NCBI GenBank assembly: GCA_022563255.1
Contig: JADFNS010000014.1
Span: 1 to 64,000, forward strand
Source of the DNA: Pseudomonadota bacterium
GTDB taxonomy: Bacteria > Pseudomonadota > Gammaproteobacteria > Steroidobacterales > Woeseiaceae
Direction: 5' to 3'
DNA length: 64,000 nt
The notes beneath the pieces are model-generated. The model made no database searches. It was not told the origin of the DNA and saw only the letters and a program-made list of their open reading frames with translations. Both the position numbers and the translations under genes were made by a program. Below are positions 1 through 64,000 of the stretch, piece by piece; position 1 is the first letter of the stretch, and each line of letters starts with the position of its first letter.

Positions 1-363
1 GGCCTCCTCAAGCGTTGCCATAGCCGCTTCCGCGCTGAGATGCCGGAGGAAACACATGATCAGCCTGAAGGTGATGCCCGGCTCGGACTGACCGTCCTGC
101 AATGCGCTGTCAATGCCATCGATGACTGTCGCGAATTCGACATCGCGTTCAGTATGCGTCTGCGGATCAAAGAAAATTTCAACATGACGAACGTTGTCAT
201 CCGCAGCCCGCTTGAGATAGGCCGAGGTCAGGTCGTAGAAGTCTTGCGCCTTCTTAAGAACCTGAGCACCAGCGTCATCATCATCTCGGGCTCAAGCGTC
301 CCTTCGATGTGTAGATGAAGCTCTGCCTTTGGCAAGCGCTGGATAAGGGTTACTGGATTCATG
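1..363 (-). pseudogene. Adenosine/adenine deaminase, 5' part, frameshifted by an internal deletion
   Basis: The minus-strand start at 363 opens with the metal-binding amidohydrolase motif HLHIEG (residues 16-21 of an N-terminus beginning MNPVTLIQ), typical of adenosine and bacterial adenine deaminases. After EPEMM the frame runs into a stop near 228. In another frame the sequence resumes as [15 protein letters not shown], then [11 protein letters not shown] and CFLRHLS, which are the next family blocks, and continues off the left edge. In intact family members about 35-40 residues separate EPE(L/M)(L/M) from the YYAGA block, so an out-of-frame deletion of roughly that size is inferred near 265-275, beside an ATG-repeat. 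The first metal ligands survive but no full protein can be made. The pattern FFDPQTHT favours the adenine deaminase branch over classical adenosine deaminase. The 3' end is outside the window. Confidence 0.8.
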
Positions 364-451
364 GTTAGCTCGCAAACAGGAAAGAATGGTTTACCATGTC
401 TGCGGCGACGAATCTGCATCAAACCAATACATCATCTGCTGAAATTTTGTC

Positions 452-1069
452 ATGAAATTGCCGCTGGACTTTTATTTGAGTAATGACGTCGTCGAGGTCA
501 GCCAAAAGTTACTCGGCAAGGTCCTCTGTACGAATCGAAACGGCCGGATCACAAAAGCAGTCATCACGGAAACGGAAGCGTATGCCGGTACGAATGACAA
601 AGCCAGTCACGCTTATGGCGGCCGTCGCACGGACCGAACAGAGCCTATGTACGGCCAGGGCGGCATTGCTTATGTCTATCTTTGTTACGGCATTCACCAT
701 CTCTTCAATGTGGTCGTCGGCTCTGTTGACGTGCCTCTGGCGATATTGATAAGAGCAGCCGAACCGATGGAGGGAATCGACATTATGCGAAAGAGGCGCA
801 GGAAACCGGGCAACGGCATGATGCTTCTCGCGGGGCCGGGAACTCTGTCACAAGCCCTGGGCATTACGACGCAGCTGACCGGCGCCAGCCTGCTGGAAGA
901 TCGTATCTGGATCGAAGATCAACAGACACCGTTGAGAACGCAGGACATCACCGCCGGGCCCAGGATCGGGATCGACTATGCGCAGGAGGACGCGAAGAGA
1001 CCCTACCGCTTCAGAGTCGTAATGTGTGCAGATGCACCTGTCAGAAAGGTCCGGACCCCGTCAGTATAG
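452..1069 (+). CDS. mpg: DNA-3-methyladenine glycosylase (AAG/MPG family)
   Basis: The 205-residue protein matches the full length of the bacterial alkyladenine DNA glycosylase family, which excises 3-methyladenine, hypoxanthine and related lesions from DNA as a monofunctional glycosylase. The motif ETEAY at residues 40-44 corresponds to the active site of human AAG: Glu42 would activate water and Tyr44 would help hold the flipped base. The following blocks, ASHAYGG with RTEPMYG and AYVYLCYGIHHLFNVV, are also family hallmarks. The ATG start follows a divergent intergenic stretch shared with the broken deaminase. The last 67 bases overlap, in convergent orientation, the tail of the broken hydrolase gene. 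Nothing suggests that this gene is damaged. Cytoplasmic repair enzyme. Confidence 0.95.
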   Translation: MKLPLDFYLSNDVVEVSQKLLGKVLCTNRNGRITKAVITETEAYAGTNDKASHAYGGRRTDRTEPMYGQGGIAYVYLCYGIHHLFNVVVGSVDVPLAILIRAAEPMEGIDIMRKRRRKPGNGMMLLAGPGTLSQALGITTQLTGASLLEDRIWIEDQQTPLRTQDITAGPRIGIDYAQEDAKRPYRFRVVMCADAPVRKVRTPSV

Positions 1070-1711
1070 GTGCGCTCATGCCGGAGAAACGCGTCGTTAT
1101 GGCTGCCGCGAAGCGTCAGTAGAGTTCGGGGTTCGTTCAGCGGGCCGGGAGCCACGGATAGAGCTCCGCGGCAATGTCCGGGACAGACGTGAAGGACGAC
1201 TCAACGATAAGTGCCAACGGTTGATGCTGTGCGGCCAGGTGTGACGCGACAGAACCACCCAATGAACGCCCGAATACTATGATATCGCTGGCGGATATGT
1301 CGCGATCCTCAGTGAGGTAACGCCACGCCGCATCAGCATCGCGATAAATACCGCTTTCGGTGGTCTTGCCGCCGCTTTGACCGGAACCCCGATAGTCGAT
1401 AATCAATACTGACAAACCAAGGTCGAAGAACTGTCGTATCGAATCCAGACGATGCGAGATATTTCCAGCATTGCCGTGAAAGAAGAGCAGCACTTGAGAG
1501 GATCGCCCCGCGACGAACCAGCCATGCACTGTCACTTCGTCGGCCGTTTCAATGAATACATCCTGATAACCCATGCCAACGTCGTCATGGTTAGCGTTCG
1601 TCCTGGCACGCCAGGCAGGTAGAGTATGCAACTCTGCATGAAGTACACGACTGCAATGAGCAGACCGTAACTGGCAACAACGACAAAGATGAATTTCAGT
1701 ATGGCGTTCAA
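1003..1711 (-). pseudogene. BEM46-like alpha/beta hydrolase, frameshifted and internally deleted
   Basis: Three frames carry consecutive pieces of one membrane-anchored serine hydrolase. The first (to about 1585) holds one transmembrane helix and the ILYLPGVPGR block. The second (about 1590-1140) has the HGWF block, the oxyanion segment FFHGNAGN, DYRGSGQS, the nucleophile elbow GRSLGGS, and stops after YPWLPAR. The third starts at once with LNEPRTLLTLRGSHNDAF, which contains the catalytic-His block, and ends at a TAG at 1003-1005. Family members carry about 50-60 residues between the PWLP and EP(K/R)xxL blocks, including the catalytic Asp, so that stretch is deleted. There is a second, small shift between RTLT and DVGMGY. 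No ATG is available; TTG at 1711 is the likeliest former start. It lies just downstream of the spermidine-synthase-like gene. Confidence 0.8.
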
Positions 1712-1748
1712 TTTCTTCGTGATGCGCTTCAGGTCCGACCGACGGGAG

Positions 1749-4151
1749 TTAATCGTGAATGATGACCGCCGCGATTGCGTATAAACCGAGCGCGAACAGT
1801 ACGACCGCCGTAAAGCCAAACTCTATTGCAAGCAGCGTCGCCAGGGAAGCGCTCATCACCGAGGCGAAGCCATTGATGCCCCAGGCCAACGGAATGAAGT
1901 CGGGCGCGGTGTTTGCAACCCGATTCAGTCCGATCGGAAACGGCATGCCCATAAAAAACGCAAGCGGCGCGATAAGAAAAACCGACAACACTATCTTGAA
2001 ACTATCCGCGAGCCCCATCAGTTGTTGAAAAAGCGTTGGCAGGAGCGCCATATACAAAACGGCGATGGCCGATATGCCGACGACCGCAATAGTCACGGGT
2101 GAGCGGTCACTCTGCTCAACGCGATGCGCCAACTTTCCAGAGTAAGCGCTGCCGAATCCGGCGAATATCAAGAAACCGCTTAGCACCACGGCAATGGAGT
2201 AAAGCGGGTGACTGAGGAACAGGATGAACTTTTGAATGAAAGCGATTTCAATGAATAGAAACGCAAGACCGAGCAGGAAGAAATAGCTGCCCATTCGGGT
2301 GCCGGTACCCGCAGGCCAGCTGCGTTTGATAAGAGACAAAGGCAGCAGGATCAGAAAAACGCCGGCAACTGCAGCCTGGATGATAGTTGCGATCAGGATC
2401 AGATAACTCCATTCGATCAAGCTTGCCCCGCCGCGTTTGCGTAGCGCCATAACTTCGGGCAAAGTGCTCCATTTAAAGAAGTGAAAGAAGTAGGGTTTGT
2501 CGTCCGTTGCCGGTGCGATGTGGAACTTGTAACGCTCAACGAAATCGTCCGCATCGTCGCCGAGCAGCTTCGTGACACCGTCATAAAGATAGGGCTGATC
2601 GAGGAGATTAAAGCGGTTGGCAGCGTGCGCGGGCATCGAGGGATAGAAAGCCGTGTCGAAGGAGTGCGAGGCGGCAAATTCTCGAATCACAGTGGTGTCA
2701 TCTACCGAGAACACACCTTGCTTGACTAGCAACGTGCTCGTGTTCCAGCTTCGAATCATCGCGAGCCGTCTCCCTGGTTCGGCAATACCCATCTTTCGCA
2801 ACGCTTCCAGAACGGTGGCGACGAGCTTCAGGTTGTCCCGCGGCGGCAGTTTCAGCCAGCGGGTAATGGCTAGCATGCCGCCCGGTCTAGTGTGTTCGAG
2901 GTATTCCTGAATGGCTTCGACGGTATACAGATAATTTTCGTTGAGGGCCTGCACGCCAGAGCCGGAGGCGGCGAACGAATCCAGCAACGCGACCTGGATG
3001 AGGTCGTATTGATCCGTACTCTGTGCGACGAAACCGCGTGCCTCCCGAGTATGAACGGTGACCCGTTCATCGTCATACAGATGCCCGGCGAACTCGGCGT
3101 AAGTGTTTGTTACCAAGCCTGTAATCTGAGGATTGAGTTCCACCGCATCGACACTGCCGGCGCCGTTGTACAAAGCCAGCAGCACGTCGGTACCGCCACC
3201 AGCGCCGAGTATCAGCACACGAGGTGCATCGAGTAAAGCATAGGGCAACGCTGCCGTGACGTCGCCCATGTAACCGAGGGCATCGAGATTCCCTTCGTAA
3301 CGTGTGATCGTGGTCATGCTGTCGCCATCGACAAATACGGCGAGCTGCTCTGGCGGTTCGAAACTTGTATTGAAACTCAAGCCCGGCGCGTAACGAAAGG
3401 GTATTCGCGGACTCTCGACGACTGTCAATAGTCCTAATGGACTTGATGACACCATCAAGACATTGCTACCAACAACCTGCATGGCCTGGTTCAGTCCTTT
3501 GTACTCGGAGATCCGCATATCGAGCCAGTCCTGCGGTAAGCCGAACAGGAGGGTCACAAGACAGAGAAGTTGCATGGCCATCAGGGGCTTGCGCGCCGTT
3601 GACATGAAACCCATTAATGCAGACGCCAGCATCGCAACTATCGCCAGCATGATCAGCGTATTTTGTGGCGAAAGAAGGAAAAGCGACCCCACGACTAACA
3701 TTGCGCCGATGCCTGCGCCCAACAGATCAAAGAAGTAAATACGGCTGATGTGGGACCGCCGACAAGTGAACGCGAGTCCGATACAACAGGCGGCAAAAAA
3801 GAACGGCACAAAGAAGACGAGATACATAATCGCGAGGTACAGGATCTGCCGCGAATTCCAAACGATTTCCAACGCATTGAACGGGACTCGCTGCCCGACC
3901 ACGTAACACATGACCATCGTGGCACTGAACAACAGCGCACTAACACTGAAGAACAATTCAAATCGCGACTGGAGCAGGCGTTTGTTGATTGCGATGAAGG
4001 TGCCGCTGGCGCCGTAGCCCAAAAGTGCGAGGCTGATAATCATGTAAGCGAAGTGATGCCACTGCACGATCGACAGCATGCGCATCAACAGAATTTCGTA
4101 TGCAATGGCCGCCGTGGAGATGAGCAGTATTGCTAGAAGCAGTCGGCGCAC
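1749..4151 (-). CDS. Membrane-embedded spermidine synthase-like protein
   Basis: An 800-residue protein with three parts: an N-terminal block of about six membrane helices (residues 1-215), a soluble Rossmann methyltransferase/aminopropyltransferase-like domain (about 230-570), and a C-terminal block of hydrophobic helices (about 579-800). The nucleotide-binding glycine loop is seen as LILGAGGGTD near residue 310, followed by the acidic VELNP that normally binds the ribose. In true spermidine synthases the catalytic segment contains a VDxxDP-type motif; here the equivalent reads ALLDSFAASG, so aminopropyl transfer is doubtful. This architecture is known in bacteria as a fused membrane SpeE-like protein of unknown substrate. 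The ATG start follows the pcm stop by 11 bases, which suggests co-transcription with pcm and sixA. Catalytic activity, if any, is unknown. Confidence 0.8.
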   Translation of the reverse strand: MRRLLLAILLISTAAIAYEILLMRMLSIVQWHHFAYMIISLALLGYGASGTFIAINKRLLQSRFELFFSVSALLFSATMVMCYVVGQRVPFNALEIVWNSRQILYLAIMYLVFFVPFFFAACCIGLAFTCRRSHISRIYFFDLLGAGIGAMLVVGSLFLLSPQNTLIMLAIVAMLASALMGFMSTARKPLMAMQLLCLVTLLFGLPQDWLDMRISEYKGLNQAMQVVGSNVLMVSSSPLGLLTVVESPRIPFRYAPGLSFNTSFEPPEQLAVFVDGDSMTTITRYEGNLDALGYMGDVTAALPYALLDAPRVLILGAGGGTDVLLALYNGAGSVDAVELNPQITGLVTNTYAEFAGHLYDDERVTVHTREARGFVAQSTDQYDLIQVALLDSFAASGSGVQALNENYLYTVEAIQEYLEHTRPGGMLAITRWLKLPPRDNLKLVATVLEALRKMGIAEPGRRLAMIRSWNTSTLLVKQGVFSVDDTTVIREFAASHSFDTAFYPSMPAHAANRFNLLDQPYLYDGVTKLLGDDADDFVERYKFHIAPATDDKPYFFHFFKWSTLPEVMALRKRGGASLIEWSYLILIATIIQAAVAGVFLILLPLSLIKRSWPAGTGTRMGSYFFLLGLAFLFIEIAFIQKFILFLSHPLYSIAVVLSGFLIFAGFGSAYSGKLAHRVEQSDRSPVTIAVVGISAIAVLYMALLPTLFQQLMGLADSFKIVLSVFLIAPLAFFMGMPFPIGLNRVANTAPDFIPLAWGINGFASVMSASLATLLAIEFGFTAVVLFALGLYAIAAVIIHD

Positions 4152-4162
4152 GTTGGCGTCGC

Positions 4163-4888
4163 TTATCGTCCGCGTGTCAGGGGAACGAAACGCACTGCGG
4201 CGATTTGCCGGGTGATAACCTCGCCGTCATCGGTCTTCTCGAGTAGCAGCAACTGCTGGGTCATGAAGCGACCGCCGACCGGTATGATCATGCGGCCACC
4301 GGGCTTGAGCTGCCGGATCAGCGGAGGAGGGACGTGACTCGCGGCCGCGGATACAATGATAGCGTCGAAAGGCGCATGTTTCTCCCAACCGTAGTAACCG
4401 TCACCGAGCTTCGTCGTGACATTGTCATAGCCGAGTCGTGCCAGGCGAGTTTTCGCCTCATCGGCAAGCGCCTCGATGATTTCGATGCTGAAAACGTGTG
4501 TCACGAGATTCGCGAGAATTGCCGCCTGGTAACCGGAACCGGTACCGATTTCCAGCACGACAAAGTCACGCTCGGGTTCGATGAGATCGGTCATCAGTGC
4601 GACGATGTAAGGCTGAGATATCGTCTGCCCATGACCGATCGGAATCGGGCGATTTTCGTACGCGAAGCGTCGCTGGTCCGATGCAACAAAGTTATGGCGT
4701 TCGACCGTGCCAAGGGACTGCATGACATCGTCGTTCAGCGCTTCCTCCCCCGAATCACGGGCAAGTGCCGCGTAAAATTTGACTTCATCCACCATGGCGG
4801 CTCTTGCCATCGAATAATCCTCTTCATCGGCAAGTGCGGTCAGTGCCAGCAACAGGGCACAGTAGACCGCGTTTCGCCGGTCAATCAC
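4163..4888 (-). CDS. pcm: Protein-L-isoaspartate O-methyltransferase, exported form
   Basis: PIMT methylates L-isoaspartyl residues in damaged proteins, using SAM, to start their repair. The SAM-binding motif I is clear (VLEIGTGSGYQAAIL), as is the family N-terminal block RHNFVASDQRRFAYENRPIPIGHGQTISQP (shown here only as a run of short conserved segments RHNF, AYEN, PIPIGHGQTISQP). The GTG at 4888 is preferred over an ATG at 4912: it directly follows the sixA stop and gives an N-terminus (IDRR then a hydrophobic run ending in LTALA) that looks like a signal peptide. Classical Pcm is cytoplasmic, so this copy may act in the periplasm. From the GTG the product is 241 residues. It sits between sixA and the membrane SpeE-like gene in one apparent operon. 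Confidence 0.85.
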   Translation of the reverse strand: MIDRRNAVYCALLLALTALADEEDYSMARAAMVDEVKFYAALARDSGEEALNDDVMQSLGTVERHNFVASDQRRFAYENRPIPIGHGQTISQPYIVALMTDLIEPERDFVVLEIGTGSGYQAAILANLVTHVFSIEIIEALADEAKTRLARLGYDNVTTKLGDGYYGWEKHAPFDAIIVSAAASHVPPPLIRQLKPGGRMIIPVGGRFMTQQLLLLEKTDDGEVITRQIAAVRFVPLTRGR

Positions 4889-4889
4889 G

Positions 4890-5351
4890 CTAAAAGAAAC
4901 CTGGGCCGGCAAAATAGATCAAATGCCAGGCACCGCTTTCATTGCGCTCGATAACAGCGATGCCGCCGGGCTGGAACTCTACCAGTTGCTTATCGGATGA
5001 GCCGGTTACGGCCTGCGACACAACGCGTGCCACGAAAGGCAGGTGGCTGGCGATGAGTGTGTCTTCATCAATACTCTGCAACCGCTTCATAAATACCTCC
5101 GGTGGGTCATTGGGCCCAAGGTCTTCGGCAGGACTGATTTTGCCGCCGGTTTCAAGCACCGCCCCCAGCAATTCCGCCGTCTGCCGTGCCCGGGTCTTGC
5201 CGCTGTGCCATATGCTGGACACCGCAACGTCATTGGTCACTAGCCACTCCAGCAACCGGGTGATATCGGCCCGGCCCTGAGCGCTCAACTGCCGCTCCGG
5301 ATCTACGTCCTTCGTCAAGGCGTCGCCGTGCTGGACGAGATATAGCCGCAT
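4890..5351 (-). CDS. sixA: Phosphohistidine phosphatase SixA-like
   Basis: A 153-residue histidine-phosphatase superfamily protein. The catalytic histidine lies in LVQHGDA (His8) instead of the commoner RHG; a QHG or QHA variant is frequent in SixA homologues. The following DPERQLSAQGRADI, the SGKTRARQTAE block with its phosphate-binding arginines, and the LIASHLPFVARV segment carrying the second histidine complete the fold. SixA removes phosphate from phosphohistidine in HPt domains and in the nitrogen PTS protein NPr; no such partner is encoded here. The stop is followed immediately by the GTG start of the exported pcm gene, which indicates translational coupling. Confidence 0.9.
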   Translation of the reverse strand: MRLYLVQHGDALTKDVDPERQLSAQGRADITRLLEWLVTNDVAVSSIWHSGKTRARQTAELLGAVLETGGKISPAEDLGPNDPPEVFMKRLQSIDEDTLIASHLPFVARVVSQAVTGSSDKQLVEFQPGGIAVIERNESGAWHLIYFAGPGFF

Positions 5352-5365
5352 ACCTGGTTCTGCGA

Positions 5366-5620
5366 CTAGTGCACTACATACACGTTGTCGTTTTTCCTCG
5401 CGTACTCGTCGATCGCAATGCCAACATTATCCCCCGGCTTCGCAACATCTGTAGATTCGTGCTCGAGTTCCATAGAACAAAGCTTTTGCATGAAGTTTGA
5501 AGTGTGGCCCTCGACATGGATCATGTCGCCAATGTGTAGTTCGCCATCCGTAATATTCACGGTTGCCACATGCAGGTGATTGTAATAATGAGTTATTTTA
5601 CCAATCTTTTTTTCCGTCAT
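5366..5620 (-). CDS. Small EF-Tu domain 2-like (translation-factor beta-barrel) protein
   Basis: An 84-residue protein that consists of a single beta-barrel like domain 2 of translational GTPases. The diagnostic pattern is KIGKITHYYNHLHVA, then DGELHIGDMIHVEG, then SMELEHE and AKPGDNVGI, which are the strands and turns seen in EF-Tu domain 2. No GTPase domain is present, and such stand-alone barrels occur in many bacteria and archaea with no known function. Two in-frame ATGs exist; the one at 5620 is preferred because a GGAG sits about eight bases upstream of it, while it would be too close to the ATG at 5626. The gene is on the same strand as sixA, 14 bases upstream of it, and is probably part of that operon. 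Confidence 0.75.
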   Translation of the reverse strand: MTEKKIGKITHYYNHLHVATVNITDGELHIGDMIHVEGHTSNFMQKLCSMELEHESTDVAKPGDNVGIAIDEYARKNDNVYVVH

Positions 5621-5714
5621 TGTCATGTCTCCATGAACACCTTACCTAAAGTATAGACACTATGGCGTGATTCGCACGAATTCCTGAGATCGAGCGTCGT
5701 GACCTTCATTGGCA

Positions 5715-5898
5715 CTAGTCTTCTCTTCTCCTGCGTCTGCCGACGAACCAGACGAGCACCACCAACACCCCGAAACAAGTATAGATCGTGGTGAAAATCC
5801 ACGGTGCGACATCATAAAACAGAAGCTCGTGCAGCCAGATGTGCGATTCGGAATTTTCGATTGTACACCCACGACCACCAGGCCAGGAGACCGACCAT
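5715..5898 (-). pseudogene. Possible remnant of a small membrane protein
   Basis: Two overlapping frames read like one short membrane protein. The first begins at an ATG at 5898 with MVGLLAWWSWVYNRKF. The second, shifted frame has WLHELLFYDVAPW, a strongly hydrophobic helix (TIYTCFGVLVVLVWFVG) and a basic end RRRRRED before a TAG at 5715-5717. The second frame has no ATG, GTG or TTG of its own upstream of the helix. This fits a frameshifted tail-anchored protein, in line with other broken genes nearby, but no family was recognised. Confidence 0.3.
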
Positions 5899-6150
5899 TG
5901 AAAGAATACACAGTCTCGACGCTGGCGCAGTTATTTCGTTGGGCTGCACAACGTGTTCAAGCTAACGGACCCAACATTTTGGTATCGGGGACACATAAGG
6001 GACACTCGCTCGTGCCGGGTACATTCTGAGGCAACAGAATGGTGGTGGCTAAATAGGAACAATGAGCGACAAGAAAATAAAAGCTAGTGCAGGCTGAGGG
6101 CAACACTGCAAACCACGCAGTCCATCATGGGCATGTCCCCTGTCTTTATT
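5899..6150. other. Non-coding stretch with GGGGACA/TGTCCCC inverted motifs
   Basis: No convincing gene is seen here or in the adjoining bases back to 5621, apart from the possible remnant above. It contains GGGGACA at 5987-5993, a related GGGACAC at 5999-6005 and the inverse TGTCCCC at 6134-6140. Such paired motifs are often found as degenerate edges of REP-associated (Y1) transposon sequences in gammaproteobacteria, but no transposase is present, so this is only a possible scar. Confidence 0.25.
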
Positions 6151-6519
6151 CTAGTTATCTTCAGAATCAAGGCGATCATACCCCGCCGCTTTGAGTCGGC
6201 TGAGGTAGTCACGCCATTTTTCATTCTGCTGCGTGCCCAGTTCGTACAAGTAATCCCAAGTGTATAGGCCGGTATTGTGGCCGTCGTCAAAAAAGAACCG
6301 CAGCGCGTAATACCCGATTGGTTCGATTGACGTTACCCGCACATTCTCCTTTCCGGTTTGTAGTACCCCTTCTCCGGGTCCATGCCCTTTAACTTCAGCA
6401 GACGGTGAATAGACACGAAGGTACTCAAACGGAAGGTCGAAGGATGTGCCATCCTCATACTCCAGCGTGATCTGACACGATAGTTTTCGAAGTCTTATTG
6501 TGACGGGAGTGTCGCTCAT
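6151..6519 (-). CDS. DUF971 (gamma-butyrobetaine hydroxylase-like N-terminal domain) protein
   Basis: The start was set at the ATG at 6519, giving 122 residues that begin MSDTPVTIRLRK; upstream in-frame codons lack family resemblance. The protein matches the stand-alone DUF971 family: LEYEDGTSFDLPFEYLRVYSPSAE in the first half (seen as EDG, FEYLR and SPSAEV), then IEPIGYYALRFFFDDGH and TGLYTWDYLYELG. The domain is the N-terminal zinc-binding-type domain of gamma-butyrobetaine hydroxylases; the free form has been linked to iron-sulfur cluster proteins such as ApbC/Mrp in some genomes, but no such gene is adjacent here. Function unassigned. The downstream neighbour is non-coding and the upstream one is the truncated amidase. 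Confidence 0.85.
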   Translation of the reverse strand: MSDTPVTIRLRKLSCQITLEYEDGTSFDLPFEYLRVYSPSAEVKGHGPGEGVLQTGKENVRVTSIEPIGYYALRFFFDDGHNTGLYTWDYLYELGTQQNEKWRDYLSRLKAAGYDRLDSEDN

Positions 6520-6704
6520 AGTCGTATTCGATATTCTTCTGAAATAGGCCCTAAGGTTAGCGCTAACCGCCCAGCGAAACCAAAACCAACCCAAATCCAG
6601 CGCTCATATCCCATCGGTCCAAATACAAATTGATTTAATAGACGACGCGTTGGTTGAGACCACATTTGTCTCTGCAACCGCTGCTTATCGGCGCCAGGAT
6701 CCGT

Positions 6705-7097
6705 TCACGAACCACCGTTGACTAGCTGTTCTACGCGTCGCAGGAACGAACCGTCCTGAAGGTACTGGTAGATGTTTGCTCCTGGACAGGTCGTTTCATC
6801 CGGAGTGTAATCCTTATGGCCCCTGATGGCAGACAGTTTCACGGAGTACTCAGTTGCAAGGAATGCGGTCAGCCGGGACAAAGATTCAAATTGAATTACG
6901 GTCAGCTCCCGCAACTCATAATTGCCCACGACGACGATCAACGCATGAGTTCTTGGGTCGTAGGAAGTATTCGTGTCCCCGGGATAGCGCAGCGGTCTTG
7001 CCTCGTAAACTTTGCCCTGAAGATCGATGACAAAATGGTACGGGATGTCCATCCAGCCTTGTTCTTTGCGGCTCCAGTCCTGCTTCTCGGTAGTCAA
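6705..7097 (-). pseudogene. PGRP-type N-acetylmuramoyl-L-alanine amidase, 5' end lost
   Basis: The 130-residue reading frame contains the C-terminal two thirds of a peptidoglycan recognition/amidase_2 domain: WMDIPYHFVIDLQGKVYEARP, PGDTNTSYDP, LIVVVGNYE, and IRGHKDYTPDETTCPG, which carries the last zinc histidine and the cysteine. The beginning of the domain, with the first zinc ligand in an HHT-type motif, is absent. The frame starts at 7097, exactly where the oppositely oriented hipB frame loses its own beginning. A single deletion that removed the 5' ends of both divergent genes and their shared promoter explains this. Without the first zinc histidine the product should be inactive. Confidence 0.75.
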
Positions 7098-7367
7098 ATC
7101 AAACTTGCACGGAAATCGCGGCGGATGTCGGAGCGTGACCTTGCCAGCAGGGCGGGAATCGCCCGCAGCACGCTACAAAAAATCGAACAGGGTGATCCGA
7201 CGATAAATATCGGCCTTGCGTTCGAGGCAGCGATACTTGCCGGAGTGCCTCTTTTTGTGGCCGACGCTTCGACCTTGGCACCAAAAATTGATCGTCTGCA
7301 TGAAATACTTGCGCTGATGCCAAAACAAATCCGCAGGAAACGGTGGGAGCTGAAAGATGATTTCTAA
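7086..7367 (+). pseudogene. hipB: HipB-like HTH antitoxin, start missing
   Basis: The frame holds a helix-turn-helix of the HipB/Xre type: LGSQIKLARKSRRMSERDLA, then the recognition segment ASRAGIARSTLQKIEQGDP, then IGLAFEAAILAGVPLF. It ends at a TAA overlapping the ATG of hipA, the usual toxin-antitoxin arrangement. Family members start a few residues before the LLG(S/K)QI block. Here that point is fused to antisense amidase sequence, so there is no native start or promoter. Upstream in-frame ATGs such as 7035 would add a nonsense leader that is the reverse of amidase codons. The DNA-binding part could still be made from such a leader, so loss of function is likely but not certain. Confidence 0.65.
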
Positions 7368-8404
7368 ACCCGAGCCGGCCAAGGAAGCCTATGTCTGGAT
7401 CTGGTTGCCTGACAAGACCGACCCAGTTGTCGCTGGACGCATCGAAGCAGATGGCGATCAATACGTTTTCAACTATGGTAAATCCTATCTGGGCCGTTCC
7501 GACCGAATGCCTATTTACCTGCCGGAGTTACCGCTTGAGGCAGGGGCAATAACTCCCGAAGAGGGCCTGTCTATGGTGGGGGCTCTTCGTGATGGTCTAT
7601 CCGATGCTTGGGGACGGCGAGTCATAATCAACCAGATAACGGGTTACAGGGGCAAGGTTGCACAAGAGGTCGAGTTTGATGAATTGACCTATATGCTGGC
7701 GTCTGGCTCAGATCGAATTGGTGCACTCGATTTTCAGGCATCGGCAACAAACCATGTACCGAGGTCTGTCAATGTGGCAAGTCTGGAGGAGCTTATGGCG
7801 TCGGCTGACAGGGTTGAGAAAGGAGTGCCTTTGACGCCGGAACTTGATCAGGCACTCTGTCATGGGAGTTCCATCGGTGGCGCCCGACCGAAAGCGACAA
7901 TTCAAGACGGCGAAAGAAAGTACATAGCAAAATTTTCTTCGATCAGTGATACCTATGCCATAGTCAAAGCGGAGTTTCTTGCGATGCGCCTCGCCAAGCT
8001 CGCTGGATTGTCTGTTGCTCCGGTCAGGCTTGTCAGGGCATCCGGCAAGGACGTTATCTTGATCGAACGCTTTGATCGTGAGCGAAAGGATGAAAACTGG
8101 ACGCGCCGCGCTGTTGTCTCTGCACTGACAATCTTTGGCCTTGATGAAATGATAGCGCGCTATGCAAGCTATGAAGATCTGGCCGAGGCAGTCCGCCACC
8201 GCTTCACCGACCCAGAGGCAACCCTACGCGAACTTTTTGGACGGAATTGCGCTATCTCTAACACCTGCCTTTGATATCTGCCCACAGCTACGGATGGGAC
8301 GCGAAGGCGATTGTTCAAGGCCAAGTCGATTGTATCCGCAGGAACTGGAACAACGCTTGCGATGAAGCGAAAGTACAGAAAGGATGTTGCTTAATCCGCT
8401 GTAG
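7357..8404 (+). pseudogene. hipA: HipA-like kinase toxin with deleted catalytic loop and frameshifts
   Basis: The first 300 codons are a good HipA N-terminal and kinase domain: WIWLPD..., LRDGLSDAWGRR, the SGSDRIGAL block, SSIGGARPKA (glycine-rich loop), KYIAKF, VKAEFLAMRLAKLAGL and LIERFDR. After TLRELFGR the frame is lost. The next piece, in another frame, is FLDGIALSLTPAFDICPQ, the metal-binding AFD segment that normally follows the catalytic loop. The loop itself, with the NTDDH-type catalytic Asp and about 20 residues, is gone. A third frame continues with VDCIRRNWNNACDEAK and then ERMLLNPL, the normal C-terminus, to a TAG at 8402-8404, implying further deletions. HipA phosphorylates glutamyl-tRNA synthetase or related targets; this copy cannot be active. 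Confidence 0.85.
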
Positions 8405-8599
8405 TTCCTTGAAAAATTTGAACTATCGTGTAGCGTACATGCTCAAGCATGACTATCCGCGGCTCCCTAAGATGGCGCGCTGACACTCGCATCGTTTTTG
8501 GCGTGTCAATGTTGGCAATGGCCCGTCTTCGGGCATGGTTCCCTGTAGCCAGTACAATTGCTTTTCGTCTGAAAGCGAAATCAATGAGGCTGACAGATC

Positions 8600-11500
8600 T
8601 TGATTAGTGTCTACAACGAAACCTGGCGAGGCCGCTGCCGCATTGCAATGGCGGTTGTTGCCCTGATCCTTCTGGGCGCCGGCGCGGCCGAAGCGGCCAC
8701 AATCTCCGGGACGGCTTTCACCGACGAGGGCATCACCAACGCCGGGGCCGGGCGCACTATCCGGCTGATCGTGAACGGCGTCGAGCTCGGCAACGACGTG
8801 ACCGACGCAAGCGGCGCCTACTCCATCACGGCGTCGATCAATCCCGGCGACCCCATGCTGGTCTATATCGACGGGTCGGTCCACGGGACGACCGTGACGG
8901 TCTCCGACGGGGCAGACCTCGCCGGACTGGACCTCTACGATGAGCACGTCATCGCCCGGCACGACAACGGCGGGACGCTCAGCAACGCCGACATGGATAC
9001 CGCCAAGGGCGCTTTCAGCGACCCCGATATCAAGTACTCGGTCACGGCGGGAGTATTAACCATTGGCAAACCAGATGAGCTCTTCGTGCCGACAGGGCAC
9101 ACCTTCGCACCCGGCGGGGATGTGACCGTAGATGACCTCAAGATCAGAGGAACGATCGATGCTGGCGCCAACACCTTCACCGTGGAGCTTGACTGGGACG
9201 CCGGTTCCGGCGCCTTCATCAATGCCGGCTCTTCGACGATCACCTTCGTCGGCAACTTCGATAGCGTCTTTATCCCGGGTGCGTCGACCTACGGCAGTCT
9301 TGACATCGACAAAGGCAATAGCGGCAAGATGGTCTCTGTTGCCTCGCCCTCGCTGACCCTGGCCGCTGCGAGTTCGCTTGCGATCAACGTCGGCAACTTC
9401 GATCTGGCGGGAAACGATCTCGATCTCGGTGCCGGAAGCAGCTTTTCCAACGACGGCACCCTCAGGCTTGAAGGTGGCGAGACCGTCACTAACCTGGTCA
9501 ACGACACCGATTCGGGAGAGGTGATCTACAACGGCGGTTCGAGCTATACGGGGCTCGCCGCTGGAGACAACTATTACCTTCTGACATTCGACAACTCTGC
9601 AGGGACCTGGACCCTCGATAACAACCTGGATGTCAATTCGGAACTCGACGTAAAAAGGGGAACTCTCGATGTGTCTCCATCGAACTACTCCATCAACGTC
9701 GCTGGAAATTTCTCCAAACAGGGTGGGGGGAATTTCGTGCCACAGAGCGGGACCGTCACTCTGGACGGATCAAACCAGGAGATCACCGGCAGCCTGATAT
9801 TCTACAATCTTGTAAAGATCGTTTCTTCTCCCGACACATTGACGTTCAACGAAGGTGATACGACGACCGTCAATGGCACGGCAACTTTGCAGGGCGCTTC
9901 GGGGGCGCTTCTTTCGCTGCGCTCCAACACCCCGGGGTCTACCGTCTTTTTCACTTTGAGTGCCGGTGCCACAAAGAACATCAGCTTCGTGGACGTCCAG
10001 GACTCGGACGCGTCGGGATCGGACGCATCGCTGACGCCGATCGATCCGGCCAGCTCCGTGGACAGCGGAAATACGATTGACTGGTTCTCCATCCTCCCCC
10101 CAACCATCACCCTCAGCAAGAGCGCCGACGTCACTACAGCCATACCCGGCGATACCATCACCTACACGCTGACCTACGGCAACACCGGGTCCGGCGATGC
10201 CACCAACCTGGTGATCACCGATACCATCCCGGCCAACACCACGCTGGTCCCCGGCAGCATTAGCGGCGGTGGGACGGAGAGCGGCGGCGTCATTACCTGG
10301 AATCTCGGGCCGTTGCTGGCCGGGCAAATTAATCGAACCGTCACCTTCGCCGTCACGGTCGACGCCGGTGTCCTGGCGGGGGTTGTCATCGACAATGACG
10401 CGACCGCAAATTTCGATGATTCCGGCGGAGCACCGCAAACACCCGTCACATCCAACACCCTGAACATCACCATCGACCAGGTGGGTGGGGTCTCGGTTGA
10501 ACCGGACCAGTTTCAATCCGTGAACTCGTCAACCGGGACGCAGGTGAGCTACACCTTCACGGTGACCAACACGGGAAATGGCAACGACGAGTTCGATCTG
10601 AGCTTACAGAAAAACGGTCCGAACTTCTGGCCCTCGGAACTTCTCGATGCGACCGGTACGGTCCTGATGGCCCAGGATACCGACGCCGATGGCATCTGGG
10701 ACTTCGTCGACCCCACCTTCGACTTCGATGCGGATGGTTTGCCCGACACCGGGACCCTGGCGGCCGGGGCCACGCTGGATGTGATTCTCCGTTTGACGGT
10801 GCCTCCCGGAACGACCCCCGGGGACCAGGAGATCACCTCGTTGGTCGGCACCTCCCACTTCGGCCCCGTGGATGACCGGGCAACGGCGACTTCCACGGCG
10901 ACATCGAATGTCAACCAGGCGGTAATTTCGTTCACGAAAGGCGATACCCCCGATCCGGTGCTTTCGAACTCGACGATCACCTATACGTTGAACTACAGCA
11001 ACACCGGAAGCAAGCAGGTAACCGGTCTGGTTATTGTGGACAGCATTCCGGCGGGCGTAACGTTTGTCGCCGGCAGTGCCTTCGGCGAGTCCGGCGTGAC
11101 CATCGAGTTCTCCATCAATAACGGCGCAACATGGGGCGCCGAACCCGCTGACCCCACGACGGTCACTGATATCCGCTGGACAGTTGGCAACCTCAAGAAA
11201 GACAGCGGCGTGCAAACCGCGGGCTTCGTGGTTCAACCTGATATCGCTCTGCCGGATGGCAGTGTCATCGATAATATCGCCACGCTTAGCAATAATGATT
11301 TGCCCGATATCACGGCGACGGCCTCCACCACCGTCCGCTCGGCTGTCGCGTTTACCGACAGCACCAAGACGGTAATGCCCACACTGGCAAGCCCGGGCGC
11401 TACGCTGCTCTACACGATTTTTGTGACCAACAGCGGGGTCGCCGCCGGGACCAACGTCGTCGTCACCGACCTTTTGCCCCCCCAAACAAGCTATGTGCCA

Positions 11501-13639
11501 GGCTCGATTACCGGCCTGGGGGCAGATGACAGTGGGACTCCCACCCTGAGCTGGAACCTGGGAGTGGTCCCGGCCGGAACGACTATAGGGCCTCTGACCT
11601 ATCAGGTTGTTGTCGATAACCCGGTCGCAGCCGGCACTTTTTTTATTGAGAACGTGGCGAGAATAGACAGCGATGAGACGCTCCCCGCCAATACCACCAA
11701 AGCCACAACGGTGCTCACCGGCGCACCGTTGTTTTCCGGCAGCACCAAGACCGCCCAGGACTTGGATGGGGGATCTCTTTTGGTTGGAGATACCATCGAA
11801 TACCGCGTTGACGTGATCAATACGGGCGACATGAACGCCTCGGGTGTGGTGGTAACGGATATTGTTCCGGCCGATACCACCTATGTCCCGGGTTCTATCA
11901 CCGGGTCCGGCGCCGACGATACTGCGGCTCCGAACCTGAGCTGGAGCATCGGCAATCTTGCGGTGGGGGTTCCGTCGGTGGTCACCTTCCGTGCCACTGT
12001 CAACGGCGGGGTTCCGGTCGGGACACAGATAAGCAACCTGGCGCAGATCGCCAGCGATCAAACCGCCACGATATCAACTCCGCCGGTTACTAACACGGTC
12101 GGCGGCGGCATGACAGGCACTATTCAGAGCACGAACCCCATTGTGCCGGGCGCGAGCGTGCTGATCAGGATCACGGACGCCGATCTGAATACCGACAGCG
12201 CAACGTTGCAAAGTTTCTCCGAAACAACAACCAATACCGTGACCGGAGAAACCGAATTATTGCTCTACACGGAAACCGGGCCGAATACCGGTACCTTCGA
12301 AGCAACGGTATTGACCGTCTTCGGGATCGTTGCGGGTACCAATGATGATGGGATCTTCAACGTCCAGGCCGGTGATACTCTGGAGACCACCTATAACGAT
12401 GCGCTGACCAGTTCGGGAGCACCGGGAACCGCGACGGCGACAACGGTCGTCACCAGTCCCGGCGTTACCGGGACACTAGTCTCTACCACGCCGATCAATC
12501 CGGGCGATATCGTCACGATTACCCTGACGGATGCCGATCTTAATGTTGATCCCGGCGTCGCGGAAACAATCATTCTAACCACCACCAACTCGGTCACCGG
12601 GGAAAGCGAAACGCTCGTCTATACTGAAACCGGCGTCAATACCGGGGTCTTTACCGCAACCGTCGCTACCGTGTTCGGTATCGTTGCCGGAACCGACGAT
12701 GACGGCACCTTCAATGTGCAGGCCGGCGACAGTTTGAGCACCATTTATAACGATGCAGTAACCGCCACAGGAGGCCCTGGTGTGGCGGTAGCCACAACCG
12801 ATGTTTTGAGTGCGGGAGTCTCCGGCACAATCTCGTCTACGCCAACGATTTTTGCCTTTGATGTCGTTACCTTTACGCTGACCGATGCCGATCTGGATAC
12901 CGACCCGGGCGTCGCGGAAACAATCATTCTAACCACCACCAACTCGGTCACCGGGGAAAGCGAAGCACTCGTCTATACTGAAACCGGCGTCAATACCGGG
13001 GTCTTTACCGCAACCGTCGCCACCGTGTTTGGAACCACCGCGGGAACCGACGATGATGGCAGCTTTAATGTACAGGCTGGCGACAGCCTGACCACCACTT
13101 ACAATGATGCGATCAGCGGCACCGGCGGACCGGCAACGGACATCGCAACAACGAATGTTTTGGCCGGTGTGCCAGCTATACAAAACATAAAAACCGTCTC
13201 CACACTTGAAGATCCGGTCAACGGATTAACCAATCCGAAAGCCATACCGGGCGCGATTGTGCTGTATACGGTTCAGTTGACAAATTTCGGTACCGGGCCG
13301 GCGGACGCTGACAGCGTGACGATTACCGACCCGATCCCGACCGGCCTGTCCTTGCGGGTTGTCGATTACGATGGCGGCAACCCCGGGCCGGTCGCGTTCG
13401 TGGACGGCTCGCCGTCAAGTGGTCTGAGCTACACATTCGCGAGTCTCGGGAGCAGCACCGATGACATCGAGTTCTCCAACGACGGCGGCGGCACCTGGAC
13501 CTACACCCCGGTGGATTCCGGCGATGGCAGCGATCCGGCGGTTACCGACATCCGCATCAATCCCAAGGGGATTTTCGTGGGGCCCAGCGGGGGCGGCGAT
13601 CCGAATTTCGAGGTGCAATTCAAAGCCATCGTTCGATAG
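8600..13639 (+). CDS. Giant exported DUF11 repeat protein
   Basis: The frame codes for up to 1679 residues. The annotated start is TTG 8600; GTG 8609 or ATG 8648 are alternatives. The TTG or GTG keeps the basic stretch (RGRCR) before the hydrophobic signal peptide, which ends near GAAEAA. Residues about 25-500 are a beta-rich region with repeated GxxTV and NxGxLxL patterns. From about 504 there are several DUF11 (TIGR01451-type) Ig-like repeats, recognisable by TYTLTYGNTGSG, VITDTIPANT and LVPGSI, starting near residues 504, 775, 915 and 1042. Three 118-residue repeats fill about 1173-1526, and a last DUF11-type domain ends the protein. No LPXTG, PEP-CTERM or barrel anchor is seen. A surface or secreted structural/adhesive role is inferred. 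It is flanked on both sides by broken genes. Confidence 0.8.
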   Translation: MISVYNETWRGRCRIAMAVVALILLGAGAAEAATISGTAFTDEGITNAGAGRTIRLIVNGVELGNDVTDASGAYSITASINPGDPMLVYIDGSVHGTTVTVSDGADLAGLDLYDEHVIARHDNGGTLSNADMDTAKGAFSDPDIKYSVTAGVLTIGKPDELFVPTGHTFAPGGDVTVDDLKIRGTIDAGANTFTVELDWDAGSGAFINAGSSTITFVGNFDSVFIPGASTYGSLDIDKGNSGKMVSVASPSLTLAAASSLAINVGNFDLAGNDLDLGAGSSFSNDGTLRLEGGETVTNLVNDTDSGEVIYNGGSSYTGLAAGDNYYLLTFDNSAGTWTLDNNLDVNSELDVKRGTLDVSPSNYSINVAGNFSKQGGGNFVPQSGTVTLDGSNQEITGSLIFYNLVKIVSSPDTLTFNEGDTTTVNGTATLQGASGALLSLRSNTPGSTVFFTLSAGATKNISFVDVQDSDASGSDASLTPIDPASSVDSGNTIDWFSILPPTITLSKSADVTTAIPGDTITYTLTYGNTGSGDATNLVITDTIPANTTLVPGSISGGGTESGGVITWNLGPLLAGQINRTVTFAVTVDAGVLAGVVIDNDATANFDDSGGAPQTPVTSNTLNITIDQVGGVSVEPDQFQSVNSSTGTQVSYTFTVTNTGNGNDEFDLSLQKNGPNFWPSELLDATGTVLMAQDTDADGIWDFVDPTFDFDADGLPDTGTLAAGATLDVILRLTVPPGTTPGDQEITSLVGTSHFGPVDDRATATSTATSNVNQAVISFTKGDTPDPVLSNSTITYTLNYSNTGSKQVTGLVIVDSIPAGVTFVAGSAFGESGVTIEFSINNGATWGAEPADPTTVTDIRWTVGNLKKDSGVQTAGFVVQPDIALPDGSVIDNIATLSNNDLPDITATASTTVRSAVAFTDSTKTVMPTLASPGATLLYTIFVTNSGVAAGTNVVVTDLLPPQTSYVPGSITGLGADDSGTPTLSWNLGVVPAGTTIGPLTYQVVVDNPVAAGTFFIENVARIDSDETLPANTTKATTVLTGAPLFSGSTKTAQDLDGGSLLVGDTIEYRVDVINTGDMNASGVVVTDIVPADTTYVPGSITGSGADDTAAPNLSWSIGNLAVGVPSVVTFRATVNGGVPVGTQISNLAQIASDQTATISTPPVTNTVGGGMTGTIQSTNPIVPGASVLIRITDADLNTDSATLQSFSETTTNTVTGETELLLYTETGPNTGTFEATVLTVFGIVAGTNDDGIFNVQAGDTLETTYNDALTSSGAPGTATATTVVTSPGVTGTLVSTTPINPGDIVTITLTDADLNVDPGVAETIILTTTNSVTGESETLVYTETGVNTGVFTATVATVFGIVAGTDDDGTFNVQAGDSLSTIYNDAVTATGGPGVAVATTDVLSAGVSGTISSTPTIFAFDVVTFTLTDADLDTDPGVAETIILTTTNSVTGESEALVYTETGVNTGVFTATVATVFGTTAGTDDDGSFNVQAGDSLTTTYNDAISGTGGPATDIATTNVLAGVPAIQNIKTVSTLEDPVNGLTNPKAIPGAIVLYTVQLTNFGTGPADADSVTITDPIPTGLSLRVVDYDGGNPGPVAFVDGSPSSGLSYTFASLGSSTDDIEFSNDGGGTWTYTPVDSGDGSDPAVTDIRINPKGIFVGPSGGGDPNFEVQFKAIVR
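12116..13177 (+). repeat. Three tandem 354-bp (118-codon) repeats
   Basis: Units begin at 12116, 12470 and 12824 and are exactly 354 bases apart, each starting with a GT(I/L) codon set followed by S(T)xPI, LTDADLN, VYTETG(V)NTG, DDDGxFNVQAGDSL and TTYNDA. Units 2 and 3 share a stretch of about 120 bases (near 12554-12675 and 12908-13029) that is nearly identical at the nucleotide level, while unit 1 has diverged more. This points to a recent duplication or gene conversion of units 2 and 3. Confidence 0.9.
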
Positions 13640-14379
13640 CGCATCGGCAATGTCTCGATTCAGCATCCCAAGCCCGGCCTTAAAGCTCTTTTCGAAAACG
13701 TCACCCTGCGCCTTCGCCGCCTCGTACGCGAGCGTGATGTCGGACGGTCGATCTTGAAGAAGAACTCGAAACATCTGCTCTGCCTGGCTTCGGTCTTGCC
13801 GCGCTTTGGCCGCAAACGCGGCCGGGCGATGGTACATTCACTAAGATGCCATGACCGTGCAAAAGAACAGCGGGCTGATGTCAAGGATCAGCTGGCCCAG
13901 ATTGATCGTTGATCGGGGACGAGGCAACGCGAGCGTGTAGCGGTTGTCAGCCGCGACATCAATGTCCTGGGTTCCGCTATCGCTGGCCCACGACACACCG
14001 AGCATGTTCGAATAGGCGCGAAACGCGACTGTGCCGACCAACACGGCGCCGGCAAGAAATACGCCGTTACGCTCAAGCAAAGAGAGGACCTTCCTTCGCC
14101 TCTTCCGGGAGGTGTCATACCGCCGGCGACGAGCATGCTGACGAGCCGTCGTCGTAACTCGCGATCATCGGCGTTTGATTCCCAGGCACTTTTCTCGTCT
14201 TCAATCCGGTCGAGCAGTTCAGTCGTCTCCTCCCCGAGATAATGCTCTCGTCGCGTAGTGCCGATGCTGATATACGGGTACCAGTACCGTTTGCCGCCGA
14301 TCATCTTGGACTTGAACGACAAATTGGAACCGTCCGAGACAGGTCGGACGCAGTTTTGCATCAGTTCGCTGTACTGCAC
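13640..14379 (-). pseudogene. GSU2403-type nucleotidyltransferase (NTP_transf_8-like), fragmented
   Basis: Three minus-strand frames hold consecutive pieces of one gene. The first, from the ATG at 14379, has KMIGGKRYWYPYISIGTTRREHYLG and RRLVSMLVAGGM. A shift near 14085 leads to the second: KVLSLLERNGVFLAGAVLVGTVAFRAYSNMLGV and TQDIDVA, which holds the acidic nucleotidyltransferase motif. That frame decays after RYTLALPRP and stops at 13841. The third, from about 13837, has RPAAFAAKARQDRSQAEQMFRVLLQDRP, which resembles the family C-terminal helices. A large middle part is missing, and the C-terminal frame runs on into the antisense of the giant gene without its own stop near 13640. Family members are about 330-350 residues; their role is unclear, though some sit in toxin-antitoxin-like contexts. 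Confidence 0.65.
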
Positions 14380-14414
14380 CAGGACGCTGTTGGATGCTGC
14401 TCATTCGGACTATT

Positions 14415-14446
14415 TTATACCGTAAAATAAAGAAATTGCGGTATAA
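14415..14446. promoter_or_regulatory. Inverted repeat TTATACCG/CGGTATAA
   Basis: Perfect 8-base arms TTATACCG (14415-14422) and CGGTATAA (14439-14446) with a 16-base AT-rich spacer lie just upstream of the former start of the broken nucleotidyltransferase gene. The position and symmetry fit an operator or promoter element of that gene; the regulator is unknown. Confidence 0.35.
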
Positions 14447-14524
14447 GGATTTTTGGGCGGTCTGATCACTTCGATTACCGTGCTGCAGGAATATTTCGAC
14501 GGTGTCGTCCGTCATTATTACCAA

Positions 14525-14554
14525 TTGACAGGATCACCCCGAACGACATACAAA
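14525..14554 (+). promoter_or_regulatory. Candidate sigma-70 promoter for aprMBA
   Basis: A perfect -35 hexamer TTGACA is at 14525-14530, with a weak -10 TACAAA at 14549-14554 after 18 bases. The aprM start is 54 bases further on. A second -10-like TATACT at 14569-14574 has no good -35. The call is by eye only. Confidence 0.3.
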
Positions 14555-14607
14555 TTAGAAAAATCGAATATACTAAGTCGGTCAGAATCGTCCACTGGGG
14601 TAAATTA

Positions 14608-15393
14608 ATGTTCACGAGCAATCCGTACGCTGAGCTTGCAGCGTTCATAGCGCCCTCTGTCATGCAGACTTACATCGTCGTCATGATGATCCTGGTAGCG
14701 GTTGGCACGATATACGACGTTCTTCACAAGAAGAGCGCGAAGTATTTCTTGAACAATATGCGCAAGGCGAAGGACAACGTGACGCGGGAAGTGGGCGGCG
14801 GAGAAATGGTGTCCCTGGCGATCCAGACCGTTGTTGTGGATGTGCTGACGTCCGGTGAATTCTGCAATGTGCGGCGCAGAATTGCACACCTCCTGACAAT
14901 GTACGGTTTTGTGGCGTACGTGGCCGCGACCGCCATCATGATCTTTTACTACTCGACGCTCGATACTCCGGCGCCCGCCATCCTGCCGCAATTGTGGACC
15001 ATCGGGGCCCTGATGATTTGCCTCGGCGGGTACTGGTTCTGGTTCTTCATTCGGGTTGACGTCGCCGCCGAGGGCAATTCGCGGTTTCGCATTGTGCGTG
15101 CCGACCTGTTCGTCCTCTCGCTGATCGCGAGTGCAACCTTCGGTCTGCTCTGGGCGTATCTGCAGTCGACAGGCAATTCGTGGGCGATGGTGCTTTTCGG
15201 TTTGCATGTCATCGCCACGACCGTGCTGTTCGGAGCCGTTCCATGGTCCAAGTTCGCACACATGTTCTTCAAGCCCGCAGCGGCTTTCGAGAAACGCTTG
15301 TCGGCAGCGAACGGTTCGCGAAACAACTTGCCGGCCCCTGCCGATAAACCTGAAACATTTGGCAACGCAGGCCAACAGTCACACCATTACTAA
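14608..15393 (+). CDS. aprM: Adenylylsulfate reductase membrane anchor AprM
   Basis: A 261-residue integral membrane protein encoded directly before aprB and aprA. About six hydrophobic helices can be seen, for example YIVVMMILVAVG near residue 22, LLTMYGFVAYVAATAIMIFYY near 92, and VLFGLHVIATTVLFG near 195. The segment GEFCNVRRRIAHLLTMYGFV matches the heme-b/quinone-type membrane subunits linked to APS reductase. In sulfur oxidisers AprM is thought to take electrons from AprBA during sulfite-to-APS oxidation and pass them to the quinone pool, replacing the QmoABC complex. The start at ATG 14608 is preceded by GGGG seven bases upstream. The C-terminal 40 residues are hydrophilic and cytoplasmic. 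Confidence 0.85.
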   Translation: MFTSNPYAELAAFIAPSVMQTYIVVMMILVAVGTIYDVLHKKSAKYFLNNMRKAKDNVTREVGGGEMVSLAIQTVVVDVLTSGEFCNVRRRIAHLLTMYGFVAYVAATAIMIFYYSTLDTPAPAILPQLWTIGALMICLGGYWFWFFIRVDVAAEGNSRFRIVRADLFVLSLIASATFGLLWAYLQSTGNSWAMVLFGLHVIATTVLFGAVPWSKFAHMFFKPAAAFEKRLSAANGSRNNLPAPADKPETFGNAGQQSHHY

Positions 15394-15435
15394 TCAACCC
15401 ATCGTTGATCTCCGCTACAAGAGGAACGGAACGTC

Positions 15436-15897
15436 ATGCCCACATTTGTTTATATGACTCGCTGCGACGGTTGCGGACAATGCGTCGATATCTGCCCATC
15501 CAACATTATGCACATCGATACCACCAGTCGTCGTGCCTATAACATCGAGCCCAATATGTGCTGGGAGTGCTACGCCTGTGTGAAGGCGTGCCCGCAGGAT
15601 GCCATCGATGTTCGCGGTTATTCCGACTTTGCGCCCCTGGGTCACAGTGTTCGGGTGCTCCGCGAAGAGGAGAAGGCCACGATCTCCTGGAAGATCAAGT
15701 TCCGCGACGGCCGCGAGAAAAATTTCGAGTCCCCGATCCGAACCACGAAATGGGGCTCCATCAAGTGTGCGTCCGATTATGAAGCGCCCAGCCAGGATGC
15801 CATCAATTCCCAGGAACTCGCGCACGAACCGGACGGACTCAATATCAAGGAGCTGCCCGCGTTGAAGCCGGATCAGTTCAAAGTAGGAGTGCTTTGA
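15436..15897 (+). CDS. aprB: Adenylylsulfate reductase beta subunit AprB
   Basis: A 153-residue iron-sulfur protein with two 4Fe-4S sites: Cys10-Cys13-Cys16-Cys20 (CDGCGQC...CP) and Cys42-Cys45-Cys48-Cys52 (CWECYAC...CP). These carry electrons between the FAD of AprA and the membrane partner. The remaining part, with YSDFAPLGHSVRVLREE, is the AprB-specific tail that wraps around the alpha subunit. The ATG is preceded by AAGAGGAA. The stop overlaps the start of aprA (TGATG), which indicates translational coupling and a one-to-one complex. Confidence 0.95.
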   Translation: MPTFVYMTRCDGCGQCVDICPSNIMHIDTTSRRAYNIEPNMCWECYACVKACPQDAIDVRGYSDFAPLGHSVRVLREEEKATISWKIKFRDGREKNFESPIRTTKWGSIKCASDYEAPSQDAINSQELAHEPDGLNIKELPALKPDQFKVGVL

Positions 15898-17741
15898 TGG
15901 GTTTGTTTTCGGGCAGAAAAACCGTATTCGTCGATTCGGATATCCTGGTTATCGGTGGCGGCATGGCAGGCTGCGGGGCCACTTACGAATCCAGATACTG
16001 GGGGCGCGACAAAAAAGTCGTCGTCGTCGAGAAGGCCAACATCGAGCGCAGCGGCGCCGTCGCGCAAGGTCTGTATGCGATCAACTGTTACATGGGCATG
16101 CAGTGGAACGAGAATCAGCCCGAGGATCATGTTCGCTACGCGCGTAACGACCTCATGGGGCTGGTGCGCGAGGATCTGGGCTACGATATCGCCCGGCATG
16201 TCGACGCCACTGTGCACCTGTTCGAGGAATGGGGTCTGCCGATCATGAAAGATCCAAAGACCGGCAGATACCTGCGCGAAGGCAAGTGGCAGATCATGAT
16301 TCACGGCGAAAGCTTCAAGCCGATTGTCGCCGAGGCCGCGCGCAAGGCCGCCACCAAAGTTTACAACCGGATCATGGTGACCCATCTGTTGATGGACAAG
16401 AAAAAGGCCAACCGGGTCGCCGGGGCGGTTGGTTTTAACGTGCGTACCGGGGAGTTCTACGTGTTCCGCGCCAAGGCAGTCATTGTTGCCGCCGGCGGGG
16501 CGTCGCACATCTTCAAACCGCGTTCGGTCGGCGAGGGCATGGGACGGACATGGTATGCGCCGTGGAGCAGCGCCTCAGCCTACGCGTTGCCGATTCTCGT
16601 CGGCGCCAAGATGACGCAGATGGAGAACCGCATCGTTCTCACCCGCTTCAAGGACGGTTACGGTCCGGTCGGCGCTTACTTCCTGCACCTCAAAACGTAT
16701 ACCGAAAACGCGTATGGGAAAGAATACGAGTCCACCTGGTATGAGAGCATCAAGGAAATGGTCGGGGACTACGTTAATCACCAGCCAGTGCCGACGTGTT
16801 TGCGAAACCACGCGTTCCTGGAAGAGGTGAAGGCGGGCCGCGGACCGATTCGCATGGTCACCAAAGAGGCCTTCCAGGATCCACACAAGGAAACAATCGG
16901 CTGGGAGAATTTCCTCGGCATGACGATCGGGCAGGCGGTTGTCTGGGCGTCGCAGAACATCGATCCGAAGGAGGTCAATCCGGAACTGACCACGTCCGAG
17001 CCATACGTCATGGGTTCGCACGCGACTTGCGCCGGTGCGTGGGCGAGCGGTCCGGAAGATTATGCACCGGACGAATACCAATGGGGTTACAACCGGATGA
17101 TGACCGTCGACGGACTGTTCGGCGCCGGCGACACGATCGGTGGCACGGCTCACAAGTTCTCGTCAGGTTCTTTCGCCGAGGGCCGGATTGCCGGCAAGGC
17201 CGCGATCAAATACATCAACGACCTCGGTAAAGACAGTCCGGAGATCAGCGAGGCGGAGTACGAAAATCTCGAAAAGGTCGTCTTCCAGCCCATGGAGAAC
17301 TACGAAATCGGCCGCAATGAGATCGTCGCGGGAACCGTTTCACCGAGCTACCTGTTGCCGATGCACGGCCTGCTGCGTCTGGAAAAGATCATGGACGAAT
17401 ACGTCGGTGGTATCAGTTCTCACTACACAACCAACGAGCCGATGCTCACCCGCGGGCTGGAGTTGCTGGCCATGCTCAAGGAAGACCTGGACCATCTTGG
17501 CGCCGAAGACCTGCTCCAGTTGCAGCGCGCGTGGGAGTTGCAACACCGCGTGCTGGCCTCTGAATCCGTGACACATCACACGATGTTCCGGACAGAAACG
17601 CGCTGGCCGGGGTATTACTACCGGGCCGATCACCGGAAGCTGGATGACACCGACTGGCATTGCTTCACCTTGTCCCGTTACGACCGCGAATCCGGGGACT
17701 GGACGATGGAGAAGGCTCCGGTGTATCACATCATCGACTAA
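15897..17741 (+). CDS. aprA: Adenylylsulfate reductase alpha subunit AprA
   Basis: The 614-residue flavoprotein interconverts APS and sulfite plus AMP. The FAD dinucleotide-binding motif is GGGMAGCGA near residues 20-28, followed by VVVVEKANIERSGAVAQGLYAINCYMG, typical of AprA (shown by EKANIERSGA and AQGLYAIN). Other family blocks include RVAGAVGFNVRTGEFYVF, AAGGASHIFKPRS, the conserved TWYAPWSS, and GLFGAGDTIGGTAHKFSSGSF for the second FAD-contact region. Length is normal for the family. The ATG at 15897 overlaps the aprB stop. No sat, dsr, sox or qmo gene is present in the window, so whether it oxidises or reduces sulfur cannot be proven; pairing with AprM favours sulfite oxidation. Confidence 0.95.
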   Translation: MGLFSGRKTVFVDSDILVIGGGMAGCGATYESRYWGRDKKVVVVEKANIERSGAVAQGLYAINCYMGMQWNENQPEDHVRYARNDLMGLVREDLGYDIARHVDATVHLFEEWGLPIMKDPKTGRYLREGKWQIMIHGESFKPIVAEAARKAATKVYNRIMVTHLLMDKKKANRVAGAVGFNVRTGEFYVFRAKAVIVAAGGASHIFKPRSVGEGMGRTWYAPWSSASAYALPILVGAKMTQMENRIVLTRFKDGYGPVGAYFLHLKTYTENAYGKEYESTWYESIKEMVGDYVNHQPVPTCLRNHAFLEEVKAGRGPIRMVTKEAFQDPHKETIGWENFLGMTIGQAVVWASQNIDPKEVNPELTTSEPYVMGSHATCAGAWASGPEDYAPDEYQWGYNRMMTVDGLFGAGDTIGGTAHKFSSGSFAEGRIAGKAAIKYINDLGKDSPEISEAEYENLEKVVFQPMENYEIGRNEIVAGTVSPSYLLPMHGLLRLEKIMDEYVGGISSHYTTNEPMLTRGLELLAMLKEDLDHLGAEDLLQLQRAWELQHRVLASESVTHHTMFRTETRWPGYYYRADHRKLDDTDWHCFTLSRYDRESGDWTMEKAPVYHIID

Positions 17742-17826
17742 GTGCTTATTGCCCGGATCAGCGACACCCACATCGCCGTCGATCTGCGCAAAGGTGTCGA
17801 GGAGACCGAGGCGAGGAGGGTTTACA

Positions 17827-18864
17827 CTAGCGAACGGCGGGTTCCAATAGTGTCAGTGTGCCCAGGTCTGCGTTAAGTTCTGCCTCGATACCGATAGGCA
17901 CTACAGTCTGATCGTCAATGTGCCCAATCATCAGTCCGCGGATGGTGGGCACCTGCAACGGTTCGCAGCGCATGCGGATGACTTCTTCCATGCTGAACGA
18001 GTTCTCCGAACCGTCGCCCTGATCGGTGAATTTTCCGAAGGCTATGCCTGCCACCTGCTGTAACTTGCCGGCCAGCCAGAGTTGCGTCAACATACGATCG
18101 ACTCGATAGGGCGCCTCGCCAACATCCTCTATAAACAGGAGGGCATTGCGGAAATCGGGTTCGAACGGCGTGCCGATCAACGTCGTGAGCAGGCTGAGAT
18201 TGCCGCCGATCAAACGGCCCCGTGCTGTTCCGCCCACGAAACGGGTTATGCGGTTTGTGTCTTCGACCTTGCCTGCAGCAGTGGTAAATGGCGGCGCCTG
18301 ACCGATGATCGTCGTGGCGGTCGGTTCGACCAAAACCTTTCTGAATTCCGCAAGCGTGTAGTCGGAAAAAGTCTGGTTGGCGATCGGACCGTGAAAGCCG
18401 ATTAGGCCGGTTTGCACATGGATCGCCGTCAGCAGCGCCGTGATGTCGCTGTAGCCCATGAGCACCTTCGGATTCCTGCCGATCAGCTCAAAGTTGAGAT
18501 GTGGGAGAATTCGTGGCGTGCCGTAACCGCCGCGCAAACAAAAAATCGCGTCAACGCCGCTGTCGGCAAACATCAGGTTAACGTCTTCGGCTCGTTGCAG
18601 ATCGGTACCGGCGAGATACTGATTGCGTGAATAAAGGTATTTTCCCTCCTTGACCTCGAAACCCAGCGAGCGGACGATATCGGCGGCAAAACCGATTTCC
18701 TCGTTCTCGATCGCATTGCTGGCCGGCGCGATGAGCCCGACGGTGTTTCCTTCTGCAAGCCTGCGTGGTTTGAGTGTGGACTGTGCGGCCGCAGTCATGC
18801 GCATGCCTGAAGTTGCGAGCAATGCAGCGGCGACTCCGGATTGTATGGCGAGCCTTCGATTCAT
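17827..18864 (-). CDS. ldcA: LD-carboxypeptidase (S66 family), apparently exported
   Basis: The S66 family removes the terminal D-alanine from muropeptide tetrapeptides. The nucleophile is Ser139 in MGYSDIT. The acidic partner is in FIEDVGEAPYRVDRML and the histidine in GLMIGHIDDQ near the C-terminus; CLRGGYGTPRIL is another hallmark. The start was set at ATG 18864 (345 residues), since upstream codons have no family match. The N-terminus MNRRLAIQSG followed by a hydrophobic run and ending near TAAAQ looks like a signal peptide with a Tat-like RR. The E. coli enzyme is cytoplasmic, so export would be unusual and fits scavenging of external wall fragments. The gene is convergent with aprA and divergent from the murR-like gene. 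Confidence 0.9.
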   Translation of the reverse strand: MNRRLAIQSGVAAALLATSGMRMTAAAQSTLKPRRLAEGNTVGLIAPASNAIENEEIGFAADIVRSLGFEVKEGKYLYSRNQYLAGTDLQRAEDVNLMFADSGVDAIFCLRGGYGTPRILPHLNFELIGRNPKVLMGYSDITALLTAIHVQTGLIGFHGPIANQTFSDYTLAEFRKVLVEPTATTIIGQAPPFTTAAGKVEDTNRITRFVGGTARGRLIGGNLSLLTTLIGTPFEPDFRNALLFIEDVGEAPYRVDRMLTQLWLAGKLQQVAGIAFGKFTDQGDGSENSFSMEEVIRMRCEPLQVPTIRGLMIGHIDDQTVVPIGIEAELNADLGTLTLLEPAVR

Positions 18865-18921
18865 AAGGCGCAGAGCATAGCGTAGCCGCGCAGATGACGA
18901 CAGTGGCCAATTTGAATTATC

Positions 18922-19794
18922 ATGGTTCGCATGTCGTGCCTGACCATAATTCGATCCGCTCGCAATGAAATGTCGGCGACCGAGAAGAAACTTGCAGATT
19001 TCATACTCGAGAACGCCCCGTTGGTTCGCGATTACTCTTCGCAGCAAATCGCCGGATCGGTGGGCGTCAGTCAATCCAGCGTCGTCAAATTCAGCCAGAA
19101 GCTCGGCTACAGAGGATTTACGGATCTCAAGCTCGCGATCCACGAATCCGTGGTCAAGCGCAGCTCAAATGTGTCGGTATTTCGCAAAAAAGCGGCGCAG
19201 GGGGAGGAGTTTTCGGTCAGGGAGCGCCTTTTTCAAAGCAAGTGTGACGCGTTGAGCAGCGCCAATGACCTCAACGATGACGCGTTAATTCAGTCCGTGG
19301 TTGCTGCCATCGTATCGGCCGATCGAATTCAGCTGATCGGCGTTGGTGGCGCTGCCGTGATCGCCAGGGATCTGGCCGGCAAATTGGCGGCCCTTGGGCA
19401 GGCCGTGATGGCTGAGAGCGATGCGCAGGTGCAGCTTGCAGGATCGGCAACCCTGGGTGATCGCGACTGCCTGATTGTCATTTCCGACACCGGACGGGAG
19501 TCCGCAATCGTCCAGATCGTCAAGGCAGTCAGAAGCGCGGGTGTTACGGTGATTTCACTGACCAATCAAAGCGCCAATCCAATCTCGGTCCTGGCCGATA
19601 TTCGACTGTTCTCGGTATCTCGCGGTGACGAAACAGTTTTCCCGGATGTCATCTCGGCGGCGTCGCAGCAGCATGTTGTGGACTTGCTGCATTACGCGCT
19701 GGTGCAACAATGCGGCAATAAAATGGCCTCCGGCAAAGCGAAGAAGACGGCTACCCTGCGTCAGGCGGTTCCCACGGGACATCGAGACCGATGA
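18922..19794 (+). CDS. MurR/RpiR family transcriptional regulator
   Basis: The 290-residue protein has an N-terminal RpiR-type helix-turn-helix (about residues 10-80; SATEKKLADFIL, YSSQQIAGSVGVSQSSVVKFSQKLGYRGF) and a C-terminal SIS sugar-phosphate binding domain (about 120-260; IGVGGAAVIARDLAGKLAALG, IVISDTGRES, GVTVISLTNQ). E. coli MurR binds MurNAc-6-phosphate and represses murQP. Here the gene sits at the left end of the muropeptide gene group, so a similar ligand is a sensible inference. ATG 18931 is an alternative start. The 3' end overlaps lysA by 44 bases in convergent orientation. No operator could be identified by eye. Confidence 0.85.
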   Translation: MVRMSCLTIIRSARNEMSATEKKLADFILENAPLVRDYSSQQIAGSVGVSQSSVVKFSQKLGYRGFTDLKLAIHESVVKRSSNVSVFRKKAAQGEEFSVRERLFQSKCDALSSANDLNDDALIQSVVAAIVSADRIQLIGVGGAAVIARDLAGKLAALGQAVMAESDAQVQLAGSATLGDRDCLIVISDTGRESAIVQIVKAVRSAGVTVISLTNQSANPISVLADIRLFSVSRGDETVFPDVISAASQQHVVDLLHYALVQQCGNKMASGKAKKTATLRQAVPTGHRDR

Positions 19795-21019
19795 GATCGG
19801 AGTAATCCGGTCGTTCCCGAATCACCTTAAATTCATTACCGTCGACGAGAACTTCCGGCACGAGGCAGCGGGTGTTGTAGGTGGATGCCATGACGGATCC
19901 GTACGCGCCGGCGCCTTCTATAATGATGAGATCGCCGGGACTTTGCTGTGGCAAAGTTCGCTCGTGACCAAACGTGTCGCCGGTTTCACAAACCGGTCCG
20001 ACGACGTCGTAAACCTGTGACTTCTCATTGCCGTCGGATTCGCTGGAGATGCTGTGGTGGGCGTCGTACATGCTTGGCCGCAGGAAATCGTTCATTGCTG
20101 CGTCGACAATCAGGAACGTGGTCTGACTGCCGCGCTTGACGTAAATAACGCGGCCGACCAGGATGCCGGCGGCCCCGACCAGCGATCGTCCCGGTTCCAG
20201 GATAAATTGACATCCCAGGTGACCGAGCTTGCTCATTGCCACTTCGGCGTATTGCGCGGGTGTGGGCACTGGCTCAGCGCCGTTGCGATAGTCAATGCCC
20301 AGGCCACCGCCGAGATCAATACTGCTGATCGTGTGGCCGTCGCCGCGCAATTGCTCCACCATTTCAGCGACGCGCTCGAACGCAAGGCTGTATGGCTCGA
20401 GGTGTGTGATTTGCGAGCCGATATGAATGTCGATACCGCAGATGTTAATGCCCGGCATTGCGGCGGCTCGCGCATAAGCTTTACCTGCCGATTGCCATGG
20501 TATGCCGAATTTGTTCTCGACCTTGCCCGTGGATATTTTCTCGTGGGTCAGGGCGTCGACGTCCGGGTTAATACGAAAAGCGACGTTGGCCTTTTTGCCG
20601 AGACGCACCGCGGCGGCGCTGATCTGCTCGAGTTCGGGCTCCGACTCGACATTGAACTGGCGGATATTACTGCGCAGCGCAAACTCGATCTCCGTGGCGG
20701 TTTTCGCGACGCCTGAGTAGACGATTTTGTCGCCCGGAATACCGGCGGCGATGGCGCGCCGCAATTCGCCTTCGGATACGACGTCAGCTCCGGCCCCGAG
20801 CGCGCCGAGCAAGCCGATGATCGACTGGTTCGAGTTCGCCTTGATGGCGTAACAAATCAAAGCGTCGCAAGCGGCGAACGCAGCTACGTAGTCGGCGTAA
20901 GCGGCCTCGATGCCGGACCTCGAATAGCAATAAAAAGGCGTCCCGCAAGACTGCGCAATTCGTCTGACCGATACTTTCTCGGCGCAGTATTTTCCTTTTC
21001 TGTAACCGAACACCGCCAT
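19751..21019 (-). CDS. lysA: Diaminopimelate decarboxylase
   Basis: PLP-dependent fold-III decarboxylase that turns meso-diaminopimelate into L-lysine and CO2. The PLP lysine is Lys60 in CYAIKANSN. Other hallmarks are GADVVSEGEL, FRINPDVD, GIDIHIGSQ, DLGGGLGI, FILEPGRS and the active-site cysteine in GPVCETGDTF. The length of 422 residues is normal. The role is usually biosynthetic. Its place between a MurR-type regulator and further wall-recycling genes raises the possibility that it also processes diaminopimelate taken from peptidoglycan peptides. The ATG is preceded by AGGACAACGC. The divergent antiporter gene starts 60 bases away, so both promoters are packed in that gap. Confidence 0.95.
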   Translation of the reverse strand: MAVFGYRKGKYCAEKVSVRRIAQSCGTPFYCYSRSGIEAAYADYVAAFAACDALICYAIKANSNQSIIGLLGALGAGADVVSEGELRRAIAAGIPGDKIVYSGVAKTATEIEFALRSNIRQFNVESEPELEQISAAAVRLGKKANVAFRINPDVDALTHEKISTGKVENKFGIPWQSAGKAYARAAAMPGINICGIDIHIGSQITHLEPYSLAFERVAEMVEQLRGDGHTISSIDLGGGLGIDYRNGAEPVPTPAQYAEVAMSKLGHLGCQFILEPGRSLVGAAGILVGRVIYVKRGSQTTFLIVDAAMNDFLRPSMYDAHHSISSESDGNEKSQVYDVVGPVCETGDTFGHERTLPQQSPGDLIIIEGAGAYGSVMASTYNTRCLVPEVLVDGNEFKVIRERPDYSDLIGLDVPWEPPDAG

Positions 21020-21079
21020 GCGTTGTCCTCGTTTTCGGCGAATGGAAAATGATTATAGAAGTTGACTGCCGGGGAATGA

Positions 21080-22468
21080 ATGATTATTTTCACGCCCATG
21101 GATTGGTTGTCAGTAATCCCGCCCATCGTTGCGGTCATTGTCGTGTTGTGGCGCAAGGAAGTGATCATTGCGCTCCTGCTTGCGATTTATTCGGCCGAAC
21201 TGCTGCAGATGTCGCCGAATTGGCAGGCGCCGCTGCTCGCGGTTCTGGGCACCATCGAACGCATTGTCGGCGTATTCGACAGCGCAGATAACTCCCGCCT
21301 GATTATCTTCAGCCTGATGATAGGAGCGCTGCTTGGATTCATTCGCAATTCGGGGGGCGTCGCTGCGATGGTGGCAAGCCTCGTCAATCGCGGCGTGGCG
21401 AAGAACGGCAAGCAAGCAGCGTTGCTGACCAGCGCCGTCGGTGGCGTCATATTTGTAGAGTCGAATCTGAGCGTGCTGACGGCGGGAATTTTGTCGCGAG
21501 GACTTTTCGACAAGTTCGGGCTGAGCAGGGCCAAGCTCGCCTATATTATTGACAGCACGTCAGCGCCGGTCTGCATCCTGATTTTACTCAATGGCTGGGG
21601 CGCGTTTATTCTCGTGCTGTTGAACAATTACGATTTCGGCACAACGTCGGTTGCGGTGTTGTGGGGCACAGTGTCCTTGAATTTCTATCCGATCATCACG
21701 CTGATCATCGTATTCTTGACGGCGTCGACAGGACGCTACTATGGGCCGCTGGCGCACAGCAAGACCGTGAGGATAGCCGCCGCCGGTAAATCCGAGGAGA
21801 TTGCTGCAACAAAATCGCGTTACATGATCGTGCCGTTGGGCGTCATGATTTTCGGCATGTTGGGGTTTATGTACTGGACCGGTAATGGCGATCTCGCGGC
21901 GGGCAGCGGTTCGAAGTCCGTACTTTATGCGACGACCATAGCAACCCTGGTTGCCTATCTGCAGATGCTGCGGGCGCGTCAGTACGATCACATCAGGCTG
22001 GTCAAGATCGGTTTCGATGGCATGGCTCAACTGCTTCCCCTGGTCGCGATCGTCCTGTTGGCGCTCGCGCTTGGCACAAGCCTCAGCGCCCTGGGCACTG
22101 GCGACTACATTGCCAGGCTGGTTGAGGGGAATCTGCCGGTGTTTATGATTCCAGCCATGTTGTTCCTGGCCGGCGCTTTGATTTCCTTTTCTACGGGAAC
22201 GTCCTGGGGAACCTTTGCCATATTAATTCCGCTGGGGATGCCGCTCGCGATCTCGCTCGACCTGCCGCCGTCATTGCTCCTCAGTGCGATCCTCGGCGGC
22301 GGCGTTTTCGGCGACCACTGTTCGCCGATCTCCGATACGACGGCAGTTTCTGCGATCGCCTCCGGCTGTGATTTGCTCGAACATGTTCGCACCCAGTTGC
22401 CCTATGCGCTGATCGGTGGCGTTATCGCGTTTGTGTTGTATGTGATTGTCGGCGCTGTTTTATTGTGA
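21080..22468 (+). CDS. NhaC-family Na+/H+ antiporter-like transporter
   Basis: A 462-residue membrane protein with about 11-12 hydrophobic helices over its whole length. The segment SFSTGTSWGTFAILIPLGMPLA and the following GGGVFGDHCSPISDTTAVSA are the diagnostic NhaC/ArsB-like signature (seen as GTSWGTF and GDHCSPISDTT). NhaC proteins exchange Na+ for H+; several relatives exchange organic acids or amines instead, for example malate/lactate. The ATG at 21080 has GGGG five bases upstream. The stop overlaps the GTG start of the serine hydrolase gene (GTGA), so the two are co-translated. Given the neighbours, uptake of an amino acid or lactate rather than pure ion exchange is possible but not shown. 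Confidence 0.85.
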   Translation: MIIFTPMDWLSVIPPIVAVIVVLWRKEVIIALLLAIYSAELLQMSPNWQAPLLAVLGTIERIVGVFDSADNSRLIIFSLMIGALLGFIRNSGGVAAMVASLVNRGVAKNGKQAALLTSAVGGVIFVESNLSVLTAGILSRGLFDKFGLSRAKLAYIIDSTSAPVCILILLNGWGAFILVLLNNYDFGTTSVAVLWGTVSLNFYPIITLIIVFLTASTGRYYGPLAHSKTVRIAAAGKSEEIAATKSRYMIVPLGVMIFGMLGFMYWTGNGDLAAGSGSKSVLYATTIATLVAYLQMLRARQYDHIRLVKIGFDGMAQLLPLVAIVLLALALGTSLSALGTGDYIARLVEGNLPVFMIPAMLFLAGALISFSTGTSWGTFAILIPLGMPLAISLDLPPSLLLSAILGGGVFGDHCSPISDTTAVSAIASGCDLLEHVRTQLPYALIGGVIAFVLYVIVGAVLL

Positions 22469-24036
22469 GGCCTCAGCGCAGCTTTCCCATCGTTTCGATT
22501 CTCGGTCTGTCGTTGCTGACCAGCGCCTGCCAGACTCTGGACGCATTGAGCTCCGCGGAGATCGATACGCTTGTGGCGGAAGCGATGCGGCAATTCTCGG
22601 TTCCGGGAGTGGCGGTGGGCGTGATCAAGGACGGCGCCGTCGTCCACGCGCAGGGTTACGGTATTCTCGAAATCGGATTGCCTGAAGTCGTCGACGAAAA
22701 CACGCTGTTCAGGATTGCCTCGAACAGCAAGGCCATGACGACGGCTGCGCTGGCGATGCTCGTGGACGAGGGCAAGCTCAACTGGGACGACAAGGTCGTC
22801 CAACACATTCCCGACTTTCAGCTGTACGATGACTGGGTCACGCAAGAGTTCACGGTAACCGACTTATTGACACATCGCAGCGGGCTCGGACTGGGCGCCG
22901 GCGACCTGATGCTATGGCCGGTGCCGAACCATTTTACTCGTCAGGACATCATCCGGGGTTTACGATATTTCAAGCCGGCGAGCAGTTTTCGCACGCAGTA
23001 TGACTACGACAACCAGTTGTACATTGTCGCTGGCGAACTGATTCCGGCCGTTAGCGGCATGCAGTGGGAGGAGTTCGTCGATGAGCACATCCTCGGCGCG
23101 ATGGGCGCCAGGCGCTGTTTCGCCGGGAACATTCCGCTGTCTGAAATGCACAATGTGGCAGCGCCGCATGCGATCGTCGAGGGGTCGCTGCAAGTGATCG
23201 AACGCAACCGAACTCGTGCGGCGTGGAGCGTTTCTGCAGCGGCCGGCGGCGTCCGCTGCAGTCTCCACGACATGTTGACCTGGGTCGATGTGCAGCTTGA
23301 CCGTGGGACGCTCGCGGACGGGTCGCAGCTTTTCAGTGCAGCGCAAAGTCGCATCATGTGGAGCCCGATGACCATTCGCAAGACCAGCGATGCGGACTTC
23401 GAGCGCGATCGGACCCACTTCAAGGCTTACGGTCTGGGCTGGCGACTGGCCGACGTGCACGGTTACAAAGAGGTGTCCCATACGGGCACGTTTACGGGAT
23501 CGATGTCCTACGTGACGCTGATTCCCGAACTCGATCTCGGCGTTGTCGTGCTGATCAACGCATCCGCTGGCAATGCCAGAAAAGCCATCATGTACAGCAT
23601 CGTAAGGGCGTATCTGGGCGTGACGGATGTCAACTGGGTCGGCTATTTCAGTCCTGACAAAGAGCAAGCAGATGGCGCGCAGACCGAGTACGACGAGATC
23701 GACTATCGGTACGGTCATGTTGACGCGCCGCTGTCACGCTATGTTGGCCGCTACCGGGACCCATGGTTTGGCGACGTCATTATCCGCCTGGAGGGCGACC
23801 AGTTGTGGTTCGACTCGGTGAAGTCTCCCAGGATGACGGGCCCTCTGTGGCCGTACCGTGAACACACTTTTATTGCCCGCTGGTCCGACAGGACGTTGCA
23901 GGGCGATGCGTTTGTGACCTTCGACGGGGGTGCTGCGGACACGGCAGACGCTATCTCGATGCGTGCCGCGTCCGATGACGTCGACTTCAGCTTTAACTAC
24001 GGTGATCTGGAATTCCGGCGAGTCGGCGACGAATAA
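22465..24036 (+). CDS. Beta-lactamase-fold serine hydrolase, lipoprotein
   Basis: A 523-residue class C beta-lactamase/DD-peptidase-fold enzyme. The catalytic Ser-x-x-Lys is SNSK (Ser86, Lys89), the tyrosine motif lies in YDYDNQLY, and the third motif is probably near VSHTGTFTGS. A C-terminal beta domain of DUF3471 type (from about residue 400, YVGRYRDPWFGDV) completes it. The N-terminus MRPQRSFP, a hydrophobic stretch and LTSAC with Cys22 fit a lipoprotein signal. Family members act as D-amino-acid peptidases, esterases or PBP-like proteins; next to wall-recycling genes, a D,D- or D-amino peptidase role is the best guess. GTG start overlaps the antiporter stop. It converges with the epimerase gene, leaving a two-base gap. 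Confidence 0.85.
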   Translation: MRPQRSFPIVSILGLSLLTSACQTLDALSSAEIDTLVAEAMRQFSVPGVAVGVIKDGAVVHAQGYGILEIGLPEVVDENTLFRIASNSKAMTTAALAMLVDEGKLNWDDKVVQHIPDFQLYDDWVTQEFTVTDLLTHRSGLGLGAGDLMLWPVPNHFTRQDIIRGLRYFKPASSFRTQYDYDNQLYIVAGELIPAVSGMQWEEFVDEHILGAMGARRCFAGNIPLSEMHNVAAPHAIVEGSLQVIERNRTRAAWSVSAAAGGVRCSLHDMLTWVDVQLDRGTLADGSQLFSAAQSRIMWSPMTIRKTSDADFERDRTHFKAYGLGWRLADVHGYKEVSHTGTFTGSMSYVTLIPELDLGVVVLINASAGNARKAIMYSIVRAYLGVTDVNWVGYFSPDKEQADGAQTEYDEIDYRYGHVDAPLSRYVGRYRDPWFGDVIIRLEGDQLWFDSVKSPRMTGPLWPYREHTFIARWSDRTLQGDAFVTFDGGAADTADAISMRAASDDVDFSFNYGDLEFRRVGDE

Positions 24037-24038
24037 GA

Positions 24039-25139
24039 TTATCCAACCTTCAGCATCGACAGCTCACTGATGCTCTCGATACCCAGTCCCGGTGCGTCGG
24101 AAATTCGTATCTCGGCGTCGTCGAAAGTTACGCCGCCGATGACCGGGTTGACCTTGGCCAGTGACGGACTGTCGAGATCGATGCGCGTGATGGTCGTGGA
24201 TTTTGCGACGGCAACGTGTGCGGCCGCCGAGACGCCGATGCTGGTCTCAGCCATGCATCCGATCATGCACTCGACGCCGTAGATTGCGGCGATGTCGGCG
24301 ATCTTGACCGCGTTCGAGATGCCGCCAGTCTTCATCAGTTTGATGTTGATAATGTCGGCGCCACGCATCCGGATCAGGTCGATGACTTCTCTCGGTCCAA
24401 ACGAGGATTCGTCGGCCATGACCAGCGTGGATACGCGCTCGGTAACGTACTTCATGCCTTCAATGTCGTCGCCGCGGACGGGCTGTTCAATGCATTCCAG
24501 CTCGACTCCAGCTTCCTCGAGTTGCCGTAAAGCGGAGACCGTTTGTTTCGGCGTCCACCCCTGGTTGGCGTCGAGCCGGATCAGCGCCTTGTCGCCAACG
24601 GCGGCGTATACGGCTTTGACGCGTTCGATATCGAGCGTGAGATCTTTGCCGACCTTGATCTTCAGCGCGTCGAATCCCCGCGCCACTGCGTCCAGCGCGT
24701 CCTTGACCATCTTGTCGATGTAGTCGACGCTAATGGTCAGGTCCGTAGAGATGACAGGTTCGCCGCCGCCGAGAATACGGTACAGCGGGGCATTGAAGGA
24801 TTGTGCGAAGAGATCGTAGAGGGCGATTTCAACGGCCGCCTTGGCGCTAAAGTTGCCAACTATCGACTGCTGCAGCAGGTGCACGACACGGTTCAGGTTG
24901 GCGACATCCTCGCCGACAATGGCTGGCATGATCACCGTGCGAATGGCCTCGATGATCGAGCCGTGCGTTTCGCCGGTGATCAAAGCCGTTGCGGGTGCGC
25001 TGCCAAAACCGCGCTGTCCTGTGTCGGTGTGCAGAATTATGACGACGTCTTCCATGCAGTCGATCGTGCGTAACGCGGTCTTGAATGGCGTTTTCAACGG
25101 CATCTTCAGCTTGCCGAATTCGATTTCAGTAATTTTCAT
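24039..25139 (-). CDS. Dipeptide epimerase (L-Ala-D/L-Glu epimerase type)
   Basis: A 366-residue enolase-superfamily protein of the muconate-lactonising subgroup. The catalytic lysines are Lys160/Lys162 in DALKIKVGK and Lys267 in NIKLMKTGG. The Mg ligands are Asp190 (LDANQGW), Glu218 (CIEQP) and Asp243 (ADES). L-Ala-D/L-Glu epimerase converts L-Ala-D-Glu from murein into L-Ala-L-Glu so that common peptidases can cut it. Specificity cannot be read from these motifs alone, as other dipeptide epimerases share them, but the neighbours (NlpC/P60 peptidase upstream, amidase beyond) fit the murein dipeptide. The gene lies 11 bases downstream of the NlpC/P60 gene, likely in one operon. Confidence 0.88.
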   Translation of the reverse strand: MKITEIEFGKLKMPLKTPFKTALRTIDCMEDVVIILHTDTGQRGFGSAPATALITGETHGSIIEAIRTVIMPAIVGEDVANLNRVVHLLQQSIVGNFSAKAAVEIALYDLFAQSFNAPLYRILGGGEPVISTDLTISVDYIDKMVKDALDAVARGFDALKIKVGKDLTLDIERVKAVYAAVGDKALIRLDANQGWTPKQTVSALRQLEEAGVELECIEQPVRGDDIEGMKYVTERVSTLVMADESSFGPREVIDLIRMRGADIINIKLMKTGGISNAVKIADIAAIYGVECMIGCMAETSIGVSAAAHVAVAKSTTITRIDLDSPSLAKVNPVIGGVTFDDAEIRISDAPGLGIESISELSMLKVG

Positions 25140-25150
25140 GGAAATGCCCG

Positions 25151-26563
25151 CTATTTTATTTCTTTGATGTTCTTTATAGAGTCAACGTAACTTTTGTCGG
25201 CGCTGAAACCAAGCGGCAGCAAAGGCGTTACCGATACACCACTTAGCACGCCGCTGTAGAACTCGCCCGAGGCCGACGTGTAGTTGAGCCCGGCGACGTC
25301 GTGAATAACGTAGGGCTCGCCATCGACTTCACCAATGTACATCATGACGTGGCCCGGGATGAAGATCAGGCTGCCAATGTCCAGTGATCGCAGTTCCTCT
25401 AATTTTCTTGACGTTTGCTCGTCGCCATCGAAGCGCGAGTTACGACCTATCGCGCTGTTGCTTTGATCGCCTGAGTTGCGCGGCAAGTAGACGCCGAAGC
25501 TCTTGTAAATTTCAGCGACGAAGCCCGAGCAGTCGCGAGCATTGTAAGAGTGTCCCCAGCCATAGCGCTCGCCGAGGAATTTGAAGGACTGCGATATCAG
25601 GTTATCCCGCGTGTACGGCAGGTAACCGACGGATACGTCGGCGCTGCGCGCAATCAGCGCCAACTCGAGACGAAGTTCGCCCGCCGCATTGCGCACCGGC
25701 AGTTCGACTGTATAACTGGCGTAGGGGTTTTGGCCGTGCAGATTGTTGCTGACGTCTGCGGGTCGTGCCAGCGGCAGGCGTATGCCCATATCAAGCTGCA
25801 GCTCGGAAATTTCCGGTACGTGGGGGTTGTAGGTTGTGATGACCTTGTTGCCGGTGATGACGACGAACTCAGGCCGATCCTTGTACGCGAATACGATTTC
25901 GCGACTGCCGATCGCGATGGCCGTGGATTGGACCCAGGCCAGATAGTTATAACTCTGCACAAGCAACCATTCGCCGTCAGTGCTGGCGTGCAGTATCGCG
26001 ACAACGTCCGCCGGAAAAAGCGCGTTCTCCTGAAAACGGTCGAGGTCGGAATGCGCTGCGGTCTTGAAGATGCGATCGTCAGTCGGATAGGTGCGCATGT
26101 CGGCGCGGGTGACGGCCATGCCGAAGCGTACCGGGTTGGTGTCGCGGATATCGTCGCGGTTCAGGCTCGCTTCGTAACGGGTATAGTCGGCGTCGCTGAC
26201 CAGGACGCCGCTGGCGTAAAAGCGGTCGCCTTTTGCGCGCCGGCTGATTTTTTGCACCAGGCTCAACAATTGTTCGGCGCCCAATACATCAGGATAGTCG
26301 CCGAGGTAGACCATCGTGTCGGACGTTGCGAACGACTGCTCATTCAGGCGGGCAATGCCGGGACCGGACAGCAATTCAGCTGCGCCGTCTGCCGCTCGTT
26401 CAATCCAGTATTTCGGTGTCAAGAAAGCGTCCTCAATGCCGATGACATCGGTGGTGAAGCCGGGGTCGTCGGTGTCTGTGACAGCCTCGGGCCGATCGTC
26501 GGAACAGGCGGCCGTCAGTGCAAGACCCAGCAGCGCCAGGCATTTACAGCCGTCAGTGATCAA
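25151..26563 (-). CDS. NlpC/P60 peptidase with SH3-like domains, lipoprotein
   Basis: A 470-residue protein. The N-terminus ends in LTAAC (Cys20), a plausible lipobox, so it is probably membrane-tethered. Residues about 90-320 form SH3b-type barrels (for example YNYLAWVQSTAIAIGSRE, the family bSH3 pattern). The C-terminal NlpC/P60 domain has the catalytic Cys345 in NARDCSGFV, His405 in IPGHVMMYIG and His421 in YVIHDV. Such YkfC-like enzymes cut the gamma-D-Glu-diaminopimelate bond of stem peptides with a free N-terminal L-alanine, leaving L-Ala-D-Glu. That product is the substrate of the epimerase encoded next to it, which strongly supports the pairing. Divergent from nothing; the amidase gene lies 85 bases upstream on the same strand. 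Confidence 0.92.
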   Translation of the reverse strand: MITDGCKCLALLGLALTAACSDDRPEAVTDTDDPGFTTDVIGIEDAFLTPKYWIERAADGAAELLSGPGIARLNEQSFATSDTMVYLGDYPDVLGAEQLLSLVQKISRRAKGDRFYASGVLVSDADYTRYEASLNRDDIRDTNPVRFGMAVTRADMRTYPTDDRIFKTAAHSDLDRFQENALFPADVVAILHASTDGEWLLVQSYNYLAWVQSTAIAIGSREIVFAYKDRPEFVVITGNKVITTYNPHVPEISELQLDMGIRLPLARPADVSNNLHGQNPYASYTVELPVRNAAGELRLELALIARSADVSVGYLPYTRDNLISQSFKFLGERYGWGHSYNARDCSGFVAEIYKSFGVYLPRNSGDQSNSAIGRNSRFDGDEQTSRKLEELRSLDIGSLIFIPGHVMMYIGEVDGEPYVIHDVAGLNYTSASGEFYSGVLSGVSVTPLLPLGFSADKSYVDSIKNIKEIK

Positions 26564-26648
26564 TGTCCTGCCCCGTCAATAACCCTTGTCGAAAATCGAG
26601 AATAAAATATTCCAGGCGCAATAGACAATGAATTCTGTGTTGGGCGCG

Positions 26649-27626
26649 TTATATGGCGTCCAGGGTTGCGCCTTCAGCTTCTCCGACGGGGTGATCGTCT
26701 GTAGCGCAAGACTCCGGAACGCCTAACAATTCGTCCAGGCGCTCGGGATAGTATTTTTCGATCAGGGCAACCAGGATCGCCACCGTATCCGTTGTTGCTT
26801 CGCTGCTTACCTCGGAGGGCCGGAAGTGCATCTGAAACGCGCGCAGAACATTGCGCGTATGTTCATCGAGCACTCCCGAGGTCTCGATACCGTAGCCGTA
26901 GACCTGGAGGCCAAACTGGACGTTGCACATCGGTAGGGGGTGCTGCGCAAACTGTTCCCAGTAGCGAATGACGGTTGCATCGTCGAACCAGGCGCCGTAG
27001 CCCAGACGGTACAAACGCTGCCAGGGAAAACGCGGGCCCGGATCGATTTTCCGGTCGGGCGCAATGTCAGCGTGGCCAACGATCCGCGTGGGTTGAATGT
27101 CGGGGTGCCGTTCGCGAATTTTTGCCAGCAGCGCGACAAGCAGGTCTATCTGTCCGTCCGCGAAATCCGGATAGAAACAGATTCTCGGTTTTTGACCATC
27201 GGACCCATTATTTTCCACGCTGCTGGTGTGGCAGTAAGTCTGATTGACCAATTCAATGCCAATGGATTGGTCATTGAGCCCGATCTTGCCGCCCCAGCTG
27301 CTGTCGCCGGCATGCCATGCGCGCCGCGCTTCGGGCACCAGCTGATAGACTCGCATTCTGTGTCGCTCATAGCTTGGGTCGCCCGGTTCAGGGATCAGGT
27401 AGTGGGAGCTCACCGGGCGATCGGATGGCTGAGTCAGAATGCGCAGCGAGTCCTCGAAATTCCCCGTCGTATGGTGAATGACGATAATGCTGACGCGGCT
27501 GTTGTGATTTACGGATGGAGACGAACTGGGGCGTGACGTGCCACAGCCCGCTAGAATACTCGCTGTCAGGCCAATTAGCAGCGACAGGCGCAGTGTGGGG
27601 AAACGAATAGAGCAGTGCTTGGGCAT
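26649..27626 (-). CDS. AmiD/AmpD-like N-acetylmuramoyl-L-alanine amidase, lipoprotein
   Basis: A 325-residue protein with a lipobox LAGC (Cys28), an amidase_2 domain (about 45-215) and a C-terminal peptidoglycan-binding-like helical part (about 235-290). The zinc ligands are His51 (VIHHTTG), His185 (IVGHADIAP) and Asp195 (KIDPGP), and Glu125 is in SIGIELVN. Such enzymes cut the bond between MurNAc (or anhydro-MurNAc) and the stem peptide. The outer-membrane lipoprotein form resembles E. coli AmiD, which can act on wall fragments in the periplasm. The gene is divergent from the TonB receptor gene across a 123-base gap, and is probably cotranscribed with the NlpC/P60 and epimerase genes. Confidence 0.92.
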   Translation of the reverse strand: MPKHCSIRFPTLRLSLLIGLTASILAGCGTSRPSSSPSVNHNSRVSIIVIHHTTGNFEDSLRILTQPSDRPVSSHYLIPEPGDPSYERHRMRVYQLVPEARRAWHAGDSSWGGKIGLNDQSIGIELVNQTYCHTSSVENNGSDGQKPRICFYPDFADGQIDLLVALLAKIRERHPDIQPTRIVGHADIAPDRKIDPGPRFPWQRLYRLGYGAWFDDATVIRYWEQFAQHPLPMCNVQFGLQVYGYGIETSGVLDEHTRNVLRAFQMHFRPSEVSSEATTDTVAILVALIEKYYPERLDELLGVPESCATDDHPVGEAEGATLDAI

Positions 27627-27664
27627 GGATTCATCCGCAATCAGAAAGTTGGAATAAACAATTC

Positions 27665-27692
27665 TTTACTTTTCGCCTATCAATGATATTTT
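27665..27692 (+). promoter_or_regulatory. Candidate promoter of the TonB receptor gene
   Basis: TTTACT at 27665-27670 and TATTTT at 27687-27692, spaced by 16 bases, sit 57 bases before the ATG at 27750 in the AT-rich gap between the amidase and receptor genes. The match to sigma-70 is moderate and was judged by eye. Confidence 0.3.
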
Positions 27693-27749
27693 ATGCGGAG
27701 CCAAACAGCCATAGGCAAAATGACGATTACAGTCAGGGGGAAAATAACA

Positions 27750-30713
27750 ATGTCCAGATTCATTCCGCGGTTGGTACAGTCCCAGCCGAAAATTCATGCG
27801 CTCGTTACCTGGCTCTTGCTGGGACTTGCGATGGCGTTATTCGCGGCTCCGGCGAGCGCACAGCAGTCCGGCGATATAACGGGTTCTGTGATGCAGGCGG
27901 ATGGTGCAGGTGTCGCCGGTGTTTCGGTTGAGGCCAGCAGCAACGTTTTGCCACAGGCACGATCTGCGACCACAGCGTCCAACGGTCGATATTTGCTGCG
28001 GCTGTTACCGCCAGGTGACTACGACGTCAAATTCACGTTCAGCGACGGCTCTTCGGAGACTCGCAGCACCGTCGTACGGTTGCAGCAACGGTCAACCGTC
28101 AATGTCATGCTGGGAGCGACGATGGACGAGATCGTTGTCACAGCTTCGCAAGGCCTTCTGGATCCTGGTCAGGGCGCGCTAAAGAATTCGATCAACGCAC
28201 GAACCATCGACGCCTTGCCTGTTGGACAGGAATATCGCGACCTGATGAAACTGATTCCTGGCGTGCAGTACACAGAGAATGCGGTACGCGGCCCGAGTGC
28301 CGGCGGCAGCGGCCAGGACAACACCTACCTGTTTGACGGCGTTGACGTGTCTTTACCCCTGTTCGGCGTATTGGCGTCCGAGCCTTCGATCCACGATATC
28401 GCCCAGGTATCCATCGTTCGCGGCGGCGCCAAGGCAGTCGGATTCAACCGTTCCGGTGGTTTCCTGATGAACACGATCAGCAAACGCGGCTCCGACGAGT
28501 TTCACGGCGAGGTCAGCTACCAGTTCCAGAACGACGGCATGGCGGGAAGTCGCGATAGCGGGGCTGCCTTGCTGGCGTTTGAAGAAGACAGGTCCTGGAC
28601 GACGTTCAGCCTGGGCGGACCGATTCTGCGTGATCGCCTGTATTTCTACACGTCATACTATCGTCCGGACTTTTCGCGCAGCAATGTCGCGAACGTCTAC
28701 GGCCCGGTTGGTGGATTCGAGAACATTCGCGACGAATATTTCGTCAAACTGACGCTCGCGCCGACCGACAATATTCTGCTTGACGCCAGTTACCGCACGT
28801 CGGATCGCGAAGTGGCTAATGCCAGTATCGGTGCCTTTTCAGCGGCGACCGCATCGCAGGGCTCGGAGGCGACACAGGATATTCTGATTCTTGAAGGAGC
28901 GTGGATATTGAGCGATACGACATCGTTGAATTTCAAGTACACGGACTTTGAGAACAAGAATTCGAGCAGGCCGGATACGCAGTTCAATTTTGCGACTGTG
29001 GCAGGTGATTCGCTCAATGTCGGCGCACTGGACCAGCAAGGCTCTTTCAGTGTGCCACAGCCAATCACAGGCGAGACAGACTACAACGCGTTTATTCAGC
29101 CATTGATCGATCAGTATGGTTACAGTGACGGCGGTGTGCAGACAGGTGGTGGTGCGGTCGGCGGTTATTTCCGCTTCAACGAGCAGGATTTCTTCCGCGA
29201 GAGCTTCGAAATCAGCCTTGACCATGTGATCTATGCGGGCGACACAACGCACGATCTGCACTTTGGTTACCAGTTCATGGACATTGCGGAAGACGTCGCA
29301 CGCACATCGAATGGCTGGGGCCGCATTTCAGTGCCCGGCGGCCGTACATTGACAGACAGCGGTGTGCCTATTTTCTACGAGGCTCGGATTTACCAGCAAT
29401 CCCTGGTCGATACGAGCGGAGTAGCGCTGGTGCCGTCGATTTTCTCGAGTTCCGAGTTACAGAGCATCGAGTTCAACGACACCATCACCAAGGGTGACTG
29501 GACCTACAATATCGGCGTGATGATCAGTAACGATACGCTGTTCGGTCAGGGTCTGGCCCCTGACGCGTCCAATCCCCTCACGGGTCTTACACCCTCGCCT
29601 GGCACGCCGTACAAGATGTACGAAGTGGACTGGAAGGACATGATTCAGCCGCGTCTTGGTGCGAAGTGGGAGTATTCCGATACAGCGTCCTTGTACTTCA
29701 ACTACGCTCGCTACAATCCGTCGGCGTCGTCACTCGCGCGCGCAGCTTCCTACGATCGCAACCTGCGCCGGGAGATTCGCGTGCGCTGGGATGCCAACGG
29801 CGATTTCATCGAAATCGATCCGGTCAGTGCATCGTCTGGCAAGTGGTTCCAGGAAAACATGACACCTCGCAGAACGGACGAAGTTCTGATCGGAACGGTG
29901 CAGGAAATGTCCGGTGACTGGACATTGCGGGCACATGTTCGCCATCGCAGATCCTCACATTTCTGGGAAGACACGTTTAATTCAGGACGCTTGTTCTGGG
30001 AGCCACCGGCAGGAATTCCGCGCGAACTGTATATCGAGAATCTGCAGGACATTCGAGACGAAATTGGCGGGTCTTCGTTCGTCATCGCTGATCTCGACGG
30101 CGCTCTTACGAAGTACTGGGAAGCCAGCGTCGAGGCCGAGTGGACTCGCGACAACTGGTTCCTGCGCGGTTCCTACGTCTGGAGTCACTACTACGGCAAC
30201 TTCGATCAGGATCTGACGACGACTTTCAACGATCAGGCTATCTTTATAGGCTCATCGAATATCGCCGACGCCGCCGGACGAAACCTCTGGGATTTCAAGT
30301 ACGGCAACCTCAGTGGCGACCGTCGCCATATGTTGAAAGTCTACGGATACTACGAGTTTGAGAGCTGGAATAGCAGTGTCGGTGCGGTCCTTATCGCGCA
30401 GTCCGGAGAGCCCTGGGAGACCTGGGACAGCAATTTCTATCGCGCTTTGACGGGTAGTACCAGCGACACGATTCGCTTCTCCGAGCCCGCGGGTTCGCGC
30501 ACGACATCGGCGCATTGGCAGCTGGACGTGAATTACACGCACAATTTCGCGTTTGGCGACTACAATCTGCAATTACGCGCCGATGTGTTCAACCTGTTCG
30601 ACAAGCAGACTGGCTATGCCATTCAGCGCAAGATCAACAATTCCGGATACGGTCAGCCGACGAACTCTTTCCGGCCTCGCCTTCTCCAGGTGGCGGTCAA
30701 GCTAGCGTTCTGA
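27750..30713 (+). CDS. TonB-dependent receptor with N-terminal carboxypeptidase-regulatory-like domain
   Basis: From the ATG at 27750 (GGGGG 10-14 bases upstream) the protein has 987 residues. It starts with a signal peptide ending in ASAQQ, then a CarboxypepD_reg-like beta domain (about 35-110; GDITGSVMQADGAGVAGV, SNGRYLLRLLPPGDYDV), then a plug (about 115-270; MDEIVVTAS, LPVGQEYRDLMKLIPGV, VSIVRGGAKAVGF) and a large barrel with the final aromatic residue (VAVKLAF). This is the SusC/OmpA-like class seen in Bacteroidetes and in some gammaproteobacteria for oligosaccharide or peptide uptake. Its place between amidase genes makes it the best candidate for importing muropeptides over the outer membrane. 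No SusD-like partner is present. Confidence 0.9.
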   Translation: MSRFIPRLVQSQPKIHALVTWLLLGLAMALFAAPASAQQSGDITGSVMQADGAGVAGVSVEASSNVLPQARSATTASNGRYLLRLLPPGDYDVKFTFSDGSSETRSTVVRLQQRSTVNVMLGATMDEIVVTASQGLLDPGQGALKNSINARTIDALPVGQEYRDLMKLIPGVQYTENAVRGPSAGGSGQDNTYLFDGVDVSLPLFGVLASEPSIHDIAQVSIVRGGAKAVGFNRSGGFLMNTISKRGSDEFHGEVSYQFQNDGMAGSRDSGAALLAFEEDRSWTTFSLGGPILRDRLYFYTSYYRPDFSRSNVANVYGPVGGFENIRDEYFVKLTLAPTDNILLDASYRTSDREVANASIGAFSAATASQGSEATQDILILEGAWILSDTTSLNFKYTDFENKNSSRPDTQFNFATVAGDSLNVGALDQQGSFSVPQPITGETDYNAFIQPLIDQYGYSDGGVQTGGGAVGGYFRFNEQDFFRESFEISLDHVIYAGDTTHDLHFGYQFMDIAEDVARTSNGWGRISVPGGRTLTDSGVPIFYEARIYQQSLVDTSGVALVPSIFSSSELQSIEFNDTITKGDWTYNIGVMISNDTLFGQGLAPDASNPLTGLTPSPGTPYKMYEVDWKDMIQPRLGAKWEYSDTASLYFNYARYNPSASSLARAASYDRNLRREIRVRWDANGDFIEIDPVSASSGKWFQENMTPRRTDEVLIGTVQEMSGDWTLRAHVRHRRSSHFWEDTFNSGRLFWEPPAGIPRELYIENLQDIRDEIGGSSFVIADLDGALTKYWEASVEAEWTRDNWFLRGSYVWSHYYGNFDQDLTTTFNDQAIFIGSSNIADAAGRNLWDFKYGNLSGDRRHMLKVYGYYEFESWNSSVGAVLIAQSGEPWETWDSNFYRALTGSTSDTIRFSEPAGSRTTSAHWQLDVNYTHNFAFGDYNLQLRADVFNLFDKQTGYAIQRKINNSGYGQPTNSFRPRLLQVAVKLAF

Positions 30714-30738
30714 TCGGCTGAATGGGCTGAATTTGCTT

Positions 30739-30775
30739 CGCGCTCCTGCAATGTTTCGATGGTTGCAGGAGCGCG
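30739..30775 (+). terminator. Perfect 13-bp hairpin after the receptor gene
   Basis: Arms CGCGCTCCTGCAA (30739-30751) and TTGCAGGAGCGCG (30763-30775) are fully complementary around an 11-base loop, 26 bases after the receptor stop. No run of T follows, so it may act as an RNA-processing or stabilising hairpin rather than a classical intrinsic terminator. Confidence 0.45.
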
Positions 30776-30817
30776 GGGCAGCCTCTTGAGGCGTGCATGT
30801 TTGACAGGGTTGATGCC

Positions 30818-32428
30818 ATGCCGTTCCGGATATTCATTTCGCTGCTGTTGTTGCCAGTTATGGCGAATGCCACTGCGGTGGTGCAGTCGCCCACCGACCT
30901 GACGGCGGCGAGACATCACTACCAATACCTGATCGAACAAGCCCGGCTGCGTTATCCGGCGCTTCCCGCCGGCCTTCTCGAAGCCCAGGCCTATGTTGCA
31001 ACTCGTTGGCAACATCGGCTGCCCGATGACAGTGTCAGACATCACGGCATGCCCCCGGTAGTCGGTTTATTCGGCCTTTACAGCACCAGCGAACACGGCT
31101 TCGTTGACCTGCTCGGCAGCGTGGCCGCGTTCAACGGGCTCTCGAAAGTGGAGCTGATGGCAAGCGAAGAAACGTATATTTTCGCAACAGCGGCTTTTCT
31201 CGAAGAACTAATCCTGTCGCAAGGATTACAGGGTGGCCAGATAGAGGACTTCGCACCGGTTTTCGCCACGTTGTCGGGCATTGAGGTCAGTTCGGATGCG
31301 AGCCAGTACGCTGTCAATAGTCATGTCTACGAGGTCTATAAAATAGTTGGCGCTGGCGTCGAAAAAGACGGTATTCAGATCACGGCACAGCGAGTGGATT
31401 TACAAAAAATCTTCACGTCTGACGAGCTCGCACAGCTTGGTGCCTCGGAGCTCGTGATCGACGTCGCTGTTGACAAAAACGATACCGCCAAAAAAAAAAT
31501 TGTTTCCTTCGCTGGTTCAGTCGCACTCCCTGAGCAGATCAATGTCGACTATCCGGGTGCGACCTGGGTAGAGGCTCTCTATTGGAGTTCGCGCAACGGG
31601 TCGGCGATGACGCACGTCGTAATCCACACCATGCAAGGCTCTTATGCCGGCAGCATCAACTGGTTCCTGAATTCCGACTCGGAGGTCTCGTCGCACTACC
31701 TGATGCGAAGCTCGGACGGCCAGATTACGCAGATGGTGCGCAATGCCGACAAAGCGTGGCATGCACGCAGTGCGAACGTTTACACCGTAGGCATCGAACA
31801 CGAGGGTTTCGTTGATAATCCCGAGTGGTATACCGATGTCATGTACGACGAGTCGGCAAAGCTGACAGCCTACCTTTGCAACGCTTATTGGATTGATTGC
31901 TCGCGAGCCTACGATGGCGTGTCGCACTCGAGCGTCGTCGAGCTCAGCAACGACTTCACGGTCAAGGGACATCAGCATTACCCTGAACAGGTGCACTCGG
32001 ATCCTGGCATCAACTGGGATTGGCCGCGCTATCACTCCCTCTTGAACGGTGGCGTCATACCGCCCGAGGTCAATTTCCTGCCGGTCGCCGATTTCGTTTC
32101 CGATTGCACGGGCCTGAGCTGCAGTTTCGACGCAACGGGCAGTACGGATTCCGATGGCACGATCGCGAGTTACTTGTGGGACTTTGGCGACGGGGGCAGC
32201 GGGCTGACGGTCACGATTTCACACAGCTACGCGGCGGCCGGTAATTTCAGCGTCAAGCTGGCCGTTGCGGACGACAAAGGGGCGATTCACGAAAAAACGA
32301 CGATTGTCGTCCTGCAAAATTCGCCGCCGGTCACGCATAAAAAATCCGGCGGCGGAGCATTGTCCGTGTTGTTGCTGGGCCTCCTGGCGCTGGCGGCCGC
32401 TCGGATGCGTAGCGCGGCACTGGCCTGA
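30818..32428 (+). CDS. N-acetylmuramoyl-L-alanine amidase with PKD domain and GlyGly-CTERM tail
   Basis: From ATG 30818 (AGGG about 9 bases upstream) the product has 536 residues; ATG 30797 is the alternative. A signal peptide (MPFRIFISLLLLPVMANA) leads to an N-terminal region of unknown family (about 20-250), then an amidase_2 domain (about 255-410): VVIHTMQGS with the first zinc histidine, SSHYLMRSS, TVGIEHEGF, and GHQHYPEQVHSDPG with the last ligands. A PKD domain follows (about 415-505; DATGSTDSDGTI, WDFGDGGSG). The end, KSGGGALSVLLLGLLALAAARMR, is a GlyGly-CTERM signal, which is cut by rhombosortase so that the enzyme is released or attached at the cell surface. This amidase is therefore a secreted wall-attacking enzyme. 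Confidence 0.9.
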   Translation: MPFRIFISLLLLPVMANATAVVQSPTDLTAARHHYQYLIEQARLRYPALPAGLLEAQAYVATRWQHRLPDDSVRHHGMPPVVGLFGLYSTSEHGFVDLLGSVAAFNGLSKVELMASEETYIFATAAFLEELILSQGLQGGQIEDFAPVFATLSGIEVSSDASQYAVNSHVYEVYKIVGAGVEKDGIQITAQRVDLQKIFTSDELAQLGASELVIDVAVDKNDTAKKKIVSFAGSVALPEQINVDYPGATWVEALYWSSRNGSAMTHVVIHTMQGSYAGSINWFLNSDSEVSSHYLMRSSDGQITQMVRNADKAWHARSANVYTVGIEHEGFVDNPEWYTDVMYDESAKLTAYLCNAYWIDCSRAYDGVSHSSVVELSNDFTVKGHQHYPEQVHSDPGINWDWPRYHSLLNGGVIPPEVNFLPVADFVSDCTGLSCSFDATGSTDSDGTIASYLWDFGDGGSGLTVTISHSYAAAGNFSVKLAVADDKGAIHEKTTIVVLQNSPPVTHKKSGGGALSVLLLGLLALAAARMRSAALA

Positions 32429-32436
32429 TTGAACCA

Positions 32437-34746
32437 ATGAAGCGACTCAAATGTTTCGTGGCGTTCTGTTGCATGTTGCAGCTAACGGGTGTCGTCTTGG
32501 CGCAGAATGCGCCTCGCCTGACGTTGCCGGCGCTGGCGGACGCGGATTATGATTGGATCGCCCGGCGCATTGGCGAGAACGAAACTGGCGGCAAATACAA
32601 TTTCCTGACCTACTGGGGTGCGGGCGAGGACTTCCCGTCTCTGGGTATCGGACATTTCATCTGGTTTCCGAGCGGTGTTGACGCGCCGTTCGACGAGTCG
32701 TTCCCGAATCTGGTCGCCTATCTTCTCGATGGCGCCGCGCATCCCGATGCTCCCTCCTGGCTGCTGGCCTTACAGCCGTTCGATGCCCCCTGGAGCAGCA
32801 AGAGAGAATTTGACGAGGCGCTGGGTTCACCGGCCATGGCGGCTCTTCGCGCATGGCTTGCCGAAACATCGAGTTTGCAGGCTCGGTTCATTGTTGAAAG
32901 CTTCAACAAGCGCTGGAACAGACTCGTTCTGCCGTCGTCGAAAAAGGCCCGATTGACGGTGATACTGCAGGAAATGGTGGCCTCGCCCGCAGGCTTGTTC
33001 GCCGTTGTCGACTATTACAACTTCAAGGGTCTTGGCGTTAATCCGCTGGAACGTTACCAGGGACAGGGTTGGGGACTCATCCAGGTGCTCGCGGACGTCG
33101 CGAGCCAGATTGATGGCGATGCCGAAACCGATCTGGTTTTGCTTTTCAGTCGTGCCGCGGCAGCGCGTCTGCAACAGCGCGTGGAATTGTCTCCCGCAGC
33201 GCGCAACGAAGTTCGCTGGCTGGCCGGCTGGCGCAAGCGTGTCGCGAGCTACGCAAGCGAAACCACGCTCGTCCCCGCCGGCAATGTTTTTCGCATCATG
33301 CCCTATGTGCAAAACCCGGCCAGCGATGCGATGACGCTGACATGGTTCAGCGCGGACAACAGCGTCGGGTTGGTGGAGCTGCGGCTCTGCGGAGGCGACG
33401 AAAGCACGGTTTATCGGTCGAGCCCGGTTGCGGCGATGGCGCTGGCCTATCATGCAGCGGAGGCACGCGAATTCGTGGGTTCGCCGCCACCGATTCCGTA
33501 TCAACACGCGTTGAGATTGTCGGGACTCGAATCTGGCCGTAATTATTGTTATGAAGTTACACAGGGTGAGCAACGAATAACGGGCCGCTTCCGGACAGCG
33601 GGCGCCGCAGACGAGGCGGTTCGCTTCATTGTCTATGGCGACAGCGAAACCGAGCCCGAGTCGACGGGCAAGCACGCTTTGTGGTCATTGCCGGGAGCCG
33701 ACCTTGATGTGCGCCGATACCTTGTTGACCAAAGCACAGGTTATGCCGAAAACATTACTGTCATGCTGCGCCGGCAACCGGACTTCGTGGCGATTGCTGG
33801 CGATCTGGTTGAGTCCGGCGGCGAGCAGCGGGACTGGGATGAATTCTGGCGGCAAAATTCCCGGCTGGCAGCCTCGATACCCATTGTGCCGGCGCTCGGA
33901 AATCACGAATATTACGGCGGCCCCGGGGAGTTCGGCGCTTATTCCAACACGGCGTCTCGCCGTGCCATAGCAAAATTCAAGACCTATTTCGAAACCGGAT
34001 CCTACTATGCACTGGACTATGGGCCGCTGACGCTGATTGTCGTGGACGGTAACAACGGCGTTCCCGAGAAATCGCAGTCGGACACCAACTGGTATTTGTC
34101 CGGCGAGGACGGCGGTGGCGTCGCGCCGGCCTGGAACACGTCGTCCGCGCAAATGGACTGGCTGGAGCGCGAACTCGCCAGCGCGCAACGAGACAAGCAG
34201 TTTACGTTCGTCATGTTTCACGCCCCGCCGTATTCGTCGGGCATCCACGGCAAGCCACCGGGATTGGCGCAGGCGCACAACTTCGCGTCGGGTCGTCCTT
34301 TGCAGGCACTGACGTCGCTTTTCCTGCGTTATGGCGTGGACGCAGTGTTCAACGGCCACGATGAGATGTACGAGCACTCCGTGGTCCGGGGCGTTGAAGA
34401 ACACCCCGATGGCAGTCAAACCCCGCACACCGTGCACTTCTTTACCGTCGGGATCGGTGGTGACGGGTTGCGCGGTCCGGACGCCCGCGCCAACAATCCG
34501 CAAAGCGTATTTCTGGCGCACAACGACGCTCCGGAGATTTACGACGATAATGGTGTATTGACAAGCGGCGGCAAACACTATGGACATCTTGAAGTGAATG
34601 TAGAGCAGGATGCCAGCGGGCAGTGGTTCGCGCGAATCGAACCGGTGATCGTTTTTCCGCTCGCTCGCGCGGACGGTCGTATAGACAGTTTCGAGCGCCG
34701 CGTCTATGACGACGTAACGGTCCTGGGAAATGCGTATGAGCATTAA
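32437..34746 (+). CDS. Exported fusion: lysozyme-like domain plus calcineurin-like phosphoesterase
   Basis: A 769-residue protein with a signal peptide ending near VVLAQ. Residues about 30-270 form a domain with IARRIGENETGGKYNFLTYW, GEDFPSLGIGHFIWFPSG and QGWGLIQVLADV (as separated motifs), which resembles proteins annotated as lysozyme/transglycosylase-like; Glu in IGENETGG is a candidate acid. Residues about 280-390 look like a fibronectin/purple-acid-phosphatase N-terminal beta domain. From about 395 a metallophosphoesterase follows: VYGDSE, AGDLVESG, LGNHEYY, FHAPPYSSG and FNGHDEMYE supply the metal ligands. The first motif has GDSE instead of GDxH, as in purple acid phosphatases. It may release phosphate or teichoic-like groups while its first domain works on wall glycans. 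The gene starts nine bases after the amidase stop. Confidence 0.8.
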   Translation: MKRLKCFVAFCCMLQLTGVVLAQNAPRLTLPALADADYDWIARRIGENETGGKYNFLTYWGAGEDFPSLGIGHFIWFPSGVDAPFDESFPNLVAYLLDGAAHPDAPSWLLALQPFDAPWSSKREFDEALGSPAMAALRAWLAETSSLQARFIVESFNKRWNRLVLPSSKKARLTVILQEMVASPAGLFAVVDYYNFKGLGVNPLERYQGQGWGLIQVLADVASQIDGDAETDLVLLFSRAAAARLQQRVELSPAARNEVRWLAGWRKRVASYASETTLVPAGNVFRIMPYVQNPASDAMTLTWFSADNSVGLVELRLCGGDESTVYRSSPVAAMALAYHAAEAREFVGSPPPIPYQHALRLSGLESGRNYCYEVTQGEQRITGRFRTAGAADEAVRFIVYGDSETEPESTGKHALWSLPGADLDVRRYLVDQSTGYAENITVMLRRQPDFVAIAGDLVESGGEQRDWDEFWRQNSRLAASIPIVPALGNHEYYGGPGEFGAYSNTASRRAIAKFKTYFETGSYYALDYGPLTLIVVDGNNGVPEKSQSDTNWYLSGEDGGGVAPAWNTSSAQMDWLERELASAQRDKQFTFVMFHAPPYSSGIHGKPPGLAQAHNFASGRPLQALTSLFLRYGVDAVFNGHDEMYEHSVVRGVEEHPDGSQTPHTVHFFTVGIGGDGLRGPDARANNPQSVFLAHNDAPEIYDDNGVLTSGGKHYGHLEVNVEQDASGQWFARIEPVIVFPLARADGRIDSFERRVYDDVTVLGNAYEH

Positions 34747-36223
34747 CATTGGTGTAACGGATTCACTGATCGTGGTCGCCTACATGCTGGCCGTGGTGCT
34801 GTTCGGCATCTGGGTTGGCCGTAAGGGAAAATCGTCGACTGACTATTTCCTGGGTGGGCGATCGTTGCCGTGGGGCGCGGTGCTGTTGTCGATCGTTGCG
34901 ACTGAGACGAGTACCGTCACGTTCCTAAGTATTCCGGGCATCGCAGCAGCAGCAGGCGGCGACATGACATTTTTGCAAATCACGATCGGTTATATCGTTG
35001 GCCGACTCGCCGTCATTTTTGTCTTGTTGCCGCTGTACTTCAAGGGCGAGCCATTGACGGCTTACGAAGTTCTGGAGTCACGCTTCGGTAAAATGAGCCG
35101 CCGCACGGTGGCGGGACTTTTCCTGGTGACGCGCAACGTCAGCGACTCGCTGCGGTTGTTCCTGACGGCGATGGTGTTGCAGATCGTGTTGGGCCTCAAT
35201 CTTGCGATCAGCGTTGTGTTCATCGGTGCGGTCACCATTGTCTACACGTTCATCGGCGGCGCCAAATCCGTCATCTGGAACGACTGCATACAGTTCGTCG
35301 TCTATATGCTGGGAGCGGCCGCGGCAGCTGTAATAATCATCGACCTGACGCCCGGCGGCCTGGACGAGGTACTGCGATTTGCGGCATCCGAAGATAAATT
35401 ACGCGTGTTCGATTTCGACTTGAGCCCGTTCAAATCGTCGATGACATTCTGGGCGGGCCTCGTGGGCGGCGCTTTCCTGACGGCGGCCACGCACGGCACC
35501 GATCAACTCATGGTGCAACGCTACCTGTCTTCGCGGAGCCAGACGGAGGCTTCGCTGGCTCTCGGCCTCAGCGGGTTCATTGTCCTGATCCAGTTCGCGG
35601 TATTCCTGTTGATCGGCATCGGCCTCGCCAACTTTTTCGGTCTGGCAGGCAATGAAACTGGCCTGAGCACTCTCAAGAACGACCAGTTGCTGGCGCACTT
35701 CGTTGTGAATTACATGCCAGTCGGCGTGCTCGGTCTGACGCTCGCCGCGGTATTTGCGGCAGCGATGTCCACCCTGTCAAGTTCGTTGAATTCCTCGGCG
35801 GCGGCATTTGTGAACGACCTCTACTGGCCGCTGCGCAAGAGCAATCCCGATGAACGCACGCAGCTGCGCGCCGGGCGAACGGCTACTGTCGCCTTCGGCC
35901 TGGTACAAATGGGACTCGCGATCTTGTTCGGTTGGGTCGGCACCGACGAGAGCACCGTGAGCAATGTGCTGAAAATCAGCGGCTTCGCGATCGGGCCGGT
36001 ACTCGGACTGTATTTCCTTGCCGTGCTCGTGCCGCGCGTTGCACAGCGAGCGGCGTTGTCGGGGTTTGTGGCGGGCGTTGCCGTTCTGTCCTGGGTGGCA
36101 ATGAAGACGGGCGTCTACTGGGCCTGGTACGCGGCGATCGGCTCATTGGTGACAATGGGGTCGGCCTGGATTTTTCAAAACATTATGGGGGACGCGGAGC
36201 AATCCGTGGCAAGCGATGACTAA
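34730..36223 (+). CDS. Sodium:solute symporter (SSS family)
   Basis: A 497-residue transporter with about 13 hydrophobic helices and the SSS features: SSTDYFLGGRSLPWGAVLLS near residues 36-55, ATETSTVTFLSIPG, FVYMLGA, and the ATHGTDQLMVQRYLSSRS segment. The family uses the Na+ gradient to import sugars, amino acids, sialic acid or carboxylates. ATG 34730 overlaps the end of the phosphoesterase gene by 17 bases; ATG 34736 is possible. The neighbours (D-lactate-type dehydrogenase, nagA, nagB) suggest that it imports GlcNAc, MurNAc or D-lactate, but the substrate cannot be derived from sequence. Confidence 0.88.
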   Translation: MRMSINIGVTDSLIVVAYMLAVVLFGIWVGRKGKSSTDYFLGGRSLPWGAVLLSIVATETSTVTFLSIPGIAAAAGGDMTFLQITIGYIVGRLAVIFVLLPLYFKGEPLTAYEVLESRFGKMSRRTVAGLFLVTRNVSDSLRLFLTAMVLQIVLGLNLAISVVFIGAVTIVYTFIGGAKSVIWNDCIQFVVYMLGAAAAAVIIIDLTPGGLDEVLRFAASEDKLRVFDFDLSPFKSSMTFWAGLVGGAFLTAATHGTDQLMVQRYLSSRSQTEASLALGLSGFIVLIQFAVFLLIGIGLANFFGLAGNETGLSTLKNDQLLAHFVVNYMPVGVLGLTLAAVFAAAMSTLSSSLNSSAAAFVNDLYWPLRKSNPDERTQLRAGRTATVAFGLVQMGLAILFGWVGTDESTVSNVLKISGFAIGPVLGLYFLAVLVPRVAQRAALSGFVAGVAVLSWVAMKTGVYWAWYAAIGSLVTMGSAWIFQNIMGDAEQSVASDD

Positions 36224-37598
36224 CGACATTATTACTCAGCTGGCGGACGTCGTCGGCGCCGGATCCGTGCTTACCGGTGATGCGGTTGCGCGCCGCAAGT
36301 TTGCGTGGGACACACATGATCGTTGCCGCGCCAAGGCGCTTGTCTTTCCGGTTTCGACGGCAGAGGTATCGCGGATACTGAGTCTCTGCAACGCCAGCGG
36401 ACAAACAGTCGTGCCTTTCGGCGGGACGACGAATCTGGTGCAGGGCTGTGCCACGACGGCTGATGATATCGTCATCTCGCTGGAAAAAATGAACACGATC
36501 GAAGAACTCGATCGCTCGGCGCGCACGATCGTCGCACAAGCGGGAGTCACGATGCAGGCAGCGCAGCAAGCCGCCGCGGATGTCGGGTTGCTGTTCCCCG
36601 TCGATACCGGCGCGCGCAGCAACTGCATGCTCGGTGGCATGGTGTCGACCAACGCCGGCGGTACCAAGGTCATTCGTTATGGCATGACTCGCGATTCGGT
36701 TCTCGGCCTCGAAGCCGTACTGGCGGACGGCACCGTCGTGACGTCGATGAACCACTTCATCAAAAATAATTCCGGATTCGATCTCAAGCACCTGTTCATC
36801 GGCAGCGAAGGAGTGCTCGGCATCATTACCCGGGTGGTGCTGCAGCTCGCTACGCAGCCGACGTCGCACAACGTCGCATTACTGGCCTGCGACAGTTTTG
36901 ACGATGTTGTGAAAGTGCTCGGACACGCTCGCGACGACCTGCCGAATACGCTGACAGGGTTTGAGGTGATGTGGAACAGCTTTTACGAACGCGCCGTCGA
37001 GCCGCACGGGCGTCTGGCTGCACCACTTGCGACCGGGTCGTGTTGCTATGTATTGCTCGAATCCATGGGCGTCAACGACGAGCAAGACGGCGCTGCATTC
37101 GAGAAAACGATGGAGTCGTTGCTGCAAGAAGAACTCGTTGCCGATGGATTGCTTGCGAAGTCAGACAAGGAACGCGATTTGATTTGGGCGATACGTGATG
37201 AGGTGGAACCGTTTCTCGGGGTGGCGCGGAACTTCGACGTCAGCCTGAAGAGCGCCGATGTCGGCGTCTACCTCGCGGCAGTCGAAGCGGCGATAAAATC
37301 GGAATTTAAAACCGCAGAGGTCGTGGGATTTGGCCATCTTGGCGACAACAACGTGCATGTGTCAGTGCTCGTCGACGAGCAGACTGAGGAAGTGACGCAG
37401 CGGATCGAAGAAATTGTCTATGCGCGACTCAAGCCTTACGACGGCGCTATTTCGGCCGAGCATGGCATCGGCCTGGAGAAGCGCGCCTATTTGCCCATCA
37501 GCCGCAGCCAGGCCGAGATTGACCTGATGATCAGGCTCAAGCGGATGATGGATCCGAACAATATTTTAAACCCGGGCAAGGTTGTGGATGCCCAATGA
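36216..37598 (+). CDS. FAD-linked 2-hydroxyacid dehydrogenase (GlcD/D-lactate dehydrogenase type)
   Basis: A 460-residue flavoprotein of the VAO/PCMH fold. The FAD-binding part (about 40-210) has VPFGGTTNLVQG, STNAGGTKVIRYGMTRDSVLGLEAVLADG. The C-terminal half has GFGHLGDNNVHVSV and AEHGIGLEKR, which contain the catalytic and metal-binding histidines of D-lactate, D-2-hydroxyglutarate and glycolate dehydrogenases. Its location in the same operon as nagA and nagB, and near murQ, is telling: MurQ releases D-lactate from MurNAc-6-phosphate, so a D-lactate dehydrogenase would use that side product. This substrate is inferred. The start overlaps the symporter stop by eight bases, and its stop overlaps nagA (ATGA). 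Confidence 0.88.
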   Translation: MTNDIITQLADVVGAGSVLTGDAVARRKFAWDTHDRCRAKALVFPVSTAEVSRILSLCNASGQTVVPFGGTTNLVQGCATTADDIVISLEKMNTIEELDRSARTIVAQAGVTMQAAQQAAADVGLLFPVDTGARSNCMLGGMVSTNAGGTKVIRYGMTRDSVLGLEAVLADGTVVTSMNHFIKNNSGFDLKHLFIGSEGVLGIITRVVLQLATQPTSHNVALLACDSFDDVVKVLGHARDDLPNTLTGFEVMWNSFYERAVEPHGRLAAPLATGSCCYVLLESMGVNDEQDGAAFEKTMESLLQEELVADGLLAKSDKERDLIWAIRDEVEPFLGVARNFDVSLKSADVGVYLAAVEAAIKSEFKTAEVVGFGHLGDNNVHVSVLVDEQTEEVTQRIEEIVYARLKPYDGAISAEHGIGLEKRAYLPISRSQAEIDLMIRLKRMMDPNNILNPGKVVDAQ

Positions 37599-38740
37599 GG
37601 CAATTGCTTCACAATTGTCGCGTCTTCGATGGAGAATGTGTCCACGACGATCTGGCGGTATTGGTCAGCGATGGCAAGGTGCTGGAACTCGTTGCGGCCG
37701 GCCAAAAGGCGACGGCGGCAGTCTCTGTGGATCTCTCCGGCAATCTGCTCGCGCCTGGCCTGATTGATCTGCAGATAAACGGTGGTGGTGGTGTGCTGTT
37801 CAATGACGCGCCGTCGGTTGATACCCTGGTCACGATCGCTGCAGCACACAGGCCGTTTGGAACGACGGCGTTCCTGGCTACGCTGATCAGCGACGACGAC
37901 ACCGTCATGGAACGCGGCATTGCGGCCGTTAAAGCCGCCATATCGCAAGGTCTGCCCGGCGTGCTCGGCATACATCTTGAAGGGCCGTATCTGAATCCAC
38001 AGAGAAAAGGCGTGCACGATGCCGCCAAGATTCGTGGCTTCGACGAGCAGATGGTGGAGTTGCTGAGTTCGCTGCACCATGGCAGTACATTGCTGACGGT
38101 TGCGCCGGAAAAGCTGCCGGTCCGGGCGATCACAACGCTGACCGAGCGTGGCGTTGTGGTTTTCGGCGGCCACAGCGCCGCGACCTATGCACAAACGCGA
38201 GCCGCGCTGGATGCCGGCTTGCGCGGATTTACGCATTTGTTCAACGCGATGGAGCCGTTGCAAAGTCGCGAGCCCGGCATGGTCGGCGCGGCGCTTGAGG
38301 ACGCGAATAGTTATATTGGCATCATCGCCGACGGTTATCACGTGCACCCGGCGACGTTCAGCGTGGCCATAGCGGCGAAAGCGGCGGGCAAATCGATTCT
38401 CATCAGCGACGCGATGCCGTCAGTCGGAGCCAGCGAGAAATCGTTTTGGCTTAACGGCGAGCGCATCGAGGCTGGCAACGGTCGTTGCACGACCGCGGAC
38501 GGCAGGCTGGCTGGCAGCGATATCGGCATGATTGAGGCCGTGAGAAATGCCAGCCGATTCGCGAATATCGATAGCTTCGAGGCTTTGCGCATGGGTTCCG
38601 CCTATGTGGCCAATGCTTTAGGCGTTGACGATCGGCTCGGCTACATCCGCCCTGGCTACCGTGCGAATTTCATTGAGCTAGACGAGTCGTTCGCCGTTGT
38701 GAGTAGCTGGATCGATGGTGAGAGGCAGGTGCACCGCTGA
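37595..38740 (+). CDS. nagA: N-acetylglucosamine-6-phosphate deacetylase
   Basis: A 381-residue amidohydrolase-superfamily enzyme. Family landmarks are LIDLQINGGGGVLFND, GIHLEGPYLNPQRKGVHD (metal-binding Glu), FGGHSAATYAQ, GFTHLFNAMEPLQSREPGMVG with the metal histidine, IIADGYHVHP, and LISDAMPSVG with the catalytic Asp. It turns GlcNAc-6-phosphate into GlcN-6-phosphate and acetate, the step between MurQ/kinase and NagB. The ATG overlaps the dehydrogenase stop by four bases, and nagB begins one base after its own stop, so the three are translated as a unit. Confidence 0.95.
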   Translation: MRQLLHNCRVFDGECVHDDLAVLVSDGKVLELVAAGQKATAAVSVDLSGNLLAPGLIDLQINGGGGVLFNDAPSVDTLVTIAAAHRPFGTTAFLATLISDDDTVMERGIAAVKAAISQGLPGVLGIHLEGPYLNPQRKGVHDAAKIRGFDEQMVELLSSLHHGSTLLTVAPEKLPVRAITTLTERGVVVFGGHSAATYAQTRAALDAGLRGFTHLFNAMEPLQSREPGMVGAALEDANSYIGIIADGYHVHPATFSVAIAAKAAGKSILISDAMPSVGASEKSFWLNGERIEAGNGRCTTADGRLAGSDIGMIEAVRNASRFANIDSFEALRMGSAYVANALGVDDRLGYIRPGYRANFIELDESFAVVSSWIDGERQVHR

Positions 38741-38741
38741 T

Positions 38742-39539
38742 ATGGACGTCATCGTTCTCAAGAAGAGCAGTGCTGTAGCCGCCTGCGGAGCGGGCCTGAT
38801 TCAGCAGCTTTTGCAAACGAAGCCGGCTGCCGTGCTCGGACTGGCCACCGGCAATACGCCGCTGGCCATGTATCAGTGCCTGATTACCGCTTGCGATAAT
38901 GGCGACGTATCGTTTCGCGACGTAACGACGTTTAACCTTGATGAGTACGTTGGCATCGATGCCGGCAATCCCGCCAGCTATCGTTCGACGATGAAACGCG
39001 AATTGTTTGATCGCATCGATATCGATCAGGCACGGACCTATCTGCCCGAGAGTGATGCGGGCGTGGATCCATCGGCTACGGGTCCGGCTTACGAGGAGGC
39101 CATCCTCGCGGCTGGCGGCATCGATCTGCAAGTCCTGGGCATCGGCCGCAATGGGCACATTGGCTTCAATGAGCCGACCTCGAGTCTCGGCTCCCGCACC
39201 CGCATCAAGACGCTCACGCAACAGACGCTGCAGAGCAACAGCCAGTACTTCGCAGATTCCGGAACGCAGCCGCAGGTGGCCGTGACGATGGGCATAGCCA
39301 CTATTCTGGATGCGCGGCACATTTTGTTGCTGGCGACCGGAGTGGAAAAGGCGCAGGCCGTGCGCGATGCGATCGAGGGGCCAGTGACGGCGATGTGTCC
39401 GGCGTCGGCGCTGCAGCTGCACCGAAAAGTGACGGTGTTGCTCGACGATGAGGCGGCCTCGTGTCTGGCCATGCGCGATTACTACGACTGGGTGCATCGG
39501 CAAAAACAGCGCTTCGGCAAGGAGTTCACCGCGTGTTAG
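38742..39539 (+). CDS. nagB: Glucosamine-6-phosphate deaminase
   Basis: The ATG at 38742, one base after the nagA stop, gives a normal 265-residue NagB. The phosphate loop is seen as GLATGNTPLAMY, the catalytic Asp in FNLDEYVGID and the base/histidine region in GIGRNGHIGFNEPTSS. It converts glucosamine-6-phosphate to fructose-6-phosphate and ammonia, the final step that brings wall amino sugars into glycolysis. The gene is convergent with namZ, with an eight-base gap. Confidence 0.95.
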   Translation: MDVIVLKKSSAVAACGAGLIQQLLQTKPAAVLGLATGNTPLAMYQCLITACDNGDVSFRDVTTFNLDEYVGIDAGNPASYRSTMKRELFDRIDIDQARTYLPESDAGVDPSATGPAYEEAILAAGGIDLQVLGIGRNGHIGFNEPTSSLGSRTRIKTLTQQTLQSNSQYFADSGTQPQVAVTMGIATILDARHILLLATGVEKAQAVRDAIEGPVTAMCPASALQLHRKVTVLLDDEAASCLAMRDYYDWVHRQKQRFGKEFTAC

Positions 39540-39547
39540 CTGGGCAT

Positions 39548-40750
39548 TCAGTCGTACAACAGAAATTTCTCACGGCGCGCGCGAAAATCTGCGAGATCCG
39601 CAGCGAAGACGGCTTCGATATCGTCGAGAGAGCCGCCCTCGCGGATCGCCTTGAGCGTCGCCGCAGACCCAAGCAAGCGCAGATAGGAATTGACCTCCCA
39701 GATGTTGCCGTGCAGCAGTATCAGCTGCACGACGATCTCGAAGCCGAGCCGCAGCGGATCGAAGCGATCACGGTCGGTGATAACGATGCGCAGGCCGTTG
39801 CAACGAATATTCTCGAATTTGCTTGCAGCGGGCGTGAACTCGATGGCGTCGAATCGCACGCCGGGAATGGCGAGCTCGGTCAGTTGCGCGGCGAGCAATT
39901 CGGCATTCAGCCAGGGCGCGCCGAAAAGCTCGAAAGGCGTTGCCGTGCCTCGGCCGACCGAGAGATTGGTCGTTTCGAGCAGACCGATCCCCGGATAGAG
40001 AATTGCGGCCGTCAAATTTCGAATGTTGGGCGACGGGTTGATCCAGGTCAGCCCGGTGGCGTCGAAATATTCGGCGCGATGCCAGCCTCGCATGCGCACG
40101 ACATGCAGATCGAGATCGAGTTGCAGTTCGGTATTGAACATTCGCGCCAGTTCGCCGATTGTCATGCCGTGGCGCACCGGCAGACGATGGAAGCCGACAA
40201 AGGATTGTTTGCCGTCGTCGAGCACAGGCCCGGCGACGTCGTGGCCGTTAATGGGGTTGGGCCGGTCCAGAACGACAAACCGGATGCCGTTTTCAGCGGC
40301 GGCCTGCATCGCGTAGCCCATCGTGGATATATAAGTGTAAAAACGGGTGCCGATATCCTGGATATCGAAGACGAGAATATCGATATCCGCAAGCATGACG
40401 GGTGTCGGTCGGCGGACCTCGCCGTACAGGCTGACGATCGGGATACCGCTGCGGACTTCAACTCCATCGCGGATGACAGGAATGTCGAGGGTACCGCTGA
40501 TGCCGTGTTCGGGACTGAAGACCCGGACGAGGTCGACATTCGCGGCGTCATGCAGCAGGCGGATGTCGCTGTTGCCAAGGCGATCGACGCCGGTGTGATT
40601 CGTAATCAGGCCGACGCGGCCGGTCGAGAGCAATCGATAGTCGTCTTCGGCCAGCACGTCGATGCCGGTGAGTACGGCATGCGCGCGCGGCTGTGCAATA
40701 GCCAGGCTGGTGTGAACCAGCAGCAGGCAACAAAGCAGACAACGAATCAT
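39548..40750 (-). CDS. namZ: Exo-beta-N-acetylmuramidase NamZ (DUF1343)
   Basis: A 400-residue exported protein with a signal peptide (MIRCLLCCLLLVHTSLAIAQ). The DUF1343 landmarks are GLITNHTGVDRLG, FSPEHGISG, LYGEVRRPTPVML, FDIQDIGTRFYTYISTMGYAM, VLDRPNPI and NLSVGRGTATPFELFGAPWL. NamZ from Bacillus and Tannerella releases terminal MurNAc from peptidoglycan fragments from the non-reducing end (glycosidase family GH171); the Glu in SPEHG is the proposed catalytic residue. The freed MurNAc would be phosphorylated by the kinase at 41662 and cleaved by MurQ. The start codon lies only 22 bases from the divergent murQ start. Confidence 0.93.
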   Translation of the reverse strand: MIRCLLCCLLLVHTSLAIAQPRAHAVLTGIDVLAEDDYRLLSTGRVGLITNHTGVDRLGNSDIRLLHDAANVDLVRVFSPEHGISGTLDIPVIRDGVEVRSGIPIVSLYGEVRRPTPVMLADIDILVFDIQDIGTRFYTYISTMGYAMQAAAENGIRFVVLDRPNPINGHDVAGPVLDDGKQSFVGFHRLPVRHGMTIGELARMFNTELQLDLDLHVVRMRGWHRAEYFDATGLTWINPSPNIRNLTAAILYPGIGLLETTNLSVGRGTATPFELFGAPWLNAELLAAQLTELAIPGVRFDAIEFTPAASKFENIRCNGLRIVITDRDRFDPLRLGFEIVVQLILLHGNIWEVNSYLRLLGSAATLKAIREGGSLDDIEAVFAADLADFRARREKFLLYD

Positions 40751-40772
40751 TACGGCACATTACAATAGAACT

Positions 40773-41669
40773 ATGAACAATGAATTGACGACAGAAGCGC
40801 GCAATTCCGATTCAGAGAATCTGGACGAGCTCGATACGCTGGACCTCGTGCTGCTGATCAATCGTGAAGATGCGAAAGTATCGCTGGCCGTTCACGAACA
40901 GGCGCGGCAGATTGCACAGGCTATCGACCTGATCGCCGCGAAGCTGAACGGCGGCGGGCGACTGATCTATGTCGGCGCCGGCACGTCGGGACGGCTTGGC
41001 GTGCTGGATGCGGCCGAATGTCCGCCAACCTTCAACGCGGATCCTGGGCAGGTAATTGGATTGATAGCGGGCGGCTCTGCGGCATTAAAAAATGCGGTTG
41101 AAGGCGCTGAAGATTCTGCGTCGGGCGGCGCCAGCGACCTCAAGGACATCAAGTTGAGCGCAGACGATGTTGTCGTCGGCATAACAGCCAGTGGCAATGC
41201 GCCCTATGTCCTGGGCGCTCTTGCTTTTGCCAGGAGCATTGGCGCCGGCACGGTCGGATTCAGTTGCAATCGCGGCACCGAAGTTCTGGAAGGCGCCGAC
41301 ATTGGTATCGCTGTCATTGTGGGTCCCGAGGTCCTTTCCGGATCGACCCGTATGAAGGCCGGTACGGCGACAAAAATGGTGCTGAACATGCTGACCACCG
41401 GCGTCATGGTCAAACTTGGCAAGACCTACGGCAACTTGATGGTCGACCTCCAGGCGGCGAACAGTAAGCTCGAAGATCGTGCGGTGCGTATCGTGGTCGC
41501 ACTGACCGATTTGTCGTTTGCTGCTGCCAGCGACTTGCTGGCCTCGTGCGATGGCGAAGTGAAGACTGCGATCGTCTGTCAGCGGCTGGCTTCGTCGCCC
41601 GAGGCCGCACGTTCACGGCTGCAGCTGTCGAACGGGAGGCTGCGCGCCGCATTGCGCAAACATGAGTAG
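40773..41669 (+). CDS. murQ: N-acetylmuramic acid 6-phosphate etherase
   Basis: A 298-residue SIS-domain lyase that splits MurNAc-6-phosphate into GlcNAc-6-phosphate and D-lactate. The signature GAGTSGRLGVLDAAECPPTF is present (catalytic Glu in AAEC), followed by GLIAGGSAALKNAVEGAEDS, GITASGNAPYVLGAL and the KAGTATKMVLNMLTTGVM block. The length is normal. It has only 22 bases between its ATG and that of namZ, so its promoter must overlap the namZ 5' region. The stop overlaps the kinase start by eight bases, giving a tight murQ-kinase-permease operon. Confidence 0.96.
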   Translation: MNNELTTEARNSDSENLDELDTLDLVLLINREDAKVSLAVHEQARQIAQAIDLIAAKLNGGGRLIYVGAGTSGRLGVLDAAECPPTFNADPGQVIGLIAGGSAALKNAVEGAEDSASGGASDLKDIKLSADDVVVGITASGNAPYVLGALAFARSIGAGTVGFSCNRGTEVLEGADIGIAVIVGPEVLSGSTRMKAGTATKMVLNMLTTGVMVKLGKTYGNLMVDLQAANSKLEDRAVRIVVALTDLSFAAASDLLASCDGEVKTAIVCQRLASSPEAARSRLQLSNGRLRAALRKHE

Positions 41670-42615
41670 GCGCCAACTCATACTGGGCGTCGATGGCGGT
41701 GGTTCAAAAACAGCCGCGCGCATAGCGAGCGTCGAAGCGGACGGCAGCATCACCTCGCTCGGCGGTGGTTACGGCGGGCCATCCAATGTGCGCGCCGTCG
41801 GCTCTGCGCATGCGTTGATAAATCTCGACGTCGCGGTTGACGCCGCACACGAGGCGGCGGGTACGGCGGAGGAGACAATAGACGTTGCAGTGCTGGCGCT
41901 CGCCGGCAGTTCGCTGCCTGACGTGCAAGCGGTACTCATGGATTGGGCAAAAAGACGCCAGCTCGCCGAGCGCATCGATATTGTGCACGACGCGGATCCG
42001 GTGCTTGCGGTCGGTGCGCCAAACAACAATGGCGTCGCGTTGATCGTTGGCACGGGTTCGGTGGCGATAGGAATCGATAGTTCGGGTCACAAGTCGGTCA
42101 CAGGCGGATGGGGCCACTGGTTCGGAGACACCGGCAGTGGCTACGATCTCGGACGGCTTGCACTTGCCGCTGTCGCCGATGCGGTCGACGGCATCGGACC
42201 GGAAACATCGCTGGTACAGCAGATCCTCGCGCGGCTGCGGACCGACGATCCGCGCGAAATTCTCCGCCAGCTTGGACTCGCCGTGGATATACGCCAGGAG
42301 ATTGCGACGCTGGCGCCGATACTCCTGGATGCCGCCGAGCATGGAGACCCGGTAGCGGCAGATATCGTTTTGCACGCAGCGATCGCAACCGCACGCCTGG
42401 TGCGCGCCACGACCGAAAAACTTGGCCTTGGTGCCGACGCGCCATTGGCGCTGGCCGGTGGTATCGTCTGCTCGAATAAGTACTATCGCGACATTCTGAT
42501 CAGGCAACTTGGGGAGAACGGGCTGCACCCTGAGCCACTCACCGTCGTTTACGATCCCGTCGAAGGCAGCCTGATAATGGCGCGTGATCGCTTGCTGGCC
42601 GGTGCTGGCGCCTAG
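41662..42615 (+). CDS. BadF/BadG-type amino-sugar kinase (MurNAc/GlcNAc kinase-like)
   Basis: A 317-residue ASKHA-fold ATPase. The phosphate-1 motif is LGVDGGGSKTAARI, phosphate-2 is ALIVGTGSVAIG and GGWGHWFGDTGSGYDLGRL follows, which is the substrate-site pattern of GlcNAc kinase (NAGK) and of MurK from Clostridium, which acts on both MurNAc and GlcNAc. Adenosine contact is near LALAGGIVCSNKYYRD. Between murQ and a muropeptide-type permease, a MurNAc-6-kinase role is the natural inference, feeding MurQ with what NamZ produces. No AnmK is present in the window. Confidence 0.87.
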   Translation: MSRRQLILGVDGGGSKTAARIASVEADGSITSLGGGYGGPSNVRAVGSAHALINLDVAVDAAHEAAGTAEETIDVAVLALAGSSLPDVQAVLMDWAKRRQLAERIDIVHDADPVLAVGAPNNNGVALIVGTGSVAIGIDSSGHKSVTGGWGHWFGDTGSGYDLGRLALAAVADAVDGIGPETSLVQQILARLRTDDPREILRQLGLAVDIRQEIATLAPILLDAAEHGDPVAADIVLHAAIATARLVRATTEKLGLGADAPLALAGGIVCSNKYYRDILIRQLGENGLHPEPLTVVYDPVEGSLIMARDRLLAGAGA

Positions 42616-43884
42616 ATGCGACGGCCACAAAAAGCATGGGCGTGGATACCGAGCCTCTATTTCGCGGAGGGCATTCCATTCGTAGTTGTCATGTCCGTGT
42701 CGGTGATCATGTACAAGCGCCTCGGAATATCGAATGCCGAGATTGCCTTTTACACCAGCTGGCTTTACCTGCCGTGGGTGATCAAGCCGATCTGGAGTCC
42801 GATCGTCGATATTTTGCGTACGCGGCGTTATTGGATTATCGCGATGCAGCTACTCATCGGAGCCGGGCTCGCGGGCGTCGCGCTGACATTGCCGGGGGAT
42901 AACTTTTTTCGTTACTCGCTGGCAGTTTTCTGGTTGATCGCGTTCAGTTCTGCGACCCACGATATTGCTGCTGACGGCTTTTACATCGTTGCGCTGACAG
43001 AACATCAACAGGCCTGGTTCGTTGGTATCCGCAGTACGTTTTATCGAATCGCGATGATTACAGGTCAGGGTTTGCTGATTATGGTTGCCGGGTATCTCGA
43101 GGGCGCTACCGGCCGTATTGATCTGGCCTGGAGCATGGTCTTCTACTTGCTCGCAGCGATGTTTGTGCTGTTGTCCGCCTACCACTTCCGTTTTCTCCCT
43201 CAGACCCAGGGCGACATTGCGGGGCATCCGGGTTCGCTGGTCGACATCGTTGCCGCGGTCAGGGAAACATTCGTCTCGTTCTTCAAAAAGAAACACGTAG
43301 CCAGTATCCTGGTTTTCCTGCTGTTGTACCGGTTCGCCGAGGCGCAACTAGGGAAAATGACGGCACCGTTTTTGCTTGATGACCGCGACGTCGGTGGGCT
43401 TGGTCTGACCACAATGAATGTCGGCTTTGCCTACGGCACGGTTGGACTGCTGATGCTGACGATGGGCGGAATTCTCGGTGGTTTTGCGGCAGCCAAACAT
43501 GGCCTGAAGCACTGGCTTTGGTGGATGGTCGCAGCGATAAACTTGCCGAACGCCGTATATATAGTGCTGGCATTCGTGCAGCCGGAAGAACTGATGCTGA
43601 TCAATATCGCGGTTGGCTTCGAGACATTCGGCTATGGTTTCGGTTTTACGGCGTACATGCTGTTCATGATCCATGTCGCGCGGGGCCCACACAGCACCGC
43701 TCATTTCGCCATCTGCACAGGATTTATGGCGCTGGGCATGATGCTGCCGGGAATGTTCAGCGGCTGGGCGCAGGAGGTTCTTGGCTACCAGTCTTTTTTC
43801 GTGTGGGTGCTGATTTGCACGATTCCATCATTTCTCGTGGCCCGGGTGATTTCGCTGGGCGCAGACTTCGGGCGACATTCTTGA
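42616..43884 (+). CDS. AmpG-like MFS permease
   Basis: A 422-residue major facilitator protein that starts directly after the kinase stop. The N-terminal pattern WIPSLYFAEGIPFVVVMSVSVIMYKRLG with SWLYLPWVIKPIWSPIVD, and QDIADG-like SATHDIAADGF, is that of AmpG and related muropeptide permeases, which move GlcNAc-anhydroMurNAc peptides into the cytoplasm. A dozen hydrophobic helices can be counted. A charged loop (about residues 205-230, AVRETFVSFFKKKH) separates the halves. Given the operon, its load may be free MurNAc or a disaccharide. Its TGA overlaps the TTG start of the next gene. Confidence 0.87.
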   Translation: MRRPQKAWAWIPSLYFAEGIPFVVVMSVSVIMYKRLGISNAEIAFYTSWLYLPWVIKPIWSPIVDILRTRRYWIIAMQLLIGAGLAGVALTLPGDNFFRYSLAVFWLIAFSSATHDIAADGFYIVALTEHQQAWFVGIRSTFYRIAMITGQGLLIMVAGYLEGATGRIDLAWSMVFYLLAAMFVLLSAYHFRFLPQTQGDIAGHPGSLVDIVAAVRETFVSFFKKKHVASILVFLLLYRFAEAQLGKMTAPFLLDDRDVGGLGLTTMNVGFAYGTVGLLMLTMGGILGGFAAAKHGLKHWLWWMVAAINLPNAVYIVLAFVQPEELMLINIAVGFETFGYGFGFTAYMLFMIHVARGPHSTAHFAICTGFMALGMMLPGMFSGWAQEVLGYQSFFVWVLICTIPSFLVARVISLGADFGRHS

Positions 43885-45518
43885 CGACAGCGGACAATTC
43901 CATCAGATTGCGGTGGCTAACGGCTCAGGTCGGCGCCTTTTTTCTGGTGATGGCATCGTCGCAGCCGGCGTTGGCTGTGTGCGTCTGTGGATTTGACGAT
44001 GGCCTGTTCACCCAGACGACGATTACCCTTGACGGCGATCTCTCGGACTGGGCAGCAGTACACGCCGATCCGGATAACAACGTCTGCGACGGGCCGTCGG
44101 ACGGCATCACGGATCGCGATTTCAAGGTTCAGTCCACGGGCCGAGACCTGACGCATTTTGCCTACACCTGGGACGATACCAATATTTATCTTTTTACCGA
44201 GCGTTTTGGTTCGAGCTCAAACATACAATCGTTCGTGTACTACGCTGACATCAACAACAATGGTTTGATGGAGACCGGAGAGCCCGTTATCGGCGTGACC
44301 TGGAAGGGCAGTAATCGACTGGTCAACGTCTAAATTTTCACGTATGTTTCGGCCGCCCCGGGCGGCGATCCCATGGTCGATAGCGGTGGCTACGGCGACG
44401 GCTACACCTTGCCCGGATCGTTTGCCAACGTACCGTCGACCGGAAATCCGACCTGCTCGGGAACCTGGGGCTCGTCGGACGGCTTGCAGATGGAGTTTTA
44501 TGTGACCTGGGCGGAACTCGGACTGGCGCCAAACTCGCCATTCACTTTTCACGTGGCCAGTTCGAACGCCTCGCTCGGCGCAAACAGTTTCACCTCACAG
44601 ATTGACGATAACCTCAGTGGCTGTGGCGGCTGGCTCGGCTCGACCGTCGTACCGGGCGTGACGTTTACCGCCAATGAGTCGTTGACAGGATTTGCAGGGG
44701 AGTCAGTGCTTGTCGCACATACTTTGACGAATGTTGGCAATGCGAACGACTTCTATGATTTTACAACCGCGATCAGCGGGGACTTTGCGCTGACGTTGAG
44801 CTATTACGAGGACGCGGATGGCAGTGGCACGCTAACTGCTGGTGACGTTTTGCTGACCGATACAGACATGGACGGCAATAATAATACCGGAGTTCTAATT
44901 CCCGGCGCTTCTATAACAATTCTTATCGCATACGACGTGCCGATCAGCGCGCTGCCTGCGGACGTCGCCGTGATATCGGTGACCGCATCATCCGGTTTTC
45001 AGCCAGCGGCCAATGCGTTCGTGACCGACACGATCACGGTCGCCGTGCCACCGGAAATCGTTGTTACGAAAACCGTCGTGACCGTTTCAGACCCAGTTAG
45101 TGGCACGGTCAATCCCAAAGCCATTCCGGGCGCAGAAGTCCGCTACGAGCTGAATATCAAGAACATTGGCGCAGGCATCGCTGACAGTGATTCCATATCG
45201 ATGACGGATCCGATACCTGTCGGCAGTTGCTTGCGAGTCCTCGATATTGGCGGCGCCGGATCAGGGCCGGTTGAATTTCAGGACGGCACGCCGAGCAGCA
45301 CGCTGTCTTATACCTTCATCGCTCTGGGCGATATGACCGACGATCTTGAATTCTCCGCAGACGGAGGAAGTACCTACAATTATGTGCCGGTTGCTGACCT
45401 TGCCGGATGTGATTCGTCCGTCACCCATATTCGCATCAATCCTCAGGGCACGATTCCGGCTGACGTTGGTGCGGGGTCACCGCAGGCGACTTTCGCGTTC
45501 CGCGTCATCGTCAACTGA
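43881..45518 (+). pseudogene. Exported DUF11-like protein gene with an in-frame stop codon
   Basis: One continuous frame (no shift) runs from TTG 43881, overlapping the permease stop, to TGA 45516-45518, but it is split by TAA at 44331-44333. The first part has a signal peptide ending in PALAV and a DOMON/CBM9-like start (TITLDGDLSDWAAVH, DTNIYLFTERFG). It breaks after RLVNV; the frame then goes on at once with IFTYVSAAPGGDP and the same fold (MEFYVTWAELGLAPNSPF). The TAA could have arisen from CAA by one C-to-T change. The last 150 residues are a DUF11-type domain that closely resembles the end of the giant protein at 8600. Whether the stop is real, a sequencing error, or read through is open. 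ATG 44373 could restart translation, but without a signal peptide. Confidence 0.75.
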
Positions 45519-45604
45519 GCGAGTACCGGTGACATACAAATTGCTAAACTAAATTTCTTGGTCCGCCAGCTCGTCCGGGTTCGACGTCAGGTTCAGCCCT
45601 GCAT

Positions 45605-47182
45605 CTAGAATTTTTTCTTGGTTGAGACAAGAAACTGGACGGACTTAATATCGTCTTTACCGTCCAGCGGGAACGCCAGATCAACATGGATCATCTTGCC
45701 CAGAGCGAGTCGGGTATTGCCAATACGAAGCCCGAAACCGACATCCTTCAGCCAGGATTCGGCGGCGGGGCTGACCGGGCCATCGCCCCAGGTACGTCCT
45801 ATATCGAAGAATATCGCAGCACCGACATGAAAAAGGCGAAACGGGTACCAGTTGCTGAAAAAACGTTGTTCGACAGTCAGTAACGCACGCCTGTCTCCCG
45901 TTTGGTAACGCAGCGGGTAGCCGCGCAGGCCGCTATTGCCGCCGAGCAGCAAGAACCGATCGAGGTCGAGGTTGTGGCCGTAGATGCCGCTCAGTTCAAT
46001 GAACAAAAGCCGGTGTTGCGATTGTCGTTTGTAGTACCGGGCACTGAGGTCCAGAGACAAATTTCTTACACCCGCATCTTCGAGGCGACCGTCAAGAACA
46101 GCAGCGAGAAGCACTGAGGTCTTGGCGGATTTTTCGAAGGCAGTTTGCGCGACGGCCTTGTACAACCAGGCATCGCGGTCGGATCCGAAGTTCGCGTGCG
46201 CCAGTCCCAGCCTCAAGCTCAGACGTGTGCCGAGAAATCGGTCTTCGACAATGTTGAGCTGCTCGTAATTCATGGTTTTTTCGTACCTGTCCTGCAATAA
46301 CTCGATGCCGAAAAAAGGGTAGACGAACTTGCGGTCCTGAGGCAGGATGGATGCCGCCGAAAAGCGATGTTCGTCGTAGGTAATACCGGTCGTAAAGCGT
46401 TTGCTCCAGCCGTCAAGCAGTCCCTTTGACCAACCGAAATAGACTTCCCGATAGTTGCTTTGATGGCGATACTGAGCAAGGTCTTCTCCAAGATCGTAGA
46501 AGTGCTCGATTTGATCGACATCAAGGGCAATAATGCCTCGCGTACGCCTGCTGTGCAGGGAGTAAAATGGCTTACCGAGACTCAAGAATCGCAAATGACC
46601 GTCATTGTTGTTCTCGACACGAAGCGACAGCGCGTACCAGCTACGACCGATATTGCGATCTGTAATCTTTATGGTCGAGGAGTCACGGTCAACATCGGTT
46701 CTCCGAAAAAATTCTACAGCCACGCCGCTGCCAAACAGGTTCAATTCCTTGAAGCCGAGAGCTGTTTTGTTTTCCCCGCCGGATCGTGAAGCGGAAATTA
46801 TCGGCGTCAGAGTCCAGGAATCGGTGGTTATGACATCGATGTCAACAAGGCCACTTGCTCCCTGGGTCGGCTGAATTGAAATAGTTTGAAGGTAGCGATT
46901 CTTCCGTAGCAGGCGCTCGGATTCTTCTATCTTCTGTGCGGAAAATGATTCGCCTGTACTAAATAGCAACTGATTGCGGATGACGTTCTGACGGGTCGTA
47001 ATGTGAACTTTGTTTGCGAGCCGGAACAACGCCTTGTCTTCCTGTGGATTGCTGAGGTCAAATATGCCGCCAGTCTTAATCGTGATCTTGCCAATCAAGT
47101 GGCCAGCCATGTCGGCATGTTTTGTGTCAGGGTTGGCGCAGGCGGCCGCACGGCCGCCTGCAATGAGCAGGTAGCAAATCAC
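45605..47182 (-). CDS. BamA/TamA-like outer-membrane barrel protein with POTRA domain
   Basis: A 525-residue protein: one POTRA-like domain (about 30-125; TIKTGGIFDLSN, LFSTGESFSAQKIEESERLLRKNRYLQTISI, VDIDVITTDSWTLTPI) and a C-terminal surface-antigen barrel (about 135-525) with GFKELNLFGSGVAVEFF, GNSGLRGYPLRYQTGDR and FFSNWYPFRLFHVGAAIFFDIGR. The RGYP element is the conserved L6 loop of Omp85 proteins. The end VSTKKKF has the terminal Phe. Having one POTRA makes it shorter than BamA; it could be a two-partner or patatin-like (PlpD-type) translocator relative, or a stand-alone Omp85. GTG 47182 is the annotated start; the short N-terminus may be longer with a rare codon. It is isolated from other cell-wall genes. 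Confidence 0.8.
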   Translation of the reverse strand: MICYLLIAGGRAAACANPDTKHADMAGHLIGKITIKTGGIFDLSNPQEDKALFRLANKVHITTRQNVIRNQLLFSTGESFSAQKIEESERLLRKNRYLQTISIQPTQGASGLVDIDVITTDSWTLTPIISASRSGGENKTALGFKELNLFGSGVAVEFFRRTDVDRDSSTIKITDRNIGRSWYALSLRVENNNDGHLRFLSLGKPFYSLHSRRTRGIIALDVDQIEHFYDLGEDLAQYRHQSNYREVYFGWSKGLLDGWSKRFTTGITYDEHRFSAASILPQDRKFVYPFFGIELLQDRYEKTMNYEQLNIVEDRFLGTRLSLRLGLAHANFGSDRDAWLYKAVAQTAFEKSAKTSVLLAAVLDGRLEDAGVRNLSLDLSARYYKRQSQHRLLFIELSGIYGHNLDLDRFLLLGGNSGLRGYPLRYQTGDRRALLTVEQRFFSNWYPFRLFHVGAAIFFDIGRTWGDGPVSPAAESWLKDVGFGLRIGNTRLALGKMIHVDLAFPLDGKDDIKSVQFLVSTKKKF

Positions 47183-47344
47183 GCAAATAGCAGCGGATTT
47201 AAGATTTCTCGACGCTAACAGGGCGATTCTTCCTGCAAAAAATATCAGAGTTACCGGCTTGAGACCGCAGAAGGAAAACCGTCCGCTGCTCCTGCCAGCG
47301 AGTTAGTATCGATACTACGGTCTTAATTTCGCTTGGAGCCAACA

Positions 47345-48565
47345 ATGGATTTCGAGTTTTCGCCAAAAGTGCAGAATCTGCGAGAGCGCCTGCTGGCGTT
47401 CATGGATGAGCACATCTATCCCAACGAGGAAGTGTACCAGCAACAGGTGAACGAGGGCGATCGATGGGAGCCACCGGCGATTATCGAGGAGGCCAAAGAA
47501 AAGGCCAGGCAGGCGGGCCTGTGGAACCTGTTTTTGCCAAAGGAATACGGTGAGTTCAGCGCCGGACTCACGACGCTCGAATACGCGCCGCTGGCCGAGA
47601 TCATGGGCCGGGTCATATGGTCGTCGGAGGCGTTCAATTGCAGCGCGCCCGATACCGGCAATATGGAAGTATTGGCGCGCTACGGTAACAAGGAACAGCA
47701 GCAGCAGTGGCTGGTGCCTCTGCTCAACGGCGAGATACGCTCCGCATTCGCAATGACCGAGCCGGCCGTGGCGTCGTCGGACGCCACCAATGTGAAAACG
47801 TCCATCGAACGCGATGGCGATGACTACGTTATCAATGGCCACAAATGGTATATCAGCGGCGCTTGCAGCAAGCGCATGAAGATAATGATCGTGATGGGCA
47901 AGACCGATCCCGACAACGACAATCGTTATGCGCAACAGTCGATGGTTCTGGTTCCCGGAGACGCAGACGGCGTCACGATAGTGCGGCCGATGACGGTTTT
48001 TGGTTACGACGACGCGCCCGAGGGACATGCCGAGGTGATATTCGACAACGTACGCGTGCCGGTAAGCAATTTGCTGTTGGGCGAGGGCCGCGGATTCGAG
48101 ATAGCGCAGGGGCGACTGGGCCCCGGGCGCATCCACCATTGCATGCGACTGGTCGGCATGGCACAGCGTGCGCTGGAGGCGATGTGCGTGCGCGCAGAAA
48201 GCCGCGTAGCGTTCGGCAGGCCGCTGAGTAAACAGCAGTCCGTACGCGAGGACATCGCCCGGTCGGCGTGCGAGATAGAGCAAGCCAGGCTGCTGACCCT
48301 GAAAGCGGCTTCCAGAATGGACGAAGGAGGCAACAAGGCCGCCAAGGATTTGATAGCGATGATCAAAATCGTGGCGCCGGGCATGGCGTGCACGGTCATA
48401 GATCGCGCCATTCAGATTCATGGCGCCGCCGGTGTCAGTCAGGATTTTTTCCTGGCATACGCGTACGCTGCGGCCCGGTCGATCAGGCTGGCCGACGGGC
48501 CGGACCAGGTTCACATGATGCAACTCGGGCGTAATCTGGCTGCCGCGACGGCGAAGCTGGCGTAG
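47345..48565 (+). CDS. Acyl-CoA dehydrogenase
   Basis: From ATG 47345 (GGAG 7-10 bases upstream) the product has 406 residues. It is an FAD-dependent acyl-CoA dehydrogenase: N-terminal helical domain, then [17 protein letters not shown] (FAD/substrate contacts), [44 protein letters not shown] and the C-terminal four-helix domain with [13 protein letters not shown] and [20 protein letters not shown]. The catalytic base in the ACAD10/11-like group is an Asp or Glu in this last part, within GVSQD. The following kinase-like gene matches the ACAD10/11 partner domain found fused in vertebrates, and is known adjacent to such ACADs in bacteria. Likely acts on 4-hydroxy or long-chain acyl-CoAs. Confidence 0.93.
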
Positions 48566-48577
48566 GGAGCATCGACG

Positions 48578-49609
48578 GTGCAATCCGCAGTCGAATTACT
48601 GGATGCCAAGGTTCTGGCGCCCTACCTGGAAGCGAATATTGATGGTTTCAGGGGGCCAGTGGTCGTGGATAAATTCCCGGACGGACAGTCGAATCCGACG
48701 TTCAAAATCACTGCAGCTTCCGGAACCTATGTGTTGCGCCGGCAGCCGCCGGGAAAACTACTGAAGTCGGCTCACGCCGTGGATCGGGAGTATCGGGTTC
48801 TCGCGGCTCTGGCCGGCACGGACGTTCCGGTCGCCCGGGTTTACCATCTTTGCGAGGATCGCGCGGTCATCGGTTCCATGTTCTACATCATGGAGTTTTG
48901 CGATGGCCGCATATTCTGGGATGCGGCGCTGCCGGAGTTGGCCAGGCCAGATCGCGGGCCTGTTTACGACGAAATGAACAGGGTGCTCGTGGCCTTGCAC
49001 CAGGTCGACATCGAGAAGGCCGGGCTCAGTGAGTTCGGCAAGCCGGGTAATTATTTTCAGCGCCAGTTCGATCGTTGGAGCGGCCAGTATCATGCCGCGG
49101 AGATGCATCGCATCGAGGCGATGGAAAGCCTCATCGGGTGGCTCGCTGAAAATCTGCCCGATGACGATGGTCGCGTGTCTTTGGTGCACGGTGATTACCG
49201 CCTCGACAATATTGTTTTCGACTCGGCAGAACCGAAGATCATCGCATTGCTCGACTGGGAACTGTCGACGCTGGGCCACCCCTTCGCCGATGTCGGTTAT
49301 TTGTGCATGCAACTACGCATGCCCGACCGTGCGGGCAGCATCTCCGGACTCCGCGGCAAGAACCTGCATGAGCTGGGCATCCCCGATGAACAGGAATACG
49401 TTGCCAGCTATTGTCGGAGAGCCGGCATCGACGGCATAGCCAATTTCAGTTTCTACGTGGCCTTCAGCTTTTTCCGGCTGGCGGCGATTATCCAGGGCGT
49501 TGCCAAACGAGCGGTGGACGGCAACGCATCAAACAAGAACGCCGCAGAGCTTGGCAAGTTCGTGGAGCCCATGGCCGAAATGGCTCTTGAGGCTATCGGC
49601 CAAAATTAA
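48578..49609 (+). CDS. Aminoglycoside phosphotransferase-fold kinase (ACAD10/11 N-domain type)
   Basis: A 343-residue APH-family protein that begins at GTG 48578, 12 bases after the acyl-CoA dehydrogenase. Visible motifs are QSNPTFKI (glycine-poor nucleotide loop), YVLRRQPPGKLL (ATP lysine region), FYIMEFCDGRIFWD, VHGDYRLDNIVFD (Brenner catalytic loop with Asp and Asn) and ALLDWELSTLGHPFADVGYL (metal Asp). In mammals ACAD10/11 couple such a kinase domain to 4-hydroxyacyl-CoA breakdown, where the 4-hydroxy group is phosphorylated; the paired bacterial genes probably do the same. The stop overlaps the convergent btuB gene by 17 bases. Confidence 0.9.
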   Translation: MQSAVELLDAKVLAPYLEANIDGFRGPVVVDKFPDGQSNPTFKITAASGTYVLRRQPPGKLLKSAHAVDREYRVLAALAGTDVPVARVYHLCEDRAVIGSMFYIMEFCDGRIFWDAALPELARPDRGPVYDEMNRVLVALHQVDIEKAGLSEFGKPGNYFQRQFDRWSGQYHAAEMHRIEAMESLIGWLAENLPDDDGRVSLVHGDYRLDNIVFDSAEPKIIALLDWELSTLGHPFADVGYLCMQLRMPDRAGSISGLRGKNLHELGIPDEQEYVASYCRRAGIDGIANFSFYVAFSFFRLAAIIQGVAKRAVDGNASNKNAAELGKFVEPMAEMALEAIGQN

Positions 49610-51491
49610 CCCGAACGCCCAGGTAAGCGGCACGCCCAAGCGTGCGGTAGCCGTAAACCTGTTCGTAGTCTTCATCCAGAAGGTTTGTGCCCCTGACGAA
49701 AACGGTCACAGTCGGAGTTGCCTGGTATTGCGCCGCGATGTCCAGCAACCAGTAGTTGCGCAGGGTGACGATCTGCGGCGGGGTCGGGTATGGCGGAAAA
49801 AAAATATCCGACCGGGTACCACCGTAGTCCGCGTGCAAAGTGACAGTGAAGCGCTCGTGGGGCGAACGAAAGTCTGCCGACATGCCTCCCGAATGGCGAG
49901 GTCTGCGCACTTCGCGCGAACCTTGAGCCGTTGACCTCGTGTTCGTGTAGTGACCGCCGAGCGCGACCGAATCGCTCAGGGCCCAGCGCACGGCTATCTC
50001 CATCCCGCTACGCTTGCTTTTGCTCGTCAAATTTTCCGCTGTTGACAGGAAGGTCACCGGGTCGAAAACGAAACCGTTGATCTCATCGACGAGATCCTGT
50101 CGAAACAGCGATATCTGTATTTGCATCTCGCCATTAAGGACGTTCTTGTCTAGGCCGATATCATAGGACGTTGAACGTTCAGGCTTGAGCGCGGCATTGC
50201 CGATGAACTGTTCCGGGAAATAGCCAAACCGCTCGGTGAACGTCGGATTTTTCTGGCCGGTGCCGACGCCGCCCCGCAGTGTCGTCGTGCCAGACCATTG
50301 ATAAGCGATGGACAGGCGTCCGTTGAGCGAATCATCGAAATCGCTGTTGTTGTCAAGACGGGCGCTCAGTATCCAGCTCATTCGCTCGCCCGACAGCCCC
50401 TGGTATTCCGCAATGACACTGGTGACCGTCATCTCCTGATCCTGGTTTGGATCGCCGAAAATGACCGCGCCACGTTGTTCGAACTGAGTTTTCTCGTGTT
50501 CGAGCGCCAGCGACAACAGGTTTTTTCCGATACCGATGTCGGCTTGATAAGCAAGCGTCAATCGCGTGGATGCCGTGCCTGAGTCGTAGCCGCCGTCAAC
50601 GAGATTGCGATTGCTGGAGTCGAAGTAATGTGCTTTAACGCGGTGCGTCACCCGGCTCTGAAGCGATCGCAACGTGCCGCCAATGCTCGCATACAAATGC
50701 CTGACATCGGTCGCAACGTCGCCGTCGACGGGCAGGCCGGTGACGAAATAATCGACCGGGTCAAACTGTGTATACGCGTCCACTGCCCGCAGTCCAAGAC
50801 GAAAACTCAGGGCTTCGCTCGCCTCGATCCGTGCAGCCAGGGTCGCTGTCGTCAGTGCCGAGTCATCGTTTTCACTGCCACTGCGGGAGATATTGCTGCC
50901 GTCCGTCGTGAGACGTTCGATGCCGCCGCTTAGGGACCACCGGGCACTGGCAACGGCGCCGTTCATTCCCAGATTGGATGTTGCGTGCGAGCCGCTCTCC
51001 GCGTAAGCGCTGAAATCGGAGCCTGTTTTCCTGACGCGAGTAATGACGTGAACCACGGCGGCAACGGCGTCGCTGCCCCACAGTGAGCTCTGCGGCCCAC
51101 GCACGATCTCGATGCGCTCTATGTTTGCGGTACTCAGGTACTCCCAGCGAAATTCGTCGCCTGTAGCCGGATCGTTCGCGCGGATACCGTCGATCAATAC
51201 CAGGATGTGATTGGCTTCGGCCCCGCGGACGCGTATTTGAGTTTGCGCCCCGATAGCGCCTGTTCGACTAACGGAGAATCCCGGTACGGAACGCAGCAGG
51301 TCGGCAAGATGCCGGACATGACGGCGCTCAATGTCGTCGCGCGTGATGATCGTTACGGCGCTGCCGATTTTGCTGACAGCCAGCGGCGTGCGCGCGGCCG
51401 TAACGACAATTTGATCGTAGTCTGCGGCGGCCACAGCTTGGCTGGCCGGAATGGCCAGCAGGAACGCGGCGACCAGGTTTATGGTCTTCAT
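49593..51491 (-). CDS. btuB: TonB-dependent receptor, BtuB-like (cobalamin)
   Basis: From ATG 51491 (GGGAGATA just upstream) the protein has 632 residues. The signal peptide ends near SQAVAA. A TonB box-like DQIVVTAARTP follows, then the plug (DDIERRHVRHLADLLRSVPGFSV; VLIDGIRANDP; IERIEIVRGPQSSLWGSDAVAAVVHVIT) and a barrel ending in GVRVNFGR. The VLIDGIR and SSLWGSDA patterns match BtuB, the vitamin B12 receptor. Its upstream cobalamin riboswitch confirms the assignment. Codons upstream of 51491 in the same frame run through the riboswitch and are not protein. Confidence 0.95.
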   Translation of the reverse strand: MKTINLVAAFLLAIPASQAVAAADYDQIVVTAARTPLAVSKIGSAVTIITRDDIERRHVRHLADLLRSVPGFSVSRTGAIGAQTQIRVRGAEANHILVLIDGIRANDPATGDEFRWEYLSTANIERIEIVRGPQSSLWGSDAVAAVVHVITRVRKTGSDFSAYAESGSHATSNLGMNGAVASARWSLSGGIERLTTDGSNISRSGSENDDSALTTATLAARIEASEALSFRLGLRAVDAYTQFDPVDYFVTGLPVDGDVATDVRHLYASIGGTLRSLQSRVTHRVKAHYFDSSNRNLVDGGYDSGTASTRLTLAYQADIGIGKNLLSLALEHEKTQFEQRGAVIFGDPNQDQEMTVTSVIAEYQGLSGERMSWILSARLDNNSDFDDSLNGRLSIAYQWSGTTTLRGGVGTGQKNPTFTERFGYFPEQFIGNAALKPERSTSYDIGLDKNVLNGEMQIQISLFRQDLVDEINGFVFDPVTFLSTAENLTSKSKRSGMEIAVRWALSDSVALGGHYTNTRSTAQGSREVRRPRHSGGMSADFRSPHERFTVTLHADYGGTRSDIFFPPYPTPPQIVTLRNYWLLDIAAQYQATPTVTVFVRGTNLLDEDYEQVYGYRTLGRAAYLGVRVNFGR

Positions 51492-51602
51492 GATTATCTC
51501 CCACAGGCATCCCCGGACCTGCGATAACGCCGATCGTCTATCGGTGGGGAAGGAGAGAATCGAGATTCTCCACGAATCGCCCGCCGCGATCGAACAGTGG
51601 AT

Positions 51603-51798
51603 TGTCGACGGGCCGGTCTCCGGACTCATGAGTAACGCGACGCGTCGTTGCTGATCGCCTTCCCACGCTTGGCGCGCAGTGGCTATTTGATCACCTGACT
51701 CATTTACCGTTGCGGGGGCAGTGACGGGATTGCCTGATGGCGCACCGTCTTCCCGTTTAATGTTCGGCGTCAAACACCGCACATTCACCTGTCGAGGC
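51603..51798 (-). promoter_or_regulatory. Cobalamin riboswitch upstream of btuB
   Basis: Read on the minus strand, the segment contains the successive conserved boxes of the adenosylcobalamin aptamer: GGGAAGACGGTGCG, GCCCCCGCAACGGTAA, TAGCCACTGCGC with GTGGGAAGGCG, and finally GAGTCCGGAGACCGGCC. The outer P1 stem can be formed by TCGAC near 51793 and GTCGA near 51606. A short hairpin GAGAAT-CTCG-ATTCTC (51555-51570) sits between aptamer and start codon and could belong to the expression platform. High cobalamin would lower BtuB synthesis. Confidence 0.95.
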
Positions 51799-51947
51799 TG
51801 ACTGGACTTTAACCTAACATCAGGTCCTTACGCAATGGCCGGATGCTATGCTCTGCGCGCCAGCGTCGGGACAGTTGCCGGCGAACTTATAAACGCGAAC
51901 GGGGTCGAATCCAGACCTGAATCGCTCCGTGTCATTGAGGATAAATA

Positions 51948-54680
51948 GTGACGACTATGAATTTTCGCGCGTTTTTTCTGTGTGCAGCGTTCTTTCTCAG
52001 CCTGGACGCAGCCCAGGCTGACGTTGAAGTTGCAACGCAGATCGACATTCCCTATGAAACCTTCACGCTCGCCAACGGCCTGACCGTTCTTGTCTATTCC
52101 GATCATTCCACGCCGACGGTATTCGTCGGTATGTGGTACGGCGTCGGATCCAAGGACGAACCGCAGGGCAAGACGGGATTCGCCCATCTTTTCGAGCATT
52201 TGATGTTTCAGGGCAGCGAAAATCGGGAAGGCGAATACTTTTCGCCCTTTACGGACGCCGGTGCGACCGGCATGAGTGGTACCACGAATGAGGATCGTAC
52301 GAACTACTACGCGACCGTGCCATCGGGCGCGCTGGATATGGCGTTGTGGATGGAAAGCGATCGCATGACCTATCTGCTGGGCGCCATAACCCAGGATGTT
52401 CTTGACGAACAGCGCGCCGTTGTACAAAACGAGAAGCGCCAGCGTGAAACGCGCCCTTACGCGAAAATGGGCGACAAGATCCGGGCAGGGCTTTATCCGC
52501 TCGATCATCCCTACCGTCATTCGATCATCGGCTCCATGGACGATCTGGATGCAGCGACAGTTGACGATGTCCACGAATGGTTCAATGAATACTACGGCGC
52601 GTCGAACGTGATACTGGTGCTCGCGGGCGACATCAGCATTGCGGACGCGAAGCAGAAAGTCGAATATTATTTTTCTGAGGCGCCAGCGGGAAATCCGCTT
52701 TCCCATCCGAAAAAGTGGATTCCGAACCTCGTAGAGAACCGCGAAGAAACAATGTACGACCGCGTTGGGCAGACACGCATCACGCGTGTCTGGGCGTTGC
52801 CGGGGTTGAACGACATCGATTCATCCCTTATGTATCTGGTCAACGATTCGCTGGTCGCAAACAAAAATTCGCCATTGCGCAAGAAGCTTGTCGACGAGTT
52901 AAAACTGGTAACAAGGGTTTCCGGCAATGCGCACGGTCGCATAATAAGCGGCGAATACAGTCTCACGATGGACCTGCGGCCGGGAGTCTCGCCCGAGGAA
53001 GTACTTGCCGTCGTCGATCAAACGATTGCGGCGTACCTGGAGTCCGGGCCGGATGAACAGATCCTCGAGAACGCCAAGCTGAGCATAAATATGTACATGC
53101 TTGGTGCACTGGAAACCGGGTCGTCGATCGGTCGGATGCTCGCTGAAGGAAAATTATTTTCGGATAATCCCTTGTTCGTCAATCAGGAACTCGCGTGGCT
53201 CAATGCGGCGACGCCAGAGCAACTGCGCGACATTGCCAGGCGCTGGCTGACGCGCGGCTACTACCAGTTGACCGTAGTTCCATTCCCGAACCTCGAGCGC
53301 GGCGACGCCGTGGTCGATCGCTCATCGATTCCGCCGGTGACGGCGAGTTCCAACATAAAATTTCCGCACATCGAATCAACAACGCTCGACAACGGACTAA
53401 AGCTGGTAGTTGCAACTCGGGGCAATATTCCGTTGGTCGACGTCTCGATCGAGATCGACACGGGCAGCACTGCGGCGCCGGCAGATTCGCCAGGCATCGC
53501 CGCTTTTGTTTTCTCGCTCATGGATAAGGGAACGAGGAAATATGACGCTAACGAGCTGGCTGCCGCAAAAGACAAAATAGGAATGAGCGGACGACCGGGC
53601 GCCGGCCTGGAACGCAGTTCGTATTCCTACCGCATACTGCAGTCGCATCTGGATTCGTCGCTGGCGCTGGCCGCGGACGCATTGCGGAATTCAATTTTTC
53701 CCGATGAAGAACTCGAAAAGCTAAAGGCACAGGTTGCCGCTTACTTATCGAATCTCGAAGTGGCGCCCGCGCGCGCTGCCAGAGGCCTTTTTGATCGCGC
53801 CATCTACGGTGCCGATACCCCGATCGGTTCTGTCTGGACGCCGGAACTGCTTGAACAGGTGGATCGGGCCAAACTCATGGCGTTCCACAGCGCCGAAGTG
53901 GCGCCCGACAGCATGACGATCTATATGATAGGAAATATCGGCATAGAGGAGGCAACGGCGGCCGTTAAGAAGGCTTTTGGCAAATGGAAAGCGAAAAGCA
54001 ATTCGGCTCGCCAACCCATAGGTCGTGCTAAGGAAGCAAGAGCACGCGTCATTATGGTGGACTATCCGGGCGCTGCATCGAGCACGATTCTCGCTGGCCA
54101 CGCGATAGCGCCTTATGATGCAGCGAGCTGGGTTGAGATCTCGATTATGAACCGGGCGTTCGGTGGCGGATTTGAGTCGCGACTGAACATGAATCTCCGC
54201 GAAGACAAGGGCTGGTCGTACGGTTATCGGTCGGGAATCAATACCAACATCAGCGGCGACATGACACTCGTTTCCAGCGGTCGTGTACAGACCGACAAGA
54301 CGGCCGCCAGCATGGTTGAGATCATGCGCGAGTTTGAAGATTTCGTTTCGACTCGCCCGGCGACCGCGGAGGAAATCAAGCGAATAAAACTCAACCGCAC
54401 ACGATCATTACCCGGTTCGTTTGCGACGAATCGCGGTTTTCTGGCTAGCATCATAAACGCAGGTAGTTACGGGCTGCCATTCGACTATGACGAAACCCGG
54501 GCGCGTCGTATCGCCGCAGTGACACTTGAGGGTATTAATGCTCGCGTCCGTGCGATGTTCAATACGGACAAGCTGACCTGGTTGGTCGTGGGCGATCTTG
54601 AGCTGATAGAGGAAGCAGTACGGGCGCTGAACTATGGAGAAGTAGAGATTTGGGACGCGTACGGCAACCGGGTTCGCTAG
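51948..54680 (+). CDS. M16 family zinc peptidase (two-domain, exported)
   Basis: A 910-residue protein from GTG 51948 (907 from ATG 51957) with a signal peptide ending in AAQA. The inverted zinc motif is HLFEH (His80, Glu83, His84, numbered from the GTG) and the distal ligand is Glu162 in QNEKRQ. The first M16 pair covers about 35-450 and the second, without the zinc motif, about 470-905 (MDKGTRKYDANEL, GGGFESRLNMNLREDKGWSYGYRSG). The latter is the usual inactive half. Such pitrilysin-like periplasmic or outer-membrane-associated peptidases degrade peptides and signal sequences. It is 156 bases after the start of the btuB riboswitch, in divergent orientation. The stop overlaps the convergent dgcA by four bases. 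Confidence 0.92.
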   Translation: MTTMNFRAFFLCAAFFLSLDAAQADVEVATQIDIPYETFTLANGLTVLVYSDHSTPTVFVGMWYGVGSKDEPQGKTGFAHLFEHLMFQGSENREGEYFSPFTDAGATGMSGTTNEDRTNYYATVPSGALDMALWMESDRMTYLLGAITQDVLDEQRAVVQNEKRQRETRPYAKMGDKIRAGLYPLDHPYRHSIIGSMDDLDAATVDDVHEWFNEYYGASNVILVLAGDISIADAKQKVEYYFSEAPAGNPLSHPKKWIPNLVENREETMYDRVGQTRITRVWALPGLNDIDSSLMYLVNDSLVANKNSPLRKKLVDELKLVTRVSGNAHGRIISGEYSLTMDLRPGVSPEEVLAVVDQTIAAYLESGPDEQILENAKLSINMYMLGALETGSSIGRMLAEGKLFSDNPLFVNQELAWLNAATPEQLRDIARRWLTRGYYQLTVVPFPNLERGDAVVDRSSIPPVTASSNIKFPHIESTTLDNGLKLVVATRGNIPLVDVSIEIDTGSTAAPADSPGIAAFVFSLMDKGTRKYDANELAAAKDKIGMSGRPGAGLERSSYSYRILQSHLDSSLALAADALRNSIFPDEELEKLKAQVAAYLSNLEVAPARAARGLFDRAIYGADTPIGSVWTPELLEQVDRAKLMAFHSAEVAPDSMTIYMIGNIGIEEATAAVKKAFGKWKAKSNSARQPIGRAKEARARVIMVDYPGAASSTILAGHAIAPYDAASWVEISIMNRAFGGGFESRLNMNLREDKGWSYGYRSGINTNISGDMTLVSSGRVQTDKTAASMVEIMREFEDFVSTRPATAEEIKRIKLNRTRSLPGSFATNRGFLASIINAGSYGLPFDYDETRARRIAAVTLEGINARVRAMFNTDKLTWLVVGDLELIEEAVRALNYGEVEIWDAYGNRVR

Positions 54681-55660
54681 CCCCAGAATCTTGATGCTGG
54701 CAATGACACCATGCCACGGTCGTAAACGAGTCCGCCCTCGCGGTCTTTGGCCAAAAGCAGCGGTCCGTCGATATCGACGAAGTCGCACAGTTGCGCCAAA
54801 ACATGCGACGGCGCCATCGATAGCGACGTACCGCCCATACAACCGACCATCAAACCAAGATCTCTCTTGCTTGCGGCACGCGCGAGTTCGAGAGCGTGGG
54901 TGAGTCCGCCAGTCTTGTCGAGCTTGATGTTGATTACCTCGTAGCGTCTTGCAGCGTCGTCGAGATCTTCAAGATGCAGGCAAGATTCGTCGGCGCACAA
55001 CGGCGTTTGCGACGTGTAAGCTTCGAGCGGCTGATCTGCACCGCGCGGCAACGGTTGTTCGATCATCAAGACGCCAAGATCGTGCAGTTCGGGTCCGAAT
55101 TTTCGCAATTCGTCAAACGTCCACCCTTGATTGACATCAACGATGAGGCACGCATCAGGGCGTGCTGCCCGTATTGCCGCGACGCGTTCGACCGGCCGGT
55201 CATTATTCAGCTTTACTTTGAACAGGGTCAGATCTGCGGCTGCAATCGCCTTGGCCGCCATTTCCCCGGGCGAGTCTTCGAGGCCGATAGTAAAAACCGT
55301 TGCGACGGGCGCCGCCGTGACGCCCGCCGTTTCCCAGGCGCTGATACCGCTAAGCTGAGCCTCAAGATCCCATAATGCGCAATCGGCTGCGCAGCGCGCG
55401 CCGCCCGGCGGCAGTAAATCGAAAAGCTCCTCGCGATTGGCGCCACCCGCGAGCGCCCCCGAAATATCCCGCAATTGCCGGGCCATCGACGTGGCCGTCT
55501 CGTCGCGATAATAGACTCCCAGCGCTTCGCCACGGCCAGTTTGCCCGTCCTGCTCGATTTCACAAAGCACGCACGGGAAGTCGTCCCAAGCGCGATCCGC
55601 AATGCGAAAGGGAGCGCTGGCGGGCCAGGATTCCGTGTAAATTAAAACCTTGCGCTTCAT
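54677..55660 (-). CDS. dgcA: N-acetyl-D-glutamate racemase DgcA-like (enolase superfamily)
   Basis: A 327-residue member of the dipeptide-epimerase subgroup, about 40 residues shorter than the paralogue at 24039. The motifs are Lys148/Lys150 in LFKVKLN, Asp175 (VDVNQGW), Glu201 (MIEQP), Asp224 (ADES) and Lys246 (NIKLDKTGG). It could be annotated as L-Ala-D/L-Glu epimerase, but its partner gene, overlapping by four bases, is a DUF1611 protein. That pair is the DgcN-DgcA D-glutamate pathway described in marine bacteria: DgcN acetylates D-Glu, DgcA racemises N-acetyl-D-Glu to the L form. Assignment rests on this context. Confidence 0.8.
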   Translation of the reverse strand: MKRKVLIYTESWPASAPFRIADRAWDDFPCVLCEIEQDGQTGRGEALGVYYRDETATSMARQLRDISGALAGGANREELFDLLPPGGARCAADCALWDLEAQLSGISAWETAGVTAAPVATVFTIGLEDSPGEMAAKAIAAADLTLFKVKLNNDRPVERVAAIRAARPDACLIVDVNQGWTFDELRKFGPELHDLGVLMIEQPLPRGADQPLEAYTSQTPLCADESCLHLEDLDDAARRYEVINIKLDKTGGLTHALELARAASKRDLGLMVGCMGGTSLSMAPSHVLAQLCDFVDIDGPLLLAKDREGGLVYDRGMVSLPASRFWG

Positions 55661-56685
55661 TGTATGTTCTGCAGAAGAAAGTCGGCAATCGGCGTCATCC
55701 CGGTCGCGATGGGGTCCACGCAGGGAAGTCCGAGGTCACGTTGCAGTTTCGACAAGTAGCCGTCGCGTTCGGGAGGGCTCATTTTCGAAGTATTGATACT
55801 GACGCCCGCACAAAAACATCGCGGGCTGGTGCGCCTGGCAAGAAGCAGCGCTTCGTTGATAACGTCGTCCAGTTCGGGAATCGGATAATTTCCGCCGGTC
55901 TCGTCGATTTCCCTGCGGTCTGCGTCGTGACAAAGAACGATCGCGTCGGGTTGCGAGCCGTGCATGAGTCCCAGGCTGACGCCGGAGTAGCTTGGACTTA
56001 GCAACGACCCCTGTCCTTCAATTACGTCCCAGTGATCGTCGTCATTATCGGGTGACAAAATCTCGGCTGCGCCGGAAATAAAATCCGCGACGACGGCGTC
56101 GATGGGTATGCCTTCACCGGCGATCATGATGCCGGTCTGGCCGGTCGCACGAAACGTCGCCTTGATATCCCTGCGCTCGAGTTCACGATGCAGCGCAAGG
56201 GCCGTGTATTTCTTGCCGACCGCGCAATCGGTGCCGATAGTGAGCACTCGTTTGCCCGAGCGAGGCGCGCCGTGTCCCACCGGAATTTCACCGGGCGGAA
56301 CGCGGACGTCGATCAACGTCGATTTGCCGCTGTCGGCTGCCGCAACAAGTTGTGGAATATCGGTGAGCTTTGTATGCATCCCGGCCGCGACATCGATACC
56401 GGCAGCGGCCAGTTCAGTCAGCTGCGGGAGCCATTGATCAGGAATTGTTCCACCGAACGGCGCAACGCCGACGATGGCCGTCTTGACGCCCGCAGCAAGC
56501 GCTTCGCTGGCGCTCATTTCGGGCAGACCCAGATCGACCGGGCAGTCCGGCAGACGCATTTGAGCAACGCAGCGTTCGGGTCGCCAATACACGATTCCCA
56601 TGCCGGTCTTTGCGTGCAGCTCGTCCGCGACGTCGCCAAGGTATATCAGGTAAGGCGCTTCGAGACTTATTGTTGTGAGTTGCAT
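55657..56685 (-). CDS. dgcN: DUF1611 protein, D-glutamate N-acetyltransferase DgcN-like
   Basis: A 342-residue protein with the DUF1611 N-terminal Rossmann-like part (about 1-130) and a C-terminal P-loop-like domain: LTIGTDCAVGKKYTALALHRELERR near residue 145 (nucleotide- or CoA-binding loop), then FRATGQTGIMIAGEGIPIDAVVADFISGA and DDDHWDVIEGQGSLLSPSYSGVSLGLMHGS. The HGAPRSGKR segment precedes the loop. The DgcN family transfers acetyl from acetyl-CoA to D-glutamate. The gene is 31 bases downstream of the E2 gene and overlaps dgcA by ATGA, so D-Glu use is tied to the branched-chain operon. Confidence 0.82.
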   Translation of the reverse strand: MQLTTISLEAPYLIYLGDVADELHAKTGMGIVYWRPERCVAQMRLPDCPVDLGLPEMSASEALAAGVKTAIVGVAPFGGTIPDQWLPQLTELAAAGIDVAAGMHTKLTDIPQLVAAADSGKSTLIDVRVPPGEIPVGHGAPRSGKRVLTIGTDCAVGKKYTALALHRELERRDIKATFRATGQTGIMIAGEGIPIDAVVADFISGAAEILSPDNDDDHWDVIEGQGSLLSPSYSGVSLGLMHGSQPDAIVLCHDADRREIDETGGNYPIPELDDVINEALLLARRTSPRCFCAGVSINTSKMSPPERDGYLSKLQRDLGLPCVDPIATGMTPIADFLLQNIQ

Positions 56686-56716
56686 TGATCCCGGGCCGAG
56701 TGCAGGTCAGCAAGCT

Positions 56717-57892
56717 CTATTCTGGCAGAAAAATAGTTGCCGGGTGCTCAAGCATTTCCTTGATGCGCTGAATCATTGACGCCGCAACATAACCATCAAC
56801 AAAACGATGATCGAACGACGACGAAAGATTCATCATCAGGCGGACGGCTATCTGACCGTTGAACACCATCGGCCGTTCTACTGCCCGATTGACGCCGATG
56901 ATAGCGACCTCGGGCAGGTTGATAAGCGGTGTCGATGCGATGCCGCCCAGTTTTCCGAGGCTCGTGATTGTGATAGTCGATCCTGTCAGCTCGTTTTTCT
57001 TCGCACTGTTGTCCCGGGCCGCCTGAGTCACACGGCGAATTTCGCCAGCCAGGTCGTCAATGTCGCGAATTTCTGCATGCTTCACGACCGGGACCTTCAG
57101 GCCGTCGGACGTCTGCGCGGCGACGCCGAGGTGCACGGCTTCGTGTTGCAGCAATACATTGCGTTCCTTGTCATAGGTCGAGTTGCATTGCGGATATTCT
57201 TTGAGAGCGCGCACTAACGCGAGGCCGAGAAACGGCAGCAAAGTCAGGCGCTCCGCGGGATCTGTTTTCCGGGCGTTGAGCAGCTGGCGCAATGCTTCGA
57301 GTTCGGTGATATCGATTTCCTCGATATACGCGAAATGCGGGATTTCCCGTTTCGACGCGGACATGCGCTCGGCGATTATGCGGCGTAGTCCGATCACCTT
57401 GATTTCCTTGACGCCTTCGGCCGGAGTCGCCGCCGGCGTTTTCGTATGCAGGTCGAAGTCCTTCCGCAGGATTCTGCCGCCGGCGCCGGTCCCGGTTACG
57501 AGCGTCAAGTCGATACCCGCTTCTTTCGCACGGCGACGAATTGCCGGAGATGCAATGATCCGAACGCGATCAGCAGCTGCTACGATTGGTGCCGCCGCCG
57601 CAACTTCCTGCGTGATCTTCTGCGCGACTTTCTTTGGCGCCGCGACATTTCCGTCTGTTTCGAACACGACCAGCGCCGCTCCAACGGCCACCATGTCGCC
57701 AGGTTCGCCCGCAAGTTTCACGACGGTTCCGGTGACGGGCGACGCCAACTCGACGGCGGCCTTGTCCGTCATCATGGTGCCGACGATGTCCTCTTCAGCG
57801 ACGAGCTGTCCGACCTTAATGAACCATTCGCCGATCTCGGATTCGACGGTGCCTTCACCGAGGTCCGGCAGTTTGAAAATGTGCTCGCTCAT
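56717..57892 (-). CDS. bkdB: Branched-chain 2-oxoacid dehydrogenase E2 (lipoyl acyltransferase)
   Basis: From ATG 57892 the enzyme has 391 residues. Domain order: lipoyl domain with Lys44 in MMTDKAAVEL, an alanine/proline-rich linker, an E3-binding domain (about 108-143; ASPAIRRRAKEAGID, GTGAGGRILRKD) and the catalytic domain (about 160-390) with SSSFDHRFVDG, which bears the catalytic His. It moves acyl groups from E1 to CoA, giving isovaleryl-, isobutyryl- or 2-methylbutyryl-CoA. The start overlaps the E1-beta stop (ATGA). No E3 (lipoamide dehydrogenase) gene is in the operon; a shared one elsewhere would be used. Confidence 0.93.
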   Translation of the reverse strand: MSEHIFKLPDLGEGTVESEIGEWFIKVGQLVAEEDIVGTMMTDKAAVELASPVTGTVVKLAGEPGDMVAVGAALVVFETDGNVAAPKKVAQKITQEVAAAAPIVAAADRVRIIASPAIRRRAKEAGIDLTLVTGTGAGGRILRKDFDLHTKTPAATPAEGVKEIKVIGLRRIIAERMSASKREIPHFAYIEEIDITELEALRQLLNARKTDPAERLTLLPFLGLALVRALKEYPQCNSTYDKERNVLLQHEAVHLGVAAQTSDGLKVPVVKHAEIRDIDDLAGEIRRVTQAARDNSAKKNELTGSTITITSLGKLGGIASTPLINLPEVAIIGVNRAVERPMVFNGQIAVRLMMNLSSSFDHRFVDGYVAASMIQRIKEMLEHPATIFLPE

Positions 57893-58905
57893 TCCGCCTC
57901 CATAACTTTGCGTATGCCAGCCGACAACCGTTTCAGCCCCGGGAAATACTGCCACTCGAAAGCGTGTGGGTAGGGTGTGTCCCAACCGGCGACCCGGCCG
58001 ATGGGGGCTTCAAGATGGTAAAAGCATTCCTTCTGCACGGTCGCGACAAGTTCAGCGCCATAGCCTCCAAAGCGCGTCGCTTCGTGAGCGATCAAACAAC
58101 GACCGGTCTTCTTTACCGATTCAGCCAGCGTCGCGACGTCCAGAGGCGCCAGCGTGCGGACGTCAATAATCTCGCAATCGACTCCGGTTTCTTGCGCGGC
58201 GGCAATCGCGACGTGTACCAGTGTGCCATAGGTAATAATCGTCAGCTCTTTGCCGGACTCCACGACGACGGCTTCGCCGAGTGGCACCGTGTAATAGCCA
58301 TCCGGCACCTCGCCTTTGGGGTGCGAGGCCCAGGATACGGCCGGCTTGTCCGGATCGCCGTCAAACGGCCCGTTATAAATACGCTTGGGCTCAAAGAAAA
58401 TCACCGGATCGTCGGATTCTATGGCGCTGATCAAGAGGCCCTTCGCGTCGTACGGGTTTGACGGCATGACCGTCTTGATGCCGCTGATATGCGTGAAGAT
58501 CGCTTCGGGCGATTGCGAGTGGGTCTGACCGCCACGAATGCCGCCGCCGCAGGGCGCGCGAATGGTGACGGGCGAGAAAAAATCGCCGCTGGAGCGGTAG
58601 CGCAAGCGGGCGAGTTCGCTGACGATCTGGTCGAATCCCGGGTAAATGTAGTCGGCAAACTGAATTTCTGCGACGGGCCGCAAACCGTTGACGCCCATTC
58701 CTATCGCCGCGCCAATAATGCCGCCTTCGGCGATCGGTGCATCAATCACGCGTTGCTCGCCGTATTTTTTCTGCAGACCGTCGGTGCAGCGAAATACGCC
58801 GCCAAAATAACCGACGTCCTGACCGATCACGATGACGCTTGGATCTTTTTCCATCATGACGTCATGGGCCGAGCGAATGGCTTCGATCATATTCATCCGT
58901 GCCAT
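57889..58905 (-). CDS. bkdA2: Branched-chain 2-oxoacid dehydrogenase E1 beta subunit
   Basis: A 338-residue transketolase-type beta subunit. Landmarks are VIGQDVGYFGGVFRCTDGL, IAEGGIIGAAIGMGVNGLRPVAEIQFADYIYPGFDQIVSELARLRYRS (FADYIYPG is typical), CGGGIRGGQTHSQSPEAIFTHISGIKTVMPS and LTIITYGTLVHVA. The segment IDVRTLAPLD leads into the C-terminal domain. It forms the alpha2beta2 E1 with the gene before it. The start overlaps the E1-alpha stop by one base, and the order alpha-beta-E2 is standard for bkd operons rather than for pyruvate dehydrogenase of this class. Confidence 0.95.
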   Translation of the reverse strand: MARMNMIEAIRSAHDVMMEKDPSVIVIGQDVGYFGGVFRCTDGLQKKYGEQRVIDAPIAEGGIIGAAIGMGVNGLRPVAEIQFADYIYPGFDQIVSELARLRYRSSGDFFSPVTIRAPCGGGIRGGQTHSQSPEAIFTHISGIKTVMPSNPYDAKGLLISAIESDDPVIFFEPKRIYNGPFDGDPDKPAVSWASHPKGEVPDGYYTVPLGEAVVVESGKELTIITYGTLVHVAIAAAQETGVDCEIIDVRTLAPLDVATLAESVKKTGRCLIAHEATRFGGYGAELVATVQKECFYHLEAPIGRVAGWDTPYPHAFEWQYFPGLKRLSAGIRKVMEAE

Positions 58906-60146
58906 TATTCGCCTCCCTCTATTTCGAGCATGCGGCGCTGTTGCAATTCAAGATTGTGCGGCTTATCCGCATACACATCGTCAAACATTGTGGCTGGATC
59001 CAGCCGCGGACCCTCGGTCATCGTGCCGTGCTGCTGCGCTTCTTTCCACGCCGCAGTGACTTGCGTTTCCAGTTCGTCGATCAGTCCTTCGTGTTTCGCG
59101 TCTGACCAGTTGCCCAGTGCGATCATGTGCTGCTTGAGGCGCTCGATAGGATCGCCCAGCGGGAAAGACGCCCACTCGTCTTTGGGTCGATACTTGGCAG
59201 GATCGTCACTCGTCGAATGCGGTCCGCCGCGATAGGTGACGAGCTCGATCAGCGTCGGACCACCGCCGTTTCGAGCACGATCCGCGGCCCACGAAGTCAC
59301 GTCGTACACGGCCAGCAAGTCGTTCCCGTCAACGCGAATACCGGGCATGCCCAGCCCGAGTCCACGTGCCGCGAACGAGCGGCGTTCCCCACCTGCCGTG
59401 CCCTGAAATGTTGAGATCGCCCACTGATTATTGACGACATTGAGAATGACGGGAGCCTGATAGACGGCAGCAAACGTGAGCGCATGATGGAAGTCGGCTT
59501 CCGCAGTGCTGCCGTCGCCGACCCACGACACCGCGATATGATCTTCGCCCTTAATCGCGGCAGCCATTGCCCAGCCGACTGCGTGCGGGTATTGCGTGCC
59601 GAGATTTCCCGATATTGAAAACACGTTGCCACTCTTGCTGTGATACATGATGGGCAGCTGGCGACCCTGACACATGTCGCGCGTGTTGGAGAGGCACTGA
59701 CACATCATGTCCACGAGCTTGACACCGCGGTACATAAACAGTCCCTGGTTGCGATACGACGGAAAACACATGTCGCCGGGGCGCAACGCCATGCCTTGTG
59801 CAATGGATACGGCTTCTTCGCCGGTCGCCTGCATATAAAAAGAAATGCGTCCCTGACGTTGAATTTTCCACATGCGCTCGTCGAAGATGCGATTCAGGAG
59901 CATCCACCGCAATCCAGTCTGCAACTGCCCGGCGTCGAAGTTTGGATTCCACGGTCCCTTTGCCTCATGGTCGTCATCGAGCACCCGCACCAGGCCGCGG
60001 CTTAAGTGCTCGATGTCACGCGTACGCACATCAACAGCAGGTTTGTCGGCGTGGCCGGCTGGCGAGAGATCCAGATAGCTGAAATCGGGTTTTTCACCGG
60101 GCCGGGCGGTCGGATGTGGAATGTGCAATCGCGATTTGTTGTTCAT
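58905..60146 (-). CDS. bkdA1: Branched-chain 2-oxoacid dehydrogenase E1 alpha subunit
   Basis: A 413-residue thiamine-diphosphate enzyme subunit. The TPP-binding motif spans GDGSTAEADFHHALTFAA to NNQWAIST. Family features include RISFYMQATGEEA, PSYRNQGLFMYRG, SISGNLGTQYPHAVG and the phosphorylation-loop-like YRGGPHSTSDDP. The long N-terminus with PDFSYLDLSPAG is typical of BCKDH rather than PDH alpha subunits. Cytoplasmic. It is 14 bases downstream of the leucine dehydrogenase gene, which feeds it keto acids from leucine, valine and isoleucine. Confidence 0.95.
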   Translation of the reverse strand: MNNKSRLHIPHPTARPGEKPDFSYLDLSPAGHADKPAVDVRTRDIEHLSRGLVRVLDDDHEAKGPWNPNFDAGQLQTGLRWMLLNRIFDERMWKIQRQGRISFYMQATGEEAVSIAQGMALRPGDMCFPSYRNQGLFMYRGVKLVDMMCQCLSNTRDMCQGRQLPIMYHSKSGNVFSISGNLGTQYPHAVGWAMAAAIKGEDHIAVSWVGDGSTAEADFHHALTFAAVYQAPVILNVVNNQWAISTFQGTAGGERRSFAARGLGLGMPGIRVDGNDLLAVYDVTSWAADRARNGGGPTLIELVTYRGGPHSTSDDPAKYRPKDEWASFPLGDPIERLKQHMIALGNWSDAKHEGLIDELETQVTAAWKEAQQHGTMTEGPRLDPATMFDDVYADKPHNLELQQRRMLEIEGGE

Positions 60147-60160
60147 GCGTAGCCTTCCTG

Positions 60161-61213
60161 TTATTTCCTGCCAGCTGCGATAAGACGACGCGCCAGTTCG
60201 TCGGCGAGTTCGTTGGTCGGTCTGCCAGACTCTGCGGCATCCCTAAAAAGCGCCTCAAGTCGTTGCGGAATCTTCTCAACATCGCGCCGGACCTGATCTG
60301 CCGAGCTCGCACCATTGTATTCGTGCCAGACGCTGATAATTCCACCGGCGTTAATGACGTAATCAGGTGCGAAGAGAATTTCGCGATCGGCCAGACGAGC
60401 GCCATCCGCCACGGTGGACAGTTGGTTGTTCGCGGCGCCGGCGATGAGCTTCGCCTTGATTTTGGGAATTGTTGCGGACGTCAGAATGTTACCAAGAGCG
60501 CACGGCGCAAGAACGTCTGCGTCGGCGTACAGAATTTCAGACGGTGAAATTATCTCTACAGGCAATGAGTCGCTCACGATTTTGAGATTCTCGCGGTTGA
60601 CATCGGCGACCAGGATTTTCGCGCCGGCTTCGTGCAGGAGCTTGCAAAGATGCCCGCCGACGTGGCCGACGCCCTGGACGGCGACGGTCAACCCTTCGCA
60701 AGAGTCTCGGCCGAGGCGGGTCTTGACCGCTGCATTGATTCCCCAAAAAACGCCGATGGCGGTCCAGGGGGACGGATCGCCCCCGGCGCTGTCGCCGGAC
60801 TGCGGCAAACCGAAGACGAATTTTGTTTGTTGTCGTACATGCTGCATGTCATCGATGGAAACGCCGACGTCCTCAGCGGTGATGTAGCTGCCACCCAAGG
60901 AGTCTACTTTGCGCCCAAGCGCCGCAAAGAGCTCGCTTGATTTGGGCGCCGCGTCGTCTGCGAGTATGACGGCTTTGCCGCCGCCGAAAGGCAGGCTCGC
61001 GACGGCATTCTTGTAGGTCATACCACGCGAGAGTCTCAATGCGTCGGTCAACGCATCGGCATCGCTCGCATACGACCAGCGACGACAGCCGCCAGCGGCC
61101 GGGCCGAGGACCGTGGAATGGACGGCGATGATGACGCGGAGTCCGCTCGCTTCGTCGTTGAAAAAGTGCAGCGATTCGTGGTCGTCGAATTCGGCGTGAT
61201 CAAAGATGCCCAT
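60161..61213 (-). CDS. Leucine dehydrogenase (Leu/Val/Phe dehydrogenase family)
   Basis: The ATG at 61213 gives 350 residues. The catalytic lysines are Lys68 in MTYKNAV and Lys80 in PFGGGKAVI; the NAD-binding motif is VQGVGHVGGHLCKLLHEAG, followed by the acidic VADVN. Substrate-site blocks GPAAGGCRRW and SYITAEDVGV are present. The enzyme deaminates branched-chain amino acids to their 2-oxoacids, the substrates of the downstream E1-E2 complex. Codons upstream of 61213 in the same frame have no family match. The gene leads a six-gene minus-strand operon (leuDH, E1a, E1b, E2, dgcN, dgcA). Confidence 0.93.
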   Translation of the reverse strand: MGIFDHAEFDDHESLHFFNDEASGLRVIIAVHSTVLGPAAGGCRRWSYASDADALTDALRLSRGMTYKNAVASLPFGGGKAVILADDAAPKSSELFAALGRKVDSLGGSYITAEDVGVSIDDMQHVRQQTKFVFGLPQSGDSAGGDPSPWTAIGVFWGINAAVKTRLGRDSCEGLTVAVQGVGHVGGHLCKLLHEAGAKILVADVNRENLKIVSDSLPVEIISPSEILYADADVLAPCALGNILTSATIPKIKAKLIAGAANNQLSTVADGARLADREILFAPDYVINAGGIISVWHEYNGASSADQVRRDVEKIPQRLEALFRDAAESGRPTNELADELARRLIAAGRK

Positions 61214-61346
61214 GCTTCTCCCCAGCGTGCACTGCATAGATTGACTAATATACCGCGATTTAAGGCCATAAAACTTGCGAAACCCTTTATGTAAGTTCAA
61301 AAGAGCGCATAATTAATGTGATTTTAGCAATAGAAGAGACTAGATC
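61214..61346. promoter_or_regulatory. Divergent promoter region of the bkd operon and the Lrp-type regulator
   Basis: This AT-rich 133-base gap separates the leucine dehydrogenase start from the regulator start and must hold both promoters and, most likely, Lrp-type binding sites. No well-matched hexamers could be fixed with confidence by eye. Confidence 0.4.
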
Positions 61347-61814
61347 ATGCAAGGCGTTTCGCTCGATCATACGGATCGAAAAATACTCGATTTGCTGCAG
61401 ACCAACGCGGGTATTAACGCGACGGCGATCGGTGAACGAATTGGTTTGTCGCAATCGGCCTGCTGGCGTCGGATTCAACGCATGCGCGAGGATGGAGTTA
61501 TTCGCGACCAGCCCGTGGTTTTGGATCGCGAGAAAGTCGGACTGACCACGATGGTGTTCGCGCACGTGAAGCTGACGTCCCACGGGCGCAGCAATATTTC
61601 CGCTTTTGCCGAGGCGGTCAAGCGTTATCCGGAGGTGATGGACTGCTATGTCGTGCTGGGTAACGTTGATTTTCTGTTACGAATTGTTGCCGCGGACATC
61701 AAGGCCTATGAGCAGTTCTTTTTTGAGAAATTGTCGCAGTTGCCGGGAATTCAGGAAGTGAATTCGAGCATCGTGCTGTCGGACATAAAGCACACAACGG
61801 CGTTACCCATTTAA
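61347..61814 (+). CDS. Lrp/AsnC family transcriptional regulator
   Basis: A 155-residue regulator with an N-terminal winged helix (DHTDRKILDLLQTNAGINATAIGERIGLSQSACWRRIQRMREDGVI, seen as separate blocks) and a C-terminal RAM/ligand domain (about 65-150; TTMVFAHVKLTSHGR, VMDCYVVLGNVDFLLRIVAADI). Such proteins sense amino acids. Its divergent position to the leucine dehydrogenase/bkd operon makes it the probable BkdR-type activator responding to branched-chain amino acids. The stop overlaps the isoaspartyl peptidase gene by 12 bases in convergent orientation. Confidence 0.92.
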   Translation: MQGVSLDHTDRKILDLLQTNAGINATAIGERIGLSQSACWRRIQRMREDGVIRDQPVVLDREKVGLTTMVFAHVKLTSHGRSNISAFAEAVKRYPEVMDCYVVLGNVDFLLRIVAADIKAYEQFFFEKLSQLPGIQEVNSSIVLSDIKHTTALPI

Positions 61815-62702
61815 AGTCAGCTCGAACGTTGCGACATTCAGTGTCGCGAGCGTGGAAACGGATGCTCGCTTCATCCCGTCGGAATTATACAGCGTTGCGA
61901 TTTCGGCATTTCGAGTCACAGCGATGACGCCCGCATCGCCGCCAAGTCTCATGACCTCGGTCAGCATTTCTTCGATCGCAACACTCAGCGCTACTCCCGA
62001 CTTGTAGCGGCAGGCGATCGCAATCGCGCCGCCCGCGCGAATAATGTGTTCGCCGGTACCGGTGCACGACAGGGCGATGTCGTCATCCGCCCAGGTTCCC
62101 GGGCCGATCAAAGGCGTATCACCGACACGACCCTCAAGCTTGCCAAAAGTGCCGCCTGTCGATGTTGCCGCTGAAAGCGCGCCCGACAGATCCAGTGCAA
62201 CGGCGCCGACCGTGCCGTGCGCTTTGTTGTCGATATCATCTTCTGTGACGCCAACCGGGAGTTGGTAATAATTGTCAGGATCCTTGACTTCTTCGCAGTG
62301 ATTGTCGCGTGCGAACTTCGCGGCGCCCGTGCCGACCAACAGCACATGTGGCGTTTTTTCCATCACGTCACGGGCGACTTTGACCGGGCTGACGAAGCCC
62401 GACAAGGCCGCGATGGCACCTGCCTCGCGTGAAGTCCCGGCCATGATGGACGCGTCCAGTTCGACATAGCCGGCGGTGTTTGGCGCCGAACCGCGGCCAG
62501 CGACATACAGTCCGCTGCGTTCAAGCTCCGCGACGGCCAATTCCACGACATCCAGCGAGCACCGGCCGTCAGCGAGTTGGGCTTCGCATGCGCCGGCCAG
62601 TTCACGAAGGTGCTCCTCGACGGCGGCGTAGTCGCGTCCAGGAACGGCGCCGGCGCCGCCGTGCAGTGCCAGCGCGTAGTTTTTAGTCGTTTCTCTCATC
62701 AT
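61803..62702 (-). CDS. Isoaspartyl peptidase/L-asparaginase (Ntn-hydrolase)
   Basis: From ATG 62702 the proenzyme has 299 residues. The N-terminal LALHGGAGAVPGRD and VAGRGSAPNTAGYVELDASIM are family blocks. The autocleavage site lies before Thr164 in AHGTVGAVALD, which becomes the nucleophile of the beta chain. CTGTGEHIIRAG follows. It removes isoaspartyl residues from peptides, or hydrolyses asparagine. This complements the PIMT at the left end of the window, which targets the same damage. The start lies within the last codons of the cytochrome gene (20-base overlap), suggesting co-translation. Confidence 0.93.
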   Translation of the reverse strand: MMRETTKNYALALHGGAGAVPGRDYAAVEEHLRELAGACEAQLADGRCSLDVVELAVAELERSGLYVAGRGSAPNTAGYVELDASIMAGTSREAGAIAALSGFVSPVKVARDVMEKTPHVLLVGTGAAKFARDNHCEEVKDPDNYYQLPVGVTEDDIDNKAHGTVGAVALDLSGALSAATSTGGTFGKLEGRVGDTPLIGPGTWADDDIALSCTGTGEHIIRAGGAIAIACRYKSGVALSVAIEEMLTEVMRLGGDAGVIAVTRNAEIATLYNSDGMKRASVSTLATLNVATFELTLNG

Positions 62703-64000
62703 CAATGTTTGCGGGTTTTTCTTCCGGCTCGGCAACGGTCGCGAGAATAGCGGCAAATTGCGCCGGACGATAGCGCTCGTCGTTGTTCAGGGTGTCGGCA
62801 ATCGGGTCGAGCTGATCTTCGAGAAAGGGGTCGTCAAGTTCTATGACCAGCATCTGGACTGCCATAAAGGCCTGTTCGGCACTGATGTAATCGAGATAGT
62901 TTCCCTCGGCTCCGGTCGCGAGAATTTCGCGCAGCAACTGCAGCTCGCGTCCGCGCAGAAGCTTAGGCGACAACCGGCTTTGCAAGCTGGTGAGAGTCGT
63001 ATCCAGTTCCTGGGCCGCCATCCTGATGGATGCAACATTCTTGCCGCTGGCCCGGTGCAGCGCAGTCAGTCCGGCCTCAATGGCGTCGCCGTCGGTCGGA
63101 GATATGACTCGCGCCAGTGCCATCGCCATGACGAGCGTGCCGTCGTGGATGAACGGTGCGCCTGGACCCGCGCCACCATGGCGTGGCAGCGACCGCCACT
63201 GTAGCGTTTTCATCGAGCGATGACAGGCGTGGCAGTCGTAGAAGCTCAGCTCCGGGAACAGGCTGTTAGCAGCAAAGCGCGGGCCGTTTATCAGCTGCAG
63301 ACGTTGCCGGCCTTCGGCAAGCAGCCCGGCAGCCCACGTGTAACTGTGACTGACGGCGCCTTTGCGCTCACGATAATCCGCATCTACGCGGTAGTGAGCT
63401 TGTCGACCGGCCGTGCGCCAGAGTTCCGTGAAGGTGTCGAGTTCGAAGGCAAGGCGCGGATGTCCGGCGGCCATCATGCGGTGAGTTGCGAACTTGTCGC
63501 GTGTGCCCAGATGGCAAGACAGGCAGAGTGCGGCGCGCTTCTCAATATTTTCCGTTCGATACATGCCGGCGGATACGCTGGCTGCGTGTGCAATGTTCGG
63601 GACGTCGTAGTGTGTGACCAACCAGTTTTCCGCGCCGCCATGGCAGGATTCGCAACCGACACCGTCGGACAAATGAAAGCGTTCACCCCGGCGCTCTGCG
63701 GGAACATTGTCCGCATGACAGTCGAGGCACATCTTTGCGGTCGTTGCGGACTTGAGTCCCAGTCGCGCGGCGATCCGTTTTGATCGATTACTGCCCAGAG
63801 TCTGGTAAGCGCGTGAGTGCGGATCATCCTGGGTCCAGGTGACGTATTCGTTTTGCAAAACGTTCGAGCCGTTGCGAGGTACAGCCGATCCGTGACATTG
63901 CGAAGCAGCGCACGTCGCAACGCCCATGTATGTGTAGGCATCGTCGCCCGGCAGCTCCGCGAGCGCCACAGTCGTCAGGAGAGTGACAAAGGTGAGGAAA
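62683..64000 (-). CDS. Multiheme cytochrome c (c554-like), 5' end outside the window
   Basis: The frame is open to the window edge: the codons before the possible GTG at 63969 read as the end of a signal peptide (FVTLLTTVALA), so the true start is to the right. At least five heme-binding sites are seen in order: CAASQCH (a CX4CH type), CLDCH, CESCH, CLSCH and CHACH. The block HLSDGVGCESCHGGAENWLVTHYD and the AAGHPRLAFELDTF segment match the cytochrome c554/multiheme family used in periplasmic electron transfer in nitrogen or sulfur metabolism. The C-terminal third (about 270-428) is a helical region without hemes. Its redox partner is unknown; sulfur or nitrogen oxides are options given aprMBA in the same genome. 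Confidence 0.88.
   Translation of the reverse strand, partial: FLTFVTLLTTVALAELPGDDAYTYMGVATCAASQCHGSAVPRNGSNVLQNEYVTWTQDDPHSRAYQTLGSNRSKRIAARLGLKSATTAKMCLDCHADNVPAERRGERFHLSDGVGCESCHGGAENWLVTHYDVPNIAHAASVSAGMYRTENIEKRAALCLSCHLGTRDKFATHRMMAAGHPRLAFELDTFTELWRTAGRQAHYRVDADYRERKGAVSHSYTWAAGLLAEGRQRLQLINGPRFAANSLFPELSFYDCHACHRSMKTLQWRSLPRHGGAGPGAPFIHDGTLVMAMALARVISPTDGDAIEAGLTALHRASGKNVASIRMAAQELDTTLTSLQSRLSPKLLRGRELQLLREILATGAEGNYLDYISAEQAFMAVQMLVIELDDPFLEDQLDPIADTLNNDERYRPAQFAAILATVAEPEEKPANIDDERND

Follow-up and report, generated by a model that had tools for sequence, protein, structure and literature searches.

A lysozyme-superfamily domain family and its fusion to a purple-acid-type phosphoesterase within a putative peptidoglycan-catabolism island of Woeseiaceae

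The 64,000-nucleotide stretch of a Woeseiaceae genome analysed here (the window) carries an uninterrupted frame of 769 codons at 32437..34746 (+), the translation of which (769 aa) contains the IGENETGG, SLGIGHFIWFP and GDSE motifs. A probable signal peptide (32437..32502, +), read by eye from the sequence, is followed by a predicted lysozyme-superfamily domain (approximately residues 23–277; 32503..33267, +), delimited by predicted structure and fold comparison, and then by two domains that make up a phosphatase part: an Fn3-like domain (approximately residues 285–386; 33289..33594, +; Pfam, model and fold comparison) and a metallophosphoesterase domain with a purple-acid-phosphatase fold (approximately residues 394–769; 33616..34743, +; Pfam and fold comparison). 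As stated in the preliminary description, the gene is placed after that of a secreted amidase, an Amidase_2 protein with a PKD domain (30797..32428, +; Pfam) which ends 8 bases upstream of the fusion start codon; at its 3′ end the fusion gene overlaps by 17 bases the gene of a sodium:solute symporter (34730..36223, +; Pfam and NCBIfam).

These genes belong to an island that appears to serve peptidoglycan catabolism. Its upstream part comprises an L-Ala-D/L-Glu epimerase-like enolase-superfamily protein (24039..25139, −; below the NCBIfam cut-off), an NlpC/P60 protein with an SH3 domain (25151..26563, −) and an Amidase_2 with PG_binding_1 (26649..27626, −), the latter two recognized by domain search, and a probable TonB-dependent-type outer-membrane receptor (27693..30713, +), in which only CarboxypepD_reg passes Pfam and which was given the TonB label by eye. 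Downstream of the symporter lie a GlcD-like FAD oxidase, putatively oxidizing lactate (36216..37598, +; below the GlcD cut-off), NagA (37595..38740, +), NagB (38715..39539, +), a member of the NamZ exo-beta-N-acetylmuramidase family placed between NagB and MurQ (39548..40750, −) and MurQ itself (40773..41669, +), these four by domain search, and further a BadF-type sugar kinase (41662..42615, +; below the strict NCBIfam cut-off) and an AmpG-like permease (42616..43884, +; below the AmpG cut-off). With MurQ, a kinase, NagA, NagB, a permease and an exo-hexosaminidase, the island holds the components of a peptidoglycan amino-sugar catabolic locus. The putative catabolic region extends upstream over genes for an LD-carboxypeptidase (at 17827, −), a diaminopimelate/ornithine-decarboxylase-family protein (19751, −), a Na+/H+ antiporter-family protein (21080, +) and a beta-lactamase-family protein (22465, +). 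The forward ORF at 39461-40768 (+) is probably not a gene, being the antisense of NamZ.

The fusion is not an accident of assembly, because it recurs in one open frame across other genomes of the family and on separate contigs, which also rules out chance. Among 107 genomes of the window's family, ten besides the window encode the full-length fusion in one open frame at 54–66% identity (a count that includes G048 and G077, both cut at the contig end), and one copy sits on a genome assembled as a single 4.06-Mb contig (G105). Five more family genomes encode the N-terminal domain without an adjoining phosphoesterase, three of them at contig ends (G033, G052 and G005), and three further ones match the phosphoesterase part only, and weakly. 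Across the genomes of 84,980 species we found at least 582 candidate stretches, at least 546 of which encode a relative of the N-terminal domain; the best 80 of these relatives were kept as named loci, and ten of the 80 contigs carry the fusion (L017–L020, L022–L025, L027 and L031). Since most of these are the same contigs as in the family-genome set, the search for the same fusion yielded ten further family genomes and, in addition, the MAG contigs L018 and L024. A mobile origin was rejected, as viral, plasmid and PHROG searches yielded no relative: the plasmid collection gave no match to the protein, the pattern scan of viral contigs gave 174 pattern matches with no relative among them, the single PHROG match (E 0.1) covers residues 2–22 only, and none of the 47 weak hits of the viral fold search (the top ones being labelled as a glycoside hydrolase, a structural protein and an endolysin) reached E≤0.001.

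For residues 1–282 neither Pfam nor NCBIfam gave a match, and no PDB sequence scored better than E 0.84. The AlphaFold2 model of the N-terminal domain, built on a 64-row alignment (pLDDT 94.1, pTM 0.91), shows the overall fold of the lysozyme superfamily. The top two Foldseek hits in the PDB were chitosanases (E 0.012 and 0.57), and when Foldseek's own hit list was re-aligned with VIA-align, ranks 1–11 were chitosanases (Z 9.3–10.6), one of them titled GH46 and the remaining ten presumably GH46 as well; then came the domain of a Vibrio cholerae T6SS effector (a muramidase; Z 9.3 and 8.8), T4 lysozyme chimeras and pesticin (Z 7.6 down to 5.7) and the phi6 lysin (Z 4.9 and 4.6). Judged by title and aligned range, rows 1–36 of 50 all belong to the lysozyme superfamily or represent T4-lysozyme chimeras, and the first unrelated row stands at Z 4.5. 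According to passages of PMC2976769, the core common to this superfamily consists of a helix, with the catalytic Glu in its C-terminal part, and of a conserved beta-hairpin whose Ser/Thr is in contact with the catalytic water. Both elements are found in the model, in which E49 (model residue 28) lies within helix 14–29 and strands at residues 68–69 and 74–75 form a hairpin where S68 is present.

The residues expected to act in catalysis are invariant in every one of the 64 sequences aligned (the window and 63 of the 80 best loci): E49, which lies close to the C-terminus of the first long helix and is the candidate general acid (32581..32583, +), E64, the candidate general base (32626..32628, +), and S68, the candidate water-positioning residue of the SLGIGHFIW beta-hairpin (residues 68–76; 32638..32664, +). 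Among the tabulated sites, the same holds for W60, F66, G70, I71, H73, W76, D192, N195, K197, E205, W212 and G213, while G72 of the hairpin is kept in 59 of the 64. Since the patterns used to find the loci, WGL..QVL and DY.NFKG, sit at other places, the search does not account for the conservation of E49 and of the hairpin. In a sub-threshold profile stretch, moreover, slGigH aligns with TIGIGH of a T4-lysozyme chimera.

In sequence the domain joins neither of the two nearest families: PF00959 (Phage_lysozyme; GH24) was found in 0 of 64 members at E≤1 (hhalign probability 0.8%), and PF01374 (GH46) likewise in 0 of 64 (hhalign 0.2%, against only three sequences). Pfam and NCBIfam scans of the 64 members returned scattered unrelated families (best E 0.0022 and 0.00039), and TRIM5, the top match of a PDB profile search (E 0.032), was judged a chance match. 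Given the lack of GH24 or GH46 sequence membership, we regard the domain as a family separate in sequence that shares, as modelled, the fold of the lysozyme superfamily and that may already carry a CAZy family number. The preliminary description had called the first ~250 residues lysozyme-like and unlike any phosphatase; the predicted fold bears this out, as does the finding that the domain mostly occurs without a phosphatase. We reject the view that this part is only the usual N-terminal domain of purple acid phosphatases, because the phosphatase half has its own, separate Fn3-like domain and the extra domain is free-standing elsewhere.

Free-standing proteins, in open frames of 250–401 codons, account for 66 of the 80 best relatives (four of the 66 being cut by a contig end or having a stop inside the match), and by the crude rule of a regular expression 26 of the 80 have a lipobox-like motif. 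The domain is present in 50 of 398 genomes drawn evenly from the phylum and in 16 of the 107 genomes of the family. In Verrucomicrobia a YkuD-type protein (L,D-transpeptidase) follows the domain in 8 of 20 loci and a GH3 enzyme is nearby in 7 of 20, although these loci look like one lineage and Pfam was used to check the families in a single locus, L044, where NamZ is present too. Two distant open frames run on from the domain into Amidase_2, one in Cyanobacteria bacterium SZAS-4 (L094, 8034-9548) and one in the unclassified MAG bacterium CPR1 (L062, 1891-3495).

Parts of the island lie around the fusion at each of the ten named loci as well as in G105 (L137/L138), and likewise around a lone domain in L021, L026, L029, L041 and G067 (L136), where no phosphoesterase hit was found within the fetched flanks. 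The fusions of L018 and L024 stand in a different arrangement, with no receptor gene in the fetched flank. Some genes of the interval 17827-24036 recur in L018, L021, L024 and L025. NamZ is present in 8 of the 86 loci searched; of the 107 family genomes, 14 have NamZ and 16 have the domain, with both in 13, NamZ alone in one and the domain alone in three (Fisher p 4e-13, without correction for kinship). No other endo-acting glycosidase was recognized among the island genes scanned, and elsewhere in the genome there are four SLT-type proteins and, on another contig, one GH3 match. In the tree, a single set of 15 rows (support 87/90, not starred) takes in both the fused and the lone domains of the island group; the fusion label needs three changes, a number reached or undercut in 139 of 500 shuffles, so that fusions are not significantly clustered; one gain of the phosphoesterase with losses and several gains both fit this tree.

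The C-terminal part matches Metallophos in Pfam at residues 444–642 (E 9.6e-15) and, below the cut-off, Pur_ac_phosph_N at residues 290–385. In the full-length model (28 rows; pLDDT 80.8, pTM 0.64), several loops of which, some at active-site motifs, score under 50, this part has the fold of plant purple acid phosphatases including the Fn3-like domain (4dhl_C, Z 27.7, rmsd 3.0 over 356 residues), and Foldseek agrees (best E 2.9e-17). The second half is a purple-acid-type phosphoesterase, as had been proposed, and structure prediction of the two halves gives a lysozyme-superfamily fold joined to a plant-type purple-acid-phosphatase fold. Of the complete metallophosphoesterase motifs claimed along with it, the metal-2 ligands and the catalytic His are indeed there, whereas two metal-1 ligands are replaced. 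D456, N489, H595 and H641, which we take to be the metal-2 ligands (Asp, Asn, His, His), and H490, presumably the catalytic His, are invariant in 11 of 11 fusions, as are D402 (assigned by motif order, not by alignment), E404 and E643. The Tyr of GDLxY and the second His of GHxH, by our assumption the metal-1 ligands of purple acid phosphatases, are both replaced throughout: in profile alignments the second His of the kidney bean GHxH corresponds to E643 (34363..34365, +), and the Tyr of lupin PPD1 to position 459 (33811..33813, +), which is E in seven and Q in four of the 11. Strong matches to this phosphoesterase subfamily were found in 12 of the 107 family genomes, 11 being fusions and one a separate protein (G067); in three other genomes the match was weak. 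The nearest separate relatives in the class occur in 4 of 229 genomes besides the window, and these keep GHxH where it is readable (L131, L132 and L133).

We suggest that the fusion is exported and acts on peptidoglycan as part of a system for scavenging cell walls, combining an endo-glycosidase with a phosphoesterase for a wall phosphoester, and we hold this to be the probable reading. The N-terminal domain would make internal cuts in the glycan strand, E49 acting as acid, E64 as base and S68 positioning the water; the amidases and NlpC/P60 would strip the peptides, NamZ would trim MurNAc off chain ends, the receptor, symporter and AmpG-like permease would import the pieces, and the kinase, MurQ, NagA, NagB and the FAD oxidase would feed them into central metabolism. 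The most likely role of the C-terminal domain, whose metal site is altered, is to hydrolyse a phosphoester attached to the wall polymer or close to it, for example MurNAc-6-phosphate or a teichoic-acid linkage stub. For peptidoglycan as the substrate speak the lysozyme-superfamily model with both defining structural elements and invariant E49, E64, S68 and H73, the island, parts of which recur beside fusion and lone domain alike, the co-occurrence with NamZ, the two Amidase_2 fusions and the GH3/NamZ/YkuD setting in a Verrucomicrobia group, and the lack of another recognized endo-acting glycosidase in the scanned island; the surroundings also strengthen the earlier suggestion of an action on wall glycans, and the other target suggested there, phosphorylated wall polymers, stays hypothetical. 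Against it stand the lack of a sequence link to a known glycosidase family (the best Foldseek E in the PDB being the 0.012 given above), best fold matches that cut chitosan and not peptidoglycan, conserved neighbours in Marinobacter and Thiomicrorhabdus which by eye do not look wall-related, and an 84% completeness of the window's own genome. NamZ requires MurNAc at the non-reducing end, so that a glucosaminidase would yield its substrate directly, whereas the products of a muramidase would need a GH3-type enzyme first.

Since lone domains fill the same slot in sister islands, we regard the glycosidase as the shared function and the phosphoesterase, which is found joined to the lysozyme-like domain in one lineage, as accessory. 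It is a serious possibility, if short of an even chance, that the phosphoesterase half has no catalytic activity, or serves to scavenge phosphate in general, and that only the glycosidase matters for the wall. All 11 fusions have two metal-1 ligands replaced, the related separate protein of G067 reads GNW instead of GNH, and sister islands do without the phosphoesterase; these facts point that way, and the low-pLDDT loops at the active site likewise weigh against a role on a wall phosphoester; but the invariance of D402, D456, N489, H490, H595 and H641 would be needless in a dead enzyme, and all 11 copies are fused, with one separate relative in 107 genomes. A bolder reading, to which we give a rather low probability, is that the N-terminal domain founds a new, widespread family of peptidoglycan glycoside hydrolases (in Verrucomicrobia, Marinobacter, Thiomicrorhabdus and Woeseiaceae) and that in the fusion a phosphoesterase with a carboxylate-rich metal-1 site strips phosphate-linked substituents so that decorated glycan gets cut.

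We think it unlikely that the fusion serves to remodel or recycle the wall of its own cell in the periplasm instead of digesting a foreign one. AmpG and MurQ function also in wall recycling, and in a Verrucomicrobia group the domain adjoins an L,D-transpeptidase, but the receptor-like gene and the secreted amidases point outward, the presence of the domain in 16 of 107 family genomes is unlike that of a housekeeping gene, and the genome has its four SLT-type proteins elsewhere. Although chitosanases hold all of the first 11 Z ranks, action of the N-terminal domain on some other beta-1,4 amino-sugar polymer, for instance chitosan or a deacetylated glycan, is improbable, given that the recognized island genes serve MurNAc and muropeptide use, that Amidase_2 is the partner domain in two distant loci, and that T4 lysozyme and the T6SS muramidase domain have the same fold.

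Compared with known systems, the domain shares with the GH46 chitosanases (7c6d, 6lwu, 1qgi) the fold and the order of a Glu in a helix and then a hairpin with Ser/Thr, and differs from them in having no sequence similarity and in being surrounded by wall-degrading genes. It has a GIGH hairpin where T4 lysozyme has TIGIGH, and is about 100 residues longer. The V. cholerae T6SS effector domain (4nso, 4noo; presumably VgrG3), aligned over 188 residues, belongs to an injected protein with an immunity protein, whereas the fusion is predicted to be an exported catabolic enzyme. Kidney bean 4dhl and lupin PPD1 (3zk4) share the Fn3-like and phosphoesterase folds, the metal-2 ligands and the catalytic His with the fusion, and have the metal-1 Tyr and His where the fusion has E/Q459 and E643; the phosphodiesterase PhoD (2yeq), judged by fold comparison alone, has the same fold and is a weaker match than the plant enzymes (Z 20.7, 13% identity). 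NamZ, MurQ, the kinase, NagA, NagB and the AmpG-like permease are common to the island and to NamZ/MurQ-type MurNAc utilization loci, to which the island adds a receptor, secreted amidases and the candidate endo-glycosidase with its phosphoesterase.

What is new here is a lysozyme-superfamily family that lacks annotation, together with its fusion to a phosphoesterase, by which two predicted activities are joined in one chain; in agreement with the preliminary description, which knew of no system joining them, our searches of an open-access library listed no report of the domain family or of the two activities in one chain. A testable function is thereby offered for a protein family present in hundreds of contigs of the one-genome-per-species collection. 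Woeseiaceae are globally distributed in marine sediments, according to the abstract of PMC7451513, and the island may show how they use the walls of dead cells; passages from two sediment papers contained no information about the gene.

Some minor observations concern single genes. The separate 742-codon phosphoesterase of G067 (L135, contig C41) has DSETEP and GHSE, and glycine/aspartate-rich repeats at its C-terminus. The frame antisense to NamZ, though probably no gene, has tblastn matches in relatives. Among the matches listed for the 80 named loci, none to the Amidase_2–PKD protein exceeds 60 residues, and this protein may have been added in the window's lineage; it ends in GGGALSVLLLGLLALAAARMR, a tail that looks, as far as we can judge, like a GlyGly-CTERM sorting signal.
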